Source: Actinopolyspora biskrensis (GTDB taxonomy: Bacteria; Actinomycetota; Actinomycetes; Mycobacteriales; Pseudonocardiaceae). From it: a stretch of DNA of 64,000 nt. Below the pieces are notes generated by a model that was not told the origin of the DNA, did not search any database, and worked only from the letters and a program-made list of their open reading frames with translations. Shown one piece after another: positions 1-64,000 of this stretch (positions are counted from its first letter, which is position 1; every line of letters starts with the position of its first letter). The stretch covers positions 124,001-188,000 of the forward strand of contig NZ_JACBYW010000007.1 of NCBI RefSeq assembly GCF_013408175.1. The letters are read 5' to 3'. Both the position numbers and the translations under genes were made by a program.

Positions 1-356
1 CGCTGGTAGCTGGTTTCGAATCCGACCTCGAACACCTCGCCGAGCGTCGAGCCGGCGCTGATGGTGACCCCGACGCTGTTGGTCGTCGTCTGCGTCGACT
101 CCCAGCTGATGATCCTCGTCGAGGTTCCCTCCGAGCAGTTCGCCGCACCACCCACGAGTTCGTCGGCGCCCCGGTAGCTCTCGGGTGAGCCCGAGGGGTG
201 GAACTCGCAGAGGTCGGTGTTGCCCTGTTCGCACTGTTCGAGCAGTTGTCGCACGCTCGGTTCGTCCGCCGCCGCGGCCGTGCCGGGCGTGACGAGCCCG
301 GCCAGCACCACGGCGGAGGCACCGAGCACCGTCGCCGCCCTGTTACGCAACTTCAT
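1..356 (-). CDS. Secreted protein, N-terminal part (continues off the window)
   Basis: This partial gene starts at an ATG at 356, only 14 bp after the stop of the preceding secreted-protein gene, so the two look co-transcribed. About 118 residues are visible. Residues 1-30 form a signal peptide with a KLRNR basic region, a hydrophobic core and an AAAA cleavage region. The mature part has three cysteines and then an alternating Ser/Thr-rich stretch (STQTTTNSVGVTISAG) ending in VFEVGFETSY. That alternation recalls the amphipathic hairpin of aerolysin/ETX-type beta-pore proteins found in many secreted actinobacterial hypotheticals. The fold assignment is a guess from pattern, and the rest of the protein lies outside the window. 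Confidence 0.7.
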   Translation of the reverse strand, partial: MKLRNRAATVLGASAVVLAGLVTPGTAAAADEPSVRQLLEQCEQGNTDLCEFHPSGSPESYRGADELVGGAANCSEGTSTRIISWESTQTTTNSVGVTISAGSTLGEVFEVGFETSYQ

Positions 357-370
357 CCCGTTCGCCTCGC

Positions 371-883
371 TCAGCTCAGTCCGACGGTCACTGTTCGATC
401 GTTGATGCCGCTGTTCAGGCGCGGTGCCTTTTCCTTGTACGGGCCCGCGCGGTCGCCCGAGTCCGGGTAGAGCCAGACCCAGCAGGTCGACCACGCCTGG
501 ACCGAGGAGATCCGGTTCTTCCAGGAGTCGTCGAGGTCGAGCCAGAAGTCGACCTCGTCGTTCTTCGGACACGGTTCCGGAACCGTGATCGTCAGTGACG
601 CGCCGCCGTACTCGGCGTCCTCGAACACCGTGGCGCCGATGACGGAACCGCTGGTGTCCGCGATCCGCTGCCCCGCGCCCGTGGCCGCGGAGAAGCTGTC
701 GTAGCAGGTTCGCTGCTGGGAAGCGGTGTCGAGCACGCAGTGCTGCCGGACGTCCTCGTCCGTAGCCTGGGCCGCCTGCGCCGACGCCGCCGTGAACACG
801 GCGACCACGGACAGGCTCGCGAGTACCGCGAAACGTCTTCGGGCGGGGGAACGGGTCCTCGTTCCGCTGCCGGCTCCGACCAA
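371..883 (-). CDS. Secreted beta/gamma-crystallin-like small protein
   Basis: I chose the TTG at 883 because a strong GGAGAGGAG ribosome site lies just upstream (about 891-899); the longer form starting at 943 has none. The 170-residue product begins with a signal peptide (SPARRRFAVLASLSVVAVF, then AQAAQA). The mature protein has paired cysteines and motifs typical of beta/gamma-crystallin or peptidase-inhibitor-I36-like secreted proteins: FEDAEYGGASLTI and, later, SWKNRISSVQAWSTCWVWLY. Such proteins are exported and often bind calcium or inhibit proteases. The family call rests on these motifs only. It is followed after 14 bp by the other secreted gene. Confidence 0.75.
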   Translation of the reverse strand: MVGAGSGTRTRSPARRRFAVLASLSVVAVFTAASAQAAQATDEDVRQHCVLDTASQQRTCYDSFSAATGAGQRIADTSGSVIGATVFEDAEYGGASLTITVPEPCPKNDEVDFWLDLDDSWKNRISSVQAWSTCWVWLYPDSGDRAGPYKEKAPRLNSGINDRTVTVGLS

Positions 884-1166
884 TTTCCGCTCCTCTCCCG
901 GAGGCGTGGTGGCACCTCTCGGAATCGGTTTAGTGGCGTGCAACGAGCACTATCGGCCAGGCGCGCTCTCGGGTCCAGAGCGGTTCGGCGAATTACGCGA
1001 GAAGCAGCAGCGCGCTCCTGGGGGCGACGGGGCCGTTCGGCGGTTGCCGCGCCTTCCGGGCTCGCGTGGCGGTCGTGCGGTCCGCGCCGTGGAGCTCGCA
1101 CGCCAGGGGCGGGGCCGGGAACACGAAAAAGGCCGGGCGCGGTGTTCACCGTGCCCGGCCCCGAAG

Positions 1167-1252
1167 CGGAGGATGCGGGATTCGAACCCGCGAGGGCTGT
1201 TAACCCAACACGAATTCCAGTCGTGCGCCTTAGGCCGCTCGGCCAATCCTCC
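1167..1252 (-). tRNA. tRNA-Ser (anticodon GGA)
   Basis: Read on the minus strand this is an 86-nt type II tRNA. The acceptor stem GGAGGAT pairs with ATCCTCC and is followed by a G discriminator base. There is a GGCCGAGCGGCC D-arm region, an anticodon loop CTGGAAT giving GGA, a long variable arm typical of serine tRNAs, and a T-arm containing GGTTCGAATCC. The CCA end is not encoded. Confidence 0.96.
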
Positions 1253-1315
1253 GCAAAGAAGTGTACGCGACGGGATCGTCCGCTCCGCGACCCCCCTCGG
1301 TTCGTCCCTCGCGGG

Positions 1316-1505
1316 GTGGCTTGCCCGGGTGGCCGGATAGCCGCAACGTGAGTCGGCGCCTCGGGATCGTTGCAGGGCACCCCGATCGGTGGCCGCCGCG
1401 CGCGGTGGGGCCCGCACCGCACGTGGGCGGGACGAAACTGCCGGCTCGGTTGACGTGGGTGGTTGCTCGGGTGGGGCCTCGGAGTCGCCGTGCCGAAGAA
1501 GACCA
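1316..1505 (+). repeat. Dispersed intergenic repeat, diverged copy A
   Basis: This stretch fills most of the gene-free gap between the tRNA and the SRP RNA. Its left 70 bp (GGATAGCCGCAACGTGAGTC and onward) matches the left ends of the full copies at 5951 and 42446. Its right end (GCTCGGGTGGGG then GTGCCGAAGAAGA) matches their right end. The middle is diverged or replaced. No gene is supported between 1253 and 1591. Confidence 0.6.
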
Positions 1506-1591
1506 GGAGCCGTTGCAGCCGGACTCCCCCTCGCCGGAAGTTCCGAAGGGGGGTGTGGAGCCCCGCTTTCCGAGGGGGATACACTGTATGA

Positions 1592-1679
1592 GGACTCCGC
1601 GCGGCGTCCATCCTGTGAACTCCCCCAGGGCCGGAAGGCAGCAAGGGTAAGCGGGCTCTGACGGGTGCGCGGGGTCCCC
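1592..1679 (+). ncRNA. ffs: Signal recognition particle RNA, small (4.5S) type
   Basis: The conserved SRP Alu-less core is present: CCAGGGCCGGAAGGCAGCAA at about 1625-1644 carries the GGAA tetraloop and the asymmetric internal loop that binds Ffh. The ends GGACTCCGCGC (1592-1602) and GCGCGGGGTCC (1667-1677) pair to close a single long hairpin. A run of seven T at 1680-1686 follows as the terminator. A TACACT -10 box lies at 1580-1585, consistent with a start near 1592. The RNA works with Ffh in co-translational membrane targeting. Confidence 0.95.
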
Positions 1680-1817
1680 TTTTTTTGTCGAGGGGGTCCC
1701 CCGGTCGTGGGCGGAGTGGACGTCCCTTCGCACCGGCGAGTGGCGCTTTCCGCCCGTTCGCCGCCGCCGGCGTCTCCCGTTGCCGCTTCGTCGGTCTTGG
1801 CACGTATCGTTGCCGGT

Positions 1818-4064
1818 GTGGCGCTCGCGCTCTATCGCAAGTATCGACCGGCGACCTTCGGCGAGGTCGTGGGACAGTCACACGTCACCGAACCACTGCG
1901 CACCGCGCTGGCCGCGCGGCGGATCAACCACGCCTACCTGTTCTCCGGGCCGCGTGGTTGCGGCAAGACATCCAGCGCGCGAATCCTGGCCCGGTCGCTG
2001 AACTGCGTCGAAGGCCCCACGGACGAGCCGTGTGGCCGCTGTGACTCCTGCGTCTCCCTGGGGCCGGACGGTTCGGGCAGCGTGGACGTGGTGGAGATGG
2101 ACGCCGCCAGTCACGGCGGTGTGGACGACGCCCGCGAGCTCCGCGATCGCGCGGTCTTCGCCCCGGCCCAGTCGCGTTACCGGATCTTCGTCATCGACGA
2201 GGCCCACATGGTCACCCAGCAGGGGTTCAACGCCCTGTTGAAGATCGTCGAGGAGCCTCCCGACCACCTGGTCTTCGTGTTCGCGACCACCGAACCGGAC
2301 AAGGTGCTGACCACGATCCGGTCCCGCACGCACCACTACCCCTTCCGGCTGATCCCGCCGGGGGAGCTGCGCGAGCTGCTGGAGCGGATCTGCGCCGAGG
2401 AGGGCGTCCGGGTCGAGCCCGCCGTGTACCCGCTGGCCATCCGTGCGGGCGGTGGTTCGGCGCGGGACGCGTTGAGCGTGCTCGACCAGCTGCTGGCCGG
2501 TGCGGGTGACGAGGGGATCACCTACGAACGGGCCGTCGCGCTGCTCGGGGTGACCGATGTGGCGCTGATCGACTCCATGGTGGACGGGTTGGCCGCCGGG
2601 GACTCGGCAGCCGTCTACGACACGGTCAACCGGGTGGTCGAGGCCGGGCACGACCCACGTCGTTTCGCCTCCGACCTGCTGGACCGGTTGCGTGACCTCG
2701 TGCTGCTGCATTCGGTGCCCGACGCCGCCGAGCGGGGTCTGATCGAGAACGTCGGCGACGAGGCGGAGAAGATGTCCCGCCAGGCGGAGCAGCTCGGCGT
2801 CGCGACCCTCACCCGGTTCGCCGAGACAGTGCACGCTGGGCTCTCCGAGATGCGGGGCGCCACCGCGCCCCGACTGCTGCTGGAACTGCTGTGCTCGCGG
2901 ATGATGCTTCCCAGCGCGTCCTCCTCCGAGGCCGCGCTGCTTCAACGGCTGGAGCGGGTGGAGCGGCGGATGACGGTCGCACCGCCCGCCGAGCAGGCCG
3001 TTCCGTCCGGGGTGGACGGAGGGCGGGCCTCCGCCGCTCCCGCCGGGGAGCGGGCACCGGCCACCGGCGGGAGCGCGGAACCGGCCGCGGACCCTCGGGA
3101 ACCCGCGCGGGAGCGTGCCGCCGAGTCGGCGGGCCCGTCGGGTGATGAGGTCCGCGCGGAGGCCGACGGGGGGCAGGCCGCCCCGGTCGGTGGTTCCGCC
3201 GGCCCGGCACGGGAGACGAGCGACCTCGGCGCAGGCGGTTCCGCCCCGCGGGAGGAACCCCCGAGCGGAACGGCGACGGCGGAGCTGCGCCAGACGTGGA
3301 GCGAGTTGCTGCGCGCGGTCTCCGAGCGCAACCGGCCCACCCAGGCTCTGCTGCTCAACGCGAGCGTGCGGGAACTGCGCGCGGACACGCTGGTCATCTC
3401 GATGCCGACGGAGGGGCTGCGCAAGCAGTTCGACCGGGCGAACCGGGTCGAGCACGTGCGGGAGGCCATGCGCGAGGTGCTCGGCGGCGAGTGGGCGATC
3501 GAGTGCGTCGTCGAGGGGGAGCAACCCGCCTCCGGCTCCGCCGCTCAACAGCGGGAGCAGCACCCCGGGGCGTCCGGGGGGCCTCCGGCCGGGAGCGCGC
3601 CCGCCGCGCGGGAACGCCCCGCGGAGCCGAACGGGGAGGTGACGCGGGAGGAGAAACCGCGCGAGCGGCCTCCGGAGTCCCCGGCCCCAGCGCCGGAGCC
3701 CGTCGAACGGGAGGTTCCGCGGGCCGCGGAACCGACCGCGCCCGTCGCCGGTGCTCCCGCGGACTCTCCTCCGGAACCACCGCTCCCGGAGGAGCCTCCC
3801 CCGCCGGAAGCTCCTCCGCCGGACGAGGACGCGGACGTGGATCCGGCTCACGGGGAGACGCCTCGGGGCGAACCGGTCGCCGACTCCGGAGCGGCCTTCG
3901 CACCGACGCCGACGCCGGTGTCGGCATCGGCGTCGGCGTCGGTCCCCAAATCGGCTCCCGAGCCTGTGCCCGAGGCCGAGCCGTCCGTCGAGCAGCACGA
4001 TCCCGATGAACTGGCCGTGGAGCTGTTCGTCAGCGAACTCGGAGCGCGCAGGCTCGACCAGTAG
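1818..4064 (+). CDS. dnaX: DNA polymerase III subunit gamma/tau
   Basis: The clamp-loader ATPase of the replisome, 748 residues from the GTG at 1818. The start was chosen because the conserved N-terminus (ALYRKYRPATFGEVVGQ) begins there. A TTGCCG/TATCGT promoter at 1780 and 1805 would give a leaderless message. The AAA+ region shows Walker A GPRGCGKT (44-51), zinc-binding cysteines at 63, 72, 75 and 78, DEAH (127-130) and sensor ATTEPDK (about 156-162). A folded domain near residues 490-570 is flanked by Pro/Glu/Ala-rich linkers, giving an unusually long acidic tail. I found no A-rich slippery site for a gamma frameshift. ybaB and recR follow, as in other actinobacteria. Confidence 0.96.
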   Translation: MALALYRKYRPATFGEVVGQSHVTEPLRTALAARRINHAYLFSGPRGCGKTSSARILARSLNCVEGPTDEPCGRCDSCVSLGPDGSGSVDVVEMDAASHGGVDDARELRDRAVFAPAQSRYRIFVIDEAHMVTQQGFNALLKIVEEPPDHLVFVFATTEPDKVLTTIRSRTHHYPFRLIPPGELRELLERICAEEGVRVEPAVYPLAIRAGGGSARDALSVLDQLLAGAGDEGITYERAVALLGVTDVALIDSMVDGLAAGDSAAVYDTVNRVVEAGHDPRRFASDLLDRLRDLVLLHSVPDAAERGLIENVGDEAEKMSRQAEQLGVATLTRFAETVHAGLSEMRGATAPRLLLELLCSRMMLPSASSSEAALLQRLERVERRMTVAPPAEQAVPSGVDGGRASAAPAGERAPATGGSAEPAADPREPARERAAESAGPSGDEVRAEADGGQAAPVGGSAGPARETSDLGAGGSAPREEPPSGTATAELRQTWSELLRAVSERNRPTQALLLNASVRELRADTLVISMPTEGLRKQFDRANRVEHVREAMREVLGGEWAIECVVEGEQPASGSAAQQREQHPGASGGPPAGSAPAARERPAEPNGEVTREEKPRERPPESPAPAPEPVEREVPRAAEPTAPVAGAPADSPPEPPLPEEPPPPEAPPPDEDADVDPAHGETPRGEPVADSGAAFAPTPTPVSASASASVPKSAPEPVPEAEPSVEQHDPDELAVELFVSELGARRLDQ

Positions 4065-4217
4065 CTGCCCGCCCCGGGACGTTCCGCGGGGACGTCCCGG
4101 TCGGTGGGAACTCCGGGTAGCGGGCAGCGCCGCGCGGCGAGGAGCCGACGACTACGCTGGAGGAAGCGAGATACCTCGTTCGAACAGGTCAGTCCAGCCG
4201 GACCGGGAGGAGCCACG

Positions 4218-4577
4218 GTGCAACCTGGTGGCCAGCAGCCGAACATGCAAGAGATCATGAAGCAGGCGCAGGAGATGCAGCAGCAGCTGATGACTGCGCA
4301 GCAGGAGCTCGCCGAGACGGAGGTGACCGGCACGGCAGGTGGCGGCATGGTCACCGCCACGGTCACCGGTGGTGGCGAGCTGCAGTCCATGAGCATCGAC
4401 CCGAAGGTGGTCGACCCCTCCGACACCGAGACGCTTTCCGACATGGTGGTGGCGGCGGTCCGGGACGCGAACCGTGCGGCCCAGGAACTGCAGAGCGAGA
4501 AGATGGGACCGTTGACCAACGCGCTCGGCGGCCAGGGCGGAATGGACATGGGCGGACTCGGTCTGCCCGGGATGTGA
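4218..4577 (+). CDS. YbaB/EbfC family nucleoid-associated protein
   Basis: A small DNA-binding protein that dimerises on the nucleoid; the family is almost always encoded between dnaX and recR. The GTG at 4218 is preceded by GGGAGGAG at 4205-4212, which decides the start and gives 119 residues. The N-terminal helix is rich in Met and Gln ([20 protein letters not shown]), followed by the typical [15 protein letters not shown] strand and the [16 protein letters not shown] helix. The C-terminus is Gly/Met-rich. It is 10 bp upstream of recR and probably shares its transcript. Confidence 0.93.
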
Positions 4578-4587
4578 CGGTAGTGGC

Positions 4588-5184
4588 GTGTACGAAGGGC
4601 CAGTTCAGGATCTGATCGACGAGCTCGGCAGGTTGCCGGGAATCGGCCCGAAGGGCGCGCAGCGCATCGCCTTTCACCTGTTGTCCGCGGAGCCCGCCGA
4701 TGTCACACGGCTGCAGGACGCCCTGCAGCGTGTGAAGGAGGGCGTGATCTTCTGCGAGGTCTGCGGGAACGTCTCGGAGCAGACCAGGTGCCGGATCTGC
4801 CAGGACGCGCGGCGTGATCCCCGTCTGGTGTGCGTGGTCGAGGAACCCAAGGACGTGCTGGCGGTCGAACGCACCCGGGAGTTCCGCGGGCGCTATCACG
4901 TGCTCGGCGGTGCGCTCGATCCGCTTTCCGGGGTGGGGCCCGACCAGCTGCGCATTCGGGATCTCGTCAACAGGATCGGCACGGACGAGGTGAGCGAGAT
5001 CATCATCGCCACCGATCCGAACACCGAGGGCGAGGCCACCGCGACCTACCTGGTCCGGTTGCTGCAGGACTTTCCCGGGCTCAGCGTCACGCGGCTGGCC
5101 TCCGGGCTTCCGATGGGCGGCGACCTGGAGTTCGCGGACGAGCTCACTCTCGGCAGGGCGCTCTCCGGCAGGCGTTCGGTGTGA
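4588..5184 (+). CDS. recR: Recombination protein RecR
   Basis: The RecFOR-pathway recombination mediator, 198 residues, the usual length. It shows the helix-hairpin-helix [20 protein letters not shown] (13-32), a C4 zinc finger at C56, C59, C68 and C71 (CEVCG ... CRIC) and a Toprim domain from about residue 80 with VVEEPKD and [12 protein letters not shown]. The GTG start lies 10 bp after ybaB. RecR acts with RecO and RecF at gapped DNA to load RecA. Confidence 0.96.
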
Positions 5185-5345
5185 AGGAGGGTCGGCGGCG
5201 CCGACCGCGTAGGTGGTTGCAAACGTCCGGCGCCGCTTGTCCGGTGATCGGCCCGGCCGGGCGAGCGCTCACCCGAACCGCGAGACCACCGCGCCGGTTC
5301 GCGGCACGACAGGAAAGCGCCGGTCACCCGTTCCGGGGGAAGTTC

Positions 5346-5927
5346 ATGTGGCGATCTCGCGCGGACGCGGCCGCGGCTGATCTGGCGGTGCGTGAAGCGC
5401 TGCGGCAACCCCCCGCTCTGGGGCCGGTCCGGTTGATCACCGTGGACGGTCCCTCCGGGGCGGGCAAGTCCACCTTCGCCGATCTCGTGTTCGCGCGGAC
5501 GCGTGCCGCCGGGGTGGAGGCGCGGCTGGTGCGTACCGACGACTTCGCCACCTGGGAACAGCCGGTGCAGTGGTGGCCCCGGTTCCGAGCCGGGGTGCTC
5601 GAGCCGTTGAGCCGGGGAGCGCCGGGGCGTTATCGACGTGTCGAGTGGCCGGGGGGTGTTCCGGTGGACGGGGCGGTGGTCGAGGTCGCCGTGCCCGAGG
5701 TGCTGTTGCTGGAGGGCGTCTCGTCCGGGAGGCGCTCGATCGCCGACCGGATCGGCGTTTCGGTCTGGGTGGAGGCAGCCGACCCCGCGGCGCGGTTGGA
5801 ACGTGCCGTGGCTCGGGACGGGGAGTCCGCGCGGGCCGAGCTCGTTCGTTGGCAGGAGTTCGAGCGTCGTTGGTTCGCCTCGGACCGGACCAGGGAGCGC
5901 GCCGACCTCGTGGTGCACTCCGGGTAG
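5346..5927 (+). CDS. Uridine kinase-like P-loop NTPase
   Basis: A 193-residue P-loop protein resembling the uridine kinase/AAA family proteins common in actinobacteria. Walker A is GPSGAGKS at residues 35-42 (TVDGPSGAGKSTFADL). A VRTDDFATWEQPVQWWPRF segment and a later VLLLEGVSSGRRSI segment correspond to the substrate-binding and LEG motifs of nucleoside kinases. The ATG at 5346 has only a weak GGGGAA upstream. A 160-bp gap separates it from recR, so it may have its own promoter. The substrate is not established by sequence; phosphorylation of a small molecule is inferred. Confidence 0.8.
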   Translation: MWRSRADAAAADLAVREALRQPPALGPVRLITVDGPSGAGKSTFADLVFARTRAAGVEARLVRTDDFATWEQPVQWWPRFRAGVLEPLSRGAPGRYRRVEWPGGVPVDGAVVEVAVPEVLLLEGVSSGRRSIADRIGVSVWVEAADPAARLERAVARDGESARAELVRWQEFERRWFASDRTRERADLVVHSG

Positions 5928-5950
5928 TAGAGTGCACGGCTCGGTTCGCT

Positions 5951-6183
5951 CGTGTGGTCGGGTAGCCGTCACGTGAGTCGGCGCCTTGCCCTGTTGTAGG
6001 GCACATCGAGCAGCGGCCTGCGCCACGTGCCCTGCCGCCTTGCGATGCGTCCGACTCACGCACCGGATCTTCTCGTCCTGCCCGGGATCGGAGCACCTGC
6101 GTTGGAGCGGAGTCCTCGGTCGGAAATCTCCGGTGGGATTTCGGTGGGGTGAGTTGCGTGGGCGGGTGAAAGCGGCTGCGCCG
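5951..6183 (+). repeat. Dispersed intergenic repeat, full copy B
   Basis: This element of about 235 bp aligns end to end with the copy at 42446-42680. It contains inverted arms CGTGAGTCGG (about 5972-5981) and CCGACTCACG (about 6051-6060), then a conserved CTTCTCGTCCTGCCC block and CCTGCGTTGGA. It occupies most of the gene-free gap 5928-6439. The rest of the gap has no gene; it must hold the promoter of the ABC transporter operon. Confidence 0.75.
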
Positions 6184-6439
6184 CTTGGCTGACGCTCGGG
6201 CCGACCGTCCCGACCGGACGAGCGCTCCTCCCGGACCGCGCGGACCCGATAAATCCACTGTGGGCAAAAAAGCGCCGCGACTCCCGCACTGGGCGATGCG
6301 TGCCGGATTTTCCCGTTTTTGCCCGAGTTCTCGGTCGCATGTCGTAGCCGAATCGTAATTTCGCGGTCCTGATCGGGACACGCTCACCGGGTTACTGTCT
6401 CCCTCACTCTGAGAGATGCGGCACACACCGAGGTGAGTG

Positions 6440-8125
6440 ATGGGTGTAGGCAGACCACCAGGATTACGGGCGTCGAGAACTGGACGCAGGATCGCGACCG
6501 CGGGATTGGCCGCCCTCCTCGCCACCTCGCTGGCCGCCTGCGTGCAGTCCCAACGGGAAGGCGACGGCGGGCGGACCATGGTGTTCGGAGCAGCCGGGGC
6601 TCCGGCGCTGTTCGACCCCTTCTACGCCTCCGACGGAGAGACGTTCCGGGTCACACGGCAGATGATGGAAGGGCTGGTCGGTTTCGAACCGGGCACCGCC
6701 GAAGTCGAACCGGCGCTGGCCGAGAGCTGGGAGTCCTCCGAGGACGGGACCGAGTGGACCTTCCAACTCCGCGAGGGGGTCGAGTTCCACGACGGCACCG
6801 AGTTCGACGCCGATGCGGTCTGCGCCAACTTCGAGCGCTGGTACAACCAGACGGGGCCGGGGCAGAACGCGGCGCTGTCCTACTACTGGATCGAGACCTT
6901 CGGAGGCTTCGCCTCCGACGACGATCCCTCCCTGTACTCCTCGTGCGAGACACCCGACCAGAGCACGGCGGTACTGGAACTCACCCGCCCCAGCTCCAAG
7001 TTCCCCGACGCGCTGGGGCTGGACTCGTTCAGCATCCAGTCGCCCACGGCGATGGAGGAGTACGGGGCCGACGAGGTGACCGCCCGGGGGTCGAGCTTCG
7101 AGTACTCCGAATACGCCAAGCAGCACCCCACCGGAACAGGCCCCTTCGAGTTCGACTCCTACGACGAGAGCAACCAGTCCATCGTGCTCCGCCGCAACGA
7201 GGACTACTGGGGCGAGAAGGCCGAGCTGGACCGGCTCGTCTTCAAGATCATCCCGGACGAGTCCGTGCGCAAGCAGGAACTGCTGTCCGGGGGCATCGAC
7301 GGCTACGACTTCCCCAACCCCGCCGACATCTCCGGGTTGAGGGACCAGGGCTTCGACGTCCAGGTGCGCGACCCGTTCAACATCCTCTACCTGGGGATCT
7401 CGCAGCGGAGCAACCCGGCGCTGCGGGACCTGCGCGTGCGCGAGGCGCTGGCCCGCGCCGTCGACAAGGAGAACCTGGTCGAGGCCAACATGCCGGACGG
7501 AGCCGAACCGGCCGAGCTGTTCTACCCGGACTCGGTGGACGGATACCCCGAGGACGTGACGAAGTACCCGCACGACCCGCAGCGGGCGAAACAGCTGCTC
7601 CGGGAGGCGGGGCACCAGGACCTCACGATCGAGTTCTGGTGGCCGACCCAGGTGACGCGCCCGTACATGCCCGATCCGCGCGGGATCTTCAACGCCCTGT
7701 CGGGCGACCTGGAGGAAGCGGGCATCAACGTCGAACCGGTCAGCAAGCCGTGGAACGGCGGCTACATCTCGGACGTGAACCAGGGCAAGGCCGAGGTCTT
7801 CCTGCTCGGCTGGACCGGGGACTACAACTCGCCGGACAACTTCATCGGCACCTTCTTCGGAAGCACGCAGAACCAGTTCTACACCGAACCGGCCCCCTGG
7901 GGCGGTGAGCTGGCCGAGCGTCTCGAGGCGGCCGACGGGGAGGCCGACCCGGCCGCGCGCGAGGAGATGTACACCGAGATCAACCGGAGCCTGAAGTCCG
8001 AGTACCTGCCCGCGATCCCGTTGGCGCACTCGCCACCGGCCATCGTCACCTCCTCCGAGGTCGAGGGACTGGTCACCTCGCCGTTGACCGCCGAGCGCTT
8101 CGCCCCGGTGAGCCTGCGGCAGTGA
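6440..8125 (+). CDS. ABC transporter substrate-binding lipoprotein, family 5 (oligopeptide type)
   Basis: The extracellular solute receptor of an Opp/Dpp-type importer. The ATG at 6440 is used, with GAGGTGA just upstream; a GTG at 6437 is also possible. The 561-residue product starts with a basic region and a lipoprotein signal ending in the lipobox LAAC, so it should be anchored outside the membrane. Family-5 hallmarks include FDPFYASDGETFRVTRQMME, LAESWESSEDGTEWTFQLRE and VREALARAVDKENLVEA. It is first in a five-gene operon with two permeases and two ATPases. Peptide is the likely cargo, but sugars or metal chelates cannot be excluded. Confidence 0.92.
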   Translation: MGVGRPPGLRASRTGRRIATAGLAALLATSLAACVQSQREGDGGRTMVFGAAGAPALFDPFYASDGETFRVTRQMMEGLVGFEPGTAEVEPALAESWESSEDGTEWTFQLREGVEFHDGTEFDADAVCANFERWYNQTGPGQNAALSYYWIETFGGFASDDDPSLYSSCETPDQSTAVLELTRPSSKFPDALGLDSFSIQSPTAMEEYGADEVTARGSSFEYSEYAKQHPTGTGPFEFDSYDESNQSIVLRRNEDYWGEKAELDRLVFKIIPDESVRKQELLSGGIDGYDFPNPADISGLRDQGFDVQVRDPFNILYLGISQRSNPALRDLRVREALARAVDKENLVEANMPDGAEPAELFYPDSVDGYPEDVTKYPHDPQRAKQLLREAGHQDLTIEFWWPTQVTRPYMPDPRGIFNALSGDLEEAGINVEPVSKPWNGGYISDVNQGKAEVFLLGWTGDYNSPDNFIGTFFGSTQNQFYTEPAPWGGELAERLEAADGEADPAAREEMYTEINRSLKSEYLPAIPLAHSPPAIVTSSEVEGLVTSPLTAERFAPVSLRQ

Positions 8126-8176
8126 CCCGCGAGTCATCGGTGCCCGCCGTGCCGCTCGACACGCAAGGAGCCGGAT

Positions 8177-9187
8177 TTGCTTCGCTACACCGTCCGACGG
8201 CTCGGACAACTCGTGATCGTCGCGGTCGTGCTGTCGATCCTGCTGTTCGGATGGCTGCGTGCGCTTCCGGGAGGGCCGGTCTCCGCGCTGCTCGGCGAAC
8301 GTGCCACGGAGGAGTCCCGTGCGCAGCTCGTCGAGCAGCTCGGGCTGAACCAGCCGCTGCACGTGCAGTACTGGAAGTTCGTGCAGCGCGCGGTGACGGG
8401 GGACTTCGGGGTGTCCACCGGGGTGCAGCCGGGCACCCCGGCGATGGAGGTGTTCCTGCAGCGGATGCCCGCCACGCTCGAACTGTCGGTGCTGGCGCTG
8501 CTGCTCGCGGTCGTGGTGGGCGTGCCGCTCGGCTACTTCGCGGGGCGCCGCCAGGGCGGCTGGCTGGACAACCTGAGCATCACCTGGTCACTGATCGGGG
8601 TGGCGGTTCCGGTCTTCTTCCTGGCTTTCCTGCTGAAGTACGTCTTCGCGATCGAGCTCGGCGCGCTGCCCGCCTCGGGCAGGCAGGAGGTGAGCATCGA
8701 CGCCACGCACGCGACCGGGTTCTACGTGCTCGACGGGATGTTGACCGGGGAGTGGGACGCGGCCTGGAACGCCTTCCTGCACCTGCTGCTCCCCGCCGCG
8801 GCGCTTTCCACGATTCCCTTCGCGGTGATCTTCCGGATCACCAGGGCCTCGGTGCTCGACGTCCTCGAGGAGGACTTCGTGCGAACGGCCCGGTCCAAGG
8901 GGCTCGGCGCGAGGGTGATACGTGGCAGGCACGTCCTGCGCAACGCGATGCTGCCCGTGGTGACCACCATCGGGTTGCAGACCGGCGCGCTGCTGTCCGG
9001 AGCGGTGCTGACCGAGCAGGTCTTCAACATAACCGGTATCGGCCAGGCGCTCTCGCTCGGTTTCCAACGGCAGGACTACGCGGTGCTGCAGGTGGTGATC
9101 CTGGCGACGGCGATGGTCTACGTGCTGGTCAACCTCGTCGTCGACCTCACCTACGCGGCGATCGACCCGAGACTGCGGGAGCGCTGA
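8177..9187 (+). CDS. ABC transporter permease, DppB/OppB type
   Basis: First membrane subunit of the importer, 336 residues from a TTG start with AAGGAG at 8165-8170. It shows the standard DppB layout: an N-terminal membrane helix (RYTVRRLGQLVIVAVVLSIL), a large external loop (ALPGGPVSALLGERATEE) and further membrane segments. A cytoplasmic EAA-type loop (DFVRTARSKGLGARVIRGRH) contacts the ATPases. The C-terminal VDLTYAAIDPRLRER is typical. It lies 51 bp after the lipoprotein gene. Confidence 0.93.
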   Translation: MLRYTVRRLGQLVIVAVVLSILLFGWLRALPGGPVSALLGERATEESRAQLVEQLGLNQPLHVQYWKFVQRAVTGDFGVSTGVQPGTPAMEVFLQRMPATLELSVLALLLAVVVGVPLGYFAGRRQGGWLDNLSITWSLIGVAVPVFFLAFLLKYVFAIELGALPASGRQEVSIDATHATGFYVLDGMLTGEWDAAWNAFLHLLLPAAALSTIPFAVIFRITRASVLDVLEEDFVRTARSKGLGARVIRGRHVLRNAMLPVVTTIGLQTGALLSGAVLTEQVFNITGIGQALSLGFQRQDYAVLQVVILATAMVYVLVNLVVDLTYAAIDPRLRER

Positions 9188-9292
9188 ACGTGGATCCCCG
9201 AGGTCGGGCACCCGCTCACGAGCCCGCGAGAGGCTCCGCCGAGTGACCGACCACGACGGGGGAGAGCGGAACACTTCAATGAGAGGTCGCTG

Positions 9293-10231
9293 ATGGTTCC
9301 GGGGACACAACGCGGGAAGCGCATCGACGAGCTGGCCGAGTCCGGTTCGGACGGTTCCGCGGGAATCAGCCTCGCCGCCTCGGCATGGCGTCGGCTGCGG
9401 CGCAGCCCGACCTTCCTGCTCGGAGCGGGCATCATAGCCGCCTTCGTGCTGCTGGCGCTGGTCTCCCCGCTGCTCGCCCAGCACGATCCGGCGCTGCGGC
9501 TGCTCGAGGACCAGGTCTCCCGCGCGGACAACAGCATTCCCGAACCGCAGGGGGACTTTCCGCTGGGAGGGGACCAGTACGGGAGGCCGTTGTTGTCCAG
9601 GCTGCTGCTGGGCTCCCAGCAGACCCTGCTCGTGGCGCTGACCGCCACGGTGCTCGGGCTCGGAGGGGGACTGACCCTGGGAATCCTGGCCGGGGCCTTC
9701 GGTGGCTGGGTGGACACGGTGGTCATGCGCGTGGTCGACGTGCTGCTCTCGGTTCCCTCGCTGCTGCTGGCCGTCTCCATCGGGGCGCTTTTCCAGCAGC
9801 AGTCCCGGTTCACGGTGATCATAGCGGTCGCGACCGTGCAGATCCCGATATTCGGGCGGCTGCTGCGCGGGACCATGCTCGCGCAGCGAGCCAGCGATCA
9901 CGTGCTCGCGGCGCGGGCGCTCGGGGTCAAGCAGCGCTCGGTGGTCTTCCGGCACATGCTGCCCAACGCCCTGGGGCCGGTGGTGGTCCAGGCCACTCTG
10001 ATGCTCGCCGTGGCCATCATCGACGCCGCCGCGCTGTCCTTCCTCGGGCTGGGAGCGGCCGACACCTCGACTCCCGAGTGGGGACAGATGCTCGGTTCGG
10101 CGCAGAACTTCTTCGACACGCATCCGCACCTGGCCTTCTGGCCCGCGGGCTGCATCATCGTCGTCGCGCTCGGCTTCACGCTCGTCGGCGAGTCGCTGCG
10201 GGACGCCCTCGACCCGAAGAAACGGCGGTGA
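9293..10231 (+). CDS. ABC transporter permease, DppC/OppC type
   Basis: Second membrane subunit, 312 residues from an ATG with GAGAGG upstream. It has the usual N-terminal cytoplasmic segment, the first helix (FLLGAGIIAAFVLLALVSPL), the FPLGGDQYGRPLLSRLLLG motif found in DppC proteins, and the EAA loop DHVLAARALGVKQRSVVFRH. The C-terminus reads LRDALDPKKRR. A 105-bp spacer without a gene separates it from the DppB-like gene. It runs into the next gene with a GTGA-type overlap. Confidence 0.93.
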   Translation: MVPGTQRGKRIDELAESGSDGSAGISLAASAWRRLRRSPTFLLGAGIIAAFVLLALVSPLLAQHDPALRLLEDQVSRADNSIPEPQGDFPLGGDQYGRPLLSRLLLGSQQTLLVALTATVLGLGGGLTLGILAGAFGGWVDTVVMRVVDVLLSVPSLLLAVSIGALFQQQSRFTVIIAVATVQIPIFGRLLRGTMLAQRASDHVLAARALGVKQRSVVFRHMLPNALGPVVVQATLMLAVAIIDAAALSFLGLGAADTSTPEWGQMLGSAQNFFDTHPHLAFWPAGCIIVVALGFTLVGESLRDALDPKKRR

Positions 10232-10236
10232 GCGCC

Positions 10237-11238
10237 ATGGCACTGCTGCAGGTGCGCGACCTTTCCGTGCGATTCGTGCGCAAGCAGGAACCGACCGTTT
10301 CGGCGGTGGACGGAGTGTCCTTCGACGTCCAAGCCGGACGGACGGTGGGGCTGGTCGGTGAGTCCGGGTGCGGCAAGTCGGTGACCTCGCTGGCGATCAT
10401 GGGACTGCTGCCCGGCCGGGGAACCGAGGTGTCCGGTTCGGTGCGGCTGGACGGTGACGAGCTGCTGCGGCTGCCGCGCCGGGAACTCGACCGCAGACGC
10501 GGCAGGGACATGAGCATGGTCTTCCAGGACCCGCTGACCTCGCTGAACCCGGTCGTGCCCATCGGGGTGCAGATCTCCGAGGTCATGGAGCGGCACCGCG
10601 GAATGTCCCGCCGCGTCGCGCGTGGGGAGGCCGCGAAACTGCTGGAGCGCGTCGGGATACCCGACCCGGGACGCCGGTTGAAGGAGTACTCCCACCAGCT
10701 CTCCGGGGGGATGCGTCAACGCGCGCTGATCGCGATGGCGCTGGCCTGCGAACCCCGCGTGCTCGTCGCCGACGAACCCACCACGGCGCTCGACGTGACC
10801 ATCCAGGCCCAGATCCTGAACCTGCTCCGGGAACTCGTGGCGGAGACCGGAACCGCCCTGATCATGATCACCCACGATCTCGGGGTGGTCGCGGGTACGT
10901 GCGACGAGGTGAACGTGCTCTACGCGGGCCGGATCGTGGAGAGCGCCGAGCGGCACGAGCTGTTCGCCGGGCCGCGCCACCCGTACACGGCGGGCCTGAT
11001 GGCCTCGGTGCCCCGGTTGGACACCCCGCGCGGGAACCGGCTGGCCCCGATCAGCGGCTCGGTGGAGGACAACATCCCGTGGGAGGACGGTTGCGCTTTC
11101 AGCCCGCGTTGTTCGCGAGCACTGCCGAGGTGCTCCGAGCGCACGCCGGAGATCGAGCCCATCGAAGCGGGGCGGTGGCTGCGCTGCCACAACCCGATCG
11201 AGGAACATGCCCGGAACACGGAGCGTCCCCATGACTGA
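10237..11238 (+). CDS. ABC transporter ATP-binding protein, DppD/OppD type
   Basis: First ATPase of the importer, about 333 residues. The ATG at 10237 is used; an in-frame GTG at 10228 overlapping the permease stop is equally possible. It has Walker A GESGCGKS, the signature LSGGMRQR, Walker B with DEPTTALD and the H-loop ITHDLG. The C-terminal oligopeptide/dipeptide transporter domain contains [20 protein letters not shown], a Cys-containing region known in related ATPases. It overlaps the next ATPase gene by 8 nt, indicating translational coupling. Confidence 0.93.
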
Positions 11239-12331
11239 AACGACCGGAGAGCCGAACTCCGGCTCCGCGGTGCCCGACGGCGCCGGAGCGCAGGAACCCG
11301 CCGACCGCCCCCTGGTGGAGCTGCGGGACCTGCGCGTGCACTTCCCGATCAAACGCGGCGTCCTGCTGGATCGGACGGTGGGGTGGGTCTACGCGGTGGA
11401 CGGGGTCTCGCTGCGGATCGACAGGGGGAGTACCTACGGGCTGGTCGGTGAGTCGGGCTGTGGGAAATCGACGCTGGGCAAGACCGTGCTGCGCCTGGAG
11501 AAACCGAGCAGCGGGTCGATCGTCCTCGACGGGACCGACATGTCCCGGGTGTCCGGGGAGCCGTTGCGGAGGATGCGCCGCCGGATGCAGATGGTCTTCC
11601 AGGACACCCTCTCCTCCCTGGACCCCCGGCAGTCCGTGGAGTCCCTGCTGGTCGAGGGGCTGCGTGCTCACGGCATGGACGAGGGGCGGGGCAGGACCGA
11701 GCGGAGACTGCGCGAGCTGTTGTCGGCCGTCGGGCTTCCGGCGTCCGCCCTGCGGCGGTATCCGCACGAGTTCTCCGGGGGACAGCGCCAACGCGTCGGC
11801 ATAGCCCGCGCGTTGGCGGTCGAGCCCGAGCTCGTCGTCGCGGACGAGCCGGTTTCCGCGCTGGACGTGTCGGTGCAGGCGCAGGTGCTCAACGTCCTGC
11901 GGGACCTGCAGGACGAGTACGGGCTGACGTACCTGGTGATCGCCCACGACCTCGCGGTAGTGCGGCACGTGGCCGACCGCGTCGGTGTGATGTACCTGGG
12001 CGGGTTGGTGGAGGAGGCCGACTCGGACGAGTTGTACGAGCGGCCGCTGCACCCCTACACCAGGGCGCTGTTGTCCGCCGTCCCGGTCCCGGATCCGGAG
12101 GTGGAGGACAGCAGGGAGCGGATCCTGCTCTCGGGGGATCTTCCCTCGCCCGCGGACCCGCCTGCCGGCTGCCCCTTCCAAACCAGGTGCCCGTGGCGGC
12201 AGCCGGGAGTGTGCGACGTCGAACGTCCCGAACCGCGCGAGTTGGGGGAGGGGCACCGGGTGGCGTGCCACTACGCCGAGTCGATCAGGGACGGTGCGCT
12301 CCCCGGCGGTTCCGCGGGAACCGTGGAGTGA
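11231..12331 (+). CDS. ABC transporter ATP-binding protein, DppF/OppF type
   Basis: Second ATPase, 366 residues from an ATG inside the end of the previous gene, with GGAG at about 11220. It carries [16 protein letters not shown] and DEPVSALD, and the C-terminal Cys-containing oligopeptide-transporter domain (GCPFQTRCPWRQPGVC). It completes a complete importer: receptor, two permeases and two ATPases. It converges on the small minus-strand gene at 12356, with only 24 bp between the stops. Confidence 0.93.
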   Translation: MTETTGEPNSGSAVPDGAGAQEPADRPLVELRDLRVHFPIKRGVLLDRTVGWVYAVDGVSLRIDRGSTYGLVGESGCGKSTLGKTVLRLEKPSSGSIVLDGTDMSRVSGEPLRRMRRRMQMVFQDTLSSLDPRQSVESLLVEGLRAHGMDEGRGRTERRLRELLSAVGLPASALRRYPHEFSGGQRQRVGIARALAVEPELVVADEPVSALDVSVQAQVLNVLRDLQDEYGLTYLVIAHDLAVVRHVADRVGVMYLGGLVEEADSDELYERPLHPYTRALLSAVPVPDPEVEDSRERILLSGDLPSPADPPAGCPFQTRCPWRQPGVCDVERPEPRELGEGHRVACHYAESIRDGALPGGSAGTVE

Positions 12332-12355
12332 GCGGGTGGTGGGTGCTCGTCGGGG

Positions 12356-12589
12356 TCAGGCGTGGGTGGTGCCGGTCGCGGCCGTGCCGAGCAGCTCGGC
12401 GAACTCACCGGCCTCCTCGGGAGTGAACACCAGGGTTTCCCCGGGGGGCAGCACGAGCGCGATCCGGTCGCCCAGCACGAGGACCTTCACGGATTCGGCC
12501 TCGTGCTCGCCGTCCACCGAGTCGCAGCACGGAACGCTCCAGCTCAGACCGTTCGGATCGAGCTGCTCGCCATGGGCGCGGCTGTCCAC
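12356..12589 (-). CDS. Small DUF397-like protein
   Basis: A 77-residue protein from a GTG at 12589 preceded by a good GGAGGT site (about 12596-12601). The layout resembles DUF397 proteins of actinobacteria: LSWSVPCCDSVDGEHEAESV, a short strand, LPPGETLVFTPEEAGEFAEL. DUF397 genes usually sit beside an XRE-type regulator, but none is adjacent here. It lies downstream of leuA, on the same strand, beyond a strong 21-bp hairpin that should end leuA transcription. Function unknown. Confidence 0.65.
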   Translation of the reverse strand: MDSRAHGEQLDPNGLSWSVPCCDSVDGEHEAESVKVLVLGDRIALVLPPGETLVFTPEEAGEFAELLGTAATGTTHA

Positions 12590-12737
12590 CGTGGGTACCT
12601 CCGTTCGGTTCGGTCGATGTCGGCCCAGTCAAACCGGTGTCCGGCATCGTGGCAAACCGCCTCGTTCCCACGGCGACAGCTTTCACCGGATCGTGCGTCC
12701 TCTCGCCGGTCCTGCCGTGGACGGCTGGGAAACGTTC

Positions 12738-12786
12738 CGCGCGAGACGTCCTCCCCGGAACGGCTCCGGGGAGGACGTCTCGCGCG
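12738..12786 (-). terminator. Strong hairpin downstream of leuA
   Basis: A perfect 21-bp stem (CGCGCGAGACGTCCTCCCCG and partner) with a 7-nt loop lies 19 bp past the leuA stop. It has no U-tract, as is common for actinobacterial terminators. It separates leuA from the DUF397-like gene. Confidence 0.75.
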
Positions 12787-12804
12787 AAGAAGTGGGGTTC
12801 ACGT

Positions 12805-14735
<1,931 letters not shown>

Positions 14736-14896
14736 GCAGGAGGTTGAAAGCCACGAAGACAGCCTAACCGCATCCCGTGTCCAAAACGCAACCGCCTGTT
14801 CCGGATGCTGGACCCGGTGGGCGTCCCCGGGGCTGCCGGTGTGTGAATGGTCCGACCTGATCGTCATCTCACCGGGTCGTGCGGCAGGCTTGACGT

Positions 14897-15184
14897 ATGG
14901 CGTCGAACAAGACCAACTCCGGATCGGCTCTGGGCACTCTTTTTCAGGGGCTGGGGTTCCTGCTGGCCGTGATACTGGTGGCGCACACGGTGTTCGTGCT
15001 GTTCGAGTTCCAGCCGGAGGGGCAGCTGGCGCAGTCGGTGGCTCGTGCGGCGGAGCCGCTCGCGTTGTTCTTCCCCGGGCTGATCGACGCGCCGGGCCCC
15101 GAAGCGCAGGTGCTGCTGGACTACGGCCTCGCCGCGCTGTTCTGGATGTTGCTCGGAGGACTGCTCGGACGCGTCTTCGGGTGA
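14897..15184 (+). CDS. Small two-helix membrane protein (paralogue of the next gene)
   Basis: A 95-residue protein with two predicted membrane helices (TLFQGLGFLLAVILVAHTVF and GLAALFWMLLGGLLGRVF) separated by an amphipathic region. It clearly resembles the gene at 15362: both share an AH.VF segment, a PEGQLAQSVARAAEPLALFF-like middle and VLL.YG.AALFW near the end. I do not recognise the family. It is divergent from leuA. The ATG lies close to a TTGACGT sequence and no SD is evident. Confidence 0.75.
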   Translation: MASNKTNSGSALGTLFQGLGFLLAVILVAHTVFVLFEFQPEGQLAQSVARAAEPLALFFPGLIDAPGPEAQVLLDYGLAALFWMLLGGLLGRVFG

Positions 15185-15189
15185 TGGAG

Positions 15190-15275
15190 TTCGGCGGTGC
15201 CGATTGCTCGGGCTCAGAGCGCTTGCGTGGGGCAGCCCTTTGATCGGGGGTTCCTGGGCGGGGGCTGGAGCATTG
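15190..15275 (+). repeat. Dispersed intergenic repeat, partial copy D
   Basis: The stretch holds TTCGGCGGTGCCGATTGCT and GGCTCAGAGCGCTTGCGT followed by GCCCTTTGATC. These match the right half of the full copy at 42446 (TTCGGCGGTGC and GGCTCAGAGCGCCTGCGT). The blocks are in a different order from that copy, so it is a rearranged fragment. Confidence 0.5.
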
Positions 15276-15361
15276 GTCCGCCTGCGGCGGTGTCCCGGTG
15301 AGAGGAAGAGCACGGGGCTACCCACTGGTAAGATGATCGTGTTTCGTGTCACACTGCCGGT

Positions 15362-15757
15362 ATGTCCGAAGAGGTGGCGAGTTCGACACGTGGTGGGGGT
15401 GCGGGGAGTTCCCCCGGTGGGCACCGCCGTCGCGGGGGGTTCGACTTCGGGGCGGCTCGCGCGCGCTTCTTCGGGGTGCTCGCCACCGTCGTGCGCTGGG
15501 TGTGCACCCTGGCCGCCGCGCTCTCGGCCGCGCACGTGGTGTTCACCCTGGGCGGGGCGAACCCGGACAACGCGCTCACCCGCTTCGTGGCCGAGTGGGC
15601 GCGAGCGGTCGCCTTCGGCTTTCAGGACCTTTTCCTCAAACCGGCCGAGCCCGAGCTCGAAGTGCTGTTGAACTACGGCGCGGCGGCGCTTTTCTGGCTG
15701 TTCGTCTCCGGAGCATCGGTACGGATCCTCCACGCGCTGGGAGGCCGATCCGGCTGA
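15362..15757 (+). CDS. Small membrane protein, paralogue of the upstream gene
   Basis: A 131-residue protein with a Gly/Arg-rich N-terminal extension of about 35 residues. Two membrane segments follow (VVRWVCTLAAALSAAHVVF and NYGAAALFWLFVSGASVRIL). The last 95 residues align with the 95-residue neighbour, so the pair arose by tandem duplication. A CACACT -10-like box lies 7 nt before the ATG, suggesting a leaderless message. Function unknown; the pairing suggests a hetero-oligomeric membrane complex, but that is inference. Confidence 0.75.
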   Translation: MSEEVASSTRGGGAGSSPGGHRRRGGFDFGAARARFFGVLATVVRWVCTLAAALSAAHVVFTLGGANPDNALTRFVAEWARAVAFGFQDLFLKPAEPELEVLLNYGAAALFWLFVSGASVRILHALGGRSG

Positions 15758-15863
15758 CCCGGCCGGACGGTCGGTGCTTCCCCGTGACCGGGCTCTCGCG
15801 CGTCCACCGGACTCCGGTGAGCCGGTGGACGCCTCGCGAGGTGAACGGGGCGCGGGCCCGCCC

Positions 15864-16451
15864 TCAGAACGTGGGGTCGTTCCAGGATCCGCTGAACACG
15901 ATCCGGTCGAGTTCCATCCGGGAGCGCGGAGCGTTCTCCTTCTCGACCAGCCGGTCGGGGAGTTCCGCGGCGTCGCCCTGCGCCCCCACCGCGATCACGA
16001 CCAGTGGTTCGTAGTCGCCCGGGATGTCGAACGCTTCCCGGGCGGACCGGCCGTCGAACCCGGCCATCTGGTGGGCCACGAGTCCTTCGGCCCCGGCCTG
16101 CAGCACCAGGTTCTCGACGGCGAGCCCCAGTCCGTACTCACCGTAGGGCAGCTCCTCGCCCTCGTCGTTGGTGCGCCTGGCGACTCCGAGGACCAGGGCG
16201 CCCGCGTTGCCGGCCCAACCGTGGTTGCCCCGGGAGAGGGTGCCGCGCAGCTTTTCGAAGGTCTCGTCGCCCCGGCGGCCCGCCACGAAACGCGCGGGTT
16301 GCGTGTTTCCCCAGGAGGGGGCCCACCGCGCGGCCTCGAACAGCGCGAGGAACTGCTTGTCGGTCAGTTCCGTGCCGGGGTCCAGCGCACGCGGGCTCCA
16401 CCGCTCGGCGAGCAGCGGGTGCAGCGGGACGGACGAATCAGCGGGCTTCAT
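15864..16451 (-). CDS. Nitroreductase family flavoprotein
   Basis: A 195-residue FMN-dependent oxidoreductase of the nitroreductase fold. It shows the N-terminal substrate/FMN motif ERWSPRALDP, EAARWAPSWGNTQPARFV (FMN phosphate binding), the GLAVENLVLQAGAEGL helix and the closing VFSGSWNDPTF. These enzymes reduce nitro compounds, quinones or flavins with NAD(P)H; the physiological substrate is unknown. The ATG start has AAGGAG about 14 nt upstream, a long spacing. It is transcribed alone. Confidence 0.88.
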   Translation of the reverse strand: MKPADSSVPLHPLLAERWSPRALDPGTELTDKQFLALFEAARWAPSWGNTQPARFVAGRRGDETFEKLRGTLSRGNHGWAGNAGALVLGVARRTNDEGEELPYGEYGLGLAVENLVLQAGAEGLVAHQMAGFDGRSAREAFDIPGDYEPLVVIAVGAQGDAAELPDRLVEKENAPRSRMELDRIVFSGSWNDPTF

Positions 16452-16644
16452 GGAAATTTTCCGTTCTCCTTTGTCGTGGGTGCTCGCTTGGCGGAACCTC
16501 AGCCTGCGCCCGGCTGCGGGTGCCCCGACGTCGGGTAGCGGCCTACACGACGTCGGGGCCGTGCTCGCCGGGCACTCGGCTGAGAACCCGCGGCGGTACC
16601 GGTGAGCGGGTGGCGGTTTCGGCGCGGGTCCTGCCGGAGCTCTA

Positions 16645-17886
16645 TCAGATCGCGTAGGGCCAGACGGCCAGCGCGTAGGCGCTGAACCACGAGCCGAAGC
16701 CGAGGAACAGCGCCAGCGAGACCGCCGCCGTGGAAGTGCGCCGCCCGGCCAGCCCGGTCGCGATGGGCAGCAGCAGCGGGAAGGCGGGCAGCATCAACCT
16801 GACCTTGGAGAACATCAGCCCGTCCGAGCCGAGGTCGAGCACCAGCACGAGGGCGGCGAACAGCACGAGCGGCCAGGCCATCCGGATGCGCAGGCACAGG
16901 ATCAGCAGCAGCACCGCGCAGAGCACGAGCCAAGCAGTGAACGTGATGAAGGCGCTCTCGTTCGTGGTCAGCGTTTCGACGATGAACCGCGAGGTCGCCA
17001 CACCCCCGTCGAAGGAGGAGGACCAGCCGTCTCGCTGCACCTCGAAGTAGCCGCCCGGCTCACCGGTCCGCACCCCCACCCAGGCGAGGTATCCGAGCAT
17101 CCCGGGAGGAGCCAGCAGCAAGGCCGCCCACGGTCTCCGGCCGTCCCGTCCCCGCGCGAGCGCCACCAGCGCGGCGAGCACGACGACGCCGATCAGGACC
17201 GCCCCGGTGGGGCGGATCAGTCCGGCCGCCAAGCAGCACAGCCCCGCCAGCGGCCAACGACGCTCCAGCACGCCGAGCAGGGACCACACCGCCGCGCAGC
17301 AGAACAGGGCCTCGGTGTAGGGCATGGACAGCACGATCGACATCGGCGCGGCGGCGAACAGGGCGACCAGCAGCAGCCCGACGCGTTCCGAACCGCCGAC
17401 CAGGCGCCCCAGCCTGGCCAGACCGTAGGCGCACACGATTCCGGCAGCCAGGTTCGCGACGATCGCCGCCAGGGGCGCACCGAGCCCGGGCAGCGTCGCG
17501 AACAGGCGGATCACCAGGGGGAAACCGGGGAAGAACGCCAGCGGGGTCTCCGCGGACCGGTTCCCGTTGCCGTCCAACATCGTGGGATCGACACCGGCGT
17601 ACCCGTTCGCCGCGATCTCCAGGTACCAGTCGGAGTCCCAAGAGAACAGCTGGTTCGTGAAGTGCTCTTTCTGGCCCGCCGAGATGATGGCGAGCACCAG
17701 CAATCCCAGGATGCGGACGGTGATGTACAGCACCGCCGGTGCGGCTGCCCGGAGTCGTTCCGGCGGTCCGTCCGGAAGCCGCGTCCCGGGGGAGCGCCGC
17801 GCCGGGGACGGGTTTCTCCGCTGGGCACCGGCGGTTTCCCCGGAGGGGGGCGAGGCGGGGCCGAGCGTTTCGCCGGTCGCGGACAA
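16645..17886 (-). CDS. PIG-V-like membrane mannosyltransferase
   Basis: A polytopic GT-C-type glycosyltransferase of about 413 residues with some ten hydrophobic segments. Motifs of the PIG-V/mannosyltransferase group are visible: FSWDSDWYLEIAANGYAG in the first external loop (the WDxxWY catalytic acid region), FFPGFPLVIRLFA, PYTEALFCCAAVWSLLG and AAGLIRPTGAVL. It probably transfers mannose from polyprenyl-phosphate-mannose onto a lipid or protein in the membrane. The TTG at 17886 has no clear SD, so the exact start is uncertain; the first 45 residues are Pro/Arg-rich and probably cytoplasmic. Confidence 0.8.
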   Translation of the reverse strand: MSATGETLGPASPPSGETAGAQRRNPSPARRSPGTRLPDGPPERLRAAAPAVLYITVRILGLLVLAIISAGQKEHFTNQLFSWDSDWYLEIAANGYAGVDPTMLDGNGNRSAETPLAFFPGFPLVIRLFATLPGLGAPLAAIVANLAAGIVCAYGLARLGRLVGGSERVGLLLVALFAAAPMSIVLSMPYTEALFCCAAVWSLLGVLERRWPLAGLCCLAAGLIRPTGAVLIGVVVLAALVALARGRDGRRPWAALLLAPPGMLGYLAWVGVRTGEPGGYFEVQRDGWSSSFDGGVATSRFIVETLTTNESAFITFTAWLVLCAVLLLILCLRIRMAWPLVLFAALVLVLDLGSDGLMFSKVRLMLPAFPLLLPIATGLAGRRTSTAAVSLALFLGFGSWFSAYALAVWPYAI

Positions 17887-17987
17887 CCTTGAGAGCCTTC
17901 CCTCCTCGGTGGCGGTTGAGCGTGCTCGGCACGCGCGACCAGGCTAGCCACGACAAACGGGTGTCCTCGAAAACGGTGCTCGTTCGG

Positions 17988-17993
17988 TAGGCT
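17988..17993 (+). promoter_or_regulatory. Candidate -10 box for ask-asd
   Basis: TAGGCT at 17988-17993 would start a transcript near 18000, leaving a 190-nt GC-rich leader before ask. No lysine riboswitch or leader peptide was recognised in it. The -35 region is unclear. The gap 17887-18188 contains no gene. Confidence 0.4.
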
Positions 17994-18188
17994 GGGCTGA
18001 CAGCGGAGCGGTCCGGGGCGACGCTGCTCGGTCACCCGGCCGCGGAGTCCGTCGGTGCGGTCCTCGGTCGTCGGTGCGTGCCCCGTTCCCGGCGGAGAGG
18101 CCTCCGGCCGGCGGCTTCGTCAACCCGGTGTCAGTGCGAGGCGTCTCGCACGCGGGGCGTCCGCGCGGCGCGAGGAGGTTTGTTTCAG

Positions 18189-19454
18189 GTGGCGCTCGTC
18201 GTCCAGAAGTACGGCGGTTCCTCGCTCGAGAGTGCCGATCGGATCAAGCGGGTCGCCGAGCGGATCGTCGAGACCCGCAGGGCCGGGAACGATGTCGTGG
18301 TGGTCTGCTCGGCCATGGGGGACACCACCGACGAGCTGCTCGACATGGCTCAGCAGGTGAACCCGGACCCCCCCGAGCGCGAGCTCGACATGCTGCTGAC
18401 CGCGGGTGAGCGGATCTCGAACGCGCTCGTGGCCATGGCCATCGAGTCCCTCGGGGAGCAGGCGCGTTCGCTCTCGGGATCCCAGGCCGGTGTGATCACC
18501 ACGTCGGCGCACCAGAACGCGCGGATCATGGACGTCACCCCGGACAGGGTCCGTGAGGCTCTGGACGAGGGCCAGGTCGTGATGGTCGCCGGGTTCCAGG
18601 GCGTCAGCCAGGAGAGCAAGGACATCACGACTCTGGGGCGCGGTGGCTCGGACACCACGGCCGTGGCGGTCGCGGCCGCGATGAACGCGGACGTGTGCGA
18701 GATCTACACCGACGTCGACGGTGTCTACACGGCCGATCCGCGCATCGCGAAGGACGCGAGGCACCTGGACCGCGTCACCTACGAGGAGATGCTCGAACTC
18801 GCGGCCACGGGGGCCAAGGTGCTGCACCTGCGCGCCGTGGAGTACGCCCGCCGGTACGCGGTTCCGCTGCACGTCCGCTCGTCGTACTCGTCCAAGCCCG
18901 GAACGATCGTGTCCGGATCAGTGGAGGACCTTTCCGTGGAACAGGCCATGATTACCGGCGTGGCGCACGACCGGTCGGAAGCCAAGGTGACCGTGCGCGG
19001 CGTCCCGGACAGCAGGGGGGTCGCGGGCAGGATCTTCCGCGCCGTCGCCGATGCAGAGATCGACATCGACATGGTGCTGCAGAACGTCTCCGGAGTGGCC
19101 TCCGGGCGTACCGACGTGACGTTCACCGTGGCGAAGAGCAACGGCGCCGAGGCGGTGGCCGAGCTGGAGAAGATCAAGGCCGAGGTCGGTTTCCAGGAGG
19201 TCGTCTACGACGACGACGTCGGCAAGGTCTCGCTGGTCGGCGCGGGTATGCGTTCCCACCCGGGTGTGACGGCGGCCTTCTGCGAGGCGCTCTCCGAGGC
19301 CGGGGTGAACATCGAGATCATCAATACTTCCGAGATCCGGATCTCGGTACTGGTACGGGAGTCCCAGCTCGAGGACGCGGTCAGCACGCTGCACTCCGCG
19401 TTCGAACTCGGCGGGGAGGAAGACGCCGTGGTTTACGCGGGGAGTGGTCGCTGA
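18189..19454 (+). CDS. ask: Aspartokinase
   Basis: Phosphorylates aspartate as the first step to lysine, methionine, threonine and diaminopimelate. The GTG at 18189 has GAGGAGG at about 18173-18179 and gives 421 residues, the C. glutamicum LysC length. The N-terminus [20 protein letters not shown] is the kinase motif; [20 protein letters not shown] and [14 protein letters not shown] follow. Two ACT domains fill the C-terminal 170 residues. asd follows with zero spacing, forming the conserved ask-asd operon. An internal start for a separate regulatory subunit is visible at 18936. Confidence 0.97.
18936..19454 (+). CDS. Aspartokinase beta subunit from an internal in-frame start
   Basis: Within ask, GTGGAGGACCTTTCC precedes an in-frame GTG at 18936, that is GGAGG at a good spacing. 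The product would be 172 residues starting [20 protein letters not shown] and contain only the ACT domains. Overlapping in-phase alpha and beta aspartokinase subunits are established in corynebacteria and Bacillus, and the beta length matches C. glutamicum. Translation from this site is inferred. Confidence 0.6.
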
Positions 19455-20537
19455 ATGTCTTCGGGAGAACCGGAAAACGGTCCCACGGTCGCCATCGTCG
19501 GAGCCACCGGTGCGGTGGGGTCGGTCATGATCGAGATCATGAACGCCAGGGAGTCCGTCCCGTGGGGTGAGATCAGGCTCATCGCCTCGCCGCGGTCCGC
19601 GGGGAGCACCATCACGGTCCGCGGGGTCGAGCACACCGTGGTCGCCCTTTCGCCGGAGGCCTTCGACGGCGTCGACATCGCCATGTTCGACGTGCCCGAC
19701 GAGCTGTCCGCGGAGTGGGCGCCGGTCGCCGTCGAGCGCGGGGCGATCGCGGTGGACAACTCCGGAGCCTTCCGGATGGATCCCGAGGTGCCGCTGGTCG
19801 TTCCCGAGGTGAACGGATCCGAGGTGACCCGGCGCCCCAAGGGCATCGTCGCCAACCCCAACTGCACCACCCTTTCCATGATGGCCGCGCTGGGGAGGCT
19901 GAACGAGGAGTTCGGGCTCCGCGAGCTGGTGGTTTCCTCCTACCAGGCCGCGTCCGGCTCCGGCCAGGAAGGCGTCGACCGGCTGCGTGCCGAGATCGAC
20001 GCGGTCGCGGGCAAGCAGGTGGGGGAGCGTGCCGGTGACGTGGCCGAGGCGATCACGGCCGCCGGGCTCTCGGAGCAGTCCCTGTTCAAGGCGCCGCTGG
20101 CGCTGAACGCCGTGCCGTGGTGCGGCTCCCGCAAGGAGGACGGCTGGACCTCCGAGGAGCTGAAGGTCCGCAACGAGTCGCGCAAGATCCTGGGGCTGCC
20201 GGACCTGAGGGTCTCGGCCACCTGCGTGCGGGTCCCGGTGATGACCACCCACTCGCTCGCGGTGCACGCGAAGTTCGAGCGCGCGGTCAGCGTGGAGCAG
20301 GCCCGGCGTTCCTTCGAGGAGGCCCCGTCGATCGTGCTGCAGGACGATCCGGACGGGCCGGACTTTCCGACACCGGCCGGGGTGGTCGGCGCGGAGCCGA
20401 CCTACGTCGGCAGGCTCCGGCAGGCGCTGGACTTCCCGGAGACCCTCGACTTCTTCGTCTGCGGGGACAACCTGCGCAAGGGCGCCGCGCTGAACACCTA
20501 CGAGATCGCGGAGACCCTGGTCGGCGCTTCCTCCTGA
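19455..20537 (+). CDS. asd: Aspartate-semialdehyde dehydrogenase
   Basis: Reduces aspartyl phosphate to aspartate semialdehyde with NADPH. The 360-residue product starts with the nucleotide-binding motif [18 protein letters not shown]. It has the catalytic cysteine in [13 protein letters not shown] and the [15 protein letters not shown] segment. The ATG immediately follows the ask TGA, so the two are translationally coupled. The C-terminal half ends with [18 protein letters not shown], typical of the family. Confidence 0.97.
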
Positions 20538-20755
20538 CTGGATGTTTCCCGTTCTCCCCGTCGTGGGGCCGAGCGGCTCGCTCGGGTGCTCGTCGGGCGC
20601 ATCGCGGTGATCGGCTCCGCGGTGCGCTCCCGTCTGCTGTGGGGGCGCGCCGCGCGGTCCGGGACGGCGGCGGCCGAGGGCGCGGTTCGTCCGGTGCGCG
20701 TCCGCCGTGCGGATGGCATGTGTCTCGTCCGTCGGGACCAGCGCGCGCTGACGGA

Positions 20756-20761
20756 TAGGTT
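20756..20761 (+). promoter_or_regulatory. -10 box of the gluconate kinase gene, leaderless start
   Basis: TAGGTT at 20756-20761 lies 6 nt before the ATG at 20768, so transcription should begin at the start codon. No SD is present, which agrees with a leaderless message. Confidence 0.5.
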
Positions 20762-20767
20762 AGGGGC

Positions 20768-22261
20768 ATGAGCGCATCCGGAACTCAGGAGGTCGTCCTC
20801 GGTCTGGATCTCGGTTCGACGGCCACCAAGGCCGTCGCCGCCGATCGGGCCGGAACGGTGCTGCATCTGACCGAACGCGAGAACGGAATGCGCACCGAGG
20901 AGCCGGGGGAGGCCGTCCAGGACGCCGCGGCGGTGCGGGATTCCGCGTTCGCCGCGTTGACCGAGTGTGTGAGCTGGACACGGCGGGCCGGTTGTCGAGT
21001 GCGGGCGTTGTCGTTCAGCACCGCCATGCACTCGCTCGTCGGGCTCGACGCGGAAGGTGGGCCGGTGACTCCGGCTTTTCACCTGTCCGACAGTCGGTGC
21101 GCGGACGTCGCCGAGAAGCTGCGCGGGGACTGGGAACGTGCCGCCCGGCTGCATCACGCCACCGGCACTCCGGTTCATACCCAGTCGGTCATGGTCAAAC
21201 TGGCGTGGTTGACGCAGCAGCGTCGTGACCTCGTCGATTCGGTGGAGCGCTGGTGTGCGCTGAAGGACTTCGTGTTCACGGCGTTCACCGGTGAGTTCGT
21301 CACGGACCAGTCCCTGGCCTCGGGCAGCGGGTTGCAGGAGATGGCCACGCTGGACTGGCACGACGAGGCGTTGTCCACGGCGGGGGTGAGCAGGCAGCAG
21401 CTCCCGGAGATCAAGGCTCCGACCGATGTCCTGCCCCTGGCGGACGAGGCAGCCCGCGCCACGGGCCTGCCGGAGGGACTGCCGGTGGTGCTCGGCGCGG
21501 GGGACGGCCCGCTGGGCAACCTCGGGGTCGGCGCGGTCAACACCGGGGTCGCCGGTTTGTCCCTCGGGACCAGCGGGGCGTTGCGCGTGGTGCGGGACTC
21601 CCCCGGGGTGGACGAGCGCTGCCGCACGTTCTGCTACTACCTGGCGGACGGTTTGTGGGTCTCGGGAGGTGCCGTGAGCAATGGTGCCGTCGTCGGCCAG
21701 TGGGCCTCCGAGGTGTTCGGCGTGGACGTGCCCGACCTGCTGGACGAGGCCCTCGAAGTGCCGGCCGGGGCGCGCGGCCTGGTGGCGTTGCCCTATCTGA
21801 TGGGGGAGCGGGCTCCGTGGTGGGAGCCGGGGTTGACCGGTTCGTTGATCGGGCTGCGCCGTGTACACGGCCGTGCCGAGATCACCCGCGCTCTGCTGGA
21901 GGGGGTGGCGCAGCAGCTCGCGCTCGTGCGGGACGCGGTGGTCGACACCGGGGCCGAGGTTCGCGCGGTGCGGGCCACCGGTGGTGGTTTCCGCAGCCGG
22001 GTCTGGGCCGAGGCCATAGCCGCCTCACTGGGGCTCGAGCTCGAGCTGGCGGACGACAGCGGGGGCTCCGCGTTGGGAGCGGTGCTGGTCGCCTGGCGTG
22101 CTCTCGGTGAGTTGGACTCGTTGGAGGAGGCGGCCGATCTGGTGCGCCCCAGTCGGACCGTTCCGCCGGATCACGAGGCGGCGCGGATGCTGCGGAAGCA
22201 GCGCGGTGGGCTCGAGCGGCTGCACCGGGCGGTGAGCGAGTTGGCCCCGCGCGCCGACTGA
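20768..22261 (+). CDS. gntK: FGGY-family carbohydrate kinase, probable gluconokinase
   Basis: A 497-residue sugar kinase with the FGGY fold. The ATP phosphate-binding motif GLDLGSTATKAVAADRAG is at the N-terminus. LSFSTAMHSLVGLD, SLGTSGALRVV and ATGGGFRSRVWAEAIAASL (the C-terminal signature) follow. The sequence is closest in my memory to B. subtilis-type GntK, and the next gene is a GntP gluconate permease. Together these support gluconate phosphorylation into the pentose phosphate pathway, but xylulose or another sugar acid cannot be excluded. Confidence 0.82.
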   Translation: MSASGTQEVVLGLDLGSTATKAVAADRAGTVLHLTERENGMRTEEPGEAVQDAAAVRDSAFAALTECVSWTRRAGCRVRALSFSTAMHSLVGLDAEGGPVTPAFHLSDSRCADVAEKLRGDWERAARLHHATGTPVHTQSVMVKLAWLTQQRRDLVDSVERWCALKDFVFTAFTGEFVTDQSLASGSGLQEMATLDWHDEALSTAGVSRQQLPEIKAPTDVLPLADEAARATGLPEGLPVVLGAGDGPLGNLGVGAVNTGVAGLSLGTSGALRVVRDSPGVDERCRTFCYYLADGLWVSGGAVSNGAVVGQWASEVFGVDVPDLLDEALEVPAGARGLVALPYLMGERAPWWEPGLTGSLIGLRRVHGRAEITRALLEGVAQQLALVRDAVVDTGAEVRAVRATGGGFRSRVWAEAIAASLGLELELADDSGGSALGAVLVAWRALGELDSLEEAADLVRPSRTVPPDHEAARMLRKQRGGLERLHRAVSELAPRAD

Positions 22262-22265
22262 GTTC

Positions 22266-22316
22266 TCCCGGACGAGTTGTTTTCCCGGAGGAGTTGTTTT
22301 CCCGGAGGAGTTGCTC
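22266..22316 (+). repeat. Three tandem 17-bp repeats
   Basis: The unit TCCCGGAGGAGTTGTTT occurs three times in a row (22266-22282, 22283-22299, 22300-22316), with small differences in the first and third. It begins 5 bp after the kinase stop codon and abuts a strong hairpin. Confidence 0.85.
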
Positions 22317-22360
22317 CGGGGGCGGGGGTTCGGCGTCTTCGCGCCGAACCCCCCGCCCGG
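22317..22360 (+). terminator. Hairpin after the gluconate kinase gene
   Basis: GGGCGGGGGTTCGGCG pairs with CGCCGAACCCCCCGCCC across a short TCTTC-containing loop. There is no U-tract. It probably ends or attenuates the kinase transcript before the permease gene; the remaining 230 bp to 22590 hold an AT-richer promoter region. Confidence 0.65.
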
Positions 22361-22589
22361 GCGCTCACCCCGTCACCCCGAGAGCGGCGTCGGCGAGCAC
22401 GGTTGGCGGGTACGTGATTACTCTCGGGTAGCAACCGACAGTGTGCTGTGTCAACAATGTGAACGTCAATGAAAAAAAGTATGACTGAAGCGATACAGAG
22501 CTCTGGCGGTCAATGGGTGTGCCTTGTGAGGATCCCCCGTGTTCGGCATCCATTTGGGTGATGCCCGGTGGTGATAGAGGGGCAGATTC

Positions 22590-23999
22590 TTGCAAGGAGT
22601 GATCGCGGCGGCCGAACCGGCCGCCGAGTCCGCGTTGGGGGCGGGAGTCACGCTCGCCGTGGCGGCCGGGGCCGTCGCGGTGTTGTTGCTGATGATCGTC
22701 TTCCTCAAGATGCAGCCGATGATCGCGTTGCTGGCTGTCAGCATCACGACGGCGCTGGTGCTGGGGATACCGCTCGACCAGGTGATGAGCACCCTCAACG
22801 ACGGGCTCGGGGGCACGCTCGCCGAAGTCGCCCTGATAGTCGGCTTCGGCGCGATGCTCGGTCGGATGCTGGAGATATCCGGCGGTGCCTCGGTGCTGGC
22901 CGATTCGCTGGTGCGCCGGTTCGGTGAACGGCGGGCACCGCTCGCGCTCGGGATCGCCGCGCTGCTGTTCGGCTTCCCGATCTTCCTCGACGCGGGCGTG
23001 GTCATCTTCCTGCCGATCGTGTTCACGGTGGCCCGCAGGCTCGGCGGTTCGGTGCTGCGCTACGCGCTGCCGGTGGTCGGTGCCTTCGCCGTCATGCACG
23101 CCTTCGTTCCGCCGCACCCCGGCCCGGTCTCGGCCGCGGGGCTCATCGGGGCCAACACCGGTCTGCTGCTGCTGGTCGGACTCGTCGTCGGGATCCCGAC
23201 CTGGTTCATCTCCGGTTACCTCTTCGGTGTCTGGAACGGCAATCGGGTCTTCCTGTCCATCCCGGAGAACTCCACCGCATCGGGGCAGGACGCCGCATCG
23301 GACAAGCCCAGGCCGAGCATGGGGGCCGTCATCGGCCTGCTCCTGCTGCCGCTGGTGCTGATCTTCCTGCGCACCGGCCTCAACACGCTGGTCTCCGAGG
23401 ATATGGTCGATTCCGGGTCCCAGGCGGTGCAGGCCGCGATCCTCCTCGGGCAGAGCCCGGTGGCCCTGGCCATCGCGGTGCTGGTCGCCTCGGTCGCGCT
23501 CGGCCTCAAGCGCGGCATGAGCGGCAAGGAGATCGAAAGCGAGCTCACGTCCAGCCTCTCGACGATCGCCGCCGTCATCCTGATCACCGGAGCCGGTGGC
23601 ATGTTCGGCGCCGTGCTGGGGGAGGCCGGCGTGGGCAACGCGCTGGCCGAGGGGCTCAACAACGCGGGGATTCCGCTGATCGTCGCCGCCTTCCTGATCG
23701 CCGTGGTGATGCGCGTGGCGCAGGGTTCGGCGACCGTCGCGCTGACCACGGCGGCCGGGTTCATCGCTCCCGCCGTCGCGGCTGCTCCAGGGCTCTCGTC
23801 CGCGGACCTCTGCCTGATCGTCATCGCGATCGCTTCGGGTGCGACGGTGCTGTCGCACGTCAACGACTCCGGATTCTGGTTGGTGGGCAGGCTGCTCGGC
23901 ATGGACGTGCCGACGACGCTCAAGACCTGGACCGTCATGGAGACGTTGATCGGTGTGGTCGGCTTCCTGATCTCCTGGGGGTTGTCCCTGGTGCTGTGA
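22590..23999 (+). CDS. gntP: Gluconate:H+ symporter family permease
   Basis: A 469-residue polytopic transporter of the GntP family with about 12-14 membrane segments. Family motifs include GFGAMLGRMLEISGGASVLA, FGFPIFLDAGVVIFLPI, HAFVPPHPGPVSAAG and VLSHVNDSGFWLVGRLLGMD. A TTG start at 22590 has GAGGGG upstream; no other start fits better. It follows the sugar kinase on the same strand after 328 bp containing a hairpin, so it may be partly independently transcribed. The two genes together form a gluconate uptake and phosphorylation pair without an adjacent regulator. Confidence 0.9.
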   Translation: MQGVIAAAEPAAESALGAGVTLAVAAGAVAVLLLMIVFLKMQPMIALLAVSITTALVLGIPLDQVMSTLNDGLGGTLAEVALIVGFGAMLGRMLEISGGASVLADSLVRRFGERRAPLALGIAALLFGFPIFLDAGVVIFLPIVFTVARRLGGSVLRYALPVVGAFAVMHAFVPPHPGPVSAAGLIGANTGLLLLVGLVVGIPTWFISGYLFGVWNGNRVFLSIPENSTASGQDAASDKPRPSMGAVIGLLLLPLVLIFLRTGLNTLVSEDMVDSGSQAVQAAILLGQSPVALAIAVLVASVALGLKRGMSGKEIESELTSSLSTIAAVILITGAGGMFGAVLGEAGVGNALAEGLNNAGIPLIVAAFLIAVVMRVAQGSATVALTTAAGFIAPAVAAAPGLSSADLCLIVIAIASGATVLSHVNDSGFWLVGRLLGMDVPTTLKTWTVMETLIGVVGFLISWGLSLVL

Positions 24000-24002
24000 G
24001 GC

Positions 24003-24057
24003 TCGTCCGGTTTCGGTGCCCCTCACTTCCCGGGGATCAGGGGCACGGGCCGGACGG
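24003..24057 (+). terminator. Hairpin after gntP
   Basis: An interrupted stem joins CGTCCGG ... TGCCCCT with AGGGGCA ... CCGGACG just past the gntP stop. A second stem (24066-24101, ACGGGCGCG and CGCGCCCGT) follows directly. Neither has a U-tract. Confidence 0.6.
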
Positions 24058-24101
24058 ACCACTTCACGGGCGCGTCGCGGTGCTCACCGCGGCGCGCCCG
24101 T

Positions 24102-24671
24102 TGTGTTCGGTGCCGGGTGGCAGCGTGCTCCCGGTCCGATGTCGTCCGATGTGGCCGGTCTCGAGGACTTCGCGGTTCGATCCGAGCTTGCCGAGTAGCG
24201 GCGTTCGCCGGATCACCGCGACCACCGTGGGAAGTTCTCATCGACCTCGGCGCTGCCGCGGGACTCGGCCGGGGTCGGCGAGTGGTCGGCCCGCGGGAAG
24301 ACCGGTGGTGTGGTGCGGACTTTCCGGTGGAGTTCGGTCACGAGGACTCGCTGAAGCTGATTTCCGAGGTTCGTCGGGCGTTAGAGCGATGATCTGAAGA
24401 GCGGAGTGTCGCCACGTGTCGGAAACACTTGGCGCAAGTCGAGCTACAGTACGACGAACTCGTCCTGCGTCGAGGTGGCGGTGACCGCAGAGGTGGTCGG
24501 TGGTGCGGGACACCAAGGAACGCGAGGGCGGCGCACTGGCGGTCGCCCCTCGGCGGTGGAGTGACTCCCTCGCGATGCTCGAACGGGGCTGAGGCGTCCG
24601 CCCGGACTTCTCCGACCGCGCCGAACGCGGACTCGCCGGTCCGTCGGGCGCGGCGCGGTCGGAGGCGGGCT
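24102..24671. other. Gene-poor gap of about 570 bp
   Basis: No convincing gene is seen here. A plus-strand stretch ending at 24392 encodes a plausible-looking tail (PVEFGHEDSLKLISEVRRAL) without a recognisable front, which could be a gene remnant. No repeat copy or promoter was identified. Confidence 0.4.
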
Positions 24672-25250
24672 CTACGCGTTGGGCAGGTTCTCGACCGCCG
24701 CCGCGGCGAATTTCTTGAACAGCCCGCACTTGGTGGGGATCGAGCCGTCATCGGTGATGCTGGAGGTGCCGCTCACCAGCAGAGGAGCTTCGTCGGATAC
24801 ATCGACGTAGTAGAGGCATCCTGCACTGGTCTCGGACTTGTAGGCCGGATATCCCGCGATGGTGAGCTCTTCACCTCCCCGATGCGTCATGGTGATTTCG
24901 GCGAGATCGCGCTGTCTCTCGGCGCCGAGATCGACTGCCCACTCGCCGCCTGCATCGCCCTTCTGGTACTGGCAGACGCTATTGCCGTTGGAGTCGCGTG
25001 GTTCGGGCGGCTGGTTGGCTCCGAGTGCGCGCCAGCGTGCTTCGGGGACGATGTCGCAGACCTCGGCGAGGTCGAAGGACTTGGCCGGTGCGGTGCGCTC
25101 GGGCAGGGGGCTGTCGGCGCTGTCCGAGGTGGTTTGCCTGTCCTGTGTGGAAGTTCCGGAGTCCGGGCTCTCCTCGGCAGCGGGGCCGCCGCATCCGGCC
25201 AGCAGCAGGCTCGCCAGTGCGGCGATCCCGCCTGCGACGGTGTTACGCAA
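24672..25250 (-). CDS. DUF3558-type lipoprotein
   Basis: A 192-residue predicted lipoprotein with a signal ending in the lipobox LLAGC. A Ser/Thr/Asp-rich linker follows, then a domain with cysteines in the pattern of DUF3558 (CDIVPEARWRALG, NSVCQYQKGD, AGCLYYVDV, PTKCGLFKKF). DUF3558 proteins are abundant surface lipoproteins of Pseudonocardiales and mycobacteria, with no firm function. The TTG start overlaps the end of the upstream gene by 8 nt and has GAGGAGG at a good spacing, so the two are translated together. Confidence 0.82.
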   Translation of the reverse strand: MRNTVAGGIAALASLLLAGCGGPAAEESPDSGTSTQDRQTTSDSADSPLPERTAPAKSFDLAEVCDIVPEARWRALGANQPPEPRDSNGNSVCQYQKGDAGGEWAVDLGAERQRDLAEITMTHRGGEELTIAGYPAYKSETSAGCLYYVDVSDEAPLLVSGTSSITDDGSIPTKCGLFKKFAAAAVENLPNA

Positions 25251-25773
25251 GGTCGTTCCCTCCTCGTTCGAGGCCGGCGGCGGCGTCGGCGTCGTCGGTG
25301 CGGGTCTGCTCGGCGCTGGAGCGCAGGCTGGCGGCGGTGTCCTGGAACACCTTGATGAGTTCGAGGTAATTCTCCAGGTAGGCTTGATCGTCGCCCGCGC
25401 CGACCCGGCCGTGCTGCTCGGCGGCCCCCACGCTCACCGGATCGGTGCCCGGCGGGGGGACACTTGCCAGTTGTTGCACGTCAGAAACGCGCCCCCGTAG
25501 CTCTTCCGCTTCGTCCTCGAAGAAGCTCGCGAGGCCGTCGACCTCCTCGGGGTCGACGACCATGCGGGTGCCGTCGCCGCGGGTCTCGGCGAGCTCGGCC
25601 TTGGTGTTGGCCCGTTCCTGGATCCGCGCGATCTCGGCCATCTTCTGCGCCGCGTTGCCGGTCAGGAACGAACCGGGCAGCTCGTTGACCGTGTCCTCCA
25701 GCGCGGCCCGGTCCGCCGCGTCCATCTCGGGAGGTTCGTCTCCACCCGGCCGCGTGTCGCTGTCCTCGGCCAC
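25243..25773 (-). CDS. Acidic helical protein paired with the DUF3558 lipoprotein
   Basis: A 176-residue acidic, largely helical protein from a GTG at 25773 with GAGGAG at ideal spacing. There is no signal peptide. The second half (VDPEEVDGLASFFEDEAEEL, then AYLENYLELIKVFQDTAASL) looks like the helical hairpin of ESX/WXG100-associated proteins in actinobacteria, but no WXG motif is present. It overlaps the lipoprotein gene by 8 nt. I do not recognise the family; a secreted or surface complex with the lipoprotein is only an inference from the coupling. Confidence 0.75.
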   Translation of the reverse strand: MAEDSDTRPGGDEPPEMDAADRAALEDTVNELPGSFLTGNAAQKMAEIARIQERANTKAELAETRGDGTRMVVDPEEVDGLASFFEDEAEELRGRVSDVQQLASVPPPGTDPVSVGAAEQHGRVGAGDDQAYLENYLELIKVFQDTAASLRSSAEQTRTDDADAAAGLERGGNDLA

Positions 25774-26064
25774 GGCTGCTCCTCGCTCCATCGTTTCGAC
25801 GTTGGATGATCGGCACTGCTTCCGCTCACTCGCAAGCGTGATCGCACTCGGGCGGGAGCCTAGCGCGATCACCGCGTCACGAGGTCGGAAATCACGTGAT
25901 CCGAAGACGCGGTGCCCCGGCACGCGCGTCGCCGCATTCGTGAGCGGCGAGGTCGAATGTCGGAGTTCACTCAGGCCGCTCCCGGCTTTCGGGTGAAATG
26001 GCCCACTCCGCGGGGCGTCCCGCGCGAAGTCTTGATCTCGTCCGAGTGGACTCCTCGCGTGTTT

Positions 26065-26100
26065 TCTTGACTTATTCCAATCTATGCGTGCCATACTGGC
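26065..26100 (+). promoter_or_regulatory. fur-katA promoter with FurA-type operator
   Basis: TTGACT (26067-26072) and CATACT (26092-26097) form a promoter with a 19-nt spacer. The sequence TCTTGACTTATTCCAATC overlapping the -35 box resembles the operator known upstream of actinobacterial furA-katG genes, as I remember it (TCTTGACT-N-ATTCCA). The Fur-like gene starts 10 nt downstream, so autorepression is likely. Confidence 0.65.
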
Positions 26101-26106
26101 AGAGCT

Positions 26107-26562
26107 ATGGCATCCAGTACGGCATCCGGTGGTCATCCCGCAGTGGGCAGCACGCGCGAGAGATTGCGTGCTGCCGGGCTGCGTGCGACCGCGCCGCGCA
26201 CGGCCGTGCTCGACTGGCTGTCGAACAATCCGCACTCGACCGCCGACCAGGTGGCCGGTGCCGTGCGGCAGGACCTCGGGTCGGTGTCCACCCAGGCCGT
26301 TTACGACGTGCTGCACGCATGCACCTCCGCCGGGTTGTTGCGCAGGATCGAACCGGCCGGTCATCCGGCACGTTTCGAGTCCCGCATCGCCGACAACCAC
26401 CACCACCTGGTGTGTCGCGCCTGCGGCCGGACCGAGGACGTGGACTGCGTCCAGGGTTCGGCGCCGTGTCTGACGCCTTCGTCGACATCCGGGTACTCCA
26501 TCGACGAAGCGGAGATCGTGTTCTGGGGCCAATGCCCCGATTGCAAGTCCGCAGCGGAGTAG
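26107..26562 (+). CDS. Fur-family redox/metal-responsive repressor
   Basis: A 151-residue Fur-family protein: an N-terminal winged helix (RERLRAAGLRATAPRTAVLD, then STQAVYDVLHACTSAGLLRR) and a dimerisation domain. The metal ligands include the HHHLVC segment, and structural zinc cysteines are visible as CRACG and CPDC. It stands 36 bp upstream of a catalase gene in the same direction. This is the arrangement of peroxide-sensing FurA/CatR repressors that control an adjacent catalase. It probably represses its own operon until its metal site is oxidised. Confidence 0.92.
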   Translation: MASSTASGGHPAVGSTRERLRAAGLRATAPRTAVLDWLSNNPHSTADQVAGAVRQDLGSVSTQAVYDVLHACTSAGLLRRIEPAGHPARFESRIADNHHHLVCRACGRTEDVDCVQGSAPCLTPSSTSGYSIDEAEIVFWGQCPDCKSAAE

Positions 26563-26598
26563 TCCACGGACACCAAACCACCACGAGGAGGAATGATC

Positions 26599-28044
26599 GT
26601 GAGTTCGCCACGGCCCACGACGACCAATGCCGGCATTCCGGTAGCCAGCGACGACCACTCGCTGACGGCAGGCCCCAACGGTCCTGTGCTGCTGCAGGAC
26701 CACTACATGATCGAGAAGAACGCGCAGTTCAACCGTGAGCGTGTGCCCGAACGCGTGGTGCACGCCAAGGGCGGTGGCGCGTTCGGCTTCTTCGAGACCA
26801 CCGAGGACGTGAGCCAGTACACCAAGGCCGCGTTGTTCCAGCCCGGCGTCAAGACCGAGACGCTGATCCGGTTCTCCTCGGTCGCGGGTGAGCTGGGGTC
26901 CCCCGACACCTGGCGCGACCCGCGCGGTACGGCCATCAAGTTCTACACCTCCGAGGGCAACTACGACCTCGTGGGTAACAACACCCCGGTGTTCTTCATC
27001 AGGGACGCGATCAAGTTCCCCGACTTCATCCGCTCCCAGAAGCGCCGCGCGGACAACCACCTGCGCGACCACGACATGCAGTGGGACTTCTGGACCCAGT
27101 GCCCCGAGTCGGCCCACCAGGTCACCTGGCTGATGGGTGATCGGGGCATCCCGAAGACCTGGCGGAACATGAACCTCTACGGTTCGCACACCTACATGTG
27201 GGAGAACGCCAAGGGCGAGAAGTTCTGGGTCAAGTACCACTTCAAGACCGACCAGGGGCACGACTTCCTCACCCAGGAGGAGGCCGACCGGCTGGCCGGT
27301 GAGGACGGCGACGCCCACATCCGCGACCTCTGGTCCAGCATCAAGTCCGGCAACAACCCGAGCTGGACGCTGTACGTGCAGGTCATGCCGCTCGAGGACG
27401 CCGCGGAGTACCGGTTCAACCCGTTCGACCTGACCAAGGTGTGGCCGCACGGCGACTACCCGCTGATCAAGGTCGGCCGGTTCGTCCTCGACCGCAACCC
27501 GGACAACTACTTCGCGCAGATCGAGCAGTCCGCCTTCGAGCCGTCCAACCTGGTCCCGGGCATCGGAACCTCGCCGGACAAGATGCTGCAGGGTCGGCTG
27601 TTCTCCTACCCGGACGCCCACCGCTACCGCATCGGCCCGAACTACATGGACCTGCCGGTCAACCGGCCCACCTCCCAGGTGAACTCCTACTCCAAGGACG
27701 GCCCGATGCGGTACAGCTACGGGCAGGACCCGGTGTACGCGCCGAACTCCTACGGGGGGGCGCACGCCGACACGCGCAACGGCAGCGAGGACTCCGCGCA
27801 CGGTATCGAGCAGGAGGTCGTCCGCGCCGCCTACCAGCAGCACGCCGAGGACGACGACTTCGGCCAGGCGGGGGCCATGGTCCGTGAGGTCTTCAGCGAC
27901 GAGGAGCGGCAGCGCTTCGTGAACAACGTCGCGGGCCACCTCTCCAAGGGCGTCAGCCAGCCGATCCTGGAGCGTGCGCTGCAGTACTGGCGCAACGTGG
28001 ACAAGGACACCGGCGACAAGATCGCCGAGAAGGTCCAGAACTGA
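26599..28044 (+). CDS. katA: Monofunctional haem catalase
   Basis: Decomposes hydrogen peroxide. The GTG at 26599 is preferred because GAGGAGG lies 7 nt before it but directly abuts the ATG at 26593; the product is about 481 residues, the small-subunit clade length. Catalytic His is in [13 protein letters not shown], the NADPH/haem-side Asn in [18 protein letters not shown], and the proximal Tyr in [14 protein letters not shown]. It is co-transcribed with the Fur-like repressor. Confidence 0.96.
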
Positions 28045-28072
28045 CGCTTCGCGGATTCGCGTGAGGCGTCGC

Positions 28073-28105
28073 GGTGGCCACGGGGTCGTCCGCCCCGTGG
28101 CCACC
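28073..28105 (+). terminator. katA terminator hairpin
   Basis: A perfect 13-bp stem GGTGGCCACGGGG / CCCCGTGGCCACC with a 7-nt loop sits 28 bp after the catalase stop. No U-tract follows. Confidence 0.75.
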
Positions 28106-28158
28106 GGGTGAGAGCCCGGGTCGGCCGGGCTCCCGCTGACTGTCGCTTCCCACCACGT

Positions 28159-28196
28159 GATCGGGCCCGGTAGTGCGCGCACTGCCGGGCCCGATC
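28159..28196. repeat. 38-nt near-perfect palindrome
   Basis: GATCGGGCCCGG ... CCGGGCCCGATC with a central AGTGCGCGCACT is a palindrome with one mismatched pair. It lies between the katA terminator and the GT87 gene and could be a second terminator or a protein-binding site. Confidence 0.7.
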
Positions 28197-28330
28197 GCTG
28201 TCGTGGGGCTGTCGCGTGGTCCGCCGCCCACCGGGATCGCGAGTGGTGGGGCGCGAGCGAAGTGGGAAAAATCTAGTTATCGGATCGAGATCGGGGTGTG
28301 AACGGGTGTTGCTGATGTAGCTTGTTGGAG

Positions 28331-29737
28331 ATGTTCGAAGGTCGTGCTGTCCTGGTCAGGAGTTCGGAACTCCCGCCGGGTGAAGAGGGATCCGATTCGC
28401 GGGCCAAGTTACACCGGTTCCTCGAGAAATACGCTCCCCTGGTGGCGGCGGTGTCGGCGGGGGCGCTTTTGTGGACACTGCTTTCCGGGGTGATGAGTCA
28501 GGAGAACTGGCCCGACCACGAGGTTTACCGCAGAGCGGTCCACACTTGGCTCTCCGGTGGGAACATACTTTCCTCGCATTCTCCGGTCAGCAATGACGGT
28601 CCGCTTCCCTGGGTTTATCCGCCGTTCGCCCTTCTGCCGTTGACCCCGCTGGCCGTGCTGCCGCTCAAACTGGACATCGCGTTGCTGTACCTGGTCAACG
28701 TGGCCGCGCTCGTGGGGACGTTGTACCTGGTGCTGCGGCGTGTGGTTCCCCGGGCGGGAGCCAGGACGGCGTTGGCGACCGCCGTCGTGGCGACGCAGGC
28801 CTCCCTGCTGATCGACCCGGTGGCGAACTCGTTCTGGCAGGGTCAGATCAATATAGTTCTTATGGGGCTCGTCGCTTTCGACTGTCTGGTTTCCGCGCCG
28901 CGTTGGCCGCGAGGAATGTTGATCGGAACAGCGGCCGCGGTGAAGCTGGTCCCGGCCGCTTTCGTGCTCCTTTTTCTGCTACGCAGGGATTTCCGCGCGG
29001 TCTTTTCGGTCGTGGCGACTTTTGTCGCCGCCACTCTGGTCGGTTTCTTGGTGGACTTCGGGGCCTCGGTGGAGTACTGGTTCGGCCGGGGTCCCGCGGC
29101 CGCGGCGTTCGGATCACCGCTGCGCGGCAACCAGTCGGTGCTGGCCGTGCTGTCCCGGACGGATCTCGCCCCGACGGCACGTTTCGTCGGCTGGATCGCG
29201 CTCTGCCTGCTGCTGGCCGCGGTGACCGCCTACTGCGCGCACCGCGGCAGTGCGCCGCTGGCCGTGACGACCATCGGCGTGTTCTCCCTGCTCGTCTCAC
29301 CGACCGCCTGGTCGAACCACTGGGTGTGGATCGCCCCGGCCATACTGCTGATGATCCTGCACGGAGTGCTGAACCGCGGTTTCCCGTGGCTGTTCGCCGC
29401 CGCGGCGGCGATCGTCGTCACCAGGGCGGCGCCGTACACCGATCTCCCGGCCGGGCGGAGCAGCATGGTCGAGCTCGGGCCGCTGGCCCAGTTGAGCGCC
29501 GCCTCCTACGTGCTCCTGGGGGTGGGACTGGTTCTCGCGCTGCTGGTGACGCTGCTGGGGCGCGACGTGTCCGCGGGCAACGTGCCGTGGCGACCCCGTA
29601 CTCGTTCGGACACCTCCGCCACGGCGGGAGGGCTCGCACGACCGGCGCGGATCGGTGGTGCCATACGGCCGCCGCGGGAGGCTCCGCCACGGAACCACCC
29701 ACGCCAGTCCGAACAGAAAACTTCGATCGGTCACTGA
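28331..29737 (+). CDS. GT87-family membrane mannosyltransferase
   Basis: A polytopic GT-C glycosyltransferase of about 468 residues. It has the GT87 motifs DHEVYRRAVHTWLSGGNI in the first loop, PWVYPPFALLPLTPLAVLPL, FWQGQINIVLMGLVAFD and VKLVPAAFVLLFLLRRDF. These enzymes use polyprenyl-phosphate-mannose to add alpha-1,2-mannose to envelope lipids, as PimE does. The ATG at 28331 may be leaderless (TAGCTT at about 28318-28323). Its stop overlaps the tail of the convergent dynamin-like gene by 7 nt. It may work on the envelope with the adjacent module, but this is only proximity. Confidence 0.88.
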   Translation: MFEGRAVLVRSSELPPGEEGSDSRAKLHRFLEKYAPLVAAVSAGALLWTLLSGVMSQENWPDHEVYRRAVHTWLSGGNILSSHSPVSNDGPLPWVYPPFALLPLTPLAVLPLKLDIALLYLVNVAALVGTLYLVLRRVVPRAGARTALATAVVATQASLLIDPVANSFWQGQINIVLMGLVAFDCLVSAPRWPRGMLIGTAAAVKLVPAAFVLLFLLRRDFRAVFSVVATFVAATLVGFLVDFGASVEYWFGRGPAAAAFGSPLRGNQSVLAVLSRTDLAPTARFVGWIALCLLLAAVTAYCAHRGSAPLAVTTIGVFSLLVSPTAWSNHWVWIAPAILLMILHGVLNRGFPWLFAAAAAIVVTRAAPYTDLPAGRSSMVELGPLAQLSAASYVLLGVGLVLALLVTLLGRDVSAGNVPWRPRTRSDTSATAGGLARPARIGGAIRPPREAPPRNHPRQSEQKTSIGH

Positions 29738-31221
29738 GCGTTGCACAGCGCGGCCAGCATCCGTTCGCAGCTGCGCTGGACGGTGCGGACGGCTTCGCGG
29801 TGCGCCCGGTCGAAGAGCGGATCGGAGGCCAGCGCCCGCCAGCGCCGGGTGACCGCCCCCGCACGTTCGGCCAGCTCCCGCGGCTGGGTCTGCGCCGGGA
29901 CACCGAGCCGGGCCTGCGGCTGGGGGCCGTGGGCGCCCAGCAGTCTTTCGGCCTCCTCGCGCAGTCCCGGGGGCAGGCGCAGCTGCCGCGACCACAGCCC
30001 GGAGAGCGTGCGCAGTTCGTCCCACTCGTGGGCGTTGGACAGCAACCTGTCCAGCTCCCCCTGGAGCTGCCTGCTGCCCGGACGGGGGTTGGCCCGCAGA
30101 ACCATGTCCACGGCCATCAGCACCGAACGCGCGCGCAGCGCCTCCTGGCGTTCCACGAACTGCAGGTGCACCGCTTCCTGCAGGGCGCCGATCCGGCTTT
30201 CGTCCAGCAGCGCCGTGCGGAGCCTGGCGAAGTCGCTCGTGCCCTGCCCGAGCAGTGCCAGGGCCCGTTGCAACCCGAACAGGCCGAACTCGCGCAGCAG
30301 GGTCTGCCTGGTATCGGCGTCGAGGTCCTCCGGCTCGCTCGCCTTCGAGAACCTGTCCGCCGACAGCAGCTGTTCCTCGAGCCGTTGCCGGGGCAGCGCG
30401 GCGAGGCCGAGCAGGGCGTCGAAGCGCCGCTGGTCCAGCGTGGCCCCGGCCTGGGCGAGCAACCCGGCGACGGGGACGACGTACTGCGCGAAGGAACGCA
30501 CCTTCGGGTCCCGCCGGTGGTGGGCGGCCATTCGCTCCGCGGTGTCCACCGAGTCGTCGCTGCCGGTGGCCGCTTCGTCGGCCCTGGACAGCGCGAGAAC
30601 GGTGTTGATCGGGGCCCTGCGCGCGACCCGCAGCTCGTGCACCGAGTGCAGGAACTGGATGTCGGTCTGCTGTGGATGGCGGGTCAGGTACAGGACCGCG
30701 TCGGCCTCGGAGAGTATCTGCGCCAACGCGGACCTGCCGGTTTCCTGCACGGCCGTGGAGGCGACACCGGGGGTTTCGATCAGCGTGATCGCCTGCAGCC
30801 CCGGCGAGGGGGACTCGATCACCAGGCTGGCCACCTCGTCGGGGCGCCAACGCTGCAGGTCGCGGATGGTGGCCGGGTCCAGCTTGCCCGTGGACATGGT
30901 CTGCTGGGTCCCGTGCGGGGTGTGCACGGTGATCCTGGGTTCGGTCCCGTAGCGGAACACGGTGTTGACCTGGGTGCGCTCCTCGGGGTCGCTCGGGGCC
31001 AGCTCGGATCCGACCAGCGCGTTGACCAGAGTCGACTTGCCCGACTTCACCCGGCCGGTCACGGCCATGCGCAGTGGTTCGGACAGCCTCTCCAACCGGG
31101 TGCGCAACCAGCCCGCGGTGCGCGGGTCGTCGCGGTAGAAGGTCATCGTCCGCAGCAGCAGCGCCCTGGCCTGCCCCAGCAGTCCCGTCGGGGAGTTCTC
31201 GCCGTCGTTCGGTGCGCTCAT
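29731..31221 (-). CDS. Dynamin-like GTPase, IniC-like
   Basis: A 496-residue dynamin-family GTPase. The G1 P-loop is GRVKSGKS (56-63), the G2 threonine lies in ERTQVNTVFRYG, G3 is ETPG (149-152) and G4 is SRAD (212-215). The rest is helical, with no obvious transmembrane segment. The ATG overlaps the stop of the upstream IniA-like gene (ATGA), so the pair is translationally coupled. In mycobacteria IniA and IniC are induced by cell-wall inhibitors and act at the plasma membrane. The role here is inferred from that resemblance. Confidence 0.88.
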   Translation of the reverse strand: MSAPNDGENSPTGLLGQARALLLRTMTFYRDDPRTAGWLRTRLERLSEPLRMAVTGRVKSGKSTLVNALVGSELAPSDPEERTQVNTVFRYGTEPRITVHTPHGTQQTMSTGKLDPATIRDLQRWRPDEVASLVIESPSPGLQAITLIETPGVASTAVQETGRSALAQILSEADAVLYLTRHPQQTDIQFLHSVHELRVARRAPINTVLALSRADEAATGSDDSVDTAERMAAHHRRDPKVRSFAQYVVPVAGLLAQAGATLDQRRFDALLGLAALPRQRLEEQLLSADRFSKASEPEDLDADTRQTLLREFGLFGLQRALALLGQGTSDFARLRTALLDESRIGALQEAVHLQFVERQEALRARSVLMAVDMVLRANPRPGSRQLQGELDRLLSNAHEWDELRTLSGLWSRQLRLPPGLREEAERLLGAHGPQPQARLGVPAQTQPRELAERAGAVTRRWRALASDPLFDRAHREAVRTVQRSCERMLAALCNAQ

Positions 31222-33044
31222 GCTGCTGCGATGCGGTTGGACGTCAGCGTACTGGCCCGCTTGCGCAGCACGTTGAGCTCCTCGAGCTTCTTCTTGATCT
31301 CCCTGGCTCGCGCGTCCCTGTCCACGGCGTTCTGCTCTGCCATGCGCTTGGTGTCCTGAATGGATCGGCTGATTCTGATCTGGGCCTGCTCGGTGATCCG
31401 GTTGCAGTGGTCGTGCAGGGTCTGGTGCATGTGGCGGATGGAGTCGCGTGCGTCCTTGTTGACCTGGAACACCACGTGCTCGACGTAGCGCTGCACCGCC
31501 GCGCGGGCTTCGGCCTGGCGGCGCTTCAGCCTGCTGTCCTTCTCCTCGTTGAGGCTCTTGCTGCCCAGCAGCAGCCCCGCGGATATGGAGACCACGTTCA
31601 TCAGCGGCAGTCCAGCCATCCTGGTCATCAGGCCGAACATCAGCACACCCCCGTAGGACCCGCGCAGCCCGGTCAGGATCTGGTCCTTGCGCGGGAAGCC
31701 CGCGTTCTTCGGGGCCTTGGGTTCGGGGACCCGTTGCAGCGGGTCGGGAACGGGGATCGGATCGCTGCTGGGCAGGGTCCGCACGTGCTCCCGGAGCAGC
31801 TCGTCGGAGACCTGTTCGGTTATCCGCTCCCTGCGCCGGTCCAGCCAGCCGAAGGTTTCCGCGATCGCATCGGACAGGCTCTCCTGCAGCCAGTCCTCGA
31901 AGTCGTCCCACGTGGTTCCGGGGTCCGCCTCGTCCAGTGTCTCGTTGGCCTGGTGCAGCACGGCCCAGCTGCGTTCCCTGAAGTCGTACTCGATGTCGGA
32001 GTACAGCTCCTGCACCGCGTCGGAGAGGGTCTTCTGCCAGCGTCCGGACAACCGTTTGAGGTCCTCGGCCCGGCGCTGCGCCGCCTCCAGCTCCAGCAGC
32101 GTCTCGGTGGCCGTCCGGGGACTCTGGTTGTTGAGCTCCTCGCGGAGGGAGTTGGTGATCTGGTCGATCGCCTCGGTCACGTTGTGCGCCACGAGCTTGC
32201 GGGTGAGCTGTTCGTGGGCGCTGGCCATCTCCTTGCGGAGGTAGTCCAGCAGCGGCGGGAAACCGGACTCCGCGTTGAGGTCCTGGTTCTTGTCGCGCAT
32301 GGCGCGGGAGCGGATCTTGGAGGAGACCGCGAATATCTTGCAGGCGATGCCCGCGTTGGTGAGGTGCTTGCGGTTGAGCTCGACGATCCGGCGCCAGTCG
32401 GGCACGAAGTCCGTCTTGGGTTGCACGAGTGCGATGTTCGGGCACATCGAGGTCACTCTGCGCAGGAAGTTCAGCTCGTTGGTCGTCAGTTCCTGGGTCG
32501 CGTCCGAGACCATGAGCAGCGCGTCGGCCTCCGCCACGGCGGCTTCGGTGATCGCTCCCAGCGAGCTGACCGCCCCGCCGACGGCCGGGGTGTCCATGAG
32601 GGCGAGCCCGTTCTCCAGCAGGGCGCGGGGGAGCCCGACCTCGCTCCGGCTGACGGAACGGCCGTTGTGCACGGCCCTGTCCAGTTCGTCGTGCAACCGG
32701 TCGATGGGCACGGGAAGTCTGTCGCCTCCGACGGCGCTCTGCGTGGTCTCCTGCTCGACGAGCTGTGCCGAAGGTTCGGAGGAGTGTCGCACGACGGTGG
32801 GAACGGTGGTGCTCACGTTCTCACCCGTGGCGCAGACGGGCGCGTTGACCAGCGAGTTGATCAGCTCGCTCTTGCCCTGCTCGGGTTCGCCGACGACGAG
32901 CACGAGCTGGGCGGGATCGAGCACCCGACTGCGAATCTGCCGTAATCGGTTCCCCAGATCCGTCCGCTGTGCCTCGGCACACTCGGCCTCCGCGCGGTCG
33001 ATGAGTTCCACGAGTGCCGTTTCGATCACGTTGGGATTGTGCAC
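31218..33044 (-). CDS. Dynamin-like GTPase, IniA-like
   Basis: A 608-residue dynamin-like protein. G1 is GEPEQGKS (52-59), G3 is DTPAVGG (151-157) and G4 PKTD (209-212). A long helical stalk follows, then a hydrophobic stretch at about 462-494 (YGGVLMFGLMTRMAGLPLM and onward) suited to membrane insertion, and a charged coiled-coil C-terminus. This layout matches bacterial dynamins such as IniA, which bends or fuses membranes. The GTG start at 33044 lacks a clear SD. It is co-transcribed with the IniC-like gene and lies downstream of the IniB-domain gene, separated by strong hairpins. Confidence 0.88.
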   Translation of the reverse strand: MHNPNVIETALVELIDRAEAECAEAQRTDLGNRLRQIRSRVLDPAQLVLVVGEPEQGKSELINSLVNAPVCATGENVSTTVPTVVRHSSEPSAQLVEQETTQSAVGGDRLPVPIDRLHDELDRAVHNGRSVSRSEVGLPRALLENGLALMDTPAVGGAVSSLGAITEAAVAEADALLMVSDATQELTTNELNFLRRVTSMCPNIALVQPKTDFVPDWRRIVELNRKHLTNAGIACKIFAVSSKIRSRAMRDKNQDLNAESGFPPLLDYLRKEMASAHEQLTRKLVAHNVTEAIDQITNSLREELNNQSPRTATETLLELEAAQRRAEDLKRLSGRWQKTLSDAVQELYSDIEYDFRERSWAVLHQANETLDEADPGTTWDDFEDWLQESLSDAIAETFGWLDRRRERITEQVSDELLREHVRTLPSSDPIPVPDPLQRVPEPKAPKNAGFPRKDQILTGLRGSYGGVLMFGLMTRMAGLPLMNVVSISAGLLLGSKSLNEEKDSRLKRRQAEARAAVQRYVEHVVFQVNKDARDSIRHMHQTLHDHCNRITEQAQIRISRSIQDTKRMAEQNAVDRDARAREIKKKLEELNVLRKRASTLTSNRIAAA

Positions 33045-33120
33045 GGCTACACGATCGGAGGAAAAATCGGCCAGCCGGAGCTACGGAGTGTTGGGTGAGA
33101 AGTTCAACTCGAGCAACCGG

Positions 33121-33162
33121 AGCACGAGTGCCCGGGACCGCGCTGTCCGGGACTCGTGCGCT
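33121..33162 (-). terminator. Hairpin upstream of the IniA-like gene
   Basis: GCACGAGT and CCCGG pair with CCGGG and ACTCGTGC across a short loop. It lies about 80 bp before the IniA-like start in the leader on the minus strand. Function (attenuation or processing) is unknown. Confidence 0.5.
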
Positions 33163-33240
33163 CGGTGCGGTGGTGCCGCCGGGGGCGGTTCTCGTCTCTC
33201 TCCGGGGGTTCCGAGCGGGGCACCGCGGCTTCGCCCGGTG

Positions 33241-33285
33241 ACCGCCGGGTTCCGTGGAGAGAGGGGGCACACGGAACCCGGCGGT
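33241..33285 (-). terminator. Perfect 16-bp hairpin after the IniB-domain gene
   Basis: ACCGCCGGGTTCCGTG pairs exactly with CACGGAACCCGGCGGT around a 13-nt loop, 85 bp past the IniB-domain stop. It probably ends most transcripts of that gene, so that the two dynamin genes are expressed at a lower level or from their own promoter. Confidence 0.7.
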
Positions 33286-33369
33286 TCTGCCCGCTCAGGT
33301 CAGAGCACACTCACGGCGGTGCCGTGATTTCGGAAACCGTTCGCGGTGACCGCTCGGTCTCCGGGTGGA

Positions 33370-34323
33370 TCAGAGCGCGTCCAGCGGCAGGTCCGAGGTG
33401 ACGCCCCCGACGACGCCCTCGGCCTCGTTGACCACGCCGCCGACCGCGCCGCCGGCGACGCCGTCCAGCGTGCCGGTGGCACCGTCCAGCGTGTTGCCGA
33501 CCGCGCCGGTGGCACCGTCCAGCGTGGAGCCGTCCGTGACGTTGCTCGCGGTGGTGTCCACGGTGCTGGTCGCGTCGTCCAGCGTGCTGTTCACGGTGCC
33601 GAGCGCGGCGCCGCCCGCGCCGACGGCGACGTCCCCGGCGGTGTCCACCGTGCCGTCGACCGTGCCCAGGGCGCTGTCGACCGTGTTGCCGACGGTGTCA
33701 CCGGCCGTGTCCACCGTGCCGCCGACCGTGTTGCCCACGACGCCGACGGCGTTGTTGGCGACGTCGTTACCGCTGGCGACGTCGTGCACGCTGATCAGGT
33801 TGTGGGAGTCCTGGTTCTCGACGCTGCTGTCGACGTCGACGTTGGTCTCCTGACCCTGCTGCTGGTTCTGCTCCATCTCCTGGTCGACGTCGCCGTCGGA
33901 GGAGAAGTCGGGTGCGGGGGAGTTGTCCACGCTCATGGTTTCCGTCGCTTCCTGTTGCTCGTTGTTCTGTCCGGGTTCGAGCTGGTTGATCGCGACGTGC
34001 TGCGTACTCGCCGTGAACGTGTCGATGCTGGGCTGTGCGGTCCGGCCGTGTTCGGTCACGACGTCGGCCGGCGCGTAGTCCAGCATGAGTGACGAGGCGT
34101 GCAGCACCTGCGCCGCGTTCAAGTCCCCCAGGCCGGCGTTGTCCAGCGTGCCGCGTGGATCGGCGTCGAACGCCGAACGCGTCTCCGGGTTGCCGACGAG
34201 GCGGGTCAGGAATTCCTGGAGCGTCGGTTGTCCCGGGGCGGCTGCCTGCGAGGCGACCGGTTCTGGGGTGGGGAACTCGGAATCGTCTCGCCCAGTGGCC
34301 TGCTCCGGCTGTGCGTTCGGCAT
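33370..34323 (-). CDS. IniB N-terminal-domain protein with low-complexity repeat tail
   Basis: A 317-residue protein with no signal peptide. Residues about 30-90 form a small helical domain (TLQEFLTRLVGNPETRSAFD, DNAGLGDLNAAQVLHASSLM) like the N-terminal domain of mycobacterial IniB. An acidic Gln/Asn-rich linker follows. From about residue 180 there is a degenerate repeat built on VGNTV, GTVDTAGDTVGNTVDSALG and GATG units, with no Cys or aromatic residues. The ATG has AGGAG upstream. IniB-domain genes stand next to dynamin genes elsewhere in actinobacteria; here it precedes the two dynamin genes. A scaffold or membrane-surface role is only inferred. Confidence 0.85.
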   Translation of the reverse strand: MPNAQPEQATGRDDSEFPTPEPVASQAAAPGQPTLQEFLTRLVGNPETRSAFDADPRGTLDNAGLGDLNAAQVLHASSLMLDYAPADVVTEHGRTAQPSIDTFTASTQHVAINQLEPGQNNEQQEATETMSVDNSPAPDFSSDGDVDQEMEQNQQQGQETNVDVDSSVENQDSHNLISVHDVASGNDVANNAVGVVGNTVGGTVDTAGDTVGNTVDSALGTVDGTVDTAGDVAVGAGGAALGTVNSTLDDATSTVDTTASNVTDGSTLDGATGAVGNTLDGATGTLDGVAGGAVGGVVNEAEGVVGGVTSDLPLDAL

Positions 34324-34442
34324 CGCTGGCGTTCTCCTGAACTCAAGCCGTAGGTGGTCCGCTGGTAGGGCGAGTTGACCGATCCCCTTGTTCCTTGCCC
34401 AACAAGTTACGGCGGGGGATGGGGGTCGCCCATCGGGAGCCA

Positions 34443-34500
34443 CTCCTAGTTATTGGTGAACCTGTTAGGGGACTTTGATGTTTCACTCGTTAGGGGATCA
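34443..34500. promoter_or_regulatory. Direct repeats in the divergent IniB/Hsp70 promoter region
   Basis: GTTAGGGGA occurs at 34464-34472 and again at 34489-34497, 25 bp apart start to start. CTCCTAG at 34443-34449 resembles an inverted half-site (CTAGGAG). LuxR-type regulators commonly bind CTAGGGG-like half-sites, and a LuxR-type gene lies 1.7 kb away. The gap 34324-34624 is otherwise gene-free. Confidence 0.5.
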
Positions 34501-34624
34501 ATGGGACGGGTCACATCTTTGCGTAATCGAGTCCGCGCTAGGTTGGACCGGCGGGCTTTCCGGGCGAACCCCGTGTGATCGTCCTGTGACAGGAAGTGTG
34601 GCCGGGTAGGCCGGAAGGGATGGC

Positions 34625-36127
34625 ATGCCTTACGTTCTCGGGGTTCATCTGGGTACGAGCACGACCTCGGCCGCTGTGATGGGCAGAAACGGCGGACGCT
34701 GGACGCCGGCGACACCGTTTCCGCTCGGGGCCACGCGTCCCGACGTGCCGAGCGTCGTGGCTCGGTCACCGGACGGTGGGTACTTGGCGGGAGAGGCCGC
34801 CGCCGCGAAACAGGCCGAGTCACACGAATGGGGCTGTTCCGGCTTCGTCTCCGCCCTGGGCGAGGACGCGCCGCTGCTCCTCGGTGGCGAATTCGTGCAC
34901 GCGCACCGGCTGGCGGCCACGATGATCGAGTGGGTGGCCGATCAGGTGGCGCACCGGCACGGACATCCGGCCGAGCACATCGCCGTCACGCACAGCTCGT
35001 CCTGGGGAGCCCACCGGACGCACCTGCTGTACCTGGCGCTCGCCGAACTGGGACTGACCGACGTCACCCTCCTGTCGGAGCCGTTGGCCGTGGCCGTGGA
35101 CTACGTGACCAGACAACGCGTTCCGAACGGCGGGTCGATCGCCGTCGGAAACCTCGGAGGCAGTGGTTCCAGTGCCGCCGTGCTGCGCAAGGACGAGCCG
35201 CACGACTCGGACGGCGTCCCGGGCGCCGCGCGGGGGCCGGGTTCGGGGCTGGAGTTCCTCGGAACTCCCGTGGAATCGGGTGAACCCGCCGGGTCCGATC
35301 TGGACGACCTGGTGCTCGAGCGCGTCCGCGCCGATTTCGGGGACTCCGTGAGTCGCCTCGATCCGGCCGAACCGCGCGACCGCGGCGCCGCGATCCGGCT
35401 GCGGGCGGAGTGCTCCAAGGCCAAGGAGGAGCTCTCCCACCGGGAGTCGAGCAGGGTGAACGTGCTGCTTCCCGCGAGTTCGGGGGAGGTGCCGCTGGCC
35501 CGTGCCCACTACGAGCGGCTCGCGCGCCCGTACCTGGAGTGGCTCCCCGAGATGCTGGTCCAGGCGATCCAGTCGGCCTCGTTGAGCCCGGAGGACCTCG
35601 AGGCGGTCGTGCTGGCCGGCGGTCCCGCCCGGACCCCGTTGTTGCGGAATCTTGTCCAGCAGCGTCTTTACGGGACACTGCCCGGGCTGGAAACAATCGA
35701 GTCACCGGTGCGGGTGGACGGTTCGCCCGAACTCGTGGCCGCGCGCGGTGCGGCGTGCTGGGCGGCGGAGGCGCTGTCGGCGGAAACGGATCGTGCCGTG
35801 GCGGGCGCGGAGACGAGTGTGCTGATGCGCGTGGGCGCCGGGGAGGACAACTCCCCTTCCGCGTCCTCCGGTGAGTACGATGTGGACGGAGCGGAGGCGG
35901 TGATCGACGATGTGTCCTCGGATCCCACCGCCGAGCCACCGCGCCCGCCGGTGGAAGTCGAGCCGATGCACATCGAATCCCCTCCGCAGCGGAAAGCTCT
36001 CAAGGTCGTCAAGTTGTCGCTGGCGGCACTGCTGATCATTTTCGGGCTGGTGATGACAGTCATGCAGGGCTTCGGCGGAAGCCAACAACCCGCACTTCCG
36101 GGAGTAATGCAACAGGTCGGCAAGTGA
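34625..36127 (+). CDS. Membrane-anchored Hsp70-like protein
   Basis: A 500-residue protein with an Hsp70/actin-fold nucleotide-binding domain and no classical substrate-binding domain. The phosphate-1 loop is VLGVHLGTSTTSAAV (4-18), the phosphate-2 region is VGNLGGSGSS (174-183) where Hsp70 proteins normally have DLGGGT, and the adenosine motif is VVLAGGPARTPLL (328-340). An acidic disordered linker (about 405-455) leads to one C-terminal transmembrane helix (about 462-480), so the ATPase should face the cytoplasm. GGAAGGGA lies 5 nt before the ATG. It is divergent from the IniB-domain gene and followed by a LuxR-type regulator. Confidence 0.86.
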   Translation: MPYVLGVHLGTSTTSAAVMGRNGGRWTPATPFPLGATRPDVPSVVARSPDGGYLAGEAAAAKQAESHEWGCSGFVSALGEDAPLLLGGEFVHAHRLAATMIEWVADQVAHRHGHPAEHIAVTHSSSWGAHRTHLLYLALAELGLTDVTLLSEPLAVAVDYVTRQRVPNGGSIAVGNLGGSGSSAAVLRKDEPHDSDGVPGAARGPGSGLEFLGTPVESGEPAGSDLDDLVLERVRADFGDSVSRLDPAEPRDRGAAIRLRAECSKAKEELSHRESSRVNVLLPASSGEVPLARAHYERLARPYLEWLPEMLVQAIQSASLSPEDLEAVVLAGGPARTPLLRNLVQQRLYGTLPGLETIESPVRVDGSPELVAARGAACWAAEALSAETDRAVAGAETSVLMRVGAGEDNSPSASSGEYDVDGAEAVIDDVSSDPTAEPPRPPVEVEPMHIESPPQRKALKVVKLSLAALLIIFGLVMTVMQGFGGSQQPALPGVMQQVGK

Positions 36128-36203
36128 TCCCCGACGTACGGGCGACGCGGAGACGGAACGCGAAGCCCGAACACCGAACACCGCTCACCGATTGGGACCG
36201 TTC

Positions 36204-38780
36204 GTGAACCACCCCAGCGCCACACGGCCCGCGCCGGACGCGGGGTCCGCACACCACCCGTGGGAGGTCGTCCAACCGCGCGCGGCGGAAGGACTTCGGG
36301 AAGAGATAGCCGCCAATCCGTCCAAGCCTGTCACCGCCGTCGTGCGCGGCGCCGGTGGAAGCGGAAAGACGACGCTGCTGACCCGGCTGGCCCGGCTCTA
36401 CCGGGACGCGGGCGTTGCGGTGCACGATTCGGTGGAGGCAGTGCTCGCGGAGCCGGAGCCCGGGGGGACGGCGCTGTTGCTCGACGACGCCCACCTGCTG
36501 AGCGAGAGCACGCTGCGCGAGTTGCTTCCGCTGGTGTCCGGTGGGCCGCTTCGGGTGGTCCTGGCCTGCCGCCCGTGGCCGTGCCCCGAACCGTTGTCCG
36601 AGCTGATCTCGGGTTTTGGCCGCAACCGCCCCGTGGTCTCCCTCGGTGAGCTGAACTCCGGCGAGGTCGGTGAGCAGTTGCGGCGGATGTCCGGGGTCTC
36701 GTACGACCCCGGAACCGTCGAGCGGATCCGCGCGTTCAGCGGAGGAGTCCCGGCGCTGGTGAGGCACACCCTGGAGGCGTGCGATCCGCGTGAGCTCGCC
36801 GATCCGGAGGAGGTGCGGCTGCCGCGGCTGGTGCTCGACCGGTTCGGGGAGGAGCTGGACGCGCTGAACGAGCTCGCGCGCCGCTGCCTGACCGCCCTCG
36901 CCGTCGGTGGGACCACGCACCCGGTGCTGCTCGGCACCGTGCTCGGCGTGGAGTCCACCGAGATCGCGCCCGCGATGGAGGAACTGCGCGCGGCGGGTCT
37001 GCTGGACGAGTCGGACGCTCCTCACCCGTTCGTGCGAAACGCCGTGCTCGCGCTCACCTCCTGGGAGAAGCGGCTGGCCGTGCTGCGCGTGCTCGTGCGC
37101 AACCAGCTCGATCGGGCGGGGCCCGTTTCGCGGTTGATGTGCCCGCTGCTCGGCACCGATTCCGCGCTGCCCACCGATCCGGTCCTCGCCTCCGGGTTCG
37201 AGGCGGCCGGCCGCGAGGTGCTGTTCGACTCGCCCGAGCTGGCCGTGCGCATGTTCGACTCGGCCGTGGCGACCGGTTCGCCCGCCGTCTCGGTCGCCGC
37301 GCGCAGGGCAAGGGCGGTGGCCATGCGGGGAGGGCTCGACGAGGCGGTGCGCACCGCCGACCGGGTCATCGTGGACGAGTCCGCACCGGAGCGGGACCTG
37401 GCCATCCGGGTCTCGGCGACGGTCCTGGCCCACCGGGGGCTGCCCGAGCGCTCCGCGGAGCTGTGTCGCTGGTCGGCGCGTCACGTCCCCTGGGCGGGGG
37501 ATACGGCTTTCGCCGTGCTGGGGCTGGTCGACACCGGGCGGATCGCCGAGGCGGGGGAGCTGCTGCGCGACTGGCCGGACACGGGACCTCCGACTTCGGT
37601 CTCCGGGGCGGGGGAGCAGCTCGCTCGCGGGTTGTACGACTCGGTCACCGGCTCGGACTCCGAGGCGCTCTCGACGCTGGTGCGCTCGGCCTCGCTGGCC
37701 GAGCCCGTCGGTGAGGAACTGCTGGCGCCGGACACGCCCGCCGCCGTGGCGGCCACGGTCGCCACCCACTGCGGCGAGTTCGACGTGGCCGACTCCGTGC
37801 TGGGCAGGGCGCTCGCCGCCGACACGGGAGGCCCGCTGGCGCGGGAGCGGCACCGGCTTCTCGCGGTGTGGTTGCCGCTGCTGAAGGGCGACACCACGAC
37901 GGCACGACGCGAACTGGACCGGGTGGTCGACGATCCGGCCGCGCTGCCGGCCAGGGACCGGCTCGTGGCGATCGCGCTGGAGGCGGGGATCGCCAGCAGG
38001 GACAACGACATGTCGGCTCTGGAGCGCGCGGTGCTCCGGGCGCGCAAGGCCGTCGCCGAGCACCCGGCCGACCTGTTCGCCCTGCTGCCGCTGAGTGAAC
38101 TGGTCGTCGCGGGGGCGCGGCTGCGCGACCGGGACTGGTTGCTGCCGCAGCTGCGCGAGGCGCACGAGCTGTTGAACAAGCTCGACGAGCCCCCGCTGTG
38201 GGCGGCTCCGCTGTACTGGAGGGAGCTGCAGGCGGCGATCGTGCTCGAGGAGCGCGAGCGGGCCGCCGAGCACGCGGCCGCGCTCGCCCGGGTGTCCGGG
38301 CGCGGCCAGTTCGTCACCGCGCTGTCCGAGGCGGCCGAGGTGTGGCTGCGGCTGCTGGACGGGGACGTGGACGACGAGCTGGTCCGGCGAACCGCTCGCG
38401 GGCTGTGCGGGGTGGGGCTGGTGTGGGACGGCGCCGGACTGGCCGGGCAGGCCGCCCTCCGCACGACCGACCGGCGCGCGATGCTCTCCCTGCTCGAGTG
38501 CGCCCGGTCCCTGCAGGGCAAAAGTCCCCGTCCGTACCGGCACCCGGCCGACGGCACGAGCGGTGTGGGGCCCTCGGGCGGCGAGGGGGAGTTGTTGAGC
38601 GGCCGGGAGCGCGAGGTGGCCGAGCTCGTGCTGGGCGGGATGACCTACAAGCAGGTGGGGCAGCGCCTGTTCATCTCGGCCAAGACCGTCGAGCACCACG
38701 TGGGCAGGATCAAGCAGCGGTTGGACTGCTCGACCCGCGAGGAGCTGCTCACGCGGCTGCGCTCGTTGCTGGGGCGCTGA
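36204..38780 (+). CDS. Large P-loop ATPase / LuxR-type transcriptional regulator
   Basis: An 858-residue LAL-like regulator. The N-terminal NTPase has Walker A RGAGGSGKTT (48-57) and Walker B in ALLLDDAHLL. A long helical region with TPR-like character covers the middle. The C-terminal 65 residues form a LuxR DNA-binding domain (LLSGREREVAELVLGGMTYK, then ISAKTVEHHVGRIKQRL). The GTG at 36204 is preferred; a TTG at 36192 is possible. It lies 76 bp after the Hsp70-like gene in the same direction. Control of the neighbouring IniB/dynamin genes is an inference from context. Confidence 0.88.
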   Translation: MNHPSATRPAPDAGSAHHPWEVVQPRAAEGLREEIAANPSKPVTAVVRGAGGSGKTTLLTRLARLYRDAGVAVHDSVEAVLAEPEPGGTALLLDDAHLLSESTLRELLPLVSGGPLRVVLACRPWPCPEPLSELISGFGRNRPVVSLGELNSGEVGEQLRRMSGVSYDPGTVERIRAFSGGVPALVRHTLEACDPRELADPEEVRLPRLVLDRFGEELDALNELARRCLTALAVGGTTHPVLLGTVLGVESTEIAPAMEELRAAGLLDESDAPHPFVRNAVLALTSWEKRLAVLRVLVRNQLDRAGPVSRLMCPLLGTDSALPTDPVLASGFEAAGREVLFDSPELAVRMFDSAVATGSPAVSVAARRARAVAMRGGLDEAVRTADRVIVDESAPERDLAIRVSATVLAHRGLPERSAELCRWSARHVPWAGDTAFAVLGLVDTGRIAEAGELLRDWPDTGPPTSVSGAGEQLARGLYDSVTGSDSEALSTLVRSASLAEPVGEELLAPDTPAAVAATVATHCGEFDVADSVLGRALAADTGGPLARERHRLLAVWLPLLKGDTTTARRELDRVVDDPAALPARDRLVAIALEAGIASRDNDMSALERAVLRARKAVAEHPADLFALLPLSELVVAGARLRDRDWLLPQLREAHELLNKLDEPPLWAAPLYWRELQAAIVLEERERAAEHAAALARVSGRGQFVTALSEAAEVWLRLLDGDVDDELVRRTARGLCGVGLVWDGAGLAGQAALRTTDRRAMLSLLECARSLQGKSPRPYRHPADGTSGVGPSGGEGELLSGREREVAELVLGGMTYKQVGQRLFISAKTVEHHVGRIKQRLDCSTREELLTRLRSLLGR

Positions 38781-38960
38781 TCGTCCGGGAGGACCGCGGC
38801 AGGTGCGCCGTTTCCGCCGCGGCTCGCGACCTCATTTTGCTGTTTTGGCAAATGATTTTGTCATCCGGGGCTCGGTGAGGGCAGCTTGGTGCCGGAAGTG
38901 GCCACGGCGCCCCGAGGGGCCGTCGGCCACGGGGCCCCGGCGACCGAAGGCGAGGACGAC

Positions 38961-39566
38961 GTGGACGCACAGTTCTGGGACGACAAGTACGGCGGCAGCG
39001 AGCGGCTCTTCAGCGGCGACGTCAACGGGGTGCTCGCCACCGAGGTCGCCGACCTGCCGCCCGGGCAGGCGCTCGACGTGGGATGCGGCGAAGGCGCCGA
39101 CGCGCTCTGGCTGGCTCGACGCGGCTGGCGGGTCACCGCGGTCGACATCTCCCGGGTCGCCCTGCGACGCGCCGCCGCTGCCACGGACACCGAGCTCGCC
39201 GAGCGCGTGGCCTGGACCCGGGGCGACCCGACCGGCACGCCACCTCCGGAGGGCGCGTTCGACCTGGTGTCCGTGCAGTACTTCCCGCTCCCGCACCAGC
39301 CGGACCACGCCGCGCTGCGCGGTCTGCTGGCCGCGGTCGCCCCCGGAGGCACCCTGCTCGTCGGCAGCCACGACCTCGCAGACCTCCCCCCGGGGCAGGA
39401 CCGCGAGTTCGATCCCGGCGACTACTACCGGCCCGCCGACATCGCCGGGCTCCTCGACGAGGACTGGACCGTGCTGGTCGACGAAACCCGCCCGCGGACC
39501 GCCCCGCCCCCCGAGGGCACGCACCACGTTCACGACGTCGTGCTGCGGGCGCGACGCCTGCGGTGA
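38961..39566 (+). CDS. Class I SAM-dependent methyltransferase
   Basis: A 201-residue methyltransferase from a GTG with GAGGA 5 nt upstream. The start agrees with relatives that begin with a DAxxWDxxY motif; here it is DAQFWDDKYGG. Motif I is ALDVGCGEGADALWLA, followed by RGWRVTAVDIS and a later DLVSVQYFPLPH. This is the thiopurine-methyltransferase/TehB-like group, often used for detoxification; the substrate is unknown. Upstream, the AT-rich spot 38830-38865 has TTTGC ... GCAAA arms that could be an operator. It converges on the esterase gene. Confidence 0.85.
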   Translation: MDAQFWDDKYGGSERLFSGDVNGVLATEVADLPPGQALDVGCGEGADALWLARRGWRVTAVDISRVALRRAAAATDTELAERVAWTRGDPTGTPPPEGAFDLVSVQYFPLPHQPDHAALRGLLAAVAPGGTLLVGSHDLADLPPGQDREFDPGDYYRPADIAGLLDEDWTVLVDETRPRTAPPPEGTHHVHDVVLRARRLR

Positions 39567-39594
39567 CCGGCGCCGCCCGCTCGTGCGGGCGGCC

Positions 39595-39651
39595 GGACGC
39601 CGCGCGGTGGGACGTTTCGCGCGAAACCGCGCGGATCCCGGCGCGGCGTCC
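39595..39651. terminator. Bidirectional terminator between convergent genes
   Basis: An outer stem GGACGCCGCGC (39595-39605) / GCGCGGCGTCC (39641-39651) encloses an inner palindrome GTTTCGCGCGAAAC (39614-39627). It lies between the methyltransferase and esterase stops. Confidence 0.65.
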
Positions 39652-39671
39652 GCGAGCGGGGCGAGGCGGCT

Positions 39672-40751
39672 CTACTCGGAGTGCAGCGCGAGACCGGCGC
39701 GCAGCTGACCCACGGTCTCGAACATGGCCTCCCGCAGCCTGGTGCTCGCGCCGAGCAGGTTGGCGAACCCGTGGATGAGGTCGGGGAAACGCCGGGAGAT
39801 CACCGGGACTCCCGCCGCGGACAACCGGCGCGCGTACTCCTCGCCCTCGTCCCGCAGCGGATCGAAGCCGGCCGTGATCAGCACGGTCGGAGCCAGGCCC
39901 TCCAACTCCTCGTTCAGCAGCACCGAGAGCCGCGGATCGGCGCGTTCGGAGACGTCCGGCTGGTACATGTCCATGAACCAGTCCATGTCCCCGTCGGTGA
40001 GCAGGAAACCGTTGCCGAACAGTTCGCGGGAGCGCCTGCGGGTGCTGGCGTCCACGGCGGGGTAGAGCAGGAACTGCAGCACCGGGCTCTTGAGCCCGTT
40101 CGCGACGGCGTGCTGGGCGACCACCGCGGCCAGGTTCCCGCCCGCGCTGTCGCCGCCGACCGCGATGGAGTCGGGGCTGGAACCGAGGTCGGCGGCGTTG
40201 TCCAGCACGTGCTGGTAGGCGTCCACGGCGTCTTCGGCGGCGGCGGGGAAGGCGTGCTCGGGAGCGAGCCTGTAGTCCACCGACAGCACCCGGAGGTCGG
40301 CGTACTTGGCCAGGAAGCGGCACAGCTCGTCGTGCGTTTCGAGGTCACCGACCACCCAGCCCCCGCCGTGGTAGAACACGAGCAGGCTGCCGGGCTCGGT
40401 CAACCCCTCGGGGCGGTACAACCGGGCGTCGAGCTCGCCGGAACGGGTCCGGACCGAGCGCTTGCTGACGTGCACCCCGGAGATCTCGGCGCCGCGTGTG
40501 ACCTCCAGTCCCCGGAGCATCCCGGCCCGTGCCCCCTCCGGTGTCTCGGCGGCCATGCGCTCCTGACCCGTGAGTGCCTGGAGACGCAGCAACGCCTGCA
40601 CCTCCAGGGCGAGCTCCTGGCCGTCGAGCCGGACGGGGGCTCCCGCGATGCGGCGGAGCAGCGGACGCGGAAGTTTCAGCAGCCCGTGCAGCACGGCGGA
40701 CTGGGCGTGCTTCTGCAGCGAGTGCGGGATGACGTCGAGAGCTTTGGACAC
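39672..40751 (-). CDS. HSL-family alpha/beta hydrolase (esterase)
   Basis: A 359-residue esterase of the hormone-sensitive-lipase family. The oxyanion motif VFYHGGGWVVGD, the nucleophile elbow GGDSAGGNLAAV, the catalytic Asp in TAGFDPLRDEG and the His in DLIHGFANL are all present. The N-terminal 100 residues form the cap. It hydrolyses short acyl esters; natural substrate unknown. The GTG at 40751 has AAAGG upstream. It is transcribed alone. Confidence 0.9.
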   Translation of the reverse strand: MSKALDVIPHSLQKHAQSAVLHGLLKLPRPLLRRIAGAPVRLDGQELALEVQALLRLQALTGQERMAAETPEGARAGMLRGLEVTRGAEISGVHVSKRSVRTRSGELDARLYRPEGLTEPGSLLVFYHGGGWVVGDLETHDELCRFLAKYADLRVLSVDYRLAPEHAFPAAAEDAVDAYQHVLDNAADLGSSPDSIAVGGDSAGGNLAAVVAQHAVANGLKSPVLQFLLYPAVDASTRRRSRELFGNGFLLTDGDMDWFMDMYQPDVSERADPRLSVLLNEELEGLAPTVLITAGFDPLRDEGEEYARRLSAAGVPVISRRFPDLIHGFANLLGASTRLREAMFETVGQLRAGLALHSE

Positions 40752-41222
40752 GGCTGGGACCTTTCCACGATCGGAACCGAGGGTGGTGGGCGGTGACTTC
40801 CGCCCCGCCGGGGTGGCTCGGTGCCTGTTTCGGAACTGCGTACTTCGGTGGGGCGTCGTCCCGGTTCCGCCTCGGGCACGTCGCGAGGCGTCCCCCGTGG
40901 CGACCCGTGCCACGTGCCCCGCGGTCTCGCGGTGAGCCGGACCAGGACGCCGGAGCGGATCACCCGGCTCGAACCGCCTGGATGACGATCTCGGTTGGTT
41001 CTCGCCGTGTGAGGCGCACTACGCTGAGGCTACCGCTCGGTAGTGCGTGGTGCGAGACACGTGGGCGGCGATTGACTTGGAGCGCGGTCGAACCCATACC
41101 GTGGCTCGGTCGGTCCAACCGATCGAATGGTGGTGGCCTCGATGAGTGGTTACACCTTGTAGTGAAATGCGGTTCACCGGCCGGTGTCCGGTGAACACGC
41201 GGATTCGGGAAGGATTTTTTCC
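40752..41222. promoter_or_regulatory. Gap with promoter and inverted repeats before the FMN reductase
   Basis: No gene is supported. A promoter TTGACT (41072-41077), 17-nt spacer, CATACC (41095-41100) points to the reductase. A perfect inverted repeat GTTCACCGG (41172-41180) / CCGGTGAAC (41188-41196) lies downstream of that promoter and 26 bp before the start codon, a fitting operator position. Another pair, GCACTAC (41018-41024) / GTAGTGC (41040-41046), lies upstream of the promoter. Confidence 0.6.
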
Positions 41223-41777
41223 ATGGCGGTGACCGTAGTGGGGATCGGCGGTTCGATTCGAGCCGATTCGCAGTCCGAACGTGCCCTGCACGCGGCGCTG
41301 GCCGGTGCGCGGGACAGCGGAGCGAAGGTCCACGCGATAACCGGGAACGGGCTGGTCATGCCCTTCTACGACCCGGCGGTCACCGAACGTGTCACGAACG
41401 CTCGCGAACTCGTGGACGCCCTCCGGGAGGCGGACGGGGTGGTGCTCGCCTCCCCCGGATACCACGGGACGGTGTCCGGGCTGGTGAAGAACGCCCTGGA
41501 CCACGTGGAGGACCTGCGGGACGACCGTCGTCCCTACCTGCACGGCAGAGCGGTCGGATGCGTGGGTATCGCCTACGGGTGGCAGGCGACCGTGAACACC
41601 ATGCAGGCGCTGCGCTCGGTTGCCCACGCGCTGCGCGGCTGGCCCACCCCCCTGGGGGCGGCGGTCAACTCGGCCGAGACCCGGTTGGGCCCCGGTGGGG
41701 AGTGCGCCGACGAGAAGGTCACCTCGACGTTGCACACCATCGGCGGGCAGGTGGCCGATTTCGCGCTCGGACGCTGA
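41223..41777 (+). CDS. NADPH-dependent FMN reductase family protein
   Basis: A 184-residue flavodoxin-fold reductase. The FMN phosphate loop is GIGGSIRADSQSERALHAAL and the second flavin motif is LASPGYHGTVSGLVKNALD. The GYHGT and DHVED segments are typical of azoreductase/SsuE-like enzymes. It supplies reduced flavin or reduces quinones. The ATG has GGAAGG upstream. It is followed, after 171 bp, by a Dps gene in the same direction, linking it to iron or redox stress. Confidence 0.9.
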   Translation: MAVTVVGIGGSIRADSQSERALHAALAGARDSGAKVHAITGNGLVMPFYDPAVTERVTNARELVDALREADGVVLASPGYHGTVSGLVKNALDHVEDLRDDRRPYLHGRAVGCVGIAYGWQATVNTMQALRSVAHALRGWPTPLGAAVNSAETRLGPGGECADEKVTSTLHTIGGQVADFALGR

Positions 41778-41948
41778 AGGCCCGTTTCCGAGGAGGTGGC
41801 TCGGTGCCGGAGCCCGGGGCCGGAGGAACCGGTGCGGGGTGTCCGCGGTGACGGTGGGACCGGGTTTCACGGTTCGATCGCTCGGGTATTCCAGGTAGGC
41901 CCCCCGGATTCCAATGTCGTAGCGGGGGCTGCGAGGAGGTGCGACGAA

Positions 41949-42428
41949 ATGGCCGAGAAGGGTCCGATCACCAGCCCGCTGGGCGACGCCGAACGGGACA
42001 TAACGGCCAAGTCTCTGCAGGGCACTCTGGTCGACCTCGTCGACCTGCACCTGGTTGCCAAACAGGCCCACTGGAACGTGGTGGGCAGTGATTTCCGCAG
42101 CGTCCACCTGCAACTGGACGAGCTGGTCAGCAGCGCGCGCGAGTTCGCGGACAGCGTCGCCGAACGCGCCGCCGCCATCGGCGCCTCCCCGGACGCGCGG
42201 GCGGGCACGGTCTCCGAGAGTTCGGGGGTGCCCGAGTTCGAGTCCGGCTGGCGCCGCGACAGCGACGTGATCGCGGCGATGGTGGAGGTGCTGGACAAGC
42301 TGATCAAGAGGTTGCGGGCCCGGATCGACGAGACGGACAAGACCGATCGGGTGACCCAGGACCTGCTCATATCCGTGGCGGCCAAGCTGGAGGAAGCTCA
42401 CTGGATGTGGCAGGCCAAAGCTTCGTAG
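41949..42428 (+). CDS. dps: Dps-family ferritin-like DNA-protection protein
   Basis: A 159-residue Dps: it stores iron by oxidising Fe2+ with hydrogen peroxide and may coat DNA. The ferroxidase ligands are in KQAHWNVVG (His), SVHLQLDELV (Asp) and the later AREFADSVAERAAAIG helix. The closing EEAHWMWQA helix is typical. GAGGAGG lies 8 nt before the ATG. It follows the flavin reductase and may be in the same stress response as the fur-katA pair. Confidence 0.94.
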   Translation: MAEKGPITSPLGDAERDITAKSLQGTLVDLVDLHLVAKQAHWNVVGSDFRSVHLQLDELVSSAREFADSVAERAAAIGASPDARAGTVSESSGVPEFESGWRRDSDVIAAMVEVLDKLIKRLRARIDETDKTDRVTQDLLISVAAKLEEAHWMWQAKAS

Positions 42429-42445
42429 GGTTCACGGCACCGCTT

Positions 42446-42690
42446 GCGTGGGTGGCTGGGTAGCCGTCCCGTGAGTCGGCGCCTTGCTGCGTTGGGCCGC
42501 TCTTGAGTAGCCACCTACGCGGCGGGCGGCCCGGCCTGGCGATGCATCCGACTCACGCGCCGGAGCTTCTCGTCCTGCCCAGGCTCAGAGCGCCTGCGTT
42601 GGACGGAGCCCTTCTGTTGGAGGTTCCAGTGGGAGTTCGGCGGTGCGAGCGCTGAGGTGGTGGTGAGCGGCCTGCGCCGAAGAAAGATCC
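42446..42690 (+). repeat. Dispersed intergenic repeat, full copy C
   Basis: This copy aligns with copy B (5951-6183) over its full length. Shared landmarks are GGGTAGCCGTC, GTGAGTCGGCGCCTTG, GCGATGCATCCGACTCACGC, CTTCTCGTCCTGCCC and GCGCCTGCGTTGGA. The tail TTCGGCGGTGCGAGCGCTGA ... GAGCGGCCTGCGCCGAAGAA recurs alone elsewhere. It starts 17 bp after the dps stop. The remaining gap to 42892 holds no gene. Confidence 0.75.
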
Positions 42691-42892
42691 GAACCTCCCG
42701 GCCCGCAGCGGTCGCACCCGGGGACGACGACCGTCCCATGTGGACCTCCGGGTGGCGTCCGCGCGGATCGGGAACGAAGAACCACCGGGTGATCCGTTCC
42801 GACCACGCGATCGGTTTTCGGTGGTGATTCGGTCGCCCCGGGTCCCCGCCTCCGTGGAACGGTTGCCGGGGACCCGGGACGATTCCTCGACA

Positions 42893-42915
42893 GGGGGCGG
42901 GCAGCGCCCGCCCCC
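42893..42915 (-). terminator. Hairpin after the Old Yellow Enzyme gene
   Basis: GGGGGCGGGC pairs exactly with GCCCGCCCCC around a 3-nt loop, 33 bp past the stop on the minus strand. Confidence 0.7.
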
Positions 42916-42947
42916 GCCGGGATCGGGTCGTCCGAAGAGGCGGACGC

Positions 42948-44009
42948 TCAGCGGGCGGCCCGCTCGTACTGACGGGGCCACAGCGAGTCCGCGCGCAGCC
43001 GGTCGGCCGCGTGCAGCGGCCAGTGCGGGTCGCGCAGCAGCTCCCTGGCCAGCAGCACCGAGTCGGCCGACCCGGAGGCCACGATCTCCTCGGCCTGCTC
43101 GGGTGAGGTGATCATGCCGACGGCGCCGGTGGGCACCCCCGACTCCTGCTTGATCCGCCGCGCGTAGGGAACCTGGTAGCCGGCCCCGACCGGGATGGAA
43201 ACGCCGGGGAGCGCTCCGCCGGTCGACGCGTCGACCAGGTCGACACCGCGCGCGGACAGCAGCCCGGCCAGGCGTGCCGAGTCCGCACCGCTCCAGCCGT
43301 CCTCGGTCCAGTCGGTCGCCGAGATCCGCGCGAACAGCGGTTTGCCCGCCGGCCACACCTCGCGCACCGCTTCGGTGATCTCCAGCAGCAGCCGCACGCG
43401 GCCGTCGAAGTCGCCGCCGTACTCATCGGTGCGGTCGTTGACCAGCGGGGAGTAGAACTGGTGGGCCAGGTAGCCGTGCGCGAAGTGCAGTTCCACCACG
43501 TCGAAGCCCGCCTCGTCGGCGCGGCGGGCCGCCCCGGCGAACCGCCCCGGCAGCGCGGCGACCTCCTCCGTGCTCAGCGCGCGGGGCGCTGTCAGCTGGC
43601 CGAACGCCTCGCCGGTGGAGCTCACGGTGGTCCAGCCGCCGTCCTCCGCCGAGAGGCTGTGCCCGCCTTCCCACGGGGCCGATGTGGAGGCCTTGCGGCC
43701 CGCGTGGGCGAGCTGCACGCCGCTCGCGGCGCCCTGGGCGCGGATGAAGGCGGTGATCCGCTTCCAGGCGGCCACCTGCTCGTCGTTGTACAGCCCCGTG
43801 TCACCGGGGCTGATCCTGCCTTCCGGGGTCACGGCGCTGGCCTCGCTGATCACCAGCCCGGCTCCGCCGGTGGCGAACTGCCCCAGGTGCACCAGGTGCC
43901 AGTCGTCCGGGACGCCGTCGGTGGCCGAGTACTGGCACATCGGCGAGACCCAGGCGCGGTTGCGGATGTCTACGTCGCGGAACTTGACGGGTTCGAACAG
44001 TTGACTCAC
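42948..44009 (-). CDS. Old Yellow Enzyme family NADH:flavin oxidoreductase
   Basis: A 353-residue FMN-dependent ene-reductase of the YqjM-like class. It shows the family N-terminus (SQLFEPVKFRDVDIRNRAWV), the PMCQYSATDG segment with the class-specific Cys, HAGRKAS, the catalytic ELHFAHGYLAHQF helix with HxxH, and the C-terminal phosphate-binding region GMITSPEQAEE ... LARELLRDPHW. It reduces activated C=C bonds; the physiological role is uncertain. The GTG start has only a weak GGG site. It lies 68 bp upstream of the nucleoside hydrolase stop, not obviously co-transcribed. Confidence 0.93.
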   Translation of the reverse strand: MSQLFEPVKFRDVDIRNRAWVSPMCQYSATDGVPDDWHLVHLGQFATGGAGLVISEASAVTPEGRISPGDTGLYNDEQVAAWKRITAFIRAQGAASGVQLAHAGRKASTSAPWEGGHSLSAEDGGWTTVSSTGEAFGQLTAPRALSTEEVAALPGRFAGAARRADEAGFDVVELHFAHGYLAHQFYSPLVNDRTDEYGGDFDGRVRLLLEITEAVREVWPAGKPLFARISATDWTEDGWSGADSARLAGLLSARGVDLVDASTGGALPGVSIPVGAGYQVPYARRIKQESGVPTGAVGMITSPEQAEEIVASGSADSVLLARELLRDPHWPLHAADRLRADSLWPRQYERAAR

Positions 44010-44077
44010 ACCCGCTGGGACTCCGCTGCGGAGCGGAATATTCCGCTGCGTTCCCTACGTCACTCCCGAACGCCCGT

Positions 44078-45004
44078 TCAGCCCATCGCGCTCGACACCC
44101 GCTCGAACGCGTCGGTGACCAGGTCCCAGAAACCCTCCTGGTCGAGGGTGATCGCCACGGCCGCGTTGCTCTCGGCCTCCGGGGCGAAGTCGGTCACGGT
44201 CATCCCGGAGCTGAACCGGCCGGAGGTCTCCACGTCCACTCGTGCCTCGGTGAGGGTGAACAGCTCGGGAGCGATCACGTAGGCCACCGCGCAGGCGTCG
44301 TGGATCGCGGGCCCGTGCTCGCGGTACTGCCGATTGTTCCCGTAGAAGTCCAGGCAGGGGCTCAGCAGCTCGTCCTGCAGGCGTCCCAGCCCGGTGAAGC
44401 GCTGCCGCACCGCGGCCGTGGCCCTGGCCTGGTGGGTCAGGTCCAGACCGAACATGACCGTGCGCCACGGGGCCTCGAACACCACGCCTGCCGCTTCCGG
44501 GTCGGCCGCGATGTTGAACTCGGCCGCCGGGCTGAAGTTGCCGCGGGTGTAGGAGCCGCCCATGATCACGAACTCCCGCACCCACTCGGTGATGCGCGGT
44601 TCCTTGCGCAGCGCCAGCGCGATGTTGGTCAGTGGCCCGACCGCGACGAGGCTGATCTCGCCGGGGGAGGCGGCGATCGTGTTCACGATGTGGTCCACCG
44701 CGTGTTCGGACACCGGCTCGGCCTTGGCCGCCGGGAGGACCACGTCGCCGAGCCCGGTGTTGCCGTGCACGTCGGACGCGGCGCTGCCCGGCCGCACGAG
44801 CGGGCGTGCCGCTCCGCGCGCGACCGGAACGTCCATGCCGTAGAACTCGGCGAGCGCCAGGGCGTTCGGCGTGGTGTGTTCGAGCCCCACGTTTCCCGCC
44901 ACGGTGGTTATGCCCGTCACTTCCACTTCGGGGCTGCCGTGGGCGAGAGCGATCGCCAGCGCGTCGTCGATTCCGGGGTCGCAGTCGAGCAGAATTCGTT
45001 TCAC
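44078..45004 (-). CDS. Inosine-uridine-type nucleoside hydrolase
   Basis: A 308-residue nucleoside N-ribohydrolase for purine or pyrimidine salvage. The calcium-binding motif RILLDCDPGIDDALAIA is at the N-terminus (three Asp). VAVGPLTNIALAL, EFVIMGGSYTRGNFSPAAEF and HDACAVAYVIAPELF complete the active site. The GTG at 45004 has AAGGCG upstream, and the family always begins with this motif. It follows the Fic-fold gene after 110 bp on the same strand. Confidence 0.94.
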   Translation of the reverse strand: MKRILLDCDPGIDDALAIALAHGSPEVEVTGITTVAGNVGLEHTTPNALALAEFYGMDVPVARGAARPLVRPGSAASDVHGNTGLGDVVLPAAKAEPVSEHAVDHIVNTIAASPGEISLVAVGPLTNIALALRKEPRITEWVREFVIMGGSYTRGNFSPAAEFNIAADPEAAGVVFEAPWRTVMFGLDLTHQARATAAVRQRFTGLGRLQDELLSPCLDFYGNNRQYREHGPAIHDACAVAYVIAPELFTLTEARVDVETSGRFSSGMTVTDFAPEAESNAAVAITLDQEGFWDLVTDAFERVSSAMG

Positions 45005-45114
45005 GGTGTCGCCTTCTGTGTTTCTCCGGGGCTGCTCGCGAACCGGTCGCCCCGTGCGCCCGGTTCGTGCTCCGAGCCCCTGTTTCCTCGGTCGGTCCGC
45101 CGTCCGGCGGACGG

Positions 45115-45876
45115 TCACCCCTGCACGGAGTCCGCGATCGACTTCGCCTCGCGGGAGCCGGTTTCCAGTGCCTTGCAGCAGTACTCGATCCAGGAGGAGA
45201 CACCTTCGGAGCCGCCGGAGGCGAACCCCCGGGCCGCCGAGGCGTACTCCTCCTGACGGCGGAAGTGGGCCACCTCGGGAACCACGAGCCCCTTGGGGTC
45301 CAGGCCGCTGGCGATCACGGTCATCCGGGAGGCCGCGCGGGCGATGATCCCGTCGACCTCGCCGAACGGGGCCAGCGCGAGCAGCTCCCCGTGCACCACG
45401 GCCGCCTGCACCGGTCCGGGGATCGTGCCCTGGGCGTTCCCACTGACCTCGGTGACCATGCGGGCCAGCAGGTCCAGCCGCGAGGAGACCTCCTCGTCCG
45501 CACGGGGGCGCCCGAGGCGTTCCTGCTCGTGCTCGCCGACGAGGTCGGCCGCGGCCAGCACGTGCAGCCTGGCCAGGGCCTGCAGCGGGGCTCGTTGCCA
45601 GGTCGGCAGCAGGGGACCGATCGCCTCGGCGACCCGCAGGGAGCCGGCGAGCAGCGGATCGCTCACCTCGCCCCCCTCCGGGATTTCCGCGGCTCCGCCC
45701 GCGACCGCCGCGGAGGCCCGCGCGGCGCGCACCGACGCCTCGGCCGCGGTGGTGGGCCAGCCTCGTCGGTTCGCCGGGTGCTCGTGCACCTCGTCGATTG
45801 CCGCCCTGGCGGTTTCGACCGCTTCGGGGACGCCCGGAAGTCGGACAAGCGGGCGTAGCGAATCCTGCGCGTTCAC
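45115..45876 (-). CDS. Fic-fold protein with a degenerate active site
   Basis: A 253-residue helical protein. Residues 161-184 (VHGELLALAPFGEVDGIIAR and onward) align with the Fic motif IHPFxDGNGRxxR. The catalytic His is replaced by Ala at 169, the DGNGR loop by EVDGI, and only the last Arg is kept. Adenylyl transfer is therefore unlikely. Homologues beside acs occur in other actinobacteria as I recall, without known function. The GTG may be leaderless, with TAGCGT just upstream. It is divergent from acs. Confidence 0.75.
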   Translation of the reverse strand: MNAQDSLRPLVRLPGVPEAVETARAAIDEVHEHPANRRGWPTTAAEASVRAARASAAVAGGAAEIPEGGEVSDPLLAGSLRVAEAIGPLLPTWQRAPLQALARLHVLAAADLVGEHEQERLGRPRADEEVSSRLDLLARMVTEVSGNAQGTIPGPVQAAVVHGELLALAPFGEVDGIIARAASRMTVIASGLDPKGLVVPEVAHFRRQEEYASAARGFASGGSEGVSSWIEYCCKALETGSREAKSIADSVQG

Positions 45877-45975
45877 GTCACGAGACGCTACCCGTTAGTG
45901 ATGGAAAAACGCTGCACCCTCCGCCATACGGGGCAAAGTGGATCCTTCGGACGGGCGTAACGAAGTGAGAAGTAT

Positions 45976-45981
45976 TACACT
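45976..45981 (+). promoter_or_regulatory. Candidate -10 box for acs
   Basis: TACACT at 45976-45981 is the best -10 match in the gap 45877-46126. TGTGA with a downstream AGTGA 6 nt later (45985-46000) overlaps the probable start. It resembles half of a CRP site but is not palindromic. Confidence 0.35.
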
Positions 45982-46126
45982 CATTGTGACTTGTCAGTGA
46001 TGTGCAGCACCGAACGGGGGAATTGGTCTCGACCTTCACTCCGTTTGCCTCTATCGAAGTGAGTCGGATCGCACTACCGTTCGTCACGGAAAGAGCTGTG
46101 CCAGCAGCGACGGAGGTTCGACAGCG

Positions 46127-48100
<1,974 letters not shown>

Positions 48101-48124
48101 GCGTGTTCGCGTGAACGCGTGACC

Positions 48125-48161
48125 GAGGGGCGGCACGAGGAGTGCCGCCCCCTCGATTTTT
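48125..48161 (+). terminator. Intrinsic terminator of acs
   Basis: GAGGGGCGGCAC pairs with GTGCCGCCCCCTC and is followed by GATTTTT. It is one of the few U-tailed terminators in the window. Confidence 0.9.
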
Positions 48162-48440
48162 CTCACACGGCAGCCCCGGACGCCGCTTCGCCCGACCGGA
48201 CGAGTCCGATCAGCGGTCGACCGATCCTCACCGAAACACCAGCGCAGCCGGTTCCTGCGTGCCCATTAGCAACTCGGTCGAACGTTGACAACCCCTGTCC
48301 GGCCAACGCGGGCGAACGCACGCCGTGCTGGCCGCGAAACGGCATGAGGCGGGTTCTGCCGTGTTAAGCTCATCCGCGGGGCGAGCCGGAAAACTGGTCA
48401 TTGTGGAGTACGTGGCGTAATCAATCTCGGGAGCAACTCC

Positions 48441-49691
48441 GTGGCGAAATCGCAGCGCAACCGATCAAAACGGTCCGCCGCCCCGGAGGAGGCCCGGGGG
48501 TTTGACTTCGGTTCCTACCTGCGAAACGAAACCGTCGGCGGCATGCTCATGCTCGCCGCCACCGTTGTCGCGTTGATCGCGGCCAACTCGCCGGCCTCCG
48601 GCTTCTACGAAGCCGCCCGCGAGTTCACCGTCGGACCGCACGCCCTGCACCTCGACCTGACTATCGGGGAGTGGGCCAAGGACGGCCTGCTGGCGATCTT
48701 CTTCTTCGTCGCGGGCCTGGAGCTCAAGCGGGAGCTGGTCCTCGGGGACCTCTCCGACCGCAAGACGGCGACGCTTCCGGTGCTGGCCGCGCTCGGTGGC
48801 ATGATCGTGCCCGCCGTGGTGGCCGCCGCCATCGGATTCGGAGCGCCGGGGGCGGCGCAGGCCTGGGCCATTCCGGTGGCCACCGACATCGCCTTCGCCC
48901 TGGGCGTGCTCTCGCTGACCTCCTCGGCCATGCCGACCACCGCGCGGGTGTTCCTGCTCAGTCTGGCCGTGGTCGACGACCTCGGTGCGATCATCGTCAT
49001 CGCGGTGCTGTTCACCTCGGGGCTGAACCTGCTCGCCCTGCTCATCGCCGTGGTGCTGTGCGTCGGCTACTGGTACGCCCAGCGCAAGCGCATCCGGACC
49101 TCGTGGCTGTACGTGCCGCTGGCAGTGGCCACGTGGGTGGCTGTGCACAGCAGCGGTGTCCACGCCACCATCGCCGGAGTGGCGCTCGGCCTGCTGACCA
49201 GGGTGCGCACCGACCCGTACGAGCGGGCCTCGCCCTCCATGCGGCTGGAACACCGGCTCCAGCCGTGGTCGGCCGCCCTGGTGGTGCCGATCTTCGCCCT
49301 GTTCGCGGCCGGCGTGCCGGTGGGAGCGGACGCGCTGGGTGCCGTCTTCCACGACCGGATCGCCATCGCGGTCATGGTGGGGCTGGTGTTCGGCAAGATG
49401 CTGGGCATCTTCGGCACTTCCTTCATAGCGGTCAAACTCGGCTTCGGATCGCCCCCCAAGGGCGTGGCGTGGCGTGACCTGTTCGCGCTGGCGATGCTCG
49501 GCGGGGTCGGCTTCACGGTCAGCCTGCTGATCGCGGACCTCTCGTTGAGCGGGGCCGCCGCGGACCGCGCCAAGGCGGCCGTGCTGATCGCCTCCGCGGT
49601 CGCCTCCGTGGTCGCCACGGTGATGCTGGTGCTGCGCAGGAAGCACGACAGTTCCCAGGCGCAGGTCCAGGCACAGAGCGGGCGGGGGTGA
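48441..49691 (+). CDS. nhaA: Na+/H+ antiporter NhaA
   Basis: A 416-residue electrogenic antiporter with about 12 membrane segments. The ion-binding region is intact: ATDIAFALGVL and LLSLAVVDDLGAIIVIAVLF carry the two adjacent Asp residues, and KLGFGSPPKGVAWRDLFALA is conserved. The GTG has GGGAG about 8 nt upstream. The 340-bp gap before it holds the acs terminator and a TAAGCT box (48364-48369) but no gene. It interrupts the otherwise mycobacteria-like gene order, which fits a salt-adapted host. Confidence 0.95.
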   Translation: MAKSQRNRSKRSAAPEEARGFDFGSYLRNETVGGMLMLAATVVALIAANSPASGFYEAAREFTVGPHALHLDLTIGEWAKDGLLAIFFFVAGLELKRELVLGDLSDRKTATLPVLAALGGMIVPAVVAAAIGFGAPGAAQAWAIPVATDIAFALGVLSLTSSAMPTTARVFLLSLAVVDDLGAIIVIAVLFTSGLNLLALLIAVVLCVGYWYAQRKRIRTSWLYVPLAVATWVAVHSSGVHATIAGVALGLLTRVRTDPYERASPSMRLEHRLQPWSAALVVPIFALFAAGVPVGADALGAVFHDRIAIAVMVGLVFGKMLGIFGTSFIAVKLGFGSPPKGVAWRDLFALAMLGGVGFTVSLLIADLSLSGAAADRAKAAVLIASAVASVVATVMLVLRRKHDSSQAQVQAQSGRG

Positions 49692-49949
49692 CCAGTTCCC
49701 GGAGACCACCCCACCACCCGCCGCGGACGCGGAACGCTCGGGTGAGCACGTCGACGCGGCCGGGCCCGCCGCCGGAAGGGGGCGCGGATCGTGGGGACGC
49801 CGGGTGCGGGGAGCGCTCCACCTGTGCGTGCTCGCCTGCCTGGCTGAGGTCGGTCTCCGGCGGCCGAGCTGACCCGCGCGGCGCGGGACGGGCGCCGCGA
49901 CCCCGCGATCGGGCGCGTCACTGAGTCGCGATCACGGCTTCGTGGCACG

Positions 49950-50462
49950 ATGACGATCGTGAACAGTGCCCAGAACGAACGACACGAAGACTCCGACGCC
50001 ACCACGGCTTCGACGGCCACGTCGATCCCCCTGTCCGAAGAGGACACCGGGGCCGGGGGTGAGCAGTCGATCGGAACTCTCGCGCGGGACGTCGCGACCC
50101 ACCTCTCGGCGCTGGTGCGCGGGGAGCTCGAACTGGCCAAGGCCGAAGTGGCCGGTGAGGTGCGCAAGGCGCTCAAGGGCAGTGTCTTCTTCATCCTCGC
50201 GCTGACCGTGCTCGCCTTCAGCAGCTTCTTCCTGTTCTTCACCCTCGCCGAGGGGCTGGCGGCCGTCGGCCTGTGGCGGTGGGCGGCGTTCGGGATCGTG
50301 TTCCTGCTGATGCTGGTTGTCGCGATCGTGCTGGCGCTGCTCGGCTACCTGCGTGTGCGCAAGGTGCGGGCTCCACGGCGGACGATCGACACCCTGAGGG
50401 ACACCGCTCAGCTGCGGCACCGGCACTCGGGCGGTACGGAGCAGAACCAGGAGACCTCGTGA
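49950..50462 (+). CDS. Phage-holin-superfamily membrane protein (Rv3669-like)
   Basis: A 170-residue protein with an acidic N-terminal region, an amphipathic helix (SIGTLARDVATHLSALVRGE, then LELAKAEVAGEVRKALKG) and two membrane helices around residues 80-135. This is the layout of the putative actinobacteriophage-holin-superfamily proteins found next to marP in mycobacteria. Function unknown. A GTG at 49959 is an alternative start. It is convergent with marP. Confidence 0.8.
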   Translation: MTIVNSAQNERHEDSDATTASTATSIPLSEEDTGAGGEQSIGTLARDVATHLSALVRGELELAKAEVAGEVRKALKGSVFFILALTVLAFSSFFLFFTLAEGLAAVGLWRWAAFGIVFLLMLVVAIVLALLGYLRVRKVRAPRRTIDTLRDTAQLRHRHSGGTEQNQETS

Positions 50463-50469
50463 GGCCTTC

Positions 50470-50520
50470 CCGCGGCGGTGCCGACTGCTGAGGTGGGGGT
50501 TCCGGCGCTGCCCGCGCCGA
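50470..50520 (+). repeat. Dispersed intergenic repeat, short fragment E
   Basis: GCGGCGGTGCCGACTGCTGA followed by GGTGGGG matches the tail of copy C (GGCGGTGCGAGCGCTGAGGT). It lies between the convergent holin-like gene and marP. Confidence 0.4.
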
Positions 50521-50568
50521 GGGGAAGCCCCGCCCGGTCGTCGACGCGTCCGGGGACTCCCCACGAGC

Positions 50569-51756
50569 TCACTCCGTGCACGGGCCGGTGGGCACCTCGG
50601 CGGTCAGCGAGGGCGCGGAGGCCACCTCGTCGGAGACCTCCTCGGCAGTGAGGGCGAATCCGGTGTTGCGGTCGTCCACGGCGGCGCCGAAGACGAGCCC
50701 CACGACCTCGCCGCGGCCGTTCACCAGCGGGCCCCCGGAGTTGCCGCTCTGCACCTGGGCCCGCACCGTGTAGACGTCGCGCACCACGGTCGAGTCGCCG
50801 TAGATGTCCGGTCCGCGCAGGTCGATCCGCTCCCGGACCCTTCCGGCGGAAGCGGTGTACGGCCCGTCCAGCGGATACCCGAGCACGATCACGTCGGTTC
50901 CGGACGCGGCCTGCTCGGCGTTCAGGTCGAGCGCTTCGGCGTCCAGCGAGGGCACGGAGAGGACCGCGACGTCCTCCTCCGGATCGAACGAGACCACTTT
51001 GGCCGCGAACTGCCCGCGTCCGATCTCGACGAAGACGCTGTCGGTTCCGGCCACCACGTGCGCGTTGGTCAACACCCTGTTCGGGGAGACGACGAATCCG
51101 GTTCCCTCCAGCGAGCGCCCGCAGTCGGGCGCACGGCCGCGCACCTTGACGATGCTGGGCCGGACCTGGCGGACGACCTCGCTGTGCGCCAGCGCGGGAT
51201 CCGGAGGGTCGATGCTGGCGACCGGGGTCCGCGAGAACGGCTCCAGGGTCTCGGGAAACCCGCTGATCCCCAGCATGCTCCGCAGGTCGGAGGGAAGGGA
51301 CCGCGCCGATTCGGGCATCATCGAATCGACGGTGCGCAGCACTCTGGAGTCGCTCACGGCCGAGGCCAGGCTCGGAAGCGCCGAGGCCGCGGTGAACGGG
51401 AGCGCCACCAGCCACGCCACGACGAACACGGCGATTCCCTGCAGCAGCGCCCCCAGCGCGTTGTCGACGCCGATGAGCCTGCGGTGCCCGGTTATGCGGT
51501 CCCGGAGCTGTCTTCCGGCCCACATGCCGAGGGTCTCGCCGAGAGCGACGAGCAGCACGACGATCCCCACGCCGAAACCGATTCTGGCGGCCGGACTGTC
51601 CAGTCGTTCCAGCAGCAGTGGGGCCGAGCGCACACCGATGATCGCCCCCGCGATCACCCCGACGAAGGAGAGCGAGGCGGTGACCAGCCCGTTGTGCGCG
51701 CCCGAGACCGCTGCCAGCAGCGCCAGCAGCACCACCAGTAAGTCGACCCAGTTCAC
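50569..51756 (-). CDS. Membrane-anchored serine protease, MarP-like
   Basis: A 395-residue protein with four N-terminal membrane helices of the CvpA type (1-115) and a C-terminal periplasmic trypsin-like domain. The triad is seen as TNAHVV (His), PEEDVAVL (Asp) and QSGNSGGPLV (Ser). Two cysteines (DCGRSLEG and the terminal PCTE) match the disulphide that regulates MarP. In M. tuberculosis MarP (Rv3671c) is needed for acid resistance by cleaving the hydrolase RipA. The GTG has GAGGTGA upstream. It begins a minus-strand block followed in the reverse direction by NUDIX, thioredoxin and nth genes. Confidence 0.93.
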   Translation of the reverse strand: MNWVDLLVVLLALLAAVSGAHNGLVTASLSFVGVIAGAIIGVRSAPLLLERLDSPAARIGFGVGIVVLLVALGETLGMWAGRQLRDRITGHRRLIGVDNALGALLQGIAVFVVAWLVALPFTAASALPSLASAVSDSRVLRTVDSMMPESARSLPSDLRSMLGISGFPETLEPFSRTPVASIDPPDPALAHSEVVRQVRPSIVKVRGRAPDCGRSLEGTGFVVSPNRVLTNAHVVAGTDSVFVEIGRGQFAAKVVSFDPEEDVAVLSVPSLDAEALDLNAEQAASGTDVIVLGYPLDGPYTASAGRVRERIDLRGPDIYGDSTVVRDVYTVRAQVQSGNSGGPLVNGRGEVVGLVFGAAVDDRNTGFALTAEEVSDEVASAPSLTAEVPTGPCTE

Positions 51757-51892
51757 CGATCACCTCGGCTTCGGCTGCAGACGTTCGGGGGCTTCGAGCG
51801 GTGATTGTCCGGTCCGGGCCGAGTCGTGCACGTGGGCCGACCGAAGGCGACCACCTCCCGAACGGTTCGTTCTCATTCCAACGGATCCGGTG

Positions 51893-52600
51893 TCAACGTT
51901 CGCAACCGGGATCCGCCGCCTCCACCGCGGCTCTCCACGCCTCGTCCAGTTCCCGCACGTCTCCACGGTTCCACTCACGTGACCAGCCCGCGAGGTCGAG
52001 CAACCCGGAGAGCAGGCCACCGGTGAATCCCCAGACGAGCATTCCCGGCACCAGGAAGGCCGGTGAGGTCCTGCCGCCCAGACGCACCTCGAACCGGTTG
52101 GCCGGGTCGGACAGCGTCGCGATGGGAACTCTGGCCACGGCTGCCGTCTCGTCCGGATCCACCGGTTGCACCGGGGCGGGTTCGTGCCAGTGGGCGAGCA
52201 CCGGTGTCACCCGGAACGCGCTGTGGGCGAGGTGGAGCTCGGGCAGCGTCGCCACCGGGGTGATCCCCGAGGGCAGCACGCCGACCTCCTCGATCGCCTC
52301 ACGGAGCGCTGCGTCGACGGGCCCCGCGTCGCCGCGGTCCACGGCTCCTCCGGGGAAGGCGACCTGCCCCGGATGCGAGTTCAACCCGTCCGCGCGGCGC
52401 AGCAGCAGCACGTCCGGACCGGTACGTTCGGCGTCCTCGCCGAGCAGGATCAGCACCGCTGCCGGGCGCACGTCCGCCCCGCAGGGGGTGTGCGGCCAGC
52501 CGAGCTCCTTCGTGTCGACCTCGGCCGTTCGCTCGACCAGCGGCCGCAGCCAGCGGGGAACCAGCTTCGGATCCACCAACGGGCCGTGTTCCTCGTTCAC
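51893..52600 (-). CDS. NUDIX hydrolase, CoA-pyrophosphatase type
   Basis: A 235-residue NUDIX protein, equivalent to Rv3672c. The Nudix box is AFPGGAVDRGDAGPVDAALR followed by EAIEEVGV, and the upstream LNSHPGQVAFPGG matches the CoA-specific signature (LxxHxGQVxFPGG). It is expected to hydrolyse CoA or related diphosphates. The GTG start overlaps the stop of the thioredoxin-like gene by 4 nt (GTGA), so they are coupled. Confidence 0.93.
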   Translation of the reverse strand: MNEEHGPLVDPKLVPRWLRPLVERTAEVDTKELGWPHTPCGADVRPAAVLILLGEDAERTGPDVLLLRRADGLNSHPGQVAFPGGAVDRGDAGPVDAALREAIEEVGVLPSGITPVATLPELHLAHSAFRVTPVLAHWHEPAPVQPVDPDETAAVARVPIATLSDPANRFEVRLGGRTSPAFLVPGMLVWGFTGGLLSGLLDLAGWSREWNRGDVRELDEAWRAAVEAADPGCER

Positions 52601-53261
52601 CGTGCCTCCAGCTTGTCGTCCACCGCCCGGCGGATCTGTTCGGGAGTCTCGAACACCTCGGGAGGCAACCGTTCGACCCGGCCCTCGGGGGTGACGAGGT
52701 AGCTCGCGGGCAGCGGTCTGGGAGCGGGCAGCGCCTCGGCGACGCGTTCCCGCTCCGCGTGCAGCACCGGCAGCCGCACGTTCAGGCTGTCCAGCAGTTC
52801 GAGGCCCGACTTCGCGTCGCTCTGAACCTGCAGGCCGACCACGCGCGCCGAATCGGGCTGTTCGGAGTACTCCTGCAGGGCGGGCAGTTCCTTGCGGCAG
52901 GGCGGGCACCAGGTGGCCCACACGTTGACCAGGGTGGTCCGTCCAGCCAGCGCCTCGGCGAGGTCGGTCGGGGAGCCGTCGCCGAGGCAGGTCCCCGTGA
53001 CCCCGCTGAGCGGGGTCTCGTGCGCCGCAGCGGAGGTGTCGGCCCCGGATGCGGGAGCGCACCCCGCGAGGTCGGCGCGCTGCCGCAGGGTCTCCACGTC
53101 GGGGCGGGAGCGCTCGGCCGCTCCGGGCGGGGCCCCCGTCCCGGAAGAGGGGTCCTCGCCGCGCGGCCACAGCGCCACGGCGCCGAGCACGGCGACCACC
53201 ACCACGATCAGCGTCCAGCGGATCTCCCTGCCGAAGCCGCGCCGATCCGGCTGCTCGGAAC

Positions 53262-53265
<4 letters not shown>
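52597..53265 (-). CDS. TlpA/ResA-like membrane-anchored thioredoxin
   Basis: A 222-residue protein with a single N-terminal membrane anchor ([18 protein letters not shown]) and an external thioredoxin fold. The active site is [18 protein letters not shown]. It corresponds to Rv3673c. Two further cysteines lie between the anchor and the active site (LAGCAP and GTCLGDG). It probably reduces disulphides outside the membrane. It overlaps nth by 4 nt and the NUDIX gene by 4 nt, forming a tight nth-trx-nudix operon. Confidence 0.92.
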
Positions 53266-54083
<818 letters not shown>

Positions 54084-54159
54084 TCCACTAGCCTACGGCC
54101 CGGGAGGGCGCGTGGTCCTCCGTCCGAGGGATGTGCGGGGGGACGCCCCGGCACTGTTG

Positions 54160-54175
54160 TGTGATTCGTATCACA
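54160..54175. promoter_or_regulatory. Consensus CRP-family binding site
   Basis: TGTGATTCGTATCACA is an exact TGTGA-N6-TCACA palindrome. It lies in the divergent gap between nth and the small-membrane-protein/crp pair, 77 bp from the nth start and 160 bp from the other. Control of one or both by the nearby Crp is likely. Confidence 0.8.
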
Positions 54176-54335
54176 TTCGCGAGTGATGCGGTGCGCTTCA
54201 CGCTCGTCCGGTGGGGCCGGGACCGGGCAGCGGGGCGTCGCTCGCGGCGCCTTCCGTGGTCGTGCGCTTCGCGGCCCCGTGCGGAGCGAGGTCGGAGCGC
54301 TGTTGACGTACCCCGGTTGCGAGTGCCACCGAGGT

Positions 54336-54611
54336 ATGAGCGAAGATTGGGTCACAATGACTGCCTGGTTCGTGATCGTCGTACCGCTTGTGATCATGTT
54401 TTTCACGCTCTTCATGGAGCGTGTCGAGGCTCGGCTTCGGCATGGTGCGGTGCAGGAGAACGAGGTGGAGGAGCTGCTGGAGAACGCCCGTCCCGACGAG
54501 GTTCGGGCGCTGTTCCGGCAGGGAATTGGACGTGCGCTGGAGCTGTTCCAGCTTCGCAGGGTGGGACGCGCCGGCAGACTACGTACCCGCCGTTCACGCG
54601 ATCGGTCGTAG
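54336..54611 (+). CDS. Small membrane protein (Rv3675-like)
   Basis: A 91-residue protein with one N-terminal membrane helix (MTAWFVIVVPLVIMFFTLFM) and a charged cytoplasmic tail rich in Glu and then Arg. A protein of this kind lies immediately before crp in mycobacteria (Rv3675). The ATG at 54336 has GAGG close upstream; an internal ATG at 54357 directly before the helix is possible. Function unknown. crp follows after 94 bp. Confidence 0.75.
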   Translation: MSEDWVTMTAWFVIVVPLVIMFFTLFMERVEARLRHGAVQENEVEELLENARPDEVRALFRQGIGRALELFQLRRVGRAGRLRTRRSRDRS

Positions 54612-54705
54612 ACTGGTTGTGGTGATAGGCGGCACACGCCGGTAGCCGCTCTATGGCGGTATCGGCGTCGAGAGCAGCCGCCGCGTCTCAACATGGAGGG
54701 ACGAG

Positions 54706-55380
54706 GTGGACGAGACCCTGTCGCGGGCCGGCATCTTCCAGGGAGTGGAGCCGGCAGCCGCGGAGGCACTGACGCAATCGCTGGAACCGGCGGAGTTCCC
54801 GCGTGGCCACGTGATTTTCGCCGAGGGTGAGCCGGGGGATCGCCTGTACATCATCCAGTCCGGCAAGGTCAAGCTCGGTCGGAAATCTCCCGACGGCAGG
54901 GAGAACCTGCTTGCGATCATGGGCCCTTCGGACATGTTCGGCGAATTGTCGATCTTCGATCCGGGGCCGCGGACGTCGACAGCCACGACGGTCACCGACG
55001 TGCGTGCGCTGACGATGGATCGGAGCGCGCTACGCCAGTGGATCGGAACGCGCCCGGAGATCGCCGAGCAGTTGCTCCGCGTGGTCGCCCGTAGGCTGCG
55101 CAGGACGAACGGCATGCTGGCCGACCTCATCTTCACGGATGTCCCCGGTCGGGTGGCCAAGGCGTTGTTGCAGCTCGCGCAACGCTTCGGTAGCCAGGAG
55201 TCCGGTCTGCTGCGGGTGACGCACGACCTGACCCAGGAGGAGATCGCACAGTACGTCGGGGCTTCGCGGGAAACGGTGAACAAGGCGCTCGCCGATTTCG
55301 CACACCGCGGTTGGCTTCGACTCGAAGGCAAGAGTGTGCTGATTCTCGACCCGGAGCGGCTGGCTCGCCGGGCCCGCTGA
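54706..55380 (+). CDS. crp: CRP/FNR-family transcriptional regulator
   Basis: A 224-residue cAMP-receptor-type regulator, exactly the length of M. tuberculosis CRP (Rv3676). The cyclic-nucleotide pocket shows [17 protein letters not shown] and [18 protein letters not shown] (the phosphate-binding PGPRTS). The C-terminal winged helix has [20 protein letters not shown]. The GTG has GGGACGAG upstream. A consensus CRP palindrome stands 546 bp upstream, in front of the preceding small gene, suggesting autoregulation. Confidence 0.96.
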
Positions 55381-55748
55381 TCCGCGCTCCGCGAACAGAC
55401 ACGACCGTACTTCCGACGCTCCCTCGAGCGTGGTCGCAGCGCGCCGACCGTTCACCGCGTCCGGAGATCTCCGACGGGAACGGGCGGTGCGGTTTTTCGT
55501 GTCCGCGTGAGGTTCCTCCGCTTAGGTTCGCCTTGGGTGACGGCGGTTGTCGTCCGGCGCCGGGTGCGGCTCCTCCGGAGCCGGTTCGGGGCGCGGGCGA
55601 ACGGAAGTGACGCGGGTACGTCCCGTGTGAAGTACGGGAGGCCGTGCGGCGGGCCCCGCTGGCGAATCGGATGGTTCGGTGCGGGGCTCGCGGAGCCTGC
55701 CGTGGCGAGCTGGAGTCCGCCGGGAGAGCGGTGCGACGCCGGGTTCCG

Positions 55749-56001
55749 AAAAAAGAAGGGGCCGGGCGCCACCCCCGACGCGGCGCTCCGGTCCCTTCTC
55801 ACCGCGTGGTCCGTCCCCCGACCAACCACGCTTTTCCCCGATCCCTCGATGTGTCGGCCCCGAACCAGCACATCGAAGGCTTGTTTTCCCGGTTGTTCCG
55901 CCGCCGAACTCCCGTGCGGCGACGGAAGGTCCTGGCGCCGGTCCAGCTGACTGGATACCGGTGGCCACGCCGAGTGACTCAGCGACACCCGTACGTTGCT
56001 C
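55749..56001 (-). ncRNA. Candidate structured RNA with intrinsic terminator
   Basis: The 855-bp gap after crp has no supported gene, but its minus strand folds into a series of stems. These are at 55968-55984, 55938-55961 (CCGGTATCCAG / CTGGACCGG), 55896-55927 (TTCCGTCGCCG / CGGCGGCGGAA) and 55846-55876 (TCGATGTG / CACATCGA). A terminator stem follows (55755-55798) with six U at 55754-55749. A promoter TTGGCA (56032-56037), 18-nt spacer, CAAGCT (56008-56013) would start it near 56001, giving about 253 nt. Identity unknown; a 6S/Ms1-like RNA is one possibility. Confidence 0.5.
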
Positions 56002-56199
56002 ACCTTTAGCTTGCGCCCTTTGAAGCGGCCTTGCCAAGCCCTTTCACCCGTGAAGACGTACCGGGAAGAGTTGGGGTTGCGTGTTCGTGGAAATTTCTTC
56101 GGGGAATTTCGGGCCGCGGGGCTCCTTCGTGCCCGGGGCCGCGGTCGCGGTCGCGGCTCGTCGCCCCGGGGTGGTGATCCGGGTAACCCCGAAATTCAG

Positions 56200-56233
56200 T
56201 GGTACTGCCGTACCATTTTCGTGATACTGGTAC
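56200..56233 (+). promoter_or_regulatory. Operator-like repeats and -10 box before the MFS gene
   Basis: TGGTACTGCCGTACCA (56200-56215) is a 16-nt palindrome, and a third TGGTAC half-site lies at 56228-56233. GATACT (56223-56228) is a -10 box, placing the start at or near the GTG at 56236, so the message is probably leaderless. The palindrome covers the -35 region, as expected for a repressor site. Confidence 0.6.
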
Positions 56234-56235
56234 GC

Positions 56236-57474
56236 GTGTCCAACTCCGTAACCCTCACCGACTACCGAGCGGCATTGCGCACCCGCGGCGCCGCAGCGCC
56301 GGTGGTGACCTCGATACTGGCGCGGCTCCCCGTGGCCATGATCGGCCTGGCCCTGCTGCTCTACATCCAGCGCACCACCGACTCCTTCGGAGTGGCCGGC
56401 CTGGTCTCGGCGGGCAACCTCGCCGGGGTGGCCTTCGGCTCGGTGTTCCAGGGGCGGATCATGGACCGGGTCGGCCCCACCCGCCCCCTGCTGGTGGTGT
56501 CCGGAATCTTCGTCGTGCTCGTGGCCATCGAGATCGCCGTCATCGAGTCGGGCGGACCGGCGCTCGCGATGGTGCCGCTGGCCGTGGCGGTGGGAACGAG
56601 TGAGCCCATGACGGGGCCCGCATCCAGGGCGCTGTGGACGCTGCTGCTGCCCGAGGGGCGCGTGCGGGACGCGGCCTACTCCTACGAGGCCATCAGCATG
56701 GAGGTGTTCTTCATCCTGGGGCCCGGGCTCGCCGGGCTGCTCGTGACCATGCCCTGGGCGGGAACCGGCCTGGTAGCCGGAGCGGTGTGCATGGTCCTGG
56801 GAAGCGTCGGGTTCGCGCTGACCCCGGCGGCCCGCGCTCAACGCCCCCGAACGGACTCCTCCGCACCCGCCGGGTCGGTGCTCGGAGCGCTGGCCACACC
56901 GGGGATGCGCAGTGTCGCGCTGGCGGCCTTCGGTTTCGGGACGGTGCTGGGGATGATCGAGGTCGCGGTGCCCGCGGCCGCCGAACGCACCGGGCACGCC
57001 GCCGTGGGCGGACTGCTGCTCAGCGTGCTGTCGGTGAGTTCCGTGGTCGTCGGAGTGCTGTACGGGATGCGCCCGTGGCCACGCCCGATGCACCTCCGGC
57101 TGCCCGCGCTGCTGTTCGCCTTCGGGGCGCTGGTCATGCTGCTGGCCCTGCCCGGAACCCTGCTGGGGCTCACGGCGGCGCTGCTGATCGCGGGCAGCCT
57201 GATCACACCGCAGTCCACGGCGCACTCGGTCGCCCTCGAAGCGGTCGCCCCGGAAGGGACGGCCACGGAAGCGTTCGGATGGGTCATCACCTCCGTGACC
57301 CTGGGGGCCGCCGCGGGGCAGTCGCTCAGCGGCCAGCTCGTGGAGCTGCAGGACCCGCCGTTGTCCTTCGCGACAGCGGGCGCCATCGGTCTGGTCCTCG
57401 GCGGGCTGCTCTGGGCACGTCGCCGCACGCTGCTGCCCGCGCGAGCCGAGGCCCCGCAGCAGGCGATGATCTGA
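56236..57474 (+). CDS. Major facilitator superfamily transporter
   Basis: A 412-residue MFS protein with about 12 membrane segments. The first helix pair is ILARLPVAMIGLALLLYIQR, followed by GSVFQGRIMDRVGPTRPLLV, a variant of the MFS loop 2-3 motif. The front end before 56236 has no coding character. It resembles multidrug-efflux-type MFS proteins of actinobacteria; the substrate is unknown. It sits between crp and the MBL gene, where M. tuberculosis has no transporter, and has its own promoter with a palindromic operator. Confidence 0.85.
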   Translation: MSNSVTLTDYRAALRTRGAAAPVVTSILARLPVAMIGLALLLYIQRTTDSFGVAGLVSAGNLAGVAFGSVFQGRIMDRVGPTRPLLVVSGIFVVLVAIEIAVIESGGPALAMVPLAVAVGTSEPMTGPASRALWTLLLPEGRVRDAAYSYEAISMEVFFILGPGLAGLLVTMPWAGTGLVAGAVCMVLGSVGFALTPAARAQRPRTDSSAPAGSVLGALATPGMRSVALAAFGFGTVLGMIEVAVPAAAERTGHAAVGGLLLSVLSVSSVVVGVLYGMRPWPRPMHLRLPALLFAFGALVMLLALPGTLLGLTAALLIAGSLITPQSTAHSVALEAVAPEGTATEAFGWVITSVTLGAAAGQSLSGQLVELQDPPLSFATAGAIGLVLGGLLWARRRTLLPARAEAPQQAMI

Positions 57475-57479
57475 CGGGC

Positions 57480-57506
57480 CCTCGCGGGCTCGGGGAGCCC
57501 GCGAGG
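57480..57506. terminator. Bidirectional terminator between MFS and MBL genes
   Basis: CCTCGCGGGCTC pairs exactly with GAGCCCGCGAGG around a 3-nt loop. It lies between the two convergent stops. Confidence 0.75.
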
Positions 57507-57523
57507 TGCGCGGGGCCGAGCGG

Positions 57524-58363
57524 TCAGAGCTCTCCCCGCTCGCGGAGGTACTCCAGCTGGGCCAGCACCGTGCTCTCGGCGGCGGGCCGCACGGAGGGGG
57601 CTACATCGGTGTAGACGACGTCCACGACCCGCCGAGCACTGACCTCCCCGTCCATCCCGGCGATCGCGGTGCGTACCTGGTCGAGCCGTTGCCCGCGGTG
57701 TTCGAGGTAGTGCTCGGCGACCTCACGGGCATCGGGGGACTCGGGACCGTGCCCCGGCAACAACCGGGTGCCCGGGGCGAGGTCGCTCAGCCTGCGCAGC
57801 GAGCTCAGGTACGAACCGAGATGGCCGTCGTCGGCCATCACCACGGTGGTTCCACGTCCGAGGAGGCTGTCGCCCGCGAACAGGGCTGGGACCCCGCCGT
57901 GCTCGGTGTGCAGGCACATCGAGTCCGCCGTGTGCCCGGGAGTGACCAGCACCCGCAACTCCAGGCCGGCCGCCTCGACGACCTCGCCGTCCTCCAGCGG
58001 TCCGGAACCGAAGTCCCCGGAGACGTTCTTCGAGGCGCTCGTGCACCACGCGGGGTCCACCGCGCGCACCGGTGCCCCGGTCAGTTCCGCGAGCTCTTCC
58101 AGACCGTCCGCGTGGTCCGGGTGGTGGTGCGTCAGCAGTATTCCGGCGACGGGCAGGTGCTCACCGACGGAGCGCAGGTGCTCAGCGTCGGCCGGGCCCG
58201 GATCGACCACCACGCACTCGCCCGCTCCGGGGGTGCCCACGATCCAGGTGTTGGTCCCGTCCAGGGTCATCGGTCCGGGGTTCTGCGCCAGCCGTACGGC
58301 GGCGTACTCGAGGACGGGACGCAGCACCCCGTAGGCGGGGTGTGCCGGAGACCGCGTACTCAC
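57524..58363 (-). CDS. Metallo-beta-lactamase-fold hydrolase (Rv3677c-like)
   Basis: A 279-residue MBL-fold protein. The metal ligands are in LTHHHPDHADGLEELAELTG, TPGHTADSMCLH, ALFAGDSLLGRG and LLPGHGPE. A winged-helix-like C-terminal region (about 200-275) places it with LACTB2-type hydrolases, which include RNases and glyoxalase-II-like enzymes. It matches Rv3677c in position. The substrate is not established. The start at 58363 fits the neighbouring gap, which contains a repeat fragment. Confidence 0.9.
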   Translation of the reverse strand: MSTRSPAHPAYGVLRPVLEYAAVRLAQNPGPMTLDGTNTWIVGTPGAGECVVVDPGPADAEHLRSVGEHLPVAGILLTHHHPDHADGLEELAELTGAPVRAVDPAWCTSASKNVSGDFGSGPLEDGEVVEAAGLELRVLVTPGHTADSMCLHTEHGGVPALFAGDSLLGRGTTVVMADDGHLGSYLSSLRRLSDLAPGTRLLPGHGPESPDAREVAEHYLEHRGQRLDQVRTAIAGMDGEVSARRVVDVVYTDVAPSVRPAAESTVLAQLEYLRERGEL

Positions 58364-58487
58364 TCGTCGCTCCTTTCCGGGGGTCGCGTCGCGTGCCGCC
58401 GAGGGGACGACGGCGAGCCGACGGCGACCGGCAGTGCTCTGGCCGGGAACGTTTCACGCGGAACGGTCGAAAGTTCCGGTGTCTTTC

Positions 58488-58545
58488 GAAGGGCGCGGCC
58501 GCTCGTCCCCACCCGAGCAGTCGGCACCGCCGAAACGCCACCCGG
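58488..58545 (-). repeat. Dispersed intergenic repeat, tail fragment G
   Basis: On the minus strand, TTTCGGCGGTGCCGACTGCT followed by CGGGTGGGGACGAGCGGCC, GCGCC and GAAAGA matches the tail of copy C in the same order. It lies between the MBL start and the NUDIX stop. Confidence 0.5.
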
Positions 58546-58559
58546 GCAGGCCGATCAAC

Positions 58560-59372
58560 CTACTGGTCCTCCCGGGGAAGAACCACGCGCCAGGCTCCGT
58601 CGCGGTGGACGACCTTCGGAATGATCTTGTCGAGCTCCCGGTCGGCGGTCAAGGCCCCCGCGACGTCGGAGCAGCCCGCCAGTTCGGTCAACGTCACCCA
58701 GGTGGGCGGGAGGAGGCCGCACTCCCCGGAACGCCAGTCGTCCAGCGCCTCCGCGGGGAGGCGCCAGTAAGCCTCGGCGGCCTCCCCGGTGAACCCGTCC
58801 GCGCGCTGCCCCTCGGGAACGCTGGTGAGAAAGAACCGGGTGTCGTACCGGCGTGGTTCCACGGCCGGGGTCACCCAGTTCGACCAGGGACGCAGCAGAT
58901 CGGCCCGCAGCACCAACCCGTGCTCGGCGAGCATTCCCGCCAGGGAGAGTTCCTTGGCCACCAGGGCCCTTCGCTCCTCCGCGTAGCGCGTCGCCTCGCT
59001 GACCACGCTCTCGTGGGTCTCCCCGGCGAGCAGGACGCCCGATTCCTCGAAGGTCTCGCGCACGGCCGCGCAAACCAGCGAGCGGGCTCGTTGCTCGTCA
59101 CAACCGAAGCGAGTGGCCCACCAGCCGGGGGAGGGGCCCGCCCACGCGATGCTCGTGTCGCTGTCGCGCTCGTCTACACCCCCGCCGGGGAAGGCCGTCA
59201 TGCCACCGGCGAAGGGCATGCCCCTGACCCGCCGTTGCAGGAACACCTCGGGACCTCCCGGACCGTCCCGCAACAGGACCACAGTGGCCGCGTCGCGCGG
59301 AGTGGCGGGCGGGTCGGGTGGTCGTTCGGGCACCATCCCGTCCGGCAGGGTCAGTTCTGCAGGCAAGCGCAT
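58560..59372 (-). CDS. NUDIX hydrolase
   Basis: A 270-residue NUDIX protein with a slightly expanded box: FPGGGVDERDSDTSIAWAGP precedes AAVRETFEESGVLLAGE. Such large NUDIX proteins lie next to the MBL gene in many actinobacteria. The substrate is unknown, possibly an acyl-CoA or sugar nucleotide. The ATG at 59372 is chosen because TAGGCT ends 7 nt upstream, a leaderless arrangement; the 45-residue upstream extension has no SD. It may be co-transcribed with the MBL gene. Confidence 0.85.
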   Translation of the reverse strand: MRLPAELTLPDGMVPERPPDPPATPRDAATVVLLRDGPGGPEVFLQRRVRGMPFAGGMTAFPGGGVDERDSDTSIAWAGPSPGWWATRFGCDEQRARSLVCAAVRETFEESGVLLAGETHESVVSEATRYAEERRALVAKELSLAGMLAEHGLVLRADLLRPWSNWVTPAVEPRRYDTRFFLTSVPEGQRADGFTGEAAEAYWRLPAEALDDWRSGECGLLPPTWVTLTELAGCSDVAGALTADRELDKIIPKVVHRDGAWRVVLPREDQ

Positions 59373-59620
59373 GAACGCAAGCCTAGTGGCCGTCCGGGGC
59401 CAGGCCCACCGGTTCGGCCCCGGAGAGTGCGCGGACTGGGCTGCTCGACTGCAGGCGTGGTCGTTTCGGCGCTGCCCGTGCCGGAAGAGGAACCCCGACC
59501 CGGCCAACGGCCCGGGCGGAAAGCCCCGTCAGGGGTTCGCGCGGAGCGACTCGTCCGGAGGGCCGGTCGCGGGCCGGTTCCGGTGCCGTGCCGCGTGCGG
59601 GCGCTCGCCCGCGGCGAGCC

Positions 59621-61027
59621 TCACGGCTGCTGCGGTCCGACCGAACCGATCGGCGGGAAGTTCCCGGTCCCCGGCACGGTCGTGGTGCGCGGGTCCTGCT
59701 GAGTCTCGCCGCCCGTCCGGGTGACCGGCTCCGAGAACGCGTCCTGGGACTCCGCCTGGTCCGGTTCCCTGTCCTGCTCCCGCTGCGCCAGCTCCTCGTG
59801 CAGCTTCCGCAGCAGGTTGCGCTCCCGGTCGGTGAGTTTGGCGTCCACGGCCGCGGGAACGTTCGGATTGGACGCGGGCTCCTCCTGCTCGGACGGAGCG
59901 GAGGGCGAGAGCTCCGAGCCGCCGTCCGTGGCGGGAGCGGGTTCCTCCGTGAAGGCGGGGATCCCGGCGGAGGCCGGGAAACTCATCGGATCCGGGTGGT
60001 CCTCGGGTTCGGGAAACTCACGGTCGGGAAACTCCCGAGGTGCCGCTCCGGAGATGTCAGCGGCAGGGCGGTCGCCCACGATGAAGCCGGTTTCCTCCGG
60101 GTCCGGTTCGCTCGACGAGTGCCGCTCTCCCCGGTAAGGGGCGTAAGCGGGCAGGTCCTCGATGGGAGGAAGCCCCTGCGGGGGGAAGTCGGACCGGTCG
60201 CTTTCACCGTACTCGGCAGCGGGCCACTCGGCCGTCGTGCCCACCGCAGGCGGATCGAGGTCGGGCTCCTCCCTCATCGCGAGGGAGTCGTGCTGCTGCC
60301 GTGCTCGCGTCGGCGGTGGTTCGGGAAACGTCTCCTGGTGGTGCGCCTGCTTCGCGAGGTCCTCGAAGGAGTGGTTCCCGCGCACTTCCTGTCTCGTGGA
60401 CTCGGGCCGGGGCGAGGAGGTGCGGTCCAGCTCCACCTCGTGGGAGACGGTCAGCGCGTCGCGGTGGTAGTCGGGCAGTTCGCCGCCGGTTTCGAAGGCC
60501 TCGACCGAGCAGCCTATGCCGGACCGCCGCAGTGCCTGCACGAGCTGGTACCCGGTCGGTCCGACGGCGGTCGATCCGTCCACTTCGGCCAGCAGTACTC
60601 TGCGGGGAACCGCTTCGGCCGCGACTCCGGCCGCCGTGGTCCGTGCCGCGCACCACAGCGAACGCAGGTTCGGCAGCCGGGGAGCGACCGCGCGCAGTGC
60701 CGCGGCGAGGTCGTCGACCCGTTCCGGCTCGGTGAACCTGTGCGGTTCCGAGGTGCCGGGTTCGCCCGGTACGAGCCGCTCGGCCAGCCCGCTGCGCGAG
60801 TTGGCCTGCCCGAGGACCGTCGAGAGCTCGCGCTGTTCCGCGCGGCTCACCGCGATTCCGCCTGCCAGCAGCGAGCCGGTGACGAGCTCGGCGGCGACAT
60901 CGGTCTGACCCGCTCCCGCGAGCTCGCGTGCAGTGTTGACCGCGTCGTCGTCCAACCGGCCGGTGAGGGCCAGCAGCAGGTCGTGCAGCCGCTCGGCCGG
61001 CCCGGCGCCGTCTGCCACGTCCACCAC
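59621..61027 (-). CDS. Uncharacterised protein with disordered acidic C-terminus
   Basis: A 468-residue protein from a GTG with AAGGAG at good spacing. The first 200 residues are folded: a helical part (ERLHDLLLALTGRLDDDAVN) and an alpha/beta part ending SVEAFETGGELPDYHRDALT. The rest is Pro/Glu/Ser-rich and disordered, with a short coiled coil near residue 410. The folded part resembles the product of the upstream gene, including the ELPDYH motif. I do not recognise the family. No signal peptide or membrane helix is seen. It follows the paralogue after 47 bp. Confidence 0.75.
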   Translation of the reverse strand: MVDVADGAGPAERLHDLLLALTGRLDDDAVNTARELAGAGQTDVAAELVTGSLLAGGIAVSRAEQRELSTVLGQANSRSGLAERLVPGEPGTSEPHRFTEPERVDDLAAALRAVAPRLPNLRSLWCAARTTAAGVAAEAVPRRVLLAEVDGSTAVGPTGYQLVQALRRSGIGCSVEAFETGGELPDYHRDALTVSHEVELDRTSSPRPESTRQEVRGNHSFEDLAKQAHHQETFPEPPPTRARQQHDSLAMREEPDLDPPAVGTTAEWPAAEYGESDRSDFPPQGLPPIEDLPAYAPYRGERHSSSEPDPEETGFIVGDRPAADISGAAPREFPDREFPEPEDHPDPMSFPASAGIPAFTEEPAPATDGGSELSPSAPSEQEEPASNPNVPAAVDAKLTDRERNLLRKLHEELAQREQDREPDQAESQDAFSEPVTRTGGETQQDPRTTTVPGTGNFPPIGSVGPQQP

Positions 61028-61074
61028 GGGGTTCTCCTTATTTCTGCGGGCGTGTCCTGTCCTGTTCCGCGCGG

Positions 61075-61704
61075 TCAGTTCTGGCCGACGAGTTCGCCGC
61101 TGCCTGTGCAGATCAGGTTCGACGCGGTGTGCGCTCGACCGTGGTAATCGGGGAGCTCGACGCCGGCGGGAAGCACCTCGACCAGCGGGGCGTGGTTTCC
61201 GAGGGCGCGGAGGATCCGTTGGATCTCCCCCGTGAGTTCGACCGGGTCCCCGGAGGTGGTTATCAGCACCACCCGGACCGGTGAGTCATCACTCGCGGTG
61301 TCCCGACGCCAGCTGCCGCGCACCTCGTGGACCCCGGGGCGTCCTCTCAGGGAGGCGCCGAGCACGAGGGCTTCCGAGTCCCCCTTGTCGTCGGTGGGCC
61401 CCGTTGCGGTGAACGAGTACCGCCCCGTGCGGGGCCCCTCGGTCGACGGTTCGGCGGGCAGTATCGCGCCCACCACCGCCGGATCGGCCCCGAGGGGCAG
61501 CAGCGCGTCGGAGAGCAGGCGGTGCTCCTCGTCGGTGAGCCCGATGCGCTCGCGCAGCAGGTGCTTGGGCAGGGAAACGGCGAGGACTTCCTCGGCGCCA
61601 CCGGCCAACCAGTCGCGGTAACGCCACAGCGAATCGTTCGGGATCCGGTCGGCGAGGTGGAGCAGCAGCTCGTGACACAACAGGCCGGTTTCGCGGTCGG
61701 TCAC
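61075..61704 (-). CDS. Uncharacterised protein, paralogue of the next gene
   Basis: A 209-residue soluble protein from a GTG with AGGAGGGG about 10 nt upstream. It has a helical N-terminal half (ETGLLCHELLLHLADRIPND, then LWRYRDWLAGGAEEVLAVSL) and an alpha/beta C-terminal half ending EVLPAGVELPDYHGRAHTAS. Both halves align loosely with the first 200 residues of the downstream gene, so the two probably arose by duplication. No catalytic motif was recognised. Probably co-transcribed with its paralogue. Confidence 0.75.
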   Translation of the reverse strand: MTDRETGLLCHELLLHLADRIPNDSLWRYRDWLAGGAEEVLAVSLPKHLLRERIGLTDEEHRLLSDALLPLGADPAVVGAILPAEPSTEGPRTGRYSFTATGPTDDKGDSEALVLGASLRGRPGVHEVRGSWRRDTASDDSPVRVVLITTSGDPVELTGEIQRILRALGNHAPLVEVLPAGVELPDYHGRAHTASNLICTGSGELVGQN

Positions 61705-61868
61705 CTCTTGTCATCCCCTCCTGGGGCTCTCCCCAGCACGCTGCGTTGAACGATCACCCTCGCCGTGCATCCGTATGGGTGATTTTCCTCTGGAAATCTC
61801 GGCGATCAACCCGCGACACGCGCGGGAGGATCACGCACGGTTCACTGTAAGCAGGCTTGACCGAGTGT

Positions 61869-61906
61869 TCGCGGGGGAGGCACCTCACGAGGAGTCCTCC
61901 CCGCGA
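61869..61906 (-). terminator. Hairpin downstream of the RidA-like gene
   Basis: TCGCGGGGGAGG pairs with CCTCCCCGCGA with one bulge, about 120 bp past the RidA-like stop. The rest of the gap 61705-62025 shows no gene. Confidence 0.5.
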
Positions 61907-62025
61907 CACGAAGTGCCGCACCCGCTGCCCCCGGCAGCGTGTTCAGCGGGCCGGCGGCACGGGAGCTCGTCCGCCGGAGGGAAGCGGTTCGCCACCTCTT
62001 CGTGGCGTCCGGCGCCGCCCGCGGT

Positions 62026-62493
62026 TCACGCGGTGGTGTCGATCTCCGCGATCAGTTCGACTTCCACCGGAGCACCGAGGGGGAGCTCCGCCACTCCCAC
62101 GGCGGAGCGAGCGTGGGTGCCCGCGTCCCCGAAGACCTCCCCGAGCAGTTCCGAGGCGCCGTTGAGCACGGCGGGCTGCGCGCTGAACCCCTCGGCCGAG
62201 GCGACGAAACCGACGACCTTGACCACACCGGCCAGCGAGTCCAACCCCACCAGACCGTGCACGGCCGCGAGGGCGTTCAACGTGCAGATACGCGCGAGTC
62301 GTCGTCCCTCGTCCTGGTCCACCTCCGCGCCGAGCTTGCCCGTCGTGACCAGCTCACCGCCCACGATCGGAAGCTGACCCGCCGTATACACGTGATCTCC
62401 GCTGCGTACGGCCGGAGCGTAGGAGGCAACGGGGCGTGCCACCTCGGGCAGCTCCACTCCGATCTCGGCCAGTCGCTGTGTCCACTTGTGCAT
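62026..62493 (-). CDS. RidA/YjgF/YER057c/UK114-family protein (Rv3678c-like)
   Basis: A 155-residue RidA-superfamily protein. It has the barrel-forming VARPVASYAPAVRSGDHVYT and AGQLPIVGGELVTTGKLGAE and the closing VGVAELPLGAPVEVELIAEI segment. The key Arg of active RidA deaminases near the end (normally R in ARxxVxVxxLP) is present as HARSAVGVAELP. It may deaminate reactive imines or have another small-molecule role. It occupies the Rv3678c position. AGGAG lies about 14 nt before the ATG, a long spacing. Confidence 0.9.
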   Translation of the reverse strand: MHKWTQRLAEIGVELPEVARPVASYAPAVRSGDHVYTAGQLPIVGGELVTTGKLGAEVDQDEGRRLARICTLNALAAVHGLVGLDSLAGVVKVVGFVASAEGFSAQPAVLNGASELLGEVFGDAGTHARSAVGVAELPLGAPVEVELIAEIDTTA

Positions 62494-62597
62494 TCGGCAA
62501 CCCCAATCTCCTGCCCCGCGGGCCGCCCCCGGCCGGTGCTCCGCGGTTCGACGTGCCCTGCCGGGGCCGGGGACGGGACTTCTCGGCGCGATCCCGG

Positions 62598-62635
62598 AAA
62601 GCCCTCGGAAGACTACAAAGCCCTCGGAAGACTAC
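62598..62635 (+). repeat. Exact tandem duplication of 19 bp
   Basis: AAAGCCCTCGGAAGACTAC is repeated exactly twice with no gap, in the intergenic region between the DUF4177 gene and the RidA-like gene. Confidence 0.9.
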
Positions 62636-62681
62636 GGAGGGAAACCCGCACGCCGAGCGGACCCGCCGTGCGGGTGCGTGA

Positions 62682-62837
62682 TCATTCCTTGGCGCGCTTC
62701 ATGTAGGCGACCATCTGTTCACCGGTCGGACCGGGCAGAACGGCGACGAGCTCCCAGCCGTCCTCGCCCCACTGGTCGAGTATCTGCTTGGTCGCGTGGC
62801 TGAGCAGCGGTACTGTCGAGTACTCCCACTTGGTCAT
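62682..62837 (-). CDS. DUF4177-type small protein
   Basis: A 51-residue protein starting MTKWEYSTVPLLSHATKQIL and ending AYMKRAKE. It contains the conserved QWGEDGWELVAVLPGP core of DUF4177. A nearly identical small protein occupies the same place in mycobacteria, between the RidA-like and GET3-like genes. Function unknown. The ATG is followed by the family's usual TKWEY. It is too short for a 60-residue cutoff. Confidence 0.9.
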   Translation of the reverse strand: MTKWEYSTVPLLSHATKQILDQWGEDGWELVAVLPGPTGEQMVAYMKRAKE

Positions 62838-62995
62838 GGCGCCACCCTACTAACCGGAGTCCGCGCCGGGTGACTCGCGTGGGCGGCCGCGTCGGCGCGC
62901 GGAGTGGGAGAGCACCGCTCCGGGCCGCTGTCGGACCGGGGGCCCGCCGAACGGTGTTTTTCCGCCGCGGGCGGACACGAACCCTCCGCCGGGCC

Positions 62996-63001
62996 TAGGC
63001 T
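62996..63001 (+). promoter_or_regulatory. -10 box of the GET3-like gene, leaderless start
   Basis: TAGGCT ends 6 nt before the GTG at 63008, so transcription should start at the start codon. There is no SD. Confidence 0.6.
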
Positions 63002-63007
63002 GATCGC

Positions 63008-64000
63008 GTGAGTTCTGAATGGGACCGCCAACTGGACCACGCCAGGCTGCACTTCGTCAGCGGCAAGGGCGGCGCGGGCAAGACGACCGCGGCGGCCTCA
63101 CTCGCCTTGGCGCTCGCCACCGGAGGCCGCAGGGTGCTGCTGGTCGAGGTGGAGGGCAGACAGGGGCTGGCGCAGCTCTTCGACACTCCTCCGCTGGAGT
63201 ACTCGGAGCGCCGGTTGGCCGCCGCCCCCGGCGGCGGTGAGGTGAAGGCGCTGGCGATCGAGGCGGAGGCCGCCCTGCTCGAGTACCTCGCCATGTACTA
63301 CAGCCTCGGCTTCGCCGGTCGCACCCTGCGCAAGATGGGGGCCATCGAGTTCGCGACGACGCTGGCCCCGGGGCTGCGAGACGTCCTGTTCACGGGCAAG
63401 ATCAAGGAGTGCGTCCGGCGGACCGACTCCAACGGGCGGTACAGCTACGACGCCGTGGTGGTCGACGCGCCCCCGACCGGCAGGATCGTCAAGTTCCTGG
63501 ACGTCACCCGTGCGATGGCGGATCTGGCGCGGATGGGGCCGATCCACGGGCAGAGCGAGGACGTGGTCGCGCTGCTGCACTCCTCGGACACCGTGGTGCA
63601 CCTGGTGACCCTGCCGGAGCAGCTACCGGTCAGAGAGACCCTGGAGACGGTGGACGAGCTGGCCGCGGCCGACCTGCGCCCGGGGGCCGTGCTGCTCAAC
63701 CGCGCCCGCCCGGCCCGGCTGGCTACCCGCTCGGTGTCGGCCGCTGCGGATGGCAGAGTGGACGCGAGCCGGATCCGGGGCGGGCTGGAGTCGGCCGGGC
63801 TGGACTGGGACGACGAAGTGCTCGACGGGCTGGTCGCCGAGACCGTCGAGCACGCGACCAGGGCGAGCGCGGAACTCTCGGCACGGGAACAACTCCACGG
63901 CACCGGTCTTCCCTCGCTCGATCTGGCGGAGTACGTGGACGGGATCGATGTGGCCGCGCTGTACGAGTTGGCCGAGGAGCTCGTCGCCCGCGGTGTCGGA
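63008..64000 (+). CDS. ArsA/GET3-family ATPase (runs off the window)
   Basis: The first 331 residues of an anion-transporting-ATPase-family protein, equivalent to Rv3679. The deviant Walker A is FVSGKGGAGKTTAAASLALA, with the signature Lys of the ArsA/MinD group. VVVDAPPTGRIVKFLDV is the switch II motif and VHLVTLPEQLPVRETLETVD follows. In mycobacteria this gene is paired with a second ArsA-like gene (Rv3680). The true role in bacteria is unsettled; GET3-like membrane targeting or stress protection has been proposed. The C-terminus lies beyond the window. Confidence 0.93.
   Translation, partial: MSSEWDRQLDHARLHFVSGKGGAGKTTAAASLALALATGGRRVLLVEVEGRQGLAQLFDTPPLEYSERRLAAAPGGGEVKALAIEAEAALLEYLAMYYSLGFAGRTLRKMGAIEFATTLAPGLRDVLFTGKIKECVRRTDSNGRYSYDAVVVDAPPTGRIVKFLDVTRAMADLARMGPIHGQSEDVVALLHSSDTVVHLVTLPEQLPVRETLETVDELAAADLRPGAVLLNRARPARLATRSVSAAADGRVDASRIRGGLESAGLDWDDEVLDGLVAETVEHATRASAELSAREQLHGTGLPSLDLAEYVDGIDVAALYELAEELVARGVG

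Follow-up and report, generated by a model that had tools for sequence, protein, structure and literature searches.

The question raised by this locus in Actinopolyspora biskrensis is whether an IniB-domain gene, two dynamin genes, an Hsp70-like gene and a LuxR-type regulator gene lying side by side form one system and, if they do, what an Hsp70 fold is doing in it. A check of open reading frames and translations in the window (the whole 64,000-nucleotide stretch analysed) found all five present, spanning 29731..38780 and placed exactly as in an earlier note, whose gene set was borne out (Table 1). The iniB-domain gene is followed on the same strand by iniA and iniC, in iniBAC order, and the locus is how the isoniazid-inducible iniBAC stress operon appears in Actinopolyspora, with an IniR-type regulator beside it. 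The promoter of this isoniazid-inducible operon is the classic mycobacterial reporter of cell-wall drugs.

Table 1. Features of the ini locus, in window positions.
Feature	Position	Strand	Remarks
iniC-like dynamin GTPase, 496 aa	29731..31221	-	Dynamin_N 63.8 bits (cut-off 27)
iniA-like dynamin GTPase, 608 aa, GTG start	31218..33044	-	Dynamin_N 57.4 bits (cut-off 27)
Hairpin in iniB-iniA gap	33241..33285	-	perfect 16-bp arms, 13-nt loop
iniB-like protein, 317 aa, low-complexity tail	33370..34323	-	NF038175 (IniB_NTERM) 44.7 bits, cut-off 40
IniB N-terminal domain	34057..34233	-	related to LigA-type leader domain of RiPP precursor SonA
TTAGGGG box 1 (proposed IniR operator)	34465..34471	+	142 nt upstream of iniB start
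TTAGGGG box 2 (proposed IniR operator)	34490..34496	+	129 nt upstream of Hsp70L gene start
Hsp70L, 500 aa	34625..36127	+	Pfam HSP70 56.1 bits, cut-off 20.6
Codons of predicted membrane helix (residues 457-483)	35993..36073	+	17 residues remain after helix
IniR-like STAND ATPase/LuxR regulator, 858 aa, GTG start	36204..38780	+	NF038181 (reg_ATPase_IniR) 422.5 bits, residues 25-856

Both dynamins pass the Dynamin_N cut-off and their genes overlap by 4 bp (ATGA), in keeping with the two coupled GTPases of IniC and IniA type described earlier; the window's IniA is a full-length orthologue of the solved IniA 6j72 (residues 11-591, E 4.2e-100), and the GTPase domain of the IniC-like protein matches the bacterial dynamin-like protein 2j68 (E 3e-11) and IniA 6j72 (E 7e-9). 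Anti-phage defence (LeoABC) was tried through PADLOC and dropped, because the dynamin matches are partial (IniA to LeoBC at 58.4 bits, IniC to LeoA at 32.7 bits) and neither IniB nor the Hsp70-like protein, here called Hsp70L, matched the Leo-type models.

The regulator, whose gene begins 76 nt after that of Hsp70L, carries the Walker A letters GAGGSGKTT near residue 50 and a C-terminal GerE (LuxR HTH) domain at 47.6 bits (cut-off 23.5), which agrees with the earlier P-loop/LuxR description, and nSTAND_NTPase5 scores 25.7 bits, below its cut-off of 34. It shares with the wider IniR family a P-loop ATPase at the N-terminus and a LuxR HTH at the C-terminus, and since its 422.5 bits, although from a full-length alignment, fall below the NF038181 equivalog cut-off of 750, I class it as a homologue of IniR in the syntenic position and not as an equivalog. 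PMC5760070 describes the IniR family (in 2017, with iniR beside iniBAC), reports binding of M. tuberculosis IniR at the iniBAC promoter by ChIP, gives trehalose as the cue behind the regulator's sensor role, and likens IniR to MalT as a STAND ATPase with a helical sensor region and a LuxR-type HTH. When the window's IniR was searched against PDB sequences, the matches were HTH-bearing chains and one designed mini-binder (a chance match), with no MalT chain among them, and a link to MalT by sequence was rejected on that account. MalT, the maltose regulator of E. coli, has a box with the core GGGGA(T/G), a further point of likeness; the operator proposed here for IniR is nevertheless TTAGGGG, and the target of the window's IniR, unlike that of MalT, would be a dynamin operon.

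Mycobacterial iniBAC with IniR (Rv0339c/MMAR_0612) shares with this locus co-directional iniB, iniA and iniC, a nearby IniR-type regulator and a full-length IniA homologue, but there a small iniB* gene lies between iniR and iniBAC, (PMC5760070), whereas in Actinopolyspora it is the Hsp70L gene that lies between iniB and iniR, and the Actinopolyspora locus showed no further gene with an IniB domain. In the sections of PMC5760070 consulted a dnaK-like gene is given for M. smegmatis only, downstream of iniR, and this was the sole mention of such a gene that I found in the open-licence literature. The earlier note had held both the Hsp70-like component and the regulator to be additions to the known operon; the former is conserved and little noticed in the literature searched, and the latter is not new, being a member of the published IniR family (PMC5760070).

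Conservation was assessed in 121 IniA-orthologue regions, namely the window and 120 regions of at most 20 kb from many actinobacterial families; at family level 60 of the 64 IniA matches of 180 bits or more besides the window were taken, at order level G223, G240, G245 and ten family members were left out, and at class level G314 and the second copies in G326 and G378. Not counting true DnaK, an Hsp70-like gene is present in 108 of the 121 (71/80 among the named regions), several of the 13 regions lacking it end at contig ends, and an IniC-type gene is present in 117. Given how few HSP70 matches a genome holds (four in this 4.95-Mb genome with the Pfam model, at only three places), such a neighbourhood is far from chance. 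IniR (E<=1e-25) was found in 48/48 genomes with an IniA orthologue (180 bits or more) in a 60-genome family sample and in two of the 12 without one, both fragmented assemblies. The gene set recurs across many families while its order and strand vary, the commonest layout (54/121), which the genus Saccharopolyspora also carries, having iniC, iniA and iniB leftward and hsp70L and iniR rightward; the co-occurrence on which the earlier note staked its reading is conserved as a five-gene unit. IniC-IniA pairs of family f32 share the adjacent dynamin pair, but all five regions fetched are without IniB, Hsp70L, IniR and the motif discussed below. By sequence comparison, then, the Hsp70-like gene is a conserved part of the iniBAC system.

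Hsp70L belongs to the Hsp70 superfamily by its NBD fold and a Pfam HSP70 score above cut-off. In the structure model this fold extends to about residue 390-399 and is followed by a disordered linker (400-456) and a single membrane helix, predicted at about 457-483 much as the earlier note had it, with the strongest hydropathy window starting at residue 461; no substrate-binding domain was found in the model. Against prok_dnaK the protein scores 50.1 bits (cut-off 822.55), and it differs from Hsp70/DnaK and the atypical Hsp70 Ssz1 (PDB 4gni, 5mb9), to which it is about 20% identical, in having no substrate-binding domain, a C-terminal membrane helix and replaced catalytic residues. In register with the genome's own DnaK, whose numbering is used, the positions of the Hsp70 catalytic residues Asp8, Glu147, Asp170 and Thr175 read His, Glu, Asn and Gly (one of four retained), and Val stands at the position aligned with catalytic Lys70, so that the residues for cleaving ATP are apparently lost from the window's Hsp70L. 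The label ATPase is probably wrong for a protein with these replacements, and "chaperone-like", the earlier note's other word for it, fits no better, given the missing substrate-binding domain.

Most Hsp70L forms have eroded catalytic sites, and all the eroded ones found are at ini loci; the catalytic letters are intact in all 12 paralogues sampled away from IniA (16 rows, less L276 and L277, which are ini loci already counted, and L273 and L274, which lie near unsampled IniA copies). A quick tree of 123 rows accounts for the loss of the ATPase residues with two changes, but one of 140 rows needs four for the eroded group, and because these counts differ and the eroded rows are long branches, a single origin is suggested only tentatively. 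Other lineages carry a Pro/Thr-rich or beta-propeller ectodomain beyond the helix; the helix is absent in 41/118 Hsp70-like ORFs, a count that includes some truncated ones, and tethering is therefore not a general feature.

The N-terminal domain of IniB, by its profile, matches the SonA-type RiPP precursor leader (LigA domain; PDB 7lts, 8t1s) at E 2e-4 over 34 positions, and IniB differs from that leader in its long low-complexity tail. Hydropathy autocorrelation gives the window's tail an amphipathic periodicity of 3.7 residues (11/3), the values at lags 4, 7 and 11 each being reached by 0/500 shuffles; averaged over 112 tails, which vary strongly across lineages, the periodicity is nearly nil. 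IniB as a conserved amphipathic coat was rejected for that reason, and since the tails differ so greatly the membrane-coating idea is retained for the window on its own tail. A perfect stem of at least 10 bp recurs in the iniB-iniA gap of 69/93 iniB/iniA pairs, with mononucleotide shuffling as its only control, and this recurrent hairpin appears to be a new observation; terminator-like sites were not above their number in shuffles, and as the scan did not call the hairpin I do not claim termination.

I lean slightly towards the following model of an IniR-switched envelope-stress system. As a cytosolic regulator resembling MalT, IniR would bind the tandem TTAGGGG between iniB and hsp70L and, once bound, turn on iniB-iniA-iniC leftward and hsp70L-iniR rightward; IniB, with its LigA-type docking domain, would be made in excess owing to the iniB-iniA hairpin and would coat the membrane, which IniA and IniC would deform or cut, and Hsp70L, no working chaperone, would act as a membrane-tethered Hsp70-fold adaptor positioning or regulating the dynamin/IniB assembly and, in ectodomain-bearing lineages, coupling it to the wall space. 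Comparison establishes that the gene set is conserved, that the NBD is degenerate and has no substrate-binding domain, that a helix is predicted and that the motif is confined to these promoters and missing where IniR is missing, and from there I infer the binding of IniR to the motif, the expression, the partners of Hsp70L, the effect of the hairpin and each biochemical step. That Hsp70L acts with the dynamins is suggested by its retention beside IniA and IniC in five IniR-less genomes (G089, G101, G234, G258, G297), by 10 regions in which IniR lies beyond iniC and Hsp70L still sits at the iniB gap, and by two paralogues away from IniA (L265, L266) that adjoin an IniC-like dynamin. In about as many regions (13 of the 95 with both) it is IniR, not Hsp70L, that lies closest to the iniB/iniA 5' side, so layout alone does not put Hsp70L with the effectors.

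It is possible, though I hold it doubtful, that Hsp70L is instead the partner of IniR, a membrane-held Hsp70 fold that would restrain the regulator and free it on envelope damage, by analogy with the maltose transporter and MalT. The adjacency and co-direction of hsp70L and iniR in the commonest layout fit this equally well, the ectodomains behind many helices (some with beta-propeller matches) look sensor-like, and the confinement of eroded forms to ini loci is in its favour; however, in the five IniR-less genomes Hsp70L persists with its catalytic site intact, in the 10 regions with IniR beyond iniC it keeps to the iniB gap, and in family f15 none of ten Hsp70L (one truncated) retains the helix. 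A little more doubtful still is that Hsp70L is a transmembrane pseudo-chaperone receptor, whose Pro/Thr-rich or beta-propeller ectodomain would span the wall and sense damage and whose ATPase-dead head would until then restrain IniR or the IniA/IniC/IniB assembly.

The regulatory half of the adaptor model depends on TTAGGGG. Exact copies lie just upstream of module genes at 161/167 sites in 2.23 Mb of regions, as against 2152/17780 (12%) for permuted heptamers; in the named set this holds for 72/81 sites, and 43/57 newly seen loci holding IniB, Hsp70L and IniR have the box. The three matches in the window are not above shuffles, so the evidence for the motif is comparative only; one of them, at 20760, stands 8 nt ahead of an ORF resembling, by eye, an FGGY-type kinase and is taken as chance. 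The two boxes of the locus, 25 nt apart start to start, are the genome's sole tandem pair with a spacer of 1-18 nt, and all 15 copies of TTAGGGG-R-TTAGGGG found in 60 genomes lie at an iniB-hsp70L gap. A looser tandem pattern was rejected as a specific mark (of its 45 matches across 60 genomes, 23 fall at ini loci; the reversed control has 34). Sixteen of the 92 regions with IniB, Hsp70L and IniR have no exact box, and a weaker-box test on 13 box-less gaps gave p <=0.05 in five. The classical-promoter scan found no sigma-70-like site. The heptamer between iniB and hsp70L, often in tandem, appears to be a new observation and is probably the IniR operator, and that both arms share such an operator-like motif favours their joint control.

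Lsr2 binds the mycobacterial iniB promoter, and TTAGGGG could on this precedent be a promoter element or another regulator's site, which I think unlikely. MtrA (PMC2945938, PMC4564863) and HpoR (PMC13413693) are reported there too, and no IniR operator or footprint was found among the open-licence papers listed; however, the motif tracks IniR, being absent from all 12 loci fetched from genomes without an IniR match of 100 bits, its tandem copies stand at spacings of 8, 9, 15, 18 and 24-26 nt, the tight tandem is rare elsewhere, the motif quoted for HpoR is a different palindrome (PMC13413693), and TAGGGG/CCCCTA does not occur in the text of the MtrA and HpoR papers.

Hsc70 uncoats clathrin, and an active Hsp70L might by analogy dismantle dynamin/IniB assemblies; this is very improbable, as Asp8, Asp170, Thr175 and the Lys70 position are all replaced in the window, there is no substrate-binding domain and eroded forms are the majority. 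That the neighbours are functionally unlinked, held together by chance or slow rearrangement, is most improbable, for although synteny among related genomes is partly inherited, the same set recurs across many families in shuffled order and strand, the genes co-occur across the 60-genome sample and the motif is almost confined, within the regions, to module promoters.

The function of iniBAC is still unsettled, and a conserved, overlooked Hsp70-like partner together with a concrete candidate operator sequence makes both function and regulation testable in actinomycetes that are harmless. If the receptor reading were true, bacteria would have a class of envelope-stress receptor built on Hsp70, which in Actinopolyspora has shrunk to a stub and in Micromonosporaceae (a group name that, like those behind the other family codes, is inferred) is soluble. 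Hsp70 heads on membrane helices with ectodomains, found class-wide and some without the ATPase residues, would amount to a new use of the Hsp70 fold.

This locus represents an already known system. The five ORFs claimed by the earlier note are present exactly where it placed them (ORF calls and translations), and domain scans with PDB searches read their products as IniC-like and IniA-like dynamins, an IniB-domain protein, an Hsp70-like protein (Hsp70L) and an IniR-type regulator. The dedicated regulator, which the same note set outside the textbook description of iniBAC, is already in print: a 2017 paper (PMC5760070) describes IniR as a dedicated MalT-like activator of iniBAC, bound at its promoter in ChIP and with trehalose as the cue. 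The same paper mentions that in M. smegmatis iniR is followed by a dnaK-like gene; the open-licence papers searched here gave no further mention of such a gene. New here are a proposed operator motif and the recognition of the Hsp70-like protein as a conserved part of the system, degenerate and anchored in the membrane.

The reading of these genes as one set is matched by a conserved actinobacterial neighbourhood. Profiles built from the window's own proteins were run over 121 regions: the window and 120 others surrounding IniA orthologues of the family, order and class samples. They detected IniC in 117, the IniB domain and IniR in 97 each and, with six true DnaK ORFs excluded, an Hsp70-like gene in 108; the window's exact layout is seen in 54, and other layouts retain the set with IniR or Hsp70L relocated or inverted. 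Where both genes occur, Hsp70L lies closest to the iniB/iniA 5' side in 79 of 95 regions (IniR lying beyond iniC in 10 of them), IniR in 13 and neither in 3. The best 80 named regions, 11 of them already in the first set, gave the same picture (Hsp70L 71/80, exact layout 43/80). Within the 60-genome family sample IniR accompanies IniA in 48 of 48 genomes, versus 2 of 12 lacking an IniA orthologue; in group f32 the dynamin pair stands alone in five regions. Twelve family genomes (G002, G003, G004, G007, G010, G027, G030, G042, G048, G049, G056, G057) have two or three IniA orthologue matches of at least 180 bits and probably carry parallel ini modules, with some matches perhaps being fragments.

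The heptamer TTAGGGG lies on the hsp70L strand in 73 of 86 divergent iniB-hsp70L gaps (other strand, 1/86), with tandem copies starting 8, 9, 15, 18 or 24-26 nt apart. Across 2.23 Mb of module regions (window share 24001-44000), 161 of 167 exact sites fall within 420 nt 5' of a module gene, counted from the matched domain's start, a zone holding 9.5% of bases; 104 permuted heptamers place 2152 of 17780 occurrences there, the two top scorers being register shifts of TTAGGGG itself. An exact site occurs in 76 of 92 regions holding IniB, Hsp70L and IniR, and in 43 of the 57 such regions among 69 newly seen named ones; in the best 80 named regions 72 of 81 sites lie upstream of module genes. Of 20 genomes searched individually, 13 had no IniR match of 100 bits, and none of 12 loci examined from genomes without such a match had a site. 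TTAGGGG-R-TTAGGGG has 15 occurrences across 60 genomes, every one at an ini gap; looser tandem spacing had no specificity for ini loci there. Mycobacterial-type loci also carry boxes 5' of a second IniB-domain gene or second hsp70L or, without an intervening hsp70L, directly 5' of iniR. From this distribution we infer that TTAGGGG is probably the IniR operator; available excerpts of PMC2945938 and PMC13413693 have MtrA and HpoR binding the mycobacterial ini promoter as well.

Perfect stems of at least 10 bp, differing in sequence, occur in 69 of 93 iniB-iniA gaps, while the longest stem of 20 mononucleotide shuffles gets to 10 bp in 9 of 93. A conserved RNA element may therefore lie here; the hairpin may underlie the supposed excess of IniB over IniA and IniC, on which PMC5760070 has an RNA-seq remark. 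A profile of the IniB N-domain hits the LigA-type leader domain of the RiPP precursor SonA at E about 2e-4, and Pfam LigA is weakly matched by 17 of 34 members; this suggests a docking domain.

Features located in the window
Feature	Position	Remark
TTAGGGG, third copy	20760-20766	8 nt 5' of ORF reading as FGGY-type kinase; taken as chance
ORFs beside the ini region	26107-28044	read by eye as Fur-type regulator and catalase
Perfect inverted repeat	33241-33285	16-bp arms, iniB-iniA gap
IniB N-domain	34057-34233	related to LigA-type RiPP leader domains (SonA)

A membrane helix follows the nucleotide-binding domain in 77 of 118 Hsp70-like ORFs (0/10 in group f15, one truncated), and outside the window's own lineage most lineages have about 88-370 residues (1262 in one ORF) beyond it, often Pro/Thr-rich, a composition as if wall-spanning, with beta-propeller families matched by Pfam in L157, L158, L165 and L121; the window's Hsp70L keeps the helix and then a stub of about 17-21 residues. 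Ectodomains of L115, L117, L119 and L165:2292-4409 share a Cys-containing stretch around NERWVCL, with no Pfam match in the two scanned (L117, L165). In five Mycobacteriaceae-type loci (L130, L137, L144, L183, L184) iniR is followed by a further Hsp70-like gene, each time with one or two opposite-direction boxes directly 5' of that gene.

Hsp70L would be an effector-side member beside IniB and the dynamins, because it is kept by the dynamins in genomes without IniR, because it holds the iniB gap in 10 regions with IniR elsewhere, and because paralogues away from IniA (L265, L266) adjoin another dynamin, being divergent from a 960-980 aa ORF with an IniC-like match. It may instead be IniR's partner, a reading favoured by its ectodomains, by how often hsp70L and iniR are paired and by the 13 regions in which IniR is the nearer gene; its retention by dynamins in genomes lacking IniR speaks against this. 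In the proposed mechanism, wall damage would raise the IniR cue, IniR would load onto the tandem boxes and drive both arms, and IniB, IniA and IniC would remodel the membrane, with Hsp70L grouped among these effectors.
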